From the IMG/VR virus record IMGVR_UViG_3300012918_000005, positions 1 through 27,242 of that record: 27,242 nt of DNA; one strand, written 5' to 3'. A program made the position numbers and the translations under genes. The first letter of the stretch is position 1. Each line of letters opens with the position of its first letter. The DNA is from a virus. This document shows positions 1 through 27,242 of the stretch, in pieces. A model generated the notes under the pieces. It saw nothing but the letters and a program-made list of their open reading frames with translations, made no database searches and had not been told where the DNA came from.

Positions 1-1
1 G

Positions 2-793
2 CACGTGGCCGATGTGCCGGCCAGCGTATTCGAACACATCCAGATGTGCGAACGCACCGCCGAGCGACTCGCCGGGATTAACGACGTGGCGTCGGGGCAG
101 GTCGCGCGGGAGAGTCGCACGCTCGGCGAAGTGCAGATGGCGACGGAACAGAGTTTTGTGCGGATGGATTTGGTCGTGAAGCGCTTTCAGGAGGCGCTGG
201 AGGATATTTACCAGATTCGTCATGCGATTTGGAAGCGCTGTCTCGCCGAGAAACAGGACGGCATCGAGGCGCCGGAATCGCTGCTCGTGGGGATGGAAGG
301 GCGGGGCGTCTCGATTGACGAAATGATGCCGGACAAGCGCGTCACGGCGCAGCTCCTCGAAGGGGCGTTCCGGTTCAAGCCGCACGGGAGCGTGGAAACC
401 GCCGACCTCAGCAAGCAGCGGGGCGATTTCGTGTCGGCGATGCAGTTTTTGCCGGTGTTTTTGCAGGCGTTTCCGACGCTGGCTCAACAGTTTCGGAGTG
501 TCGAAGCCGGGCGGGCGATGGGACGCGAATTTATCAGATTATTTAGAATTCCGAATCCGCAAGCGTTTTTGGGAAGTCCGGCGCAGGACCTTCAGCAAGC
601 GCTTCAGGCGCCACCAGGAGCGCCTCTGGCGCCGCCAGGACTGCCGGGGGCGCCTTCTGGTCCGCCCGGTTTCACCGGACCGCCTGTCGGCCCACCTGGA
701 GAGCTACCGATGCCGCCCGGAGGACCGCTCGCGCCACCTCCGGCGAGTCCGCCGCTACCCGTGCCCGGCCTGATGCCGGAGCGCCCGATGTGA
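2..793 (+). CDS. Portal protein, C-terminal part (5' end outside window)
   Basis: The reading frame is open to the left edge, so the GTG at 5 is probably internal and only the last ~263 residues are present. The remaining part has the look of a podovirus-type portal (head-tail connector): a Ser/Thr/Arg/Glu-rich helical stretch (roughly residues 25-80, with ESRTLGEVQMATEQ and a following long amphipathic helix) as in the stem and wing of portals, then a helical region (~130-195). The last ~65 residues are almost only Pro, Gly, Ala and Leu with several GPP-type triplets, a low-complexity tail not usual in portals. The position upstream of scaffold and capsid genes supports the call. A portal would form the dodecameric DNA gate of the head. 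The family is inferred from pattern and context, with no search run. Confidence 0.75.
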   Translation, partial: HVADVPASVFEHIQMCERTAERLAGINDVASGQVARESRTLGEVQMATEQSFVRMDLVVKRFQEALEDIYQIRHAIWKRCLAEKQDGIEAPESLLVGMEGRGVSIDEMMPDKRVTAQLLEGAFRFKPHGSVETADLSKQRGDFVSAMQFLPVFLQAFPTLAQQFRSVEAGRAMGREFIRLFRIPNPQAFLGSPAQDLQQALQAPPGAPLAPPGLPGAPSGPPGFTGPPVGPPGELPMPPGGPLAPPPASPPLPVPGLMPERPM

Positions 794-797
794 CGTC

Positions 798-1034
798 CTA
801 CCAGGTGTCTGGCACGCGCGTTCGGTTCGGGTGTCCCCGCCGACACAGCTCACGGAATAAACAGCCACAACTTCGGGTCGCGCCCCGTCGCACGTGGTCA
901 CCCCGTACCACGACGTGCTGCCCACAGACACAGCGGCATCGAATGTATGAATGCGGGGTCTTCCCCAGCACGGCGAGGACGGTCAGGCGTCCGTACTGCT
1001 GGCCAATCATCGGGGACGTTCGGTTATAACTCAT
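798..1034 (-). CDS. Small zinc-cluster protein of the AP2/HNH homing-endonuclease-associated type
   Basis: A 78-residue protein on the minus strand, the only gene against the general direction. It starts IGQQYGRLTVLAVLG, followed by CRCVCG, a basic stretch VRGDHVRRGATRS and SCGCL. This GxxYGRLTVL / CxCxCG / L..G.T.SCGC pattern is known from small phage proteins and from N-terminal parts of HNH and AP2-type mobile endonucleases, where the four cysteines probably bind zinc and the domain binds DNA. No HNH catalytic residues are present, so cleavage is not supported. Its stop lies 4 bases from the portal stop (convergent) and its start 25 bases from the next plus-strand gene (divergent), so any promoter must lie inside the methyltransferase gene. 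A plus-strand frame over the same bases lacks any recognisable pattern. It looks like a mobile insertion between two head genes. Confidence 0.72.
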   Translation of the reverse strand: MSYNRTSPMIGQQYGRLTVLAVLGKTPHSYIRCRCVCGQHVVVRGDHVRRGATRSCGCLFRELCRRGHPNRTRVPDTW

Positions 1035-1059
1035 GGAATGGCCACACTATACTTGAGAG

Positions 1060-1635
1060 ATGACGACGACGTTCAGTGCCCCGTTTGCGGCCGGCGACGA
1101 TATCAGCCTCGCGGTCTGGGCGAAAGCGATGGCGCAAGGCTGGATCGATTTTCCCGACCACGCGCAGGTGCTCGAAATCGGGTGCGCGGAAGCCGATTGG
1201 CAGACGCCGATGCTGGCGCTGCGGCCTGATTTGCAGATGACGGGCATTGATTGGCGAGATTGTCAACGGCCGGGGAATCTGATTCGCGGCGATGTGATGA
1301 ACTGGCGGCTGTTCCCTGAACGAAGCTTTGACGCGATCGTCAGCATCAGCGCCATCGAGCATATCGGCTTAGGCGCCTATGCCGATCCGCAAGACCCGAG
1401 CGGGGATATCGTGGCGATGCAGAACGCGTGGATGTGGCTGAAGCCGAATGGTTGGCTGTATCTCGATGTGCCCTACTGTTCGCAGGGCTACGACGTGCTG
1501 AAAAATCATCGGCGCTACAACGAGTCGGCAGTGGCCGACCGGCTCTGTCAGGATTTTGTCGTGCAGCACCGCACGGTGGTCGAAGTCGAGCACCCCGACG
1601 GACCGTATCTGGCGCTGTTACTCTCGAAGTCATGA
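1060..1635 (+). CDS. Class I SAM-dependent methyltransferase
   Basis: A 191-residue Rossmann-fold methyltransferase. Motif I is VLEIGCAEA (residues 37-45), the acidic end of strand 2 is GIDW (62-65), motif IV-like SISAIEHIG follows DAIV (91-103), and LKPNGWLYLDVP (127-138) is the strand 4/5 region typical of methyltransferase type 11/12 families. The ISAIEHIG and PNGW elements are more like small-molecule or sugar methyltransferases than DNA methyltransferases, and no DPPY or NPPY motif is seen. The ATG at 1060 has GAGAG just upstream. The end overlaps the next start as ATGA. The substrate cannot be told from sequence; methylation of a surface sugar or a small metabolite fits the glycan genes further on. 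Confidence 0.8.
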   Translation: MTTTFSAPFAAGDDISLAVWAKAMAQGWIDFPDHAQVLEIGCAEADWQTPMLALRPDLQMTGIDWRDCQRPGNLIRGDVMNWRLFPERSFDAIVSISAIEHIGLGAYADPQDPSGDIVAMQNAWMWLKPNGWLYLDVPYCSQGYDVLKNHRRYNESAVADRLCQDFVVQHRTVVEVEHPDGPYLALLLSKS

Positions 1636-1922
1636 CGACCGAGCTGCAAGATTTGGAGAATCTGCTGCTCCATCCGGGCTGGCACCGCGTCGTCGAACAA
1701 GGGCGCAAAGAAATCGAGGCGCGGCTCTCGACCGCCCTCGAGAACGCCGCGAATGAACGCGACGACCCGATGGCGCTGAATCTGATTCGGCAGTGTGTCG
1801 CGGTGAAGAAAGCGCTCGATGCGTTTATCGGCTGGCCGGCGGGGCGCGTGAAGGCGCTCGAATCGCAGGCGCAACTCCAATCCACGACCACACATTCGCT
1901 GTCGCGGCGAGGGACGCTGTGA
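1632..1922 (+). CDS. Small helical phage protein of unknown function
   Basis: 96 residues starting at the ATG that overlaps the previous stop (ATGA). The frame is open much further upstream, but that part lies wholly inside the methyltransferase gene and is unlikely to be coding. The protein begins with TELQDLENLLLHPGW, then a helix-rich middle with many Ala, Glu and Arg, and a polar tail rich in Ser and Thr. A short helical protein with an early HPGW is often found between portal and scaffold in environmental podovirus genomes (recollection, not checked). A small head-assembly factor is possible. No catalytic motif is visible. Confidence 0.6.
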   Translation: MTTELQDLENLLLHPGWHRVVEQGRKEIEARLSTALENAANERDDPMALNLIRQCVAVKKALDAFIGWPAGRVKALESQAQLQSTTTHSLSRRGTL

Positions 1923-2287
1923 ATCTGCGACCGCTCAAAGACAGAATCTTGATTCGGCCGGAAGTGCCGAGCGACACGACCCCCTCCGGCTTGATTCTCG
2001 CGGAGCACCGGAAACCGGAGCAGACCGGCACCGTCATCGCCGTCGGGTTGACCGAGCATCCTCGACGGGACGAAGCGCTCGCCATGGCCGAGACGCTCTT
2101 AGACGGCTTGGAGCCTGTCGCCGCCTTGCTGCGTGAACTGGTCAATCATCAATCAGCGGTCGCGGTCGGTGATTATGTCGTCTTCAGTTGGACGGCGGGA
2201 CAAGAAGTCTGGGTGGAAGATGGACAAGAGCGCTATTTGCTGATGCGGGAGTCCGATATTCTTGCCGTGGTCGAGGACGACGAATGA
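1919..2287 (+). CDS. groES-like: GroES-like co-chaperonin (phage-encoded) with a helical insertion
   Basis: 122 residues from a GTG start overlapping the previous stop (GTGA). The N-terminus LRPLKDRILIRP and the C-terminus MRESDILAVVED match GroES (RPLHDRVIVK and MSESDILAIVE). A mobile loop with SGLIL (residues 23-27), which would dock on GroEL, precedes GTVIAVG (37-43), and VGDYVVFS (83-90) matches the GroES VGDIVIF strand. Between them (about 44-80) lies a ~37-residue mostly helical insertion where GroES has a short roof hairpin. Cellular GroES is about 97 residues. Phage co-chaperonins such as T4 gp31 adapt host GroEL to fold the capsid protein, and this position, two genes before the scaffold, fits that role. 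It acts in the cytoplasm. Confidence 0.85.
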   Translation: MNLRPLKDRILIRPEVPSDTTPSGLILAEHRKPEQTGTVIAVGLTEHPRRDEALAMAETLLDGLEPVAALLRELVNHQSAVAVGDYVVFSWTAGQEVWVEDGQERYLLMRESDILAVVEDDE

Positions 2288-2745
2288 TTCGCATCCGCCC
2301 GAGCCCCACCGCCGACACGCGCACCTGCGACTTTGCGTCGGTGACGAAGGAGACGCTACTCGCCAGTTCTCGGCAGCACATCGCGGATGTCGGCAGCGCC
2401 CTGATGTTCTTCGCGGAACTGCTCGGGCAGGCCGAGTCGCAGCACGACACGGACAAGATCACCGACATCGACAGTTTCCACGCCGATTTCCTGACCGGCT
2501 TCGCGACACACGGCTGGTGGGACCGACACCGGCGCCTGAACCGGCATCATCTGACCGAAGCCGATGGCGTGCCGGCCGACGTGAATCTGATCGACGTGCT
2601 CGACTACATCGCGGATTGCGTCCTGGCGGGCATGGCGCGGAGCGGCAGCGTGTCTCCGCTGAAGCTGTCGCCGGAGCTGCTGGAGCGAGCCTTTCAGAAC
2701 ACGGTGACGCTCCTCAAGAACGAAGTAGTCGTGGAGGAGGGATGA
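2284..2745 (+). CDS. His-rich phage protein, DUF5662-like
   Basis: 153 residues from an ATG overlapping the co-chaperonin stop (ATGA). The centre carries HDTDKITDIDSFHADF (about 56-71) and then WWDRHRRLNRHHLTEAD (about 79-95). Spaced His and Asp residues (HD.xK, later H...N.HH.xE) resemble phage proteins grouped as DUF5662, which may bind metal in an HD-like way; I make this link from pattern only. A second helical half contains LIDVLDYIADCVLAGMARSG. Its position between co-chaperonin and scaffold is typical of small accessory genes. Enzymatic function is unproven. Confidence 0.6.
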   Translation: MIRIRPSPTADTRTCDFASVTKETLLASSRQHIADVGSALMFFAELLGQAESQHDTDKITDIDSFHADFLTGFATHGWWDRHRRLNRHHLTEADGVPADVNLIDVLDYIADCVLAGMARSGSVSPLKLSPELLERAFQNTVTLLKNEVVVEEG

Positions 2746-3602
2746 TGGCTGAGCCTGAACTCGACCCTGATCAGCCTGCGCCGCCATCCGCCGCGCCGAG
2801 TGCTGCGCCTCCAACACCTGACACACCGCCTGTTGCCCCTCCACCCGACGAGGAGCATCCGGAGTCCGTCGATGTCGCCGGCAAGAAGTTCGTGCCCGTC
2901 GCGGTGCTGATTGGTGAGCGCAAACAGCGCCAAGCCTTTCAGGAAAAAGCCGCGCGGGTCGACGAACTGGAGCAATTCGCGAGGGAAGCCAAGCCCTACG
3001 TCGAGTTCCTCAAAGCCAATCCGGACCTCCTGAAGCCGAAGGAGTCGGCGCCCCCTGCTAGCGCCACGCCGCCAGCCGATCCGCAAGCCGAGCTCCTCGC
3101 GAAAACGCTCGACCTCTACACGGCCGACGGGAAGCCGGACATTTCACGCGCGAATACGATGCGCACACTGATCGCGCAGACGGCGCAACAGATTGCGCAA
3201 CAGACCGTCGCGCCGTATCAAGAGCGCAGCGCGCAAGAGCAGTCAGCCCGGAACTTTCACGTCGCGTTAAGCGTGAAAGATGCGAGCGGGCGCTCGCCGA
3301 GCCCGCAAGCCTTAGCGCAAATCTGGCGCACGATTCCCGCGGCGCAAACGGCTGATCCGAACGTCGCCTCAATTCTCGCGCTCACGGCGCTCGGACTCGA
3401 TAGCGTGAACAGCAAAGCCCCGCCGTCTGCGCCGGAGCATGCGCCGATTGTCACGGAGGGGATTGCCGGCACGCATCGGCGGCCGTCGCTGTCGGCGCTC
3501 GAAAAGACGATTGCCGCGAATCGCGGCATCTCCGAAGAGAAATGGGCGGAGCACACGAAGGATTTCACGCGCGGCCGTCCGCAAACACTGGAGGATGATT
3601 GA
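2742..3602 (+). CDS. Head scaffolding / capsid assembly protein
   Basis: 286 residues, starting at ATGATG (2742 or 2745) behind the strong GGAGGAGG at 2733-2740. The frame is open upstream, but that part lies over other genes. The layout is that of podovirus scaffolds: an acidic Pro/Ala-rich disordered N-terminus (residues 1-45), a short strand VAGKKFVPVAVLIGERKQRQ, a charged helical region (about 60-170) including EKAARVDELEQFAREAKPYVEFLKANPDLL, a Gln/Ala-rich helix TLIAQTAQQIAQQTVAPYQ, and a basic C-terminal segment SEEKWAEHTKDFTRG. Scaffold C-termini usually contact the capsid protein. The scaffold would fill the procapsid and leave on packaging. The capsid gene is not adjacent but ~7.8 kb downstream. 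Confidence 0.75.
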   Translation: MMAEPELDPDQPAPPSAAPSAAPPTPDTPPVAPPPDEEHPESVDVAGKKFVPVAVLIGERKQRQAFQEKAARVDELEQFAREAKPYVEFLKANPDLLKPKESAPPASATPPADPQAELLAKTLDLYTADGKPDISRANTMRTLIAQTAQQIAQQTVAPYQERSAQEQSARNFHVALSVKDASGRSPSPQALAQIWRTIPAAQTADPNVASILALTALGLDSVNSKAPPSAPEHAPIVTEGIAGTHRRPSLSALEKTIAANRGISEEKWAEHTKDFTRGRPQTLEDD

Positions 3603-4399
3603 AGCCGCTCATTCTCTATCACGCCGGCTGCTGGGACGGCTTCTGTGCGGCCTGGGTCGCGCGGATGGCATTCGGCGAGATCGAGGCAATCCCCGTGCAG
3701 TACGGCACCGAACCGCCGAACGTCAACGACAGGGAGGTCTACGTCCTCGATTTCAGTTGGTCGCGCGACCGGCTCCTGAATCTGAAGCACGACGCGAAAA
3801 CGATCATCGTGCTGGATCACCATGCGACCGCCGCAGAGGATCTCGCGGGGCTCGACTGGTGCCGGTTTGATCTGACGAAATCAGGCGGTCGGCTTGCGTG
3901 GGAATATTTCGACTTCATCGGCGGCTGGCAGGGTCAAGTCTCGCCATGGCTCGTGGACTATACCGAAGACCGCGACCTCTGGCGGCACGCCTTACCCGAC
4001 TCGCAGGCCGTGAATGCCGCGCTACGGAGCTATCCGCTGGACTTCGCGCTGTGGGATGACTTCAACGGACGGCATCCGTCAGAATTCGTCGTAGAGGGCA
4101 AGGCGATTCGTCGCCGTGAGCATCAAATCATCATGGATCATGTGCACAATGCGCGTGAGCGTGTCATGGACGGCCTCGAAGTGCTCGTGGTGAATGCAAC
4201 CGTTCTTTTTTCGGAAATTGCTGGCAAACTGGCGGATGGGCGCCCGTTCGGTGCGTGTTACTTCGATCGTGGTGATGGTGTGCGCGTCTGGTCGCTCCGC
4301 TCAGATCCTGAAGGTGTGAACGTCTCGCTTATTGCCAAAGCACATAGCGGCGGTGGGCACCCCCATGCCGCTGGTTATCAAGAAGTGATTGGAGGATGA
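3599..4399 (+). CDS. DHH/DHHA1-family phosphoesterase
   Basis: 266 residues from a TTG start inside ATTGA, with GGAGG at 3590-3594; the nearby ATG at 3595 is in another frame that has no recognisable content. DHH family elements are visible in order: CWDGFCAAWV (11-20), VLDFS (49-53), VLDHHAT (71-77) and, near the end, a glycine-rich SGGGHPHAAGY typical of the DHHA1 substrate-binding domain. The family includes RecJ, NrnA oligoribonucleases and cyclic-dinucleotide phosphodiesterases (metal-dependent, cytoplasmic). Small phage members like this one are of unknown substrate; removal of short oligonucleotides or of cyclic-dinucleotide defence signals are both conceivable. It follows the scaffold in the same transcription direction. 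Confidence 0.8.
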   Translation: MKPLILYHAGCWDGFCAAWVARMAFGEIEAIPVQYGTEPPNVNDREVYVLDFSWSRDRLLNLKHDAKTIIVLDHHATAAEDLAGLDWCRFDLTKSGGRLAWEYFDFIGGWQGQVSPWLVDYTEDRDLWRHALPDSQAVNAALRSYPLDFALWDDFNGRHPSEFVVEGKAIRRREHQIIMDHVHNARERVMDGLEVLVVNATVLFSEIAGKLADGRPFGACYFDRGDGVRVWSLRSDPEGVNVSLIAKAHSGGGHPHAAGYQEVIGG

Positions 4400-4402
4400 C
4401 GA

Positions 4403-4822
4403 ATGTCAGCCACGAGTCCGCGCGTTTCATTACGCGTCGAATCTATAGCGGACTTACGCGCTCGTTATCACGCCTCCATCACTGACTTATACGATCAATT
4501 GGAGGTGGCATCTGGCGAGCGCTATCCACCCAGCGCGCTTGAGCGGCATGTATTTGATACGCCTGATGGCTGGCGATTGATCGTCAGTCTGGAACGCACT
4601 CCTAACGGAATGGTCGGCATTCACCTGTCGGGATCGATACACAATGCCCGCTTAGTCATGCGTAGTCTCCGCGACTGGGAGGGTGATCAGGGCTTGCATA
4701 AGCTGATCGATGCTGTCATTGGCGCTTGGCAATCACTCGCTAATAGCGACAAAATGCCTACGTTCTTAGGTCTATCGGAAAAGGGTGTGCCGCACTTTTT
4801 TCTGAACCGTGGCGACGCCTAA
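4403..4822 (+). CDS. Hypothetical protein
   Basis: 139 residues from ATG at 4403, three bases after the previous stop, with GGAGG at 4391-4395. I do not recognise a family. The predicted content is mixed: an N-terminal helix with ADLRARYHASITDLYDQLE, a strand-rich centre (WRLIVSLERTPNGMVGIHLSG), then helices. Codon use looks different from its neighbours, with more TTA, AGT, ATA and T-ending codons and visibly lower GC than adjacent genes, which hints at recent acquisition. It is followed by AAAGGAGAA before the next gene. No signal peptide or membrane segment is seen. Confidence 0.6.
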   Translation: MSATSPRVSLRVESIADLRARYHASITDLYDQLEVASGERYPPSALERHVFDTPDGWRLIVSLERTPNGMVGIHLSGSIHNARLVMRSLRDWEGDQGLHKLIDAVIGAWQSLANSDKMPTFLGLSEKGVPHFFLNRGDA

Positions 4823-4835
4823 AGGAGAATAACTA

Positions 4836-5390
4836 ATGCCGCCAAAAGGTTGGAAACGCCCGCCTCGCATCGAAGTCACCGACCGCAGCCAACAGGCGCC
4901 GCTGGATGTCCTGTTGAGCGATCCGCGCTATGCCGCACGGCTCGCCAATCCATTCTCCGAGCCCTCTGCGCCGATTGCGCTCAAAGACGCCTCGCGCGAG
5001 TGCCGTTGGTTCAACGCGGCTGTGGCCACGGACCATATCTGGCGCTCGAAACGCAAAGGCTGGGACCAAGTGCGCCCGGGCGATGTCGCGGAACTTGACC
5101 AGATTGGCGGCTACAACAAATCGCCTGATGGCTACATCACGCGCGGGGAACGCGGCCAGGAAGTGCTGATGTCGATGCCGCGGGACGTGCGGTCGCAGAT
5201 TCAAATGGCGAAAACGCGCGCGAATCTGGAGGCGGTTGGGCGGCCGAACGCGACCAAGCAAGCGATTGTGCAGGCCGCGAGCGAGCAGCTCGGGGACGAA
5301 GCCGCGAGTTATTTGCACGACCACATCGGGCCGGTTGGCACGGTCACGGACACGATTGAACGCGTGGAACGCCTGGAGCCCAGTGATTAA
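4836..5390 (+). CDS. Conserved-looking phage protein, possible head-associated
   Basis: 184 residues from ATG at 4836 with AAGGAGAA about 10 bases upstream. No catalytic motif is visible. The centre is distinctive: RECRWFNAAVATDHIWRSKR (about 54-73), then KGWDQVRPGDVAE, SPDGYITRGERGQEVLMSMP and a basic helix QIQMAKTRANLEAVGR. I recall similar segments (IWRAK.KGW...RP.D, GERGQE.LM.MP) in small proteins encoded next to capsid genes of environmental phages, but cannot verify this. The N-terminus (PPKGWKRPPRIEV) is basic and proline-rich. It overlaps the following nucleotidyltransferase start by 8 bases. Confidence 0.6.
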   Translation: MPPKGWKRPPRIEVTDRSQQAPLDVLLSDPRYAARLANPFSEPSAPIALKDASRECRWFNAAVATDHIWRSKRKGWDQVRPGDVAELDQIGGYNKSPDGYITRGERGQEVLMSMPRDVRSQIQMAKTRANLEAVGRPNATKQAIVQAASEQLGDEAASYLHDHIGPVGTVTDTIERVERLEPSD

Positions 5391-5775
5391 CCTCGTCTTA
5401 GCCGATGGGACGTTTGACCCGCTGCACGCCGGGCATGTGCAGTATTTACTTCGCGCCAGAGACTACGGGTCGCGCTTGCTCGTGCGCGTCGCACCGAGTG
5501 AGGAGATTCTGGCGAAAGGGCGCAGCCCTTTTCAAACGCATGCTGAGCGCTTGTTTGTGGTGCAGCACCTCCGCTGCGTCGATGAAATCTGCGCGCATGA
5601 GACGCTCGCGAGCGCGATTCGCAGACGCCGACCGGCCTATTTGGTGAAAGGCGCCGATTGGAAAGACCGGCTCCCGTTTGACGTGCATGTCGCTTGTGAA
5701 GAGATGGGCACGATTATCAAGTTCACAAACACGGCGGCGAAGTCGAGCACAGAGCGGCTGGCGGGGATTGCATGA
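5383..5775 (+). CDS. Nucleotidyltransferase, HldE C-terminal / TagD-like
   Basis: 130 residues from the GTG at 5383 (GGAG at 5375-5378), inside the end of the previous gene. The GTFDPLHAGH block (9-18) holds the HxGH nucleotide-binding signature of the cytidylyltransferase-like superfamily; YLVKGADW (86-93) matches the LVKGGDY element of the ADP-heptose synthase HldE (RfaE domain II), and SSTERL (121-126) is the ISST-type C-terminal motif. Length fits single-domain members such as TagD and RfaE2. The enzyme would activate a sugar or polyol phosphate with CTP or ATP. HldE-like is slightly favoured over glycerol-3-phosphate cytidylyltransferase. The kinase half of HldE is not present in this window. 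It opens the group of glycan genes. Confidence 0.83.
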   Translation: MINLVLADGTFDPLHAGHVQYLLRARDYGSRLLVRVAPSEEILAKGRSPFQTHAERLFVVQHLRCVDEICAHETLASAIRRRRPAYLVKGADWKDRLPFDVHVACEEMGTIIKFTNTAAKSSTERLAGIA

Positions 5776-5793
5776 CCGACGACGGAGGAGGTG

Positions 5794-5892
5794 ATGTTCT
5801 TTGCACCCAACTGGTTGTCAATGCCAACAATGTTCAGCTCGAATGGTGACTCAGCGGTAGCTGGGGATCAGCATCCAGCAAAAACTCACTGA
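5794..5892 (+). CDS. Possible 32-residue small protein
   Basis: The 124 bases between two enzymes hold a short frame starting at ATG 5794 behind GGAGGAGG (5784-5791), the strongest ribosome-binding sequence in this region, and ending at TGA 5890-5892, seven bases before the next gene. The peptide begins MFFAPNWLSMPTMFSS and has no recognisable motif. A second tiny frame (5772-5849, 25 residues, overlapping the previous stop as ATGA) competes for the same stretch. Either could be translated, or the strong site may serve re-initiation. Support is only the ribosome binding site and the fit to the gap. Confidence 0.25.
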   Translation: MFFAPNWLSMPTMFSSNGDSAVAGDQHPAKTH

Positions 5893-5899
5893 GACGAAG

Positions 5900-6526
5900 A
5901 TGACCGACGCCGAAGCTCTCGCGGCGTTTGAACAGCTCTGTCAGTCGCAACGGCCCGCCTCGACGCCGTGGCAACCGGTCACGGACTACAGCTTCGAGGC
6001 GCGCAAAGTCATCGAAGGCCCGCACGCCGATCTGATTCTGAAGACGTTTTCTCCAGAGCGAATTCTCGATTATGGCTGTGGTCAGGGACATCTGTTGCGC
6101 TTGCTCGAAGAGCGCCTCCAACTCTACCAGCACACGTTTTACGGGTATGAACCGTCCATCGCCTTGCTCCGCGAGGCGCAGTCACATGTCGATGCCTTCG
6201 ACCTCGTGCCTCCTGGGCAGTTTGACCTCGTGATCTGCCGGGAAGTGCTGGAGCATCTGACGGTGCGCGAGATTCGGCACACGGTCCAGATCCTGTGCGA
6301 GAAATCCTCGCGCTACGTGTACATCACGGCCAGATTCTCTGAATCACCAGCACATTTTTTAGATGTGCAGACGTCTGACGATCTCGATCCGTCGCACATC
6401 AGCATGGTCAATCAGTCGCTCCTGCGGGCGCTGTTCGTGATGGAAGGCTTCGTGCGAAAACCGCACTTGGAACAGCAACTCGATTGGAATCATCAGCAGC
6501 GGGTTTTGGTCTACGAGCGCGCATGA
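5900..6526 (+). CDS. Class I SAM-dependent methyltransferase
   Basis: 208 residues with ILDYGCGQG as motif I (55-63), YGYEPS (81-86) as the acidic ribose-binding strand end, and FDLVICREVLEHL (108-120) as motif IV, the pattern of methyltransferase type 11/23 families that act on sugars and small molecules. An N-terminal helical cap (1-50) precedes the Rossmann core. A segment HFLDVQTSDDLDPSHISMVNQSLLRALF (in part, about 153-180) corresponds to the C-terminal sheet. The ribosome binding site before ATG 5900 is weak. It overlaps the next small gene as ATGA. Its place next to sugar-activation and glycosyltransferase genes suggests O-methylation of a glycan; that is inference. Confidence 0.8.
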   Translation: MTDAEALAAFEQLCQSQRPASTPWQPVTDYSFEARKVIEGPHADLILKTFSPERILDYGCGQGHLLRLLEERLQLYQHTFYGYEPSIALLREAQSHVDAFDLVPPGQFDLVICREVLEHLTVREIRHTVQILCEKSSRYVYITARFSESPAHFLDVQTSDDLDPSHISMVNQSLLRALFVMEGFVRKPHLEQQLDWNHQQRVLVYERA

Positions 6527-6696
6527 AAAAGAATGCGCCTGAACGCATCGTGCTGACCATCGGAATCAGTGCAGTCACTCTGCAGGACAAGAACGTGAAA
6601 GCGGCTGCAACGGCTCTCATCAACGCCCTCGGACGCGCAGAAAGATTTCACGAGCAGCCTCGCAAACCTGCGAAAATCCAGATCGCAAAGGCATGA
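6523..6696 (+). CDS. Small basic protein, unknown
   Basis: 57 residues from ATG 6523 overlapping the methyltransferase stop (ATGA) and ending over the next start (ATGA), so it sits in a chain of translational coupling. The sequence starts MKKNAPERIVLTIGISAVTL, has a helical Ala-rich middle (VKAAATALINALGRAE) and a Lys/Arg/Pro-rich tail. I recognise no family. The in-frame sequence upstream of 6523 overlaps the methyltransferase and is not needed. The perfect stop/start overlaps on both sides are the main reason to keep it as a gene. Confidence 0.55.
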   Translation: MKKNAPERIVLTIGISAVTLQDKNVKAAATALINALGRAERFHEQPRKPAKIQIAKA

Positions 6697-7466
6697 TCGA
6701 CGCGGTGCTTTCCCAACATATAAATCCGCTCGTATGCGGCGTGGCGAAGTTTAATCACCTCCTCGCGACACGGCTGGCCGTGCCGTTGCTCTCGCTCTAT
6801 GGAAGGACTGAGCATCCGCTCGTCTCGATTAAGTGCGAAGAATCGCCCTTCGCGCTCGATAGCCGCTACGGGTCTGAAGGCTACGACCTCTTTCTGCATG
6901 ACGTGCCGCCGTCAAGCCCGCGGCGTTCACTACGGGAAGCCACGCGCGTCTTCGCCGCCAATTCCGTCATTGCCAACGCGGTGCGCGACGAGCGGCACGA
7001 TGTCATCTCAGCCTTTTGCCCTTCGACGCTCGAGGGTGATGTCCACCGCGGCGCGTATCGGGTGCTGACGTTCGGTATGGGGCATAAACTCGTGATCTCG
7101 GAGTTTCGGCGTTTGAAAACGCAGCTTGACCAGCAGCATCCGGACTACACGATCTCGCTGTCGATGGCGATTCATGAGGGCACGTCCTGGGCGGAGACCT
7201 TCACCGAGAGTATTCGGGCGATGCGGGAAATTTTCGGCAGTCGGTTGCGCGTGCTCGGTTTTCTCGCGGACGATGCGCTCGCGAAAGAACTGCACGAGTG
7301 CGATGCCGTCGCGGCCTTTTTCCAGCCCGCCCTGCGTGAAAACAATACGTCCGCCTGGGCCGCGCTGGCCGCGGGCAAGACGCTCTACACGAATCTGGAT
7401 GCGCACTCGCCCGCGCAGACGGTCGATGCGTATAGTTGGGACCGCTTACTGCCCCTGCTGCTATGA
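6693..7466 (+). CDS. Glycosyltransferase-like protein (GT-B / GT4-like)
   Basis: 257 residues. The N-terminal segment NPLVCGVAKFNHLLATRLAV (11-30) resembles the acceptor-side start of GT4 glycosyltransferases (G-x-A-x-F...LA..L). The C-terminal half has the donor-domain order: LRVLGFLADDALAKELHECD (in the region 190-210) followed by AVAAFFQPALRENNTSAWAALAAGK, which matches the usual 'not reaching the cell surface or mid-level decision, many branches' Glu-x7-Glu-like region only loosely. At 257 residues it is shorter than typical GT4 enzymes (~350-400), so one domain is reduced. It would transfer a nucleotide-activated sugar in the cytoplasm. It is coupled by ATGA to both neighbours, directly before the NeuB-like gene. 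Confidence 0.55.
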   Translation: MIDAVLSQHINPLVCGVAKFNHLLATRLAVPLLSLYGRTEHPLVSIKCEESPFALDSRYGSEGYDLFLHDVPPSSPRRSLREATRVFAANSVIANAVRDERHDVISAFCPSTLEGDVHRGAYRVLTFGMGHKLVISEFRRLKTQLDQQHPDYTISLSMAIHEGTSWAETFTESIRAMREIFGSRLRVLGFLADDALAKELHECDAVAAFFQPALRENNTSAWAALAAGKTLYTNLDAHSPAQTVDAYSWDRLLPLLL

Positions 7467-8437
7467 GAGCCCTGACGATTGGCGATCAGCGCCTCGCGGA
7501 CGACGAGCCCTGTTACGTCGTCGCCGAGCTCGGCTCGAATCACGGCGGGCACCTCCCGACCGCGCTCCAGATGATCAAGATCGCGATTCAGTGCGGCGTC
7601 TCGGCGTGCAAGCTGCAAAAACGCGAGAATGCGACTCTTTACTCCCGGGCGTTGCTCGATCAGCTCTACGACCACGAGCATAGTTTCGGAAGCACCTACG
7701 GCGCGCATCGGCAGGTGTTGGAATTCGGCGAGCGCGAATATCAAGCCTGTCGCGGCGTTGCGAAAGCGCACGGAAAAGCGCTCTTCGCAACAGCATTCGA
7801 CGAAGTGTCGGCAGATTTCCTGATGCGCATCGATGTGCCCGCGATCAAGATTGCGTCCGGCGGTCTAACCGATCGTGCCCTCTTGTACCACGTCGCGAGG
7901 CTTGGCAAGCCCATCATTCTGAGCACGGGCGGCGGGACGTTCGCGGATGTCAATCGGGCTGTTGACGTGCTTTCGGCGGGTCACTCGCCGTTTGCGCTCT
8001 TGCACTGCACGGCGGCCTATCCTGTGCTCGACTACACCGAACTGAATCTACGTGCGATTGTCACGATGCGCGAACGCTATCCAGACGTTGTGATTGGCTG
8101 GTCGGGGCACGTCAGCGGGATCGCGATGCCACTCGTGGCCTACGCCTTCGGGGCGCGTCTCGTGGAGATGCACTTCACATTAAATAGGGCGATGAAGGGC
8201 ACGGACCATGCCTTTTCGCTGGAACCAGCAGGACTCAGAAAGCTGTGTCGAGACTTGGACCGCGCGTATCAAGCGACTGGCGATGGCGTCAAGCGCCTCT
8301 ATGAGTCCGAGCGCAAACCGTTGAGTAAAATGCGGCGGGTCCAGACGCCGGACGGTCGGCGCATTACGGGAGCCCTCGACGATGGCCATCAATCTCTTCA
8401 CACCGCGCGACCTCGGAGTGAGGCCTTGGGGGACTGA
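7463..8437 (+). CDS. neuB-like: NeuB-family nonulosonic acid synthase (sialic/pseudaminic/legionaminic-type), SAF domain missing
   Basis: 324 residues from ATG 7463 (ATGA overlap). It condenses phosphoenolpyruvate with an N-acetylhexosamine to give a nine-carbon acid in the NeuB/PseI/LegI family. Family blocks are clear: AELGSNHGG (21-29), KLQKRE (50-55, canonical KFQ), VPAIKIASGGLT (125-136), ILSTGGGT (152-159), LLHCTAAYP (179-187), ELNLRAI (193-199), EMHFTLNR (235-242) and KGTDHAFSLEP (245-255). The barrel ends near 285. The C-terminal antifreeze-like (SAF) domain that normally follows (total ~350) is absent; instead there is a ~35-residue tail that overlaps the next gene by 56 bases. Which sugar is made cannot be told. 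No gene for making the amino-sugar precursor is visible here, so precursor would come from the host or from outside the window. Confidence 0.9.
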   Translation: MRALTIGDQRLADDEPCYVVAELGSNHGGHLPTALQMIKIAIQCGVSACKLQKRENATLYSRALLDQLYDHEHSFGSTYGAHRQVLEFGEREYQACRGVAKAHGKALFATAFDEVSADFLMRIDVPAIKIASGGLTDRALLYHVARLGKPIILSTGGGTFADVNRAVDVLSAGHSPFALLHCTAAYPVLDYTELNLRAIVTMRERYPDVVIGWSGHVSGIAMPLVAYAFGARLVEMHFTLNRAMKGTDHAFSLEPAGLRKLCRDLDRAYQATGDGVKRLYESERKPLSKMRRVQTPDGRRITGALDDGHQSLHTARPRSEALGD

Positions 8438-8729
8438 GCTGCTCGTCGCGGAAACCGCCGATTACATTGGGAAAGTGTTGTCGATGCGCGAAGGGACGAG
8501 TGGCCCGAAGCAGTCGCATCGGCGCAAAGACGAATCGTTTTACGTCTTCAAGGGCTCGGTGCGTCTGACGAGTCTGGATGACTATGAGCACGTCGTGGCG
8601 CACATTCTGACGCCGGGGATGGCCGTGCGAATTCCGCCGGGCACGGTGCATCAAGTCGAGGCGCTCGAAGATTCCGTGCTGTTCGAAACCAGTACCCCAC
8701 ATTTTGATGATCGGGTGCCGGCGGCCTAG
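8382..8729 (+). CDS. Cupin-domain protein (mannose-6-phosphate isomerase type II-like)
   Basis: 115 residues, a single cupin barrel. RPWGTELL (14-21) and YIGKVLSMREGTSGPKQSH (28-46) lead into cupin motif 1 SHRRKDESFYVFKG (45-58; H46 and E51 as metal ligands), and PPGTVHQVEAL (85-95; H90) is motif 2. Such cupins are common in nucleotide-sugar and nonulosonate gene clusters as isomerases, epimerases or sugar-binding domains, and are sometimes fused to synthases. The start at ATG 8382 lies inside the end of the NeuB-like gene in a different frame. Its stop abuts the NeuA-like start. It acts in the cytoplasm. The exact reaction is unknown. Confidence 0.83.
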   Translation: MAINLFTPRDLGVRPWGTELLVAETADYIGKVLSMREGTSGPKQSHRRKDESFYVFKGSVRLTSLDDYEHVVAHILTPGMAVRIPPGTVHQVEALEDSVLFETSTPHFDDRVPAA

Positions 8730-9461
8730 ATGGCGCCGCGTATTGAGATGGTCGCGCTTATCCCGGCTCGAGCCGGAAGTCGCAGAATTCCTCGCAAAAA
8801 TGTCCGCCTGCTTGCTGGGCACCCGCTCATCAGCTATGCGATTCATGCCGCGCAGCAGAGCTGCCTGTTTCCCGCTCTCTGGGTCGTGACCGACGACCCG
8901 GAAACCGAGCAGATCGCTCTCGAAGCCGGCGCGCAGGTGATGCGGCGATCCCCTGCGACCGCGACGGATGACGCGCCCGATATGCTCTGGCTGCGCGACT
9001 GGATGCACGCGCACGGTAAGGAGTCGTCGACCTTTGCGATTCTCCGACCGACCGCGCCCTTTCGCACTGCGGCCACGATTCAACGCGCCTATGACCAGTT
9101 TGTGCGGCAGGAAGTGCACTCGATACGCGCGGTAGAACTTGCGAAACAACATCCGGGCAAGATGTGGCGGCTGGCGAACGGCTGTCTCGTACCAATTCTC
9201 GACGAGACGCACATGAGCGGTACGCCATGGCATTCCTCGCCGACGCAGACCTTGCCCGCGGTCTACGTGCAGAACGCGAGTCTCGAAATGGCGTGGAGTT
9301 ACGTCGTGTCGAGCTTTGGCACGATCAGCGGGATGAAGATCGCACCGTTTTTCACCGAAGACTACGAGGGGGTGAACCTCGATGATGAAGCCGACTGGGC
9401 AGAAGCGGAGCGATTGATTGCAGCCGGGCTCGTGGCGCTCCCCGCTTTGGCCGTTCGTTAA
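8730..9461 (+). CDS. neuA-like: CMP-nonulosonic acid cytidylyltransferase (NeuA/PseF-like)
   Basis: 243 residues starting right after the cupin stop. It would activate the nonulosonic acid with CTP to the CMP-sugar. IPARAGSRRIPRKN (11-24) is the P-loop-like CTP-binding signature (IPARGGSKGIP.KN in NeuA, with the first Gly as Ala here), followed by LAGHPLISYAI; WVVTDD (51-56), ILRPTAPFR (104-112, the QPTSPLR element) and VNLDDEADW (215-223, the metal-binding ID...DW element) complete the family pattern. Length is normal (~230). Adjacent to the NeuB-like gene, this makes a synthase-activation pair. The gene ends 44 bases inside the next one. Confidence 0.9.
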   Translation: MAPRIEMVALIPARAGSRRIPRKNVRLLAGHPLISYAIHAAQQSCLFPALWVVTDDPETEQIALEAGAQVMRRSPATATDDAPDMLWLRDWMHAHGKESSTFAILRPTAPFRTAATIQRAYDQFVRQEVHSIRAVELAKQHPGKMWRLANGCLVPILDETHMSGTPWHSSPTQTLPAVYVQNASLEMAWSYVVSSFGTISGMKIAPFFTEDYEGVNLDDEADWAEAERLIAAGLVALPALAVR

Positions 9462-10449
9462 ACGCTATCTTCAGCACTCGACGCGGCCGATTCTCGCCGG
9501 GCCGTTTCGTGGAGAAGTCGGATTTGAAGTGCTGTATTGGATTCCGTTTCTGCGGCGGTTCCTCAAGCGCTACGGCATTGCGCCTGAGCGGCTGATTCCC
9601 GTCACGCGTGGCGGGGCCTCGCTCTGGTATGGCGGCTCGCCACAGCTCGACCTCTACGACCTGCGCACACCGCAGCTCGTACGCGTCGAGAATCGCATTC
9701 AGCACGCCACGCACCATCAGCTCAAGCAGATTGTCGTGACGGGCTTTGACCGGCAAGTGCTCCGAGACTTCGCGTTCCAGCACGGCTTCGGGCGATATCT
9801 GGTCCTCCACCCCGCCTGGATGTATGCGTGCCTGATGCCCTACTTCGCCGGGGCGATGAGTCTCGCCGCCCTCGAACAGCACTGCTTTTTCGAGACGATC
9901 CCGACGCCTATGTTGCCGGGCTCAGGTCTCTCGTCGAACTCGATGCAATTACCCGAAGAAATCAAGTTACCCATGCCGTTCGTGGCCGTGCGCTTCTACC
10001 TCCGGCACACGTTTCCGGGGCATCCGACGCTGGTGAATTTTGCGCAGGAGTCCATCAAGATGATGGCGCAGAGCACCGCGGTGGTGCTGTTGAACAGCGG
10101 GATTCACGCGGATGAGCACGTCGACATCCCGATGCCAGACCATCCGAATGTCTTCCGGATGACGGACTTGTGTCACGTGACGCCGCAGAATAATTTAGCC
10201 GTGCAGAGTGCGCTCATCGGCCGGGCGCTCGGGTTTGTCGGCACCTACGGCGGGCTGGCGCAGCTTGCGCTCCGGCTGGGAAAACCGAGCGTAAGCTACT
10301 ACCATGAGTGGGGCGGCACCAGCATCGCGCACAAGCATTTAGCCGATGCGCTGGCGCTCAAGCACAACATTCCGTGCCTGGTGCTTAAGGTCGGAGAGTT
10401 GCCGGTGCTCCAAAGCGTCGTCCCAGCTCTGCAAGTCGCCATACCTTGA
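9418..10449 (+). CDS. Glycosyltransferase-like protein, GT-B fold suspected
   Basis: 343 residues from TTG 9418 (GGAG at 9407-9410), overlapping the NeuA-like end by 44 bases. The N-terminal block ILAGPFRGEVGFEVLYW (25-41) with a glycine-rich GPF.GE.GFE element resembles proteins of environmental bacteria and phages annotated as glycosyltransferases. Further on come FVAVRFYLRHTFPG (about 188-201), AVVLLNSG, and near the end ALGFVGTYGGLAQLALRLGKPSVSYY, which looks like the donor-sugar side of a GT-B enzyme (heptosyltransferase- or fucosyltransferase-like G.YGG...A...GKP). It is the last gene of the glycan block. I infer transfer of the activated sugar; donor and acceptor are unknown. Confidence 0.55.
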   Translation: MQPGSWRSPLWPFVKRYLQHSTRPILAGPFRGEVGFEVLYWIPFLRRFLKRYGIAPERLIPVTRGGASLWYGGSPQLDLYDLRTPQLVRVENRIQHATHHQLKQIVVTGFDRQVLRDFAFQHGFGRYLVLHPAWMYACLMPYFAGAMSLAALEQHCFFETIPTPMLPGSGLSSNSMQLPEEIKLPMPFVAVRFYLRHTFPGHPTLVNFAQESIKMMAQSTAVVLLNSGIHADEHVDIPMPDHPNVFRMTDLCHVTPQNNLAVQSALIGRALGFVGTYGGLAQLALRLGKPSVSYYHEWGGTSIAHKHLADALALKHNIPCLVLKVGELPVLQSVVPALQVAIP

Positions 10450-10474
10450 CACCTTACTGCGCTCGGTTTACCGT
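10446..10474 (+). promoter_or_regulatory. Possible sigma-70-type promoter before the capsid genes
   Basis: A perfect TTGACA (10446-10451) overlaps the stop of the last glycan gene. After exactly 17 bases comes TACCGT (10469-10474), which keeps the three most conserved -10 positions (T, A, final T). Transcription would start near 10481 and run through the hairpin-rich leader into the decoration and capsid genes. The -10 box is poor, so this is a candidate only. Confidence 0.3.
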
Positions 10475-10488
10475 GGAGTCGCTTTCTT

Positions 10489-10506
10489 CGCCCTGTCGGG
10501 CGTTTT
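10489..10506 (+). terminator. Rho-independent terminator-like hairpin
   Basis: CGCCC (10489-10493), loop TGTC, GGGCG (10498-10502), then TTTT (10503-10506). The GC-only 5-bp stem with a tetraloop and T run is terminator-like and lies 40 bases after the last glycan gene. The T run is short and followed by GGG, so termination may be partial. Confidence 0.5.
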
Positions 10507-10523
10507 GGGTCGGTGAGGCGAGA

Positions 10524-10697
10524 CTAGCGCGTCCTCAGCGGCCGGCATGCGACACGCGCTAGATTCGCGGTCACCGGCCGCGTCATCTTCCGGTGTTGCG
10601 GGTGCGTCTCGGCTCTAGGTCACTGAGATTCGCACCGGCTCGCGGTCTGACCTCCCCTGTCATCGCTAGTGGTGTCTCACGTCTTCCCGGAGACGTG
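10524..10697 (+). other. Hairpin-rich gene-free leader before the capsid genes
   Basis: Four further inverted repeats follow the terminator-like hairpin. CTAGCGCGT (10524-10532) pairs perfectly with ACGCGCTAG (10554-10562); CGCGG (10566-10570) pairs with CCGCG (10578-10582); AGGTCA (10617-10622) pairs with TGACCT (10648-10653) and encloses ACCG/CGGT (10634-10637, 10643-10646); CACGTCT (10678-10684) pairs with AGACGTG (10691-10697) just before GGGAG (10701-10705) and the start codon at 10711. No open frame of note uses the stretch. It may be a structured 5' leader, a small RNA or a processing region for capsid mRNA. GC-rich DNA gives chance hairpins, so conservation must decide. Confidence 0.4.
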
Positions 10698-10710
10698 TGC
10701 GGGAGCGTGC

Positions 10711-11283
10711 ATGACTGATTTCACCCTCTCTTCAGGGTCCATCTGCCGACCCTACAAAACCCCGTGGGGCGCCTTCTTCACCCAAGGCTATCAAGTCTCG
10801 ACCGGCGTCTCGTCTGCCACGATCTGGATGGGCTCCGTCGTGACGCTCGATTTCACCGAAGCCGGCAACTCTTCGTTGAATATGTATGTCAAGCGCTCGA
10901 CGGCCGACGGACATTTCTACGCCGTGGGCATTGCCGCCGAAACCCAACCCTCTGGCGGCTCCGGCTCGACTGCCGTGCTCGGGACACCCATCTCCGTCTG
11001 GGAAGCCTGTCCTTTCCAGGAATTCAAGGCGGTGACGAAAGCCGGCACCCTGCAATCCTCGCAGGTCGGGCTCACGAAGACGCTGCACTGGGACTCGACG
11101 CTCAACATTCAGTATGTCGACTTGTCAGCGTCCACGGCGAGTGATCACCGCGTCGTCGTGACGAAGCTGATCGATCAGCAAAACGATTCCGGCGGCTACG
11201 TCGCGTTCCGGTTCCTGACGAACAGCTACCGGCAAGGCTCCACGATTCTCTCGTCGACGCCCTACTTGGCGTTCTATCGCTAG
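10711..11283 (+). CDS. Putative head decoration / structural protein
   Basis: 190 residues from ATG 10711, behind GGGAG (10701-10705); an in-frame GTG at 10669 would place the start before the hairpin and has no ribosome binding site. The protein is beta-rich and full of Ser, Thr and Gly, with no signal peptide, catalytic motif or coiled coil. It carries segments such as SATIWMGSVVTLDFTEAG and GHFYAVGIAAE. Decoration or head-stabilising proteins are commonly encoded just before the major capsid protein (as gpD of lambda is), and size and composition fit. The call rests mainly on position. Confidence 0.55.
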   Translation: MTDFTLSSGSICRPYKTPWGAFFTQGYQVSTGVSSATIWMGSVVTLDFTEAGNSSLNMYVKRSTADGHFYAVGIAAETQPSGGSGSTAVLGTPISVWEACPFQEFKAVTKAGTLQSSQVGLTKTLHWDSTLNIQYVDLSASTASDHRVVVTKLIDQQNDSGGYVAFRFLTNSYRQGSTILSSTPYLAFYR

Positions 11284-11404
11284 GCGTAACCGACCTCAGC
11301 GCGCACAACGCCACGAGCAGAAAAGAAGGCGGGTTCCCGTGCCAAACCGGGGACGCTGGGCGCACAGACGCTGCGGTCATTTCTCGACTTACGAGGAGTG
11401 ACAT

Positions 11405-12325
11405 ATGTCGCAAGTTAGAGGGACAAATCCTGACTTATACGATAACGTGGACAAGGCCTTTGGCGGCATCATGAAGGCGCAGCTTCGTGAGTTACCGAAG
11501 ATCTATCCTGACGTCTACAACATCAAATCCTCAGACCGAAAGTTCGAGCGCGTCGTGAGTTACGTGCCGTTTGGCGACACGCAGCCGAAGCCCGAAGGCG
11601 AGCCCTTCGTGATGGACACCTTGCGGCAGGGCTACACGAAGGATTTCACGCACACCGAGAACGGGCTCGGGTTCGAAGTCACGCAGACCGCGCTCGAAGA
11701 CGACGCGGAGAATCTCCTACAACGCGCAGGCGAGTGGCTCGCCTTCTCGGCGCGGTATGTCGAAGAAGGACGGGCCGCGAATCCGTTCAACAACGGCTTC
11801 ACGACGGAGACGACGCCAGACGGTGGGACGCTGTTCAGCACGACGCACGCCTTGCGCGGCGGCGGCACGGCGAAGAATCGCCCCTCGACCGACTCCGACC
11901 TCTCCTCCACGTCGCTCACACAGGCGCTGATTGACCTGCAAACCGATCAGAAGGACGAAGCGGGACATTTGTCCGCACCGGTGGATTCGTGGATTCTCTA
12001 CATTCCGCCGTCGCTGGAATTTCTCGCCGACCGGCTCTTGAACTCGGTCGGCCTACCTGGGTCCGCCGACAACGACCGCAACCCGATCAAGTCGCGCCGG
12101 CAGTGGACGATTCTGGTCAATCCTCGCTTGACAGACACGGACGCGTGGTTCCTCGTCGCCCAGTCCAAAGCGCGGCACGCGATCACGTTCTATCGCCGCA
12201 CACCGATCAACATGGAACCGATGATGACGGATGCGCGCACCAACAACCGCATCTTCAAAGTCAGACATCGCTTCTCAGTCGGCGCGTGGGCTTGGATCGG
12301 GTCCTATGGAACTGCGGGAGCTTAA
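11405..12325 (+). CDS. Major capsid protein (HK97 fold, gpT-like)
   Basis: 306 residues from ATG 11405 with GAGGAG about 7 bases upstream. An N-terminal arm leads to the KIYPDVYNIKSSDRKFE stretch, then GLGFEVTQTALEDDAENLL (with the ALEDD seen in Mu gpT-like capsid proteins), a loop LFSTTHALRGGGT, a helix LTQALIDLQTDQKDEAG, and the A-domain-like block DSWILYIPPSLEFLADRLLNS, followed by DTDAWFLVAQ and a C-terminal RHRFSVGAWAWIG. This order and length (~300) are typical of HK97-fold major capsid proteins. No delta-domain protease is seen. With the scaffold and co-chaperonin it would assemble the procapsid. Confidence 0.85.
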   Translation: MSQVRGTNPDLYDNVDKAFGGIMKAQLRELPKIYPDVYNIKSSDRKFERVVSYVPFGDTQPKPEGEPFVMDTLRQGYTKDFTHTENGLGFEVTQTALEDDAENLLQRAGEWLAFSARYVEEGRAANPFNNGFTTETTPDGGTLFSTTHALRGGGTAKNRPSTDSDLSSTSLTQALIDLQTDQKDEAGHLSAPVDSWILYIPPSLEFLADRLLNSVGLPGSADNDRNPIKSRRQWTILVNPRLTDTDAWFLVAQSKARHAITFYRRTPINMEPMMTDARTNNRIFKVRHRFSVGAWAWIGSYGTAGA

Positions 12326-12338
12326 CCAATAACCGTAG

Positions 12339-12367
12339 TTGACATCATGAACGCTTCCGACCAGAAT
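12339..12367 (+). promoter_or_regulatory. Sigma-70-type promoter for the homing endonuclease gene
   Basis: TTGACA (12339-12344), a 17-base spacer, then CAGAAT (12362-12367; four of six -10 positions). Transcription would begin close to 12374, about 10 bases before the start codon, so the resulting message would lack the upstream arm of the hairpin at 12356-12376. Confidence 0.4.
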
Positions 12368-12376
12368 ACGGTCGGA
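12356..12376 (+). promoter_or_regulatory. Hairpin covering the ribosome binding site of the LAGLIDADG gene
   Basis: TCCGACC (12356-12362) and GGTCGGA (12370-12376) form a perfect 7-bp stem with a 7-base loop. The 3' arm contains the first part of the GGAGG (12374-12378) that serves the ATG at 12384. A read-through message from the capsid gene would hide the site, while a message from the promoter inside the hairpin would not. T4 uses such RBS-hiding hairpins for I-TevI and some late genes. Confidence 0.45.
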
Positions 12377-12383
12377 GGCGAGC

Positions 12384-13130
12384 ATGACCACAGAGCAGGC
12401 TGTCTATCTTGCGGCGGCGATTGACGGTGAAGGCTATCTAGGACTCGTTCCGATCGGGCGACATCGAGAGGGGCACCATGCTCCGGGCTTTTCGTTTCGG
12501 GTGTCGATCTCGAATACAGATCGCAGTTGGCTTGACACGTTGCAACAATGGGCTGGCGGCTATGTGGAACTTCGAAGCGCGGTAAAAGGGAATCGAAAAC
12601 CATGTTACGTCTTGAGATTCAATGGGGCGACCGCGAAAGATCTGCTCATGCGCGTCATGCCCTATCTGATTCTCAAGAAACCACGCGCCGAATTAATCCT
12701 GCGATATTTCGAGTTGGCCGCTCAACGTCGCAGTCACAATTCGCCCGGCACGCCATCGAATCCGACCGTTGTGCAAGCAATTCTCGACATTCATGCACAA
12801 CTCAAACTGCTGAATCAGCGTGGACTCGTGGCGAGCGCATACGCAGGGCCGCAACCGACAACGCGCATTTGTTCGATCGATGGCTGTGAAACGAAGCACT
12901 ACAGCAACGGCTATTGTCGTCAGCACTATCGGCGCTATTGCGAGCATGGAGGTTTCAAGGTTTACGAGCGCACATGCGTCAACTGCGGGCGCCCGTTCGT
13001 CGCACGTCGCAAAGATACGGAGTGCTGCTCAAAGCCATGCACGGATCGGCATCAGTATGTGAAGAATCAGGAGGCGCGGAACGCGTACAAGCGCGCGTGG
13101 CGTGCGAAACGGAAAGCTACCGTCAACTAA
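12384..13130 (+). CDS. LAGLIDADG homing endonuclease with C-terminal zinc fingers
   Basis: 248 residues from ATG 12384 with GGAGG 5 bases upstream. YLAAAIDGEGYLGL (8-21) is a LAGLIDADG motif with the acidic pair region DGEG; LILKKPRAELILRYFELA (95-112) is the helical part usual in single-motif members, which cut DNA as dimers. The C-terminal half carries two cysteine clusters: C163, C168, C178 and H181 (with GYCRQHYRR), then C198, C201, C214, C215 and C219 (CVNCGRPF...CCSKPC), probably zinc-binding DNA-contact modules. A very basic tail ends the protein. It sits free-standing between the capsid gene and the next structural gene, as mobile endonucleases in phages do. Confidence 0.83.
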   Translation: MTTEQAVYLAAAIDGEGYLGLVPIGRHREGHHAPGFSFRVSISNTDRSWLDTLQQWAGGYVELRSAVKGNRKPCYVLRFNGATAKDLLMRVMPYLILKKPRAELILRYFELAAQRRSHNSPGTPSNPTVVQAILDIHAQLKLLNQRGLVASAYAGPQPTTRICSIDGCETKHYSNGYCRQHYRRYCEHGGFKVYERTCVNCGRPFVARRKDTECCSKPCTDRHQYVKNQEARNAYKRAWRAKRKATVN

Positions 13131-13131
13131 G

Positions 13132-13206
13132 GAACGCCGCGTGTCCCGAGACGGCGGGATGTGGAGTCTCAGCCTAGGCGCGGCGTTCGACTGAGACAAG
13201 GAGTCT
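13132..13206 (+). promoter_or_regulatory. Leader with mutually exclusive pairings before gene 13210
   Basis: GAACGCCGCG (13132-13141) pairs perfectly with CGCGGCGTTC (13179-13188). Inside, GAGAC (13148-13152) can pair with GTCTC (13166-13170), but the extended GTCTCAG (13166-13172) can instead pair with CTGAGAC (13191-13197), which abuts the AAGGAG ribosome binding site (13198-13203). AGAC/GTCT (13194-13197, 13203-13206) could also loop out that site. This is the geometry of an attenuator-like switch. Confidence 0.35.
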
Positions 13207-13209
13207 GCT

Positions 13210-13716
13210 ATGGGTCTGACCCGCTTTAGTGGCCCCGCCTTCGGGGCCAAAGCGCTGTTATTCTGTTCGTCGCCGGGCACGCTCTCGACGGGCGCCTCGA
13301 CGACGGTGTTCGCCAAAACCGTCGTGCCGCAAACCGAGGATTGGTTCATCACCGATATCGCGATGTATTGTTCGACCAACTCCTCGAATAGTCAGGTCAA
13401 ACTCAAAAACAGCATCGCGGGCGTGAACACGACGTTTGGAGTCATCAACACCGGGGCGTCATCGATCGGGATCAATGTCGTGACGGCGGTCGGCTCGTCC
13501 GGTGGGAGCGTCGCGGCGGGTGTGTCCCCAGGCACCAGTTCTGGACCGATCGGGTTCTATATGCCATCGGGATCGTCCATGCGCTGTGTCAGCACGTGCG
13601 TGAATCCCATGGCTGGACTGCATCTCGAAGTGCACGGCTGGCGGCAGTGGATCAGCATTGGCGACCAGAACGTGCTGGGCGTCTACAACGTGTCCACGCG
13701 CAGCTTCGGCAACTGA
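13210..13716 (+). CDS. Beta-rich virion structural protein, unknown
   Basis: 168 residues from ATG 13210 with AAGGAG about 6 bases upstream. The composition is rich in Ser, Thr, Gly and Val with few charged residues, as in phage decoration and fibre-related proteins. Notable segments are FGAKALLFCSSPGTLSTGAS near the start, EDWFITDIAMYC, a Gly/Ser-rich loop GSSGGSVAAGVSPGTSSGP, and HLEVHGWRQW toward the end. No signal peptide, coiled coil or enzyme motif is seen. It is the first structural gene after the homing endonuclease. I do not recognise a family. Confidence 0.6.
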   Translation: MGLTRFSGPAFGAKALLFCSSPGTLSTGASTTVFAKTVVPQTEDWFITDIAMYCSTNSSNSQVKLKNSIAGVNTTFGVINTGASSIGINVVTAVGSSGGSVAAGVSPGTSSGPIGFYMPSGSSMRCVSTCVNPMAGLHLEVHGWRQWISIGDQNVLGVYNVSTRSFGN

Positions 13717-13725
13717 GCGTGTGTG

Positions 13726-14109
13726 ATGGGGAACATTGCCTCACGTTTCAAGTGGGTGTTCGGGACACAGGAAGCCTTTGGATCGGGAGCGACCGGAGCG
13801 CCTTCGCCGCTCGGTGCGAATAACATCCTCGGCTCAACGGGTGCCGGAATCGCATTCAATACGCACGGCTTCGGGGAGCAGTTCTCGTTCTATGTCGAAA
13901 CGGATGCTGCGGCGACGTGCTCGTATCAGATTCGCACGGCGCGCACGTCGTCGGGGCCGTGGGCGGTCGTGTCGAGTGGAACGATGAGCACGAGCGCCAC
14001 GAATATCATCCAGATATCTGGGCCGTTCGCGTGGCTCTCGCCGCGCATCAAAACCCTGAATAGCACAAACAATCAGGTCGTCGTGCGGATGACAGCGGTC
14101 GAATCATGA
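13726..14109 (+). CDS. Small beta-sandwich-like structural protein
   Basis: 127 residues from ATG 13726 (a GTG one codon earlier is equally possible; no good ribosome binding site is seen for either). The second half reads as alternating strands: QFSFYVETDAAATCSYQIRT, SGPWAVVSSGTMSTSATN and ISGPFAWLSPRIKTLNSTNN, ending in VVVRMTAVES. This looks like an immunoglobulin-like or jelly-roll fold used in virion surface proteins. The last four bases overlap the start of the next gene (ATGA), suggesting coupled translation. The family is not recognised. Confidence 0.55.
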   Translation: MGNIASRFKWVFGTQEAFGSGATGAPSPLGANNILGSTGAGIAFNTHGFGEQFSFYVETDAAATCSYQIRTARTSSGPWAVVSSGTMSTSATNIIQISGPFAWLSPRIKTLNSTNNQVVVRMTAVES

Positions 14110-14237
14110 GACGCTGGCGACAAGGCGTAGCGGCAGCCCTTGTGCTGGCGCTGGCGGTCTTTGTTGCCGCACCCGGAGCGCAAGGCCAGTTTTGGGTCCT
14201 GGTGAATGGCGCACTGAACTATACGGGGACCGTGACG
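14106..14237 (+). repeat. Duplicated signal-peptide segment, copy 1 (partner 15720-15851)
   Basis: These 44 codons align without gaps to 15720-15851: 37 of 44 residues are identical, and residues 21-41 are fully identical. The matching upstream GAATC just before each start indicates that the duplicated unit began before the start codon. Confidence 0.85.
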
Positions 14238-14993
14238 ATCACCGGGCCCCTCTCGTTGTCCGGTTTCGGCAATGGTGTGAGTGCGTCGACGCTCTATCTG
14301 ACCCAAGGCCCGATCACGGTCAACACGACACCGATCATCAACATTACGTCGACGTGGAACGAAGCCTCGACTATCTTCAGCGGCATCGTCGAAAACATTA
14401 CGAACACGGCCTCCTCAGCACTCTCCAACCTCTTGGATTTGCAGAAGGCGGGAGTGAGTCAATTCAAAGTCACACGGGATGGCAGTGTCGTGATCCTCGG
14501 AAATTTTACCTTTCCTGGGTCCGGGGCGCTGATCGCTACGGGACGCATGGCGGGGCTCGCGCCGGGTGTGTCGCAATGGAATTTCTCCGATACGGCCACA
14601 ACCATTGGCGTCGGCGTCGACTTCGCGACCGATAACGTGCTGAAGGTACGGACACGTGCGCAGACCGGCTATGCGACGGTCGATGCACTCGCCTATAACG
14701 CGGGCGGGGACATCATGTATTTGCAGACCGTGCCGACGATCACGAGCGGGTTTTCGACCTCGACACCGTCGATTGCGGGCAAGGCGAGCGTCTTCGCCGT
14801 CACGATTGCGGCGACGCCGGGTGTGACGGGCCTGGTCGCCTTCAACGGCACGTTCACCAATATCCCCAGCTGTTCCTGCACGAATACGATCACGGCGAAC
14901 GCCATTCAGTGCGTTCCGACCACGACGACTGCGACGTTAAATGGCGCGTGGGTAGCCAACGACGTGGTCCGCTGTCTGGTTTTAGGGTACTGA
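14106..14993 (+). CDS. Signal-peptide-bearing fibre-like protein, copy 1
   Basis: 295 residues from ATG 14106. The N-terminus is a classical Sec signal peptide: RRWRQ (basic), VAAALVLALAVFVAA (8-22, hydrophobic) and PGAQG (23-27) with a likely cut before Q28. The mature protein starts QFWVLVNGALNYTG and is Thr/Ser/Gly/Asn-rich and strand-rich, with KVRTRAQTGYATVDAL (180-195) and a Cys-containing end (SCSCTNTI, then WVANDVVRCLVLGY) of the kind seen at the ends of environmental phage fibre proteins. It shares the first 44 residues (37 identical) and an internal 24-residue block (20 identical) with the gene at 15720. Export of a fibre-like protein is unusual for a virion gene. Confidence 0.72.
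   Translation: MRRWRQGVAAALVLALAVFVAAPGAQGQFWVLVNGALNYTGTVTITGPLSLSGFGNGVSASTLYLTQGPITVNTTPIINITSTWNEASTIFSGIVENITNTASSALSNLLDLQKAGVSQFKVTRDGSVVILGNFTFPGSGALIATGRMAGLAPGVSQWNFSDTATTIGVGVDFATDNVLKVRTRAQTGYATVDALAYNAGGDIMYLQTVPTITSGFSTSTPSIAGKASVFAVTIAATPGVTGLVAFNGTFTNIPSCSCTNTITANAIQCVPTTTTATLNGAWVANDVVRCLVLGY
14619..14690 (+). repeat. Second block shared by the paralogues (partner 16296-16367)
   Basis: 24 codons with 20 identical residues to 16296-16367, centred on RTRAQTGYATVDAL. The sequence between the two shared blocks has diverged beyond recognition, so the genes are mosaic. Confidence 0.75.
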
Positions 14994-14994
14994 G

Positions 14995-15672
14995 ATGCGC
15001 ACGTGGCTTGGTCTCGCCGTCCTCCTGCTCGGCCTCGAACAAGCGGCGAGCTACACGCCCGGCACCGCCCTGACCGTCGTCACGGCGCTCCCCGGCGGCT
15101 CCTGCACCAACGGCGACGCCGTGATCCTGACGTCGCAGTCCCCCGCCGCGCTCTATGTCTGCCTCAGCAACGTCTGGCAACAGGTGACGGGCGGCCTGGT
15201 GGGCGGCCCCACACCGACCAGCGCCAACACCATGGTCGAGAGCGGCGTGAAAGTCGTCACCGGGATGACCAACAACGTGGCGACGACAATTCTGACCGTG
15301 ACGGTCCCCAACGCCGTCGAAGCTGCGATGATCAATGTCGAAGTCGTGAGTTCGATCGGGGCGGGCGGGGCGATCGGGGCGTTTGAATCGACGAAATCGG
15401 TCCAATTTCATTGTGCCGTGGCCCGCACCGCGGGCGTCAACTCCGTCCTGGCGTGCGCGTCGGTGACGCAAAGTAGTGCCGCGATCGTGGCCGGGGGCGC
15501 CAATCAGACCATTACGCAAAGCTTCACCACGGCGTCGGGCGCGGTCGGGGCCGTCAACACCCACACGATCACTTTTCTGATCAATCGCCTCTCGGGCTCG
15601 GCCGACAACCATCAAGCTGTCGTGTATTACCGCGTGCTCAATAGCCAAGCCAACGGCGTGACGGTGTCGTGA
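14995..15672 (+). CDS. Signal-peptide-bearing beta-rich protein
   Basis: 225 residues from ATG 14995, one base after the previous stop. The start RTWLGLAVLLLGLEQAAS (2-19) is a short Sec-type signal with a likely cut near AAS. The rest is low in charge and rich in Thr, Val, Ser and Ala: CTNGDAVILTSQSPAALYVC looks like a small disulphide-closed domain near the start, followed by strands such as GMTNNVATTILTVTVPNA and, near the end, NHQAVVYYRVLNSQANGV. It lies between two signal-bearing paralogues. A role as an exported or surface-attached fibre-like protein is inferred; no family is recognised. Confidence 0.65.
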   Translation: MRTWLGLAVLLLGLEQAASYTPGTALTVVTALPGGSCTNGDAVILTSQSPAALYVCLSNVWQQVTGGLVGGPTPTSANTMVESGVKVVTGMTNNVATTILTVTVPNAVEAAMINVEVVSSIGAGGAIGAFESTKSVQFHCAVARTAGVNSVLACASVTQSSAAIVAGGANQTITQSFTTASGAVGAVNTHTITFLINRLSGSADNHQAVVYYRVLNSQANGVTVS

Positions 15673-15719
15673 GTGAGAATGAGATGTCATCTGAAGTCGT
15701 CACGCACGGCCGTGGAATC

Positions 15720-15851
15720 GTGAGGCGTTGGCGGCGCGGTGTCGCGGTCGTGCTCCTGCTGGCGCTGGTCGTGTTTGCTGCTGCGCCTGGGGCGCAAGGC
15801 CAGTTCTGGGTGCTCGTCAATGGGGCGTTGAACTATACCGGCCCCGTGACG
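15720..15851 (+). repeat. Duplicated signal-peptide segment, copy 2 (partner 14106-14237)
   Basis: Gap-free partner of 14106-14237. Base changes between copies are mostly at third codon positions, which indicates that the peptide sequence is under selection. Confidence 0.85.
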
Positions 15852-16691
15852 GTGAACGGCGTCACCACGAACAACGTCAACGCCATTGCCGCGACTTCGA
15901 CCGACGGGATTACGCTCGCCAATAACACCGATGCGACGGCTGGTATTCCGGTACAGCAATCGCCGCGACTGCGTTTTCGCAGCAACGTGTGGAACACGAC
16001 TGCTGTTGCTGCCACGAATACGCAAGACTGGGTCATCGAAAGCATTCCGATCAGTCAGGCCGTGCCGAACGGTAATCTATACTTTAGAACATCGTTGAAT
16101 GGCGCTGCGCTGGTTAACCCAATGTACATTGATACGTTGGGTAATTTTGTGGCGGCTACGTCGATCAATGCTGGGACAAACGTCAACGTGGCGGCTGGAA
16201 GCTATTTGACTTGGACGTCGCGGAATCGCATCTATGCGCCAGCAGACGGGCAGATCAACCTGACTGACTTCGCCACCACGCATGGGTTTGGTTTTGATGT
16301 TGCGACGGATGGCGTCGCCAAAATTCGCACGCGGGCCCAGACTGGCTATGCGACTGTCGATGCCCTTCAGTTGAATTTGAATGGCGTGCCGGTCTTGACT
16401 TCGACGGCACCGACCATTAGCGGCTTTGCTGGCAGTGGTCCGGCCGCCAGTGTCACCGCCGGCTCGACGACGGCCGCCTTTCGCATCGGCGTCGGCGGCA
16501 CGGCCCCCGGCACCACGGGCACGATCAATCTTCCGACCGCGACAACTGGCTGGAATTGCTGGGTGGTCGATCAGACCACGCCACTCGACATCACGCGGCA
16601 AACGTCGTCGACGACCAGCTCCGTTACCATCACCTCGACCATCGCATGGACCGCGGCGGATATTCTCATCGGTGGCTGCACCGCATTCTGA
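15720..16691 (+). CDS. Signal-peptide-bearing fibre-like protein, copy 2 (paralogue of 14106 gene)
   Basis: 323 residues if started at GTG 15720, which corresponds exactly to the start of the paralogue at 14106. The frame is open further up, with a GTG at 15669 (GTGA overlap with the previous stop) and an ATG at 15684, so a 12-17-residue longer form is possible. The signal is RRWRRG, VAVVLLLALVVFAAA and PGAQG, then QFWVLVNGALNYTG. The middle is unlike copy 1, and the block RTRAQTGYATVDAL (203-216) returns. The end, with a Gly/Thr-rich stretch, WNCWVVDQTT and ADILIGGC, again looks like a phage fibre C-terminus. Cys residues suit an oxidising compartment. Confidence 0.7.
   Translation: MRRWRRGVAVVLLLALVVFAAAPGAQGQFWVLVNGALNYTGPVTVNGVTTNNVNAIAATSTDGITLANNTDATAGIPVQQSPRLRFRSNVWNTTAVAATNTQDWVIESIPISQAVPNGNLYFRTSLNGAALVNPMYIDTLGNFVAATSINAGTNVNVAAGSYLTWTSRNRIYAPADGQINLTDFATTHGFGFDVATDGVAKIRTRAQTGYATVDALQLNLNGVPVLTSTAPTISGFAGSGPAASVTAGSTTAAFRIGVGGTAPGTTGTINLPTATTGWNCWVVDQTTPLDITRQTSSTTSSVTITSTIAWTAADILIGGCTAF
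16296..16367 (+). repeat. Second block shared by the paralogues (partner 14619-14690)
   Basis: 24 codons, 20 identical residues to the copy at 14619, including the unbroken RTRAQTGYATVDAL. Confidence 0.75.
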
Positions 16692-16758
16692 TGCGACGCT
16701 TCTGGAGTGCATCGGACGTGATTACCTGGATCTGCATCAGTAGCCGCTGATCGTACTT

Positions 16759-17112
16759 ATGACGTGGCTCCTCTTTCTCGTGGCGTTACTGGCGAGCGAT
16801 GTGCGACCGCTCAGCCTCGCGCAAGTGTGCGGGACGGCGTGGGCGCACGATCCACGGCATGTCTCGCTCACGACGAAGAAAGCCGTCTTTAAGCGTGCGG
16901 GCATCTGCTGGTGCGACCGCGCGAAATACATCGTGGACCATCGCGTGCCTCGAGAGCTCGGCGGCGCCGATACGCTCGATAATCTCTGGATTCAAACACC
17001 ACCGGTCGCGCACCGAAAAGACGTGGAAGAAAATCGCCTGCGTCGTGCGGTCTGCCGCGGCGAGGTGTTATTGAAAGACGCACAAGCCCAGATGCGCGAG
17101 TGGAAGCCCTAG
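16759..17112 (+). CDS. Exported HNH-family nuclease
   Basis: 117 residues. The first ~22 residues (TWLLFLVALLASDVRPLSLA) form a likely signal peptide or membrane anchor. The HNH core is IVDHRVPRELGGADTLDNLW (58-77): DH at 60-61, LGG, and the Asn of NLW at 75, followed by HRKDVEENRLRRAVCRG (85-101), with AQAQMREW at the end. The DH.xPxELGG...NLW...KD..E..L...VC.G...AQ pattern is that of a bacterial HNH family that often carries signal peptides. Cysteines 24, 50, 52 and 99 may form disulphides or bind zinc. It would cut nucleic acid in the periplasm or outside the cell. The substrate is unknown. Confidence 0.78.
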   Translation: MTWLLFLVALLASDVRPLSLAQVCGTAWAHDPRHVSLTTKKAVFKRAGICWCDRAKYIVDHRVPRELGGADTLDNLWIQTPPVAHRKDVEENRLRRAVCRGEVLLKDAQAQMREWKP

Positions 17113-17120
17113 GAGGCGAG

Positions 17121-17303
17121 ATGCCCGCAAAATCAAAAGCACAACAGCGCTTAATGGCCGCAGCCGAGCACGGTGCCACATTTCCGAAAGCCGCGAAACT
17201 GCGGCAAAGCCTGACGACACAGCAACTCTCCGACTTCGCGTCCGGTTCAATGAAAGGGAAACCCGTTCACGTTCGCAAGACGGCTTCGAGGAAAGGCTAC
17301 TGA
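17121..17303 (+). CDS. DUF3008-like small protein
   Basis: 60 residues from ATG 17121 with AGGAGG at 17111-17116. The pattern MPAKSKAQQRLM at the start, a central helix (TFPKAAKLRQSLTTQQLSDF), and FASGSMKGKPVHV near the end match DUF3008 proteins (MPAKSKxQQRFM ... DFAsTKHKGLP), which occur in many bacteria and in phage structural regions. The protein is strongly basic. Function is unknown; nucleic acid binding is plausible. An upstream in-frame start would overlap the HNH gene and lacks a ribosome binding site. Confidence 0.75.
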   Translation: MPAKSKAQQRLMAAAEHGATFPKAAKLRQSLTTQQLSDFASGSMKGKPVHVRKTASRKGY

Positions 17304-18083
17304 GTGCTCTTCTCTAGCTTGTACACCGCGCGACTCGACGAAGAGATCGGTACGGACGACAACTCAATACTCTTCACCGTCACGCGCCGCAAAGCCGCGG
17401 TCAATCAAGGGATGGCGCAGTTCGCCGAACTGACGGAGTGCTTCGAGCGCACCAGCACGATCACCATCATCGGCGGCACGGCCGAATACAACCTCAACTC
17501 AGTGACGAACATGCCCTCCTTGGATTTCGTGCGGTTCTCCAAGCAGCAGGTCGAATTTCGGTACGTCGATGCGTCGTCGTTTCTGACGGTGCTCGCAGGC
17601 GATGACTTGGTCAGAAGGGACGTCGATTGGCTCAATCGCTATCAGCCGAACTGGCAGGTGTCGACGGTGGCGTCGAATATCATGCAGTGGCCCTCGGTCT
17701 ACTACGAGCGCATGGACGGTGGCGCGAGGTTCCTCGGCTTCTGGCCAACGCCGTCTACCGGGTCAAGCGCCTCAGCAACAGTCGTGGTGCCCTACCTCGC
17801 GCGGCCGACGCCGATGACATCCGACACCAGTGAGCCGTTTCAGGTCGGCGCCTCTCCACGCATTGACTTGCGGGACTATCATCAGGCGCTCGTGCACTTT
17901 GCCGCCCATCAGCTCGAAAAGCTCAGGCGGGATGAAGCCGCGAGCGATCGGCAGCTTCAGAAGTTTCTGGGGTATGTGACGCGGTGGCTCCAGAATCACC
18001 GGATCAAGGGGGGGCTGAGCCTGACGATGGCGCGGAACTACTTCAAAACCCGGAGCAAAGCGGCGCAGGACCCGCGCGTTTGA
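17304..18083 (+). CDS. Tail adaptor / head-tail connector protein (T7 gp11-like)
   Basis: 259 residues from GTG 17304, directly after the previous stop. The N-terminal helical part includes KAAVNQGMAQFAELTECF, the middle is strand-rich (STITIIGGTAEYNLNS, DFVRFSKQQVEFRYV), a tryptophan/tyrosine-rich loop WLNRYQPNWQV follows, and the C-terminal third is helical (YHQALVHFAAHQLEKLRRDE, then LGYVTRWLQNH). This order (helix, GTAEY.L, W..., then long C-terminal helices) is typical of podovirus adaptor proteins that bind the portal and start the tail. It precedes the nozzle gene as gp11 precedes gp12 in T7. Confidence 0.72.
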   Translation: MLFSSLYTARLDEEIGTDDNSILFTVTRRKAAVNQGMAQFAELTECFERTSTITIIGGTAEYNLNSVTNMPSLDFVRFSKQQVEFRYVDASSFLTVLAGDDLVRRDVDWLNRYQPNWQVSTVASNIMQWPSVYYERMDGGARFLGFWPTPSTGSSASATVVVPYLARPTPMTSDTSEPFQVGASPRIDLRDYHQALVHFAAHQLEKLRRDEAASDRQLQKFLGYVTRWLQNHRIKGGLSLTMARNYFKTRSKAAQDPRV

Positions 18084-18286
18084 TTACCGTTATATTCGCT
18101 TGCGGCTACCGCCTAGACGTCGATGCCGGTGCCTCGACGGCGCCGGTCTGTCCGACCTGTGGCGAACCTCGCATCAGCCGGACGATCGCTCCGCCGCCGC
18201 GCTTTACCGGCTGGTGCAGTGGTCCGACGGCCGAATCCAAGCCGCTCGCGCCTTTACCGTTGTCCCTCGCGACCAAGGAGCCATGA
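18080..18286 (+). CDS. Small zinc-ribbon protein
   Basis: 68 residues from TTG 18080, inside the stop of the adaptor gene (TTGA), which fits coupling. ITVIFACGYRLDV opens the protein, then VCPTCGEPRISRTIAPPPRFTG. C8, C24, C27 and possibly C46 are the candidate zinc ligands. Short proteins with one rubredoxin-like CPxCG knuckle followed by a Pro-rich tail are common beside phage tail genes. The role is unknown. An in-frame extension to 17984 overlaps the adaptor gene and is unlikely. Confidence 0.6.
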   Translation: MITVIFACGYRLDVDAGASTAPVCPTCGEPRISRTIAPPPRFTGWCSGPTAESKPLAPLPLSLATKEP

Positions 18287-18786
18287 TGCCTTACCTCTCC
18301 AATCCGCAAGGGCCGTCACCCGTCCAGAAAGCGATTCAGACGCTGAGTTTGCGGATGCCGCCGCGCACCGGAGGCCAGTCGGGCGCCTGGCCCTATCCGC
18401 CTGCGTTCTACGGCCCGCAAGCGCAAGGCAGCAGCGCAGGAGGGGCTCCGGGTGGGATGGGCATGGCGCCCAATCCTGCGCCGAATCCGGCGCTCCTCGA
18501 AGCGATTAGACGCATGCTGTTCGGCAACGCGCCGATGAACAACTCGATGCCTGCGCCCGGCGCGGCGGGCGGCGCGGCCCCGCTGGCGAATGCTCCAGCT
18601 ATGCCGCCGTCCGCGCCGATGGGCGGGCGCTTCGGCACGCAGCCGTTACCCACGTCGCCAGCTCTCCCGACACCACCGCCGCGATTTACTGGGGGACAGG
18701 GACCACCCGATCAACCCCTCAATCCCTCGGCCCAGCCGACTGGGAACATCGATGACTTCATCCAGAGCCTCTTCGGCCCGCGCTGA
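18283..18786 (+). CDS. Pro/Gly/Ala-rich disordered protein
   Basis: 167 residues from ATGATG at 18283 with AAGGAG at 18275-18280; the start overlaps the previous stop. The sequence is low-complexity and almost certainly disordered, with a single helix-prone piece ALLEAIRRMLFGN in the centre and an end IDDFIQSLFGPR. GGRFGTQPLP occurs at about 114-123 and recurs in the internal virion protein at 23552. Between adaptor and nozzle, it may be a flexible virion component or assembly factor. No family is recognised. Confidence 0.62.
   Translation: MMPYLSNPQGPSPVQKAIQTLSLRMPPRTGGQSGAWPYPPAFYGPQAQGSSAGGAPGGMGMAPNPAPNPALLEAIRRMLFGNAPMNNSMPAPGAAGGAAPLANAPAMPPSAPMGGRFGTQPLPTSPALPTPPPRFTGGQGPPDQPLNPSAQPTGNIDDFIQSLFGPR
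18621..18641 (+). repeat. 21-base exact repeat, copy 1 (partner 23695-23715)
   Basis: These 21 bases are identical to 23695-23715, read in the same codon phase, and encode most of GGRFGTQPLP. They lie in two different disordered structural proteins about 5 kb apart. Confidence 0.8.
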
Positions 18787-18792
18787 GCGTCG

Positions 18793-20715
18793 ATGGCGAA
18801 GTCCGCCGCGCGCACCGTTCACGGCACATTACGCAAAACGTATCAGTTGTTGCCGGTCGAAGACCCATCAGGCGGCGTCGACCTGCGCACGTCACCCACG
18901 CTCCTCCCGGCCAATCGCGCGAGAACGCTCATCAACTTCAGCCTCGAAGAGCCGGGCGCCCTAGTCGTGCGCCCCGGCTACACCCGCTTTTCGACGACGT
19001 CGCTCGGTTCTTCACGCATCCAAGGCGGCGCGAGAATCTACCTCAACACCAACCTCCCCGCAGCCGCCTCGACCATCTTCACCGTCATCGCCTGGGGCGG
19101 GGCCGTCTACACGCTCACGGATGCCGGCAACTGGTCGACGACCAATCTCACGACCCTCTCAGCCACGAACGAACTGCACTTCACGGCGGATCGCGATCTC
19201 GTCGCCGTGTTTGACGGCTCGACGAATCCCTGGAAGTCGACGAACGGGTCGAACTGGACAAAGATGGGCATCGCAGCGGGCACCGTGGCCTCCACCGCGA
19301 GCTCCAAAGCCGGCGGAGGGCTCTCGACCTCGGAGTTCGAATTTAACTACACCTACAAAGACCGGGATCTGGCCGTGGAGAGCAATGGCGCGACGGCGGT
19401 CTCCACCGTCAGCCTGAGCTCGACCGGTGCCGTCGAGTTGCAAATTCCCAACACGACGGATCCGCAAGTGGACGCGATTGTCGTCTACGCGCGCAACAAA
19501 ACGCAGAACGAAAGCGTGCGCCGCAAAGCGACCAGCCTCGCGATGCAATCGACCGCCGCGGGCACGCACTCGACCGTCACGATCACGAGCTCGGCCTGGA
19601 CCACGGCCGACCCCGAGCCGAGCGATCACGACACGCCGCCTGTGCTTAGTTTCGGGGTGATCTGGAAAAGCCGCTGGTGGGCCCGGAGCGCGACCCGCAC
19701 GAATCGCATCCATTACACCCAGCTCTTCCAACCACAATCGTGGCCCGCGCTCTTCTTCGTCGATATCCCCTTCGAAAAGGGCGACGTGATTCAGGCGCTC
19801 CTGCCGCACGGGGATGCGCTCCTCATTTTCGGCAACACCAAAATCTTCATCATCATCGGCCGATTGTCACTCGATTTCGAAGTCCGGCCGAGTCTCGCGA
19901 GCCTTGATGGCGCGGTGGGCCCTCGAGCCGTCACGAACATCGCGCAGGGCATCGTGCACGTGGCGACCTCGGGCGTGTATTTGTTCGACGGCACACACGA
20001 CCAATTGCTGTCATATGACCTTGACCCCGCGTGGCGGGATCTCGCCAATGCGACGGCCAATGACTTCGCGCGGATGGCCTGTGTCTCCCATCAACGCCGC
20101 CAAGAAGTCCGGATTGCCGTGCCGCGGCTCTTTGCGACGGGAACGGACGGCGAATGGGTGCTCGACTTGAATCGGATGCGCATGAATGGCTATCCCACGT
20201 GGACAGCGACCGATCGCGCGATTGGGGGCTATATTCCCTGGAATGGTCCGGAAACGGTGGCCGGGAACCGCAATCGTCTCTTGACCTGGAACTCCACCGT
20301 CGGGCTGGTGTTCGAAGAAGCGACTGGCACGAGCGCGAACAGCTCGAACATGGCCGCGACCTACGAAGGGCCTGGGCTGACGCTCGGTGTCTATCGGGGG
20401 CGCTGGACGGACGTGCGCGGCACCTACGAGCCGCACGCCGGCATGGTCTCGATTGAGCCGATGATCGATGGCGTCTCGCAGGGGATTCAAGCGATTACGA
20501 TTGGCACGGGACTCGCGCTCTATGGCACCGCCCTTTATGGCACCGCACTCTACGGCGGGGTCGGGCGTCGGCAATGGGTCAAGCAGTTGCCGCTCAATAC
20601 CGATGGCCGTACGTTTACCCTGAAGCTGAACTACAGCGGGCAGGATCAGTTCCGGCAGTTCTCGTATAGTGTTGGGCTGGTTCCGGAAGTCAAAAGTCGG
20701 GATTTTTCCGAATAA
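18793..20715 (+). CDS. Tail nozzle / tail tube protein (T7 gp12-like)
   Basis: 640 residues from ATG 18793. The N-terminal part contains GGVDLRTSPTLLPANRARTLINF and PGALVVRPGYTRF (in the first ~75 residues), a pattern common to podovirus stabilisation and nozzle proteins (you see NGG...S...L...EA..L.N....GGL..R.G). A beta-propeller-like run follows, with IWKSRWWARSATRTNRIHYT (about 295), GDVIQALLPHGDALLIFG and HVATSGVYLFDG (about 395-406). Size is near T7 gp12 (~790) but shorter. It would form the tail nozzle below the adaptor. A tandem ALYGT repeat lies near residues 575-588. No signal peptide is present. Confidence 0.72.
   Translation: MAKSAARTVHGTLRKTYQLLPVEDPSGGVDLRTSPTLLPANRARTLINFSLEEPGALVVRPGYTRFSTTSLGSSRIQGGARIYLNTNLPAAASTIFTVIAWGGAVYTLTDAGNWSTTNLTTLSATNELHFTADRDLVAVFDGSTNPWKSTNGSNWTKMGIAAGTVASTASSKAGGGLSTSEFEFNYTYKDRDLAVESNGATAVSTVSLSSTGAVELQIPNTTDPQVDAIVVYARNKTQNESVRRKATSLAMQSTAAGTHSTVTITSSAWTTADPEPSDHDTPPVLSFGVIWKSRWWARSATRTNRIHYTQLFQPQSWPALFFVDIPFEKGDVIQALLPHGDALLIFGNTKIFIIIGRLSLDFEVRPSLASLDGAVGPRAVTNIAQGIVHVATSGVYLFDGTHDQLLSYDLDPAWRDLANATANDFARMACVSHQRRQEVRIAVPRLFATGTDGEWVLDLNRMRMNGYPTWTATDRAIGGYIPWNGPETVAGNRNRLLTWNSTVGLVFEEATGTSANSSNMAATYEGPGLTLGVYRGRWTDVRGTYEPHAGMVSIEPMIDGVSQGIQAITIGTGLALYGTALYGTALYGGVGRRQWVKQLPLNTDGRTFTLKLNYSGQDQFRQFSYSVGLVPEVKSRDFSE
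20515..20559 (+). repeat. 15-base tandem repeat in the nozzle gene
   Basis: Three consecutive 15-base units encode ALYGT, ALYGT and ALYGG. The third unit has diverged at its end. Likely slippage-derived loop in the nozzle protein. Confidence 0.75.
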
Positions 20716-20718
20716 ACA

Positions 20719-21555
20719 ATGGCTGCTTCTTACCCAACTTCGGCCAAAGTCTTTACCTCGCGCAACGCAGGGGACATTGTCCAGCCTGCCAACATTAACG
20801 ATCTGCAGGATGAAGTCAACGCGATTGAAGCGGGACTCTTAGGCGGCACGGCGCCGCTGACCTCCTCGAATGCCAGCGTCAATAATCTCTCGGTCGCGAA
20901 GAACTCGACCATCGGATCCTCGATCACGATTGGCGCGCTGCCCTACATCTTCCCGTCCGCAGGCGGCTCGACAGGGCAAGTGCTGGCCATCTCCAGCACG
21001 AGCGGCTCGACGATGGTGCTCGCCTGGACAACACCGGGCGGCGTCCAGCTCCTCGCGAAAGACTTCACCGAGCTCAGCGTCACCAGTTCCGCAGAAACGT
21101 CCGTGTTGAATGCGGGCGCTGGCTATGCGATTTCGAGCGGCACGTTGATCGCGGGGAAGGCGCTGCGCTTCATGATGAACGGCAATATCCTGAACAACAG
21201 CGGGAGCACGGGCAAGATCACCCTGAAACTCAAATTAGGCGCGACGACGTTCTATACCGGCGCGTTCGATGTGTCGAACGGCTTCACGACCGATGGGCCG
21301 ACCGTCGTCAATGCGATGGTGAACGCGAACAACGCTGCGACGAGTCAACGCGCGGTCGCGACGTGGACCGTGCCGGGCAGCAACACCGTCGACGGGGCCA
21401 GCACGCAGGCGGGCGCCATGCAGATTGGCAGTCATTCAGCCCTCGCAGAAGACATGCTCGCGGCCAAGACGTTTGATGCGACGGTGCTGTACAACATTTC
21501 AGGCGCGTCGGTCGCGTTCAAGCGCTGGGCCGCGACGCTGGAGTTGCTCGGCTAA
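20719..21555 (+). CDS. Fibre-like tail protein
   Basis: 278 residues from ATG 20719, three bases after the nozzle stop. VQPANINDLQDEVNAIEAGLLG (in part, about 21-42) is the N-terminal attachment-type segment (NDLQDEV.AIE) often seen in phage tail fibres. A Ser/Thr/Gly-rich strand region follows (STGQVLAISSTSGST, GGVQLLAK), and then a jelly-roll-like domain of about 160 residues containing KALRFMMNGNILNNSG and KITLKLKLGATTFYTGAF. It has no signal peptide, in contrast to the fibre-like genes upstream. It may be a receptor-binding or head-fibre protein. Confidence 0.65.
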   Translation: MAASYPTSAKVFTSRNAGDIVQPANINDLQDEVNAIEAGLLGGTAPLTSSNASVNNLSVAKNSTIGSSITIGALPYIFPSAGGSTGQVLAISSTSGSTMVLAWTTPGGVQLLAKDFTELSVTSSAETSVLNAGAGYAISSGTLIAGKALRFMMNGNILNNSGSTGKITLKLKLGATTFYTGAFDVSNGFTTDGPTVVNAMVNANNAATSQRAVATWTVPGSNTVDGASTQAGAMQIGSHSALAEDMLAAKTFDATVLYNISGASVAFKRWAATLELLG

Positions 21556-21908
21556 TGGCAAGCCTCGGCTACCTCGACACACTGTTGCAGACGTTAGATC
21601 CGACCGTGCGTCAGCCGGTCAAAGATGCGTTCCAGTATGTCATGCGCGAACTGGCGCTGGGCGGCGCGGCGAAAGCCGAGAACTTCGCATGGTTCCAAGT
21701 ATCAAGCACGACCCACGCGACTGCGAACACCGAGTTCACGATTGTGCACGGGATGGACCACGCGCCGTCCAAGCTGATTCCGGTGTTACCGCTGGATTCG
21801 ACGACCTCGCAGCTTGTGCCGCTCGCCGTGACGCGGGTGTCGGATGCGACGCGGGTCTATCTCAAAAGCAGTAGCACGGGCGTGCAGTTCCTTGCATATT
21901 TAGAATAA
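21555..21908 (+). CDS. Small tail-associated protein
   Basis: 117 residues from the ATG overlapping the previous stop (TAATG). A helical start (YLDTLLQTLDPTVRQPVKDAFQY in part, residues 6-28) is followed by a strand-rich domain (TEFTIVHGMDHAPSKLIPV, DATRVYLKSSSTGVQFLAY). The FTIVHGM...P....P element resembles small C-terminal domains of phage fibres, in which the expected value of a measured quantity is not relevant. It could be a partner or second chain of the fibre gene before it. The family is unproven. Confidence 0.58.
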   Translation: MASLGYLDTLLQTLDPTVRQPVKDAFQYVMRELALGGAAKAENFAWFQVSSTTHATANTEFTIVHGMDHAPSKLIPVLPLDSTTSQLVPLAVTRVSDATRVYLKSSSTGVQFLAYLE

Positions 21909-21912
21909 GCCG

Positions 21913-22809
21913 ATGACTCACGAGCGCGTCTGTATCGTCGGCACGGCCGGCAGTTGGGTGAAGACACCGTGGACGGATAGCGGCCTCCATGTGCGATCAC
22001 TGAACGACGCATGGCGAATGAAGGGCTTTGTCCGCGCCGATGCGTGGTATGACCTGCACCCACTCGACAAGTTCCACTTTCCTGAGACGGAGAAAGTCTT
22101 CGCGCATACCGTCCCCGTTGGGCACTACTGCCGACCCAAAGGGCACCTCGAGTGGCTTGCCAAGCAGACGATTCCCGTCTGGCTGAATCCGGACTACCTC
22201 ACCCAGTGTCCCGAGGCGGCGACGTGGCCGCTGGCTCGGCCCTTTCCCAAAGCGGACGTCGAGGCGCACTTCGGCACTTACTTCGCCTCCTCGCCCGGCT
22301 GGATGATCGGACAGGCGTTGATGGAAGGCGTGAAGGAGTTGCACATCTACGGTATCCATCTCGCGACAGAGAGCGAATACATCGAACAGCGCCCCAACTT
22401 CGAGATGCTCTGCGGCGCGTTGCTCGGTCGGGGCAAGCGCACGATGTCGGTGAAAGACGGGCTCCGGCGCTATGAGAGCGCCGATGGCATGCTCGTGTTG
22501 CCGGAAGCCTCGCCCGTGCTGAGCCAGACTTTTCAATATGCGTTTCAGCCGCGGCCGTGCCACGTCGAAGAGCCGATCAAGTGGGAACTGCACAAAGCGC
22601 AGATTAAGATTGCGCGCGTCGTCGAAGGGCTCAAGCGCAAGCCGGCATGGTATCCGTGGGTGACGGTGCCGAAGCCCTCAGAAGGGCCGACGGCGCGTGA
22701 ACGGCTGACGGTGACACAAGCGCAACAGCGACTCGTCGCGCTCGAGGCGCTCGCCGCCGATTGGCAGGATACGCTCGTCCGGTTGCATCAGGAGCACAGT
22801 CATGGCTGA
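21913..22809 (+). CDS. Rossmann-like phage protein, possible glycosyltransferase (GT42/DUF115-like)
   Basis: 298 residues from ATG 21913. It starts with a nucleotide-binding-like strand-loop RVCIVGTAGSWVKTPW (5-20), followed by VRSLNDAWRMKG and ADAWYDLHPLDKF. The centre SSPGWMIGQALMEGVKELHIYGIHL (in part, about 126-150), then SEYIEQRPNFEML, and GALLGRGKRTMSV recall phage proteins with SS..WM...A...G.KEI..YG.DM....EY..QRP, and, more distantly, the sialyltransferase family GT42 and DUF115. No His/Tyr catalytic pair can be assigned with certainty. The last ~60 residues are a helical tail. A glycosyltransferase function would match the CMP-sugar genes upstream. Confidence 0.5.
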   Translation: MTHERVCIVGTAGSWVKTPWTDSGLHVRSLNDAWRMKGFVRADAWYDLHPLDKFHFPETEKVFAHTVPVGHYCRPKGHLEWLAKQTIPVWLNPDYLTQCPEAATWPLARPFPKADVEAHFGTYFASSPGWMIGQALMEGVKELHIYGIHLATESEYIEQRPNFEMLCGALLGRGKRTMSVKDGLRRYESADGMLVLPEASPVLSQTFQYAFQPRPCHVEEPIKWELHKAQIKIARVVEGLKRKPAWYPWVTVPKPSEGPTARERLTVTQAQQRLVALEALAADWQDTLVRLHQEHSHG

Positions 22810-23539
22810 CACCACGACGCCGACGCCGACAGCAACCTCCTCGGGCTTTGGCGATCAACTCGCCAAAGCCCTGATTGCGCTGGCGGCGGGACTCGGCGGG
22901 CGAGCGCTGTCAGGCGTCGGCGGGAATCCGCTGACGCGCGATGTCCCGCCGCAGCTCTCGCAACTCCTGGATCTGTCGGTGGGGCGAACGGCCTATCAGA
23001 ATCCGTTGTTTCAAGCCACGACGCAGGGCGCCTACTCGATGCTGCCGACGTTCGCGCGACAGGGCACAGCGTTGACGGGTGGGCTGAGCAACGCCATTCC
23101 AGCGGCGCCAACAAGCACCAGCGGCGGACCGGGGATTGGCTCTATCGCAGGTCCGGCCGGTCTGGCGGCCTTGGCGGCACTCCTAGGCGGCGGCGGCGGC
23201 AGCGGGGCCAGCGGGAATCTCAGCACCATCGCCAATGCGCTCAAAAAGCTCTTCGGGTCAAAACCGGCCACGCCACCGCCGACGTTTCCCCCGTCAAAGC
23301 CTCTTAGTCCCGGGCAGTTTCCCAACTTCAACGTGCCTTCGATGGGCGATGTGCCGCCTGGACCGATGAGCCCTGATCAGTTTCCTGGCTTCACCCCACA
23401 ACCCGATCCGTTCGGCACCGTCAACACGGATTACTTTTTTAACTGGCCGGAAACATCGACCCCCTTCGCACCGTTCGACCCGAGTCTGCTTCCTGGGGGC
23501 GGACCCGCAGAAGACAATTCCGGTTGGCCGCGACCATAA
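22802..23539 (+). CDS. Internal virion-type protein with hydrophobic glycine-rich segments
   Basis: 245 residues from ATG 22802 (CAGGAG upstream), overlapping the previous end by 8 bases. A disordered Thr/Pro start precedes a hydrophobic stretch LAKALIALAAGLGGRAL (about 20-36). A second non-polar segment GIGSIAGPAGLAALAALLGGGGG lies near 110-132, followed by a Pro-rich tail (about 150-245) with PPTFPPSKPLSPGQFPNF. Gly/Ala-rich hydrophobic segments are typical of ejected internal proteins of podoviruses, which form a channel in the host envelope. It is the first of four such genes. No catalytic motif is seen. Confidence 0.55.
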   Translation: MADTTTPTPTATSSGFGDQLAKALIALAAGLGGRALSGVGGNPLTRDVPPQLSQLLDLSVGRTAYQNPLFQATTQGAYSMLPTFARQGTALTGGLSNAIPAAPTSTSGGPGIGSIAGPAGLAALAALLGGGGGSGASGNLSTIANALKKLFGSKPATPPPTFPPSKPLSPGQFPNFNVPSMGDVPPGPMSPDQFPGFTPQPDPFGTVNTDYFFNWPETSTPFAPFDPSLLPGGGPAEDNSGWPRP

Positions 23540-23551
23540 CCGAGGTCCGTC

Positions 23552-24904
23552 ATGCGTGAAGACCTGCTTCGCGGGGATTGGTTCGGCAACCCGCCCACGA
23601 CGCTCAGCGACGTGTCGAGCCTCTTCGATCAGGGGCCGGGGCCGAACGTGTCGCCTCCGGAACCGCCCAGCATCACGCCGCAACCCGAGCCGACGGGCGG
23701 GCGCTTCGGCACGCAACCGTTGCCGCGCACCAATACGGACCCCTACGCCGGACTCCCGACGCCGCCCGGTTATCACCTCGGACCACAGGGCCAGTTCTTG
23801 CCGCCCAATACCATGCTCCCACCGGGCACGACAATCAACGCCGGAAAGCCGATTCAGCCACAGCTAAACGCACTGTTTCCGACCCAGCCGTGGCCAGCAA
23901 ATTCCCCTTACCGAAACCCGGCGCCCGCCGGTCAGGAAACGTCCCCGTATTACACGCACCCAGCAGCGACGTCGACCGGCGGCGGGGACGACTGGATTGG
24001 CTCCGCGCTCAGCCAAGCCCAGTCGACGGACGATCCGGCCTATTGGCGGCGCGTCATCGCCGAAGACAACGGCGCGCATGACCAAGCCTATTGGCAGATG
24101 CGCATCGCCCGCGGCGACGGCGCCCTCGCCGTGCGACAGGGACAAATGTCCCGCTACGGCGATCCCTCAGCACAGGGGTCTCAGGGCTATCAGGGTGCAT
24201 ATCAGGCACCGGGCGGTGCCTACAGTGCCACGAATCCCTTCGACGACCCGGCCACGAAGAACTACATCGACTTCCTGAACAGCCGGATTCAACAGCTCCT
24301 GCAGCCCTATAACAATCCTGACGCCGGACCCCTGCAGGAGTGGATGCGCAAATATTTCGCCCAGTTACAGGGGCCGACATACACGCCTGCGCAGCAAGGC
24401 ACGATCCAGACCCAAGCCCTCGACCCGATCGAACAACAACGTCAGGCCGAGCTCAAACATGTCGCCTACACGATGGCGTCGAGGGGGATCACGCCGGGGA
24501 GCGGACCCTACCTGCAAGCCGAGCGCGACATCAACTTAAAATACGACCAGATCCGTGCCCAGATTCAGGGCGGGCTGGCGGTCAACGAAATCAATCTCGG
24601 GCGGCAGAATCAGGCGCAAGCGGGGAACGTCGGCGGGCAGCTCGCGCAGTTCACGCAGGGGCTCTTTGGGACACAGGAAGCGCGGGCGAATCAAGCGCTC
24701 GGCCTTGCGCAGGAGATTCCGAATCTGGCGCAGCAGCGGATCGCGCAGGCCGTCAATCTGCTCCAAGGGTCGAACGTGAACCCGGCGCAACTGCTCCAAG
24801 TGCTCCAAGGTTTCCAACAGCAGGGGATCGGACAGAGTAATGCGGACGCAGCGTTCTACGCGCAATTGTTTGCGAGCATCGCGAAGCAATTCGGGCTAGG
24901 GTAG
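23552..24904 (+). CDS. Internal virion protein candidate, disordered head and Gln-rich helical tail
   Basis: 450 residues from ATG 23552. The first ~150 residues are Pro/Thr/Gly-rich and disordered and contain GGRFGTQPLP (about 49-58), also found in the gene at 18283. An imperfect internal repeat follows (AYWRRVIAEDNGAHDQ and AYWQMRIARGDGA, about 161-190). The second half is a long Gln/Ala-rich helical region (about 240-450) containing EQQRQAELKHVAYTMASRG and GQLAQFTQGLFGTQEARA. Such proteins are packed in the capsid or in the tail of podoviruses and are ejected with DNA. No enzymatic domain (for example lysozyme-like) is visible. Confidence 0.6.
   Translation: MREDLLRGDWFGNPPTTLSDVSSLFDQGPGPNVSPPEPPSITPQPEPTGGRFGTQPLPRTNTDPYAGLPTPPGYHLGPQGQFLPPNTMLPPGTTINAGKPIQPQLNALFPTQPWPANSPYRNPAPAGQETSPYYTHPAATSTGGGDDWIGSALSQAQSTDDPAYWRRVIAEDNGAHDQAYWQMRIARGDGALAVRQGQMSRYGDPSAQGSQGYQGAYQAPGGAYSATNPFDDPATKNYIDFLNSRIQQLLQPYNNPDAGPLQEWMRKYFAQLQGPTYTPAQQGTIQTQALDPIEQQRQAELKHVAYTMASRGITPGSGPYLQAERDINLKYDQIRAQIQGGLAVNEINLGRQNQAQAGNVGGQLAQFTQGLFGTQEARANQALGLAQEIPNLAQQRIAQAVNLLQGSNVNPAQLLQVLQGFQQQGIGQSNADAAFYAQLFASIAKQFGLG
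23695..23715 (+). repeat. 21-base exact repeat, copy 2 (partner 18621-18641)
   Basis: Identical in 21 bases and in codon phase to 18621-18641. It encodes part of GGRFGTQPLP. Confidence 0.8.
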
Positions 24905-24910
24905 GCGCGC

Positions 24911-26608
24911 ATGGGGCAATTCGATCAGCAGCTTGACCCCGAAACCGGCGCGACGACTCTCACGCCGGATGCGAGCCTTGACCCGCTCGCACTCCTCGCG
25001 CTTGCGCCGCCGGCTCCTGCACCGACCGCCACGCCCGCCGCCATGCCAGCGCCGATAGGACCGCTCGGCCCTCGAGCCGCGGGCATTCCCTTGCCCATCG
25101 CGCCGACGGCCCCGCCACCGCCCGGTCACGTCCAGCAAGCCATCGCCGCTGCGCTCCTTGGACTGGCAGCAGGCCTCGGGCCTCGCTCAGGCTTCGCCCG
25201 CGGCATCCCCGGTGGACTGCTGGCTAATGCACAAGCAAATCAGCAACAGCGCGAGGAAGCCTTCAAGAATCAGCAACTCCAGTATCACCAGCAGCAAGAA
25301 GAACTCCTGCGGCAGGCGCAGATTGGTGAAATCGCGCGCAAGAACGAAGAAGTCCGTTCGCAGCAACGCGCAAAGACGCTGGAGACGATTGCGAAGACGG
25401 TGCCGACGTTTGAAACGAAAGATGAATACGACCGCTTCGTTGATCAGACGGGCAATCTCCTCGTGAACTCAGGCTTTCGTGACCTCAGCCCGACGATGCT
25501 CCGGAATCAGTTCCCCTTCCGTCCACCGGACGCCAAAGCCCGAGCTGAAACGGCGCTCAAAAAGTTCTTCGCGAGCCCGTTCACGCAGGATCTCATCAAG
25601 CAGAACGGGCCGATGTCGGTTGTGAACTCCAAGCTCGACATGGGTAAAGACGAACAAGGCCGTCAGAATCCATCGATTCCCGTGCTGGAAGCACTGAAAC
25701 TGACGGGCACTGAGTTTCCGCTCGACATGAACACCTCGATTCCGTTGGAGAAACTGCCGGAAAGCGAACAGCGCATTGTGGCGGCCAAGCAACAGTTTTT
25801 GAACGAAACGGGGCGCAAACCGACGAAGGCGGATGATCCCGAAATCTACAAGCGTGCGCGCGAGATGATGAAAAACGAGACCGACGTGGAACTCTCGCGC
25901 CAAGTCAAAGAATTGCAGATGCAAGGGATCGAAGCGAGCAATCAACTCAAAAACATCCAACTCGGGCAACAGCCGACATCCGAGCAAGTCGCGATGTATG
26001 GCAAACTCTTAGTCGACCACAAGATGTCGCCGAGCCAGATCCAAATCCTCGGTGGCGGTATGGGGCAACAGGGCCGCGCGTTCTTGCGACAAGTGCAGGA
26101 AGCCGCACTCAAACAGAATCCAGACTTCAACTTCGAGGAAGCCGAATCCGAGTATCAGCTCACGAAGAGTCCCGCCTTTCAGAACACCGTGCGCTATATG
26201 GATAGCACGATTGAATCCATGCCACGTGTACAAGCCGCCGCGAATCGGCTCGCCAATGGCCGCGTTCGTAGCTTCAACGCCTTGCTCAACGCCGGGAAGA
26301 ATCAAGTCAACAACGTCGATTTGAAGAAATTCAAAACAGACGTGCTTTTCGTCTCTGATGAGATTGCAAAGATCCTGCAAGGCGGTGGAACCGGCAGCGG
26401 CACGAGCGATGCGAAGTTACGGCAGGCGAGCGAGATTCTGAGCACCAGCGATTCACCTGCAGCCATCGCTGGGGCACTGGAAGAGGCGACAGCGATGATG
26501 GGCAATCGGCGACGCGCGCTCACTCGCGGCACCTACCTTGAACGTGCCGCGCAGCCATCAACAGCCGAACCGAGTCGCTTTACCATCGTGCCGAAACCGG
26601 GGCCATGA
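24911..26608 (+). CDS. Internal virion protein candidate with coiled coil
   Basis: 565 residues from ATG 24911. A Pro/Ala-rich disordered start (1-72) leads into a hydrophobic glycine-containing segment QQAIAAALLGLAAGLG (75-90) with GFARGIPGGLLANAQA. A charged coiled coil follows, QQQREEAFKNQQLQYHQQQ (111-129) onward to about 160, and then a largely helical body with ARAETALKKFFASPF and SEQRIVAAKQQFLNETGRKP. The end holds ILQGGGTGSGTSD and helical LRQASEILSTSD. The segment at 83-90 resembles the hydrophobic piece of the gene at 22802. The arrangement fits an ejected internal protein. No peptidoglycan hydrolase motif is seen. It overlaps the next start as ATGA. Confidence 0.6.
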   Translation: MGQFDQQLDPETGATTLTPDASLDPLALLALAPPAPAPTATPAAMPAPIGPLGPRAAGIPLPIAPTAPPPPGHVQQAIAAALLGLAAGLGPRSGFARGIPGGLLANAQANQQQREEAFKNQQLQYHQQQEELLRQAQIGEIARKNEEVRSQQRAKTLETIAKTVPTFETKDEYDRFVDQTGNLLVNSGFRDLSPTMLRNQFPFRPPDAKARAETALKKFFASPFTQDLIKQNGPMSVVNSKLDMGKDEQGRQNPSIPVLEALKLTGTEFPLDMNTSIPLEKLPESEQRIVAAKQQFLNETGRKPTKADDPEIYKRAREMMKNETDVELSRQVKELQMQGIEASNQLKNIQLGQQPTSEQVAMYGKLLVDHKMSPSQIQILGGGMGQQGRAFLRQVQEAALKQNPDFNFEEAESEYQLTKSPAFQNTVRYMDSTIESMPRVQAAANRLANGRVRSFNALLNAGKNQVNNVDLKKFKTDVLFVSDEIAKILQGGGTGSGTSDAKLRQASEILSTSDSPAAIAGALEEATAMMGNRRRALTRGTYLERAAQPSTAEPSRFTIVPKPGP

Positions 26609-27242
26609 TGCCGATCTTTACCATCACGGATACCAAAACCGGTCGCTCGATAGATGTCCGCGGGGATCGTGCGCCGACGCAAACAGAAGCCGAAGCGCTC
26701 TTCGCGCAGCAGCCAGCGCCACGGCCGCGCACGTGGACGGATACCGCCGTTGACCTCTTGCCGGCGGCTGGAGGCACCCTTGGCGGCCTCGTGGGCGGCA
26801 TCGGTGGGTCAGTGGCTGGAATGGGTGTGGGTGGTGTCCCTGGGGCGGTGGGCGGGGCGAGTCTCGGCGGAGCGGCTGGTGAAGCGGCTCGACAACTGGT
26901 CAACCGTGCGCGCGGAGCGGAGGCCCCGACGACAAGCGGACAAGCCCTAACCGACATCGGCCTTCAGGGCGGCGTCCAAGGCGCTCTGGAAGGCGTCGGC
27001 GCGGCCGTCTCACCGCTGCTGATCAAAGGCGGACAAGCCGTCTACCGCGGATTCCTGAAGCCATCGCTTGCTGCGAAGAATCTCGCCAAAGCCGATCAGA
27101 TTGTGCAGACCGCCATCAACGAATCGCTGCCCGTCACGGTCGAAGGTGCGAACAAAACAAAGAAGGTGATTGGCCAACTGCGTTCGGAAGTAGACAGAAT
27201 CCTCGCGAGCACGCCGGGCGACATCGACATCCACAGCATCGC
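26605..27242 (+). CDS. Internal virion protein candidate, N-terminal part (3' end outside window)
   Basis: 212 full codons are visible from ATGATG at 26605 (or 26608), overlapping the previous stop; the frame is open to the right edge. An N-terminal FTITDTKTGRSIDVRGDRAP (5-24) begins a small strand-rich unit seen at the start of podovirus internal proteins. A long glycine-zipper segment (about 53-97) made almost only of Gly, Ala, Val and Leu (for example GGLVGGIGGSVAGMGVGG) is expected to insert in membranes. A helical part follows (KPSLAAKNLAKADQIVQTAI) that continues past the edge. It would be the largest ejected protein in the usual order. A peptidoglycan-cutting domain, if present, lies outside the window. 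Confidence 0.65.
   Translation, partial: MMPIFTITDTKTGRSIDVRGDRAPTQTEAEALFAQQPAPRPRTWTDTAVDLLPAAGGTLGGLVGGIGGSVAGMGVGGVPGAVGGASLGGAAGEAARQLVNRARGAEAPTTSGQALTDIGLQGGVQGALEGVGAAVSPLLIKGGQAVYRGFLKPSLAAKNLAKADQIVQTAINESLPVTVEGANKTKKVIGQLRSEVDRILASTPGDIDIHSI

Follow-up and report, generated by a model that had tools for sequence, protein, structure and literature searches.

A phage gene block upstream of the capsid gene with a putative pathway to a CMP-activated nonulosonic-type acid

The window, i.e., the whole analysed stretch of 27,242 nucleotides (IMG/VR record IMGVR_UViG_3300012918_000005), harbours a gene block at 5383–10449 upstream of the gene for the major capsid protein (11405–12325; PF25209, 7.4e-16); the block, the named genes flanking it and g33 (see below) lie on the plus strand. 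The block encodes (i) an HldE-type nucleotidyltransferase (5383–5775, GTG start; PF01467, 2.6e-14; phrog_7878, 1.6e-17), (ii) a methyltransferase, MT2 (5900–6526; PF13489, 7.5e-15), (iii) a 57-aa ORF from the ORF list (6523–6696), an uncertain gene overlapping both neighbours and lacking a family match, (iv) the conserved protein GTa (6693–7466; 39-member alignment), (v) a NeuB-type synthase without SAF domain (neuB, 7463–8437; assigned from PF03102, the alignment, the SAF domain and residue 134), (vi) a cupin overlapping the 3' end of neuB (8382–8729; PF07883, 1.1e-10; phrog_7851, 5.9e-19), (vii) a NeuA-type CMP-sugar synthetase (neuA, 8730–9461; PF02348 and PDB matches to NeuA/CMAS), and (viii) a GT9-like glycosyltransferase of predicted GT-B fold, GTb (9418–10449, TTG start at 9418), analysed in its conserved part from 9451 onwards. 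A sequence-only reading had described NeuB, NeuA, cupin, HldE-type and methyltransferase genes in one coupled run, which the Pfam matches and the mostly overlapping ORFs in the ORF list bear out.

Directly upstream of the block lies g9 (4836–5390), conserved in this position in relatives, and further upstream a scaffold-like gene (2745–3602). The latter occupies a conserved place in the gene order and yielded no PHROG match in a profile search; its scaffold label is owed to position and composition only. As its ORF ends at 3602 and the capsid gene starts at 11405, the previously noted gap of about 7.8 kb is correct. Between block and capsid gene, g18 (10669–11283), kept before the capsid gene in relatives, encodes a Ser/Thr-rich protein (24 % Ser/Thr), which one may speculate to be a glycan acceptor. 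Predicted promoters and terminators were no more numerous in the window than in shuffled sequence.

The entire order from the scaffold-like gene via g9, the block and g18 to the capsid gene recurs in nine other IMG/VR contigs, and 14 further contigs contain a partial block running into g18 and the capsid gene. These recurrent junctions refute an assembly artefact or chimera, in which a bacterial locus would have been fused to a phage contig. The same genes do occur in bacterial chromosomes, but the phage NeuB proteins form one clade of their own (support 98), and the probability of such a fusion is practically negligible. The dN/dS values of 0.09–0.14 indicate purifying selection. Placement beside the capsid gene is shared, but not universal: other relatives carry the block elsewhere or separated from the capsid gene by an inversion, i.e., on the opposite strand, so that the proposed tie to the capsid gene is no strict requirement. 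Gene content of the block also differs among relatives. The assignment to T7/N4-like phages was not supported, since the protein encoded at 17304–18083 matches the SU10 adaptor (PF24175) and cultured capsid relatives share only 28–34 % identity. An acidobacterial host was considered as well; a search with the capsid protein in 297 genomes of this phylum gave no match.

The NeuB of the window contains the TIM-barrel domain (PF03102, 5.5e-66, residues 37–277) and, according to the alignment, retains the residues binding PEP and metal in the meningococcal enzyme (Glu25, Gln55, Thr110, Phe112, Lys129, Tyr186, Ser213, His215 and Glu234; PMC6795526). The C-terminal SAF (antifreeze-like) domain was found neither by Pfam search nor in the alignment. 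Scores against the equivalog models NeuB_NnaB (215 bits) and PseI (187.1 bits) stay below the respective cut-offs (399.65 and 340.25). Likewise, NeuA scores 99.8 bits against the pseudaminate cytidylyltransferase PseF (cut-off 205.7), while clearly exceeding the gathering score of CTP_transf_3 (PF02348; 67 versus 22.6 bits, 2.7e-18). Both proteins thus pass the Pfam cut-offs, as the sequence-only reading had anticipated.

The nearest bacterial NeuB proteins (50–58 % identity to the phage NeuB) are encoded in neuB-SDR-ALDH-neuA-transketolase clusters of Acidobacteriota, Chloroflexota, Thermodesulfobacteriota and others, a dozen or so of which also contain GTa, MT2, hldE or GTb in the order of the phage. 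In contrast, the phage of the window possesses a cupin gene instead and lacks SDR, ALDH, transketolase and SAF domain. In these bacterial NeuB proteins, the ManNAc-binding Arg314 of the SAF domain is replaced by Ser or Cys. Since the clusters combine such NeuB proteins with SDR, ALDH and transketolase and the NeuB of the window has no SAF domain, the product is probably a sugar other than sialic acid, and the earlier label "sialic-acid-like" is too specific. Among 17 long relatives, which may be fragments, upstream genes for Neu5Ac, legionaminic or pseudaminic acid (epimerase, dehydratase, aminotransferase) are nearly absent (PF02350, none; PF01370, one; PF01041, two). Because these steps are missing from the phage, host metabolites would be needed.

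The HldE-like protein belongs to CTP_transf_like (PF01467) and scores 67.5 bits against the equivalog TIGR02199, below its cut-off of 181.5. In two relatives (L025 and L041), a DegT aminotransferase gene takes the place of MT2. Sugar-defining genes are swapped between near-identical phages.

Of the two glycosyltransferase-like genes initially proposed, only GTb could be substantiated. Its AF2 model (pLDDT 87.9) resembles 1psw (fold Z 13.5), and PF01075 matches 7 of 26 relatives, though not the window protein itself, suggesting an enzyme of GT-B fold similar to GT9 heptosyltransferases. A UDP-GlcNAc 2-epimerase, which shares this fold (Z about 10–11), is less likely, given the higher scores of GT9 chains and the PF01075 matches in the relatives. 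For GTa, several searches revealed no supported match to a glycosyltransferase family. In most relatives, as in several bacterial clusters, its gene stands before neuB. GTa was also considered as a GT4 enzyme, for which motifs appear plausible by eye, but none of the tests supported this.

Outside the block, and missed by the sequence-only reading, a further gene (g33, 21913–22806) is located in the tail region. All nine PDB matches in a profile search with its product are GT42 enzymes, albeit at a weak E-value (0.0098), and its AF2 model (pLDDT 95.6) resembles CstII (Foldseek 6e-4; Z 10.5), so that g33 is GT42-like in fold and sequence. Since profile and predicted fold resemble GT42 sialyltransferases, g33 likely represents a transferase for a CMP-sugar. 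His49 is invariant in 63 relatives, and no equivalent of the catalytic base of CstII (His188) could be mapped. Each of the 17 long contigs of the group carries both g33 and neuB, and the two also co-occur in distant viruses; in 14 bacterial genomes bearing the neuB cluster, g33 was not found by a search run without positive control.

Taken together, block and g33 may constitute a phage pathway forming a CMP-activated 3-deoxy-ulosonic (nonulosonic-type) acid that is attached to particle proteins late in infection (probability about 0.55). We infer which substrates are used, in which order the steps follow, that expression is late and that the virion serves as acceptor. NeuB would condense PEP with an aldose from the host, and NeuA would activate the product with CTP to the CMP-acid. 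Tailoring of the sugar may fall to the methyltransferase (in some relatives the aminotransferase) and the cupin. A further NDP-sugar could be supplied and transferred by the HldE-like enzyme together with GTb, and g33, encoded among tail genes, would transfer the ulosonic acid. Dependence on host metabolites and the varying gene content would also suit metabolic or cargo genes without dedicated target, which boost a host pathway or are mere passengers; long-term maintenance as one clade, low dN/dS and the co-occurring transferase render this improbable. To our knowledge, neither GT42 nor NeuB/NeuA chemistry acts on DNA, and the genes sit together with head and tail genes, so that decoration of phage DNA by the glycosyltransferases is very improbable. 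DNA-modifying phage glycosyltransferases as such are known, according to a citing account (PMC12619734).

Attachment to the virion, or to proteins made with it, was favoured over the host surface by the sequence-only reading, due to a CMP-acid module in the late head operon. While the loose tie to the capsid gene weakens this argument, the GT42-like gene among tail genes and the situation in unrelated phages strengthen it: about 30 contigs of HK97-type phages carry neuB/neuA either in the interval from terminase to portal or close to connector genes, often accompanied by a g33-like gene. In the isolated Microcystis phage Mvi-Yong1342-1, a g33-like gene immediately precedes the terminase gene. 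Repeated placement within head operons of unrelated phages favours the virion as target. Alternatively, the enzymes could attach an ulosonic acid to the surface polysaccharide of the host, or change one already present there, such that debris and siblings stop binding progeny or a lysogen is converted. Bacterial clusters containing these genes resemble loci for surface polysaccharides, which counts against the virion. An integrase is encoded in 5 of 19 relatives, and phage enzymes that modify the nonulosonic acid of a host have been described (PMC6586298). However, the block encodes no membrane protein or flippase (transmembrane-like stretches were detected neither in block proteins nor in g33), and the majority of relatives lack an integrase, making the host surface a less likely target than the virion.

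Extending the preferred virion-directed pathway, several unrelated phage lineages might produce a new, non-N-acetylated CMP-ulosonic acid with which a GT42-like enzyme coats their own heads or tails, its type varying antigen-like as genes for NeuA, methyltransferase and aminotransferase are swapped; we consider this tentative and put it at less than even odds. If correct, phages would produce and carry their own sialic-acid-like coat, with testable roles in the stability of particles, the choice of receptor and escape from recognition, and the recurrent placement of such genes in head operons of unrelated phages would be explained. The bacterial clusters (neuB-SDR-ALDH-neuA-transketolase), in turn, point to an uncharacterised ulosonic-acid pathway. 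A search of largely non-subscription literature for nonulosonic or sialic acid synthesis by phages retrieved no description of such a module.

Compared to the GT42 sialyltransferases CstI, CstII and that of Pasteurella (9c08), g33 shares the fold of its first about 204 residues and weak profile similarity. It differs by low identity (11–18 %), by the location of the invariant His49 in another motif and, in the group of the window, by an additional C-terminal helical part. The proposed route resembles cytoplasmic O-glycosylation of flagellin with nonulosonic acid by the Caulobacter NeuB/FlmC/FlmG and the Maf systems (PMC7591256): NeuB and a cytidylyltransferase yield a cytoplasmic CMP-acid (for the phage predicted from its genes), and a soluble transferase modifies structural subunits prior to export or assembly, a step that is proposed for the phage. 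There, pseudaminic acid is formed by a full host pathway and transferred by FlmG or Maf, whereas the phage has viral genes for another NeuB type and a GT42-like transferase and lacks the upstream steps. In mycobacteriophages, phage-encoded glycosyltransferases act on capsid and tail-tube proteins (Freeman 2023, as cited in PMC12619734), comparable to the virion target suggested by the genes here; a NeuB/NeuA or CMP-sugar route is not evident from the citing account. Acinetobacter phages encode O-acetyltransferases for host nonulosonic acid (PMC6586298) and thus likewise act on nonulosonic-acid glycans. In that case, the phage acetylates an acid made by the host, whereas the phage described here itself encodes synthase and activation.

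The glycan block stands at 5383-10449, where the sequence-only reading had put it; the ORF listing of the window gives its gene starts and stops, and the NeuB, NeuA, HldE-type, methyltransferase and cupin domains all score above Pfam cut-offs. The window is an entire IMG/VR virus record (27,242 bases), gene models are mechanical, contigs may be fragments, and the label scaffold (2745-3602) is positional. Against the N-acetylneuraminate synthase, pseudaminate synthase and PseF equivalog models the window proteins score under cut-off, and therefore the NeuB/NeuA product is not nameable from sequence.

Viral contigs were scanned with NeuB, capsid and GTb (9418/9451-10449), and gene order was then mapped by tblastn. 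The order portal-MT1-g3-groES-scaffold-g9-hldE-MT2-GTa-neuB-cupin-neuA-GTb-g18-capsid is found in nine other contigs spanning the stretch (those behind loci L003, L005, L008, L016, L025, L027, L031, L037 and L041), with the following variations: the cupin is undetected in L008 and lies 5' of neuB in L037, a DegT aminotransferase replaces the methyltransferase MT2 in L025 and L041, and some short genes are absent. Part of the block, often the last genes only, runs into g18-capsid (10669-11283, 11405-12325) in 14 more contigs, near-duplicates among them. Values of dN/dS between window and L002 are 0.086 (neuB), 0.137 (neuA), 0.124 (GTb) and 0.059 (capsid), and the NeuBs of the group (window phage and close relatives) form one clade separate from bacterial rows (support 98). 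Thus, the block is real and conserved in phage relatives.

The claimed placement between scaffold and capsid holds for these spanning contigs; in others the block lies elsewhere or the capsid segment is inverted. L006 and L007 (contigs G002, G003) keep the block together with portal and scaffold on one strand and have the g18, capsid and tail genes on the other; in both, hldE and MT2 are joined in a single open frame (about 358 aa). The order hldE-MT2-GTa-neuB-neuA is intact but away from g9 (4836-5390 in the window) and g18-capsid in L203-L205, L210, L211, L215, L223, L230 and L232; on the contig of L215, g9 is followed directly by g18 and capsid (L042). Different genes precede g18 in L030, L032 and L034. 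The scaffold-capsid position is therefore a feature of part of the group only.

A GroES-like co-chaperonin gene of the head operon (1919-2287; PF00166, 2e-16) is present in most relatives, and a second methyltransferase-like gene lies by the portal (1060-1635; DUF268, 9.8e-12), its homologue in L041 and L020 being part of the glycan block itself, next to neuB or neuA. Between scaffold and g9 (3599-4822) lie a gene that resembles DHH phosphoesterases (its matches are weak and fall short of Pfam cut-offs) and a 139-aa ORF; no homologue of either was mapped in relatives. Directly after the capsid gene, an HNH-type endonuclease (12384-13130; phrog_5046, 2e-15) is probably a homing element; in L014 the capsid is followed by a partial relative. 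The N-terminal stretch common to g23 and g25 (14106-16691) contains a hydrophobic segment resembling a signal peptide as well as the motif GQFWVLVNGALNYTG, and matches to their relatives are confined to this part.

The nearest bacterial NeuBs (50-58 % identity) are encoded in clusters of the type neuB-SDR-ALDH-neuA-transketolase, which is widespread in bacteria (L114-L193); SDR, ALDH and transketolase occur in 42, 49 and 42 of 61 long bacterial loci, respectively. A dozen or so bacterial clusters, mostly of Acidobacteriota, also carry GTa, MT2, hldE or GTb in phage order. A literature search found no paper combining nonulosonic, transketolase and neuB. PEP- and metal-binding residues of NeuB are conserved. 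In the meningococcal enzyme, Arg314 positions the N-acetyl group of ManNAc (PMC6795526). The nearest bacterial NeuBs have Ser or Cys at this position wherever the motif is readable, bar one Ile. The SAF domain is absent from most phage-group NeuBs; the SAF-less ones form a single subclade (support 99) and, in every case with the motif read, have Gly, Ala or Ser at a position that is Asp in the SAF-bearing ones. None of 17 long relatives was found to have a 2-epimerase, so we infer that NeuB would use a host-derived acceptor different from ManNAc.

Of the two genes first read as glycosyltransferase-like, GTb is the supported one: its model has a GT-B fold (pLDDT 87.9) closest to GT9 heptosyltransferases (Z 13.5), and 7 of 26 GTb relatives match PF01075. 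A GT9-like GTb would suit the HldE-type nucleotidyltransferase of the same block. GTb found no match among 50,697 phage records. Several kinds of test gave no assignment for GTa (6693-7466). Nucleotide comparison of L006 with L007, two closely related phages, in 200-base steps yields low identity (0.56-0.78) in MT2, the start of GTa, the middle of neuB and neuA, as against 0.91-1.00 in g9, hldE, cupin and GTb. This pattern, the greatest difference within that stretch, looks like an exchange of sugar-defining genes; variable stretches also occur elsewhere in both genomes.

The missing transferase of the block is probably g33 (21913-22806), a putative GT42-like enzyme encoded among tail genes, judged by fold and a weak profile. 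Searches of Pfam and PHROG gave no supported match for g33. With E values up to 1 allowed, a profile of 63 relatives retrieved nine PDB sequences, every one a GT42 sialyltransferase (best 0.0098). AlphaFold2 modelled g33 with high confidence (pLDDT 95.6); the top Foldseek matches of the model are CstII (6e-4), and VIA-align scores it against CstII at Z 10.5 over 154 residues. Both g33 and neuB are present in 17/17 long contigs of the group; homologues of g33 also lie near neuB in other viruses, and directly upstream of it in L002. Four other contigs >30 kb that carry a g33 relative have NeuB, and two (G328, G019) lack it. The 50,697 phage records contain a relative in one isolated phage, Microcystis phage Mvi-Yong1342-1, directly before the terminase genes (PP496355.1, 34781-35584; L274:19902-20705; annotated as type 11 methyltransferase).

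Outside the group, NeuB is encoded inside HK97-type head operons of about 30 viral contigs, which were drawn by NeuB motifs, include near-duplicates and say nothing on frequency among phages. Two orders occur, TerL-neuB-SDR-neuA(-TKT)(-g33)-portal-protease and TerL-neuA-neuB-portal-protease-MCP-g33-adaptor. The HK97-type viral contigs L217-L242 and L246-L263 have neuB and neuA placed between the terminase and portal genes, in many cases together with SDR, transketolase and a gene resembling g33. In the 50,697 phage records, NeuB queries had no match beyond a marine single-cell virus, an uncultured phage of 484 kb and a polysaccharide locus of Moritella that is filed there. Because capsid families and insertion points differ among phages, we favour a tie of neuB/neuA to particle assembly or late expression. 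The sequence-only reading had favoured the virion as target; action on the host surface instead is a less probable alternative, for which speak the polysaccharide-type bacterial counterpart clusters and the integrase carried by 5 of 19 relatives. For the acceptor itself, the lack of any transmembrane-like stretch in block proteins and g33 argues for a cytoplasmic location.

The predicted phage system would resemble the nonulosonic O-glycosylation that flagellin undergoes in the cytoplasm (PMC7591256) and, as far as it is cited in PMC12619734, mycobacteriophage virion glycosylation. It differs from the flagellin system, and from the mycobacteriophage one as portrayed in that citation, in transferase type, NeuB type and gene placement.
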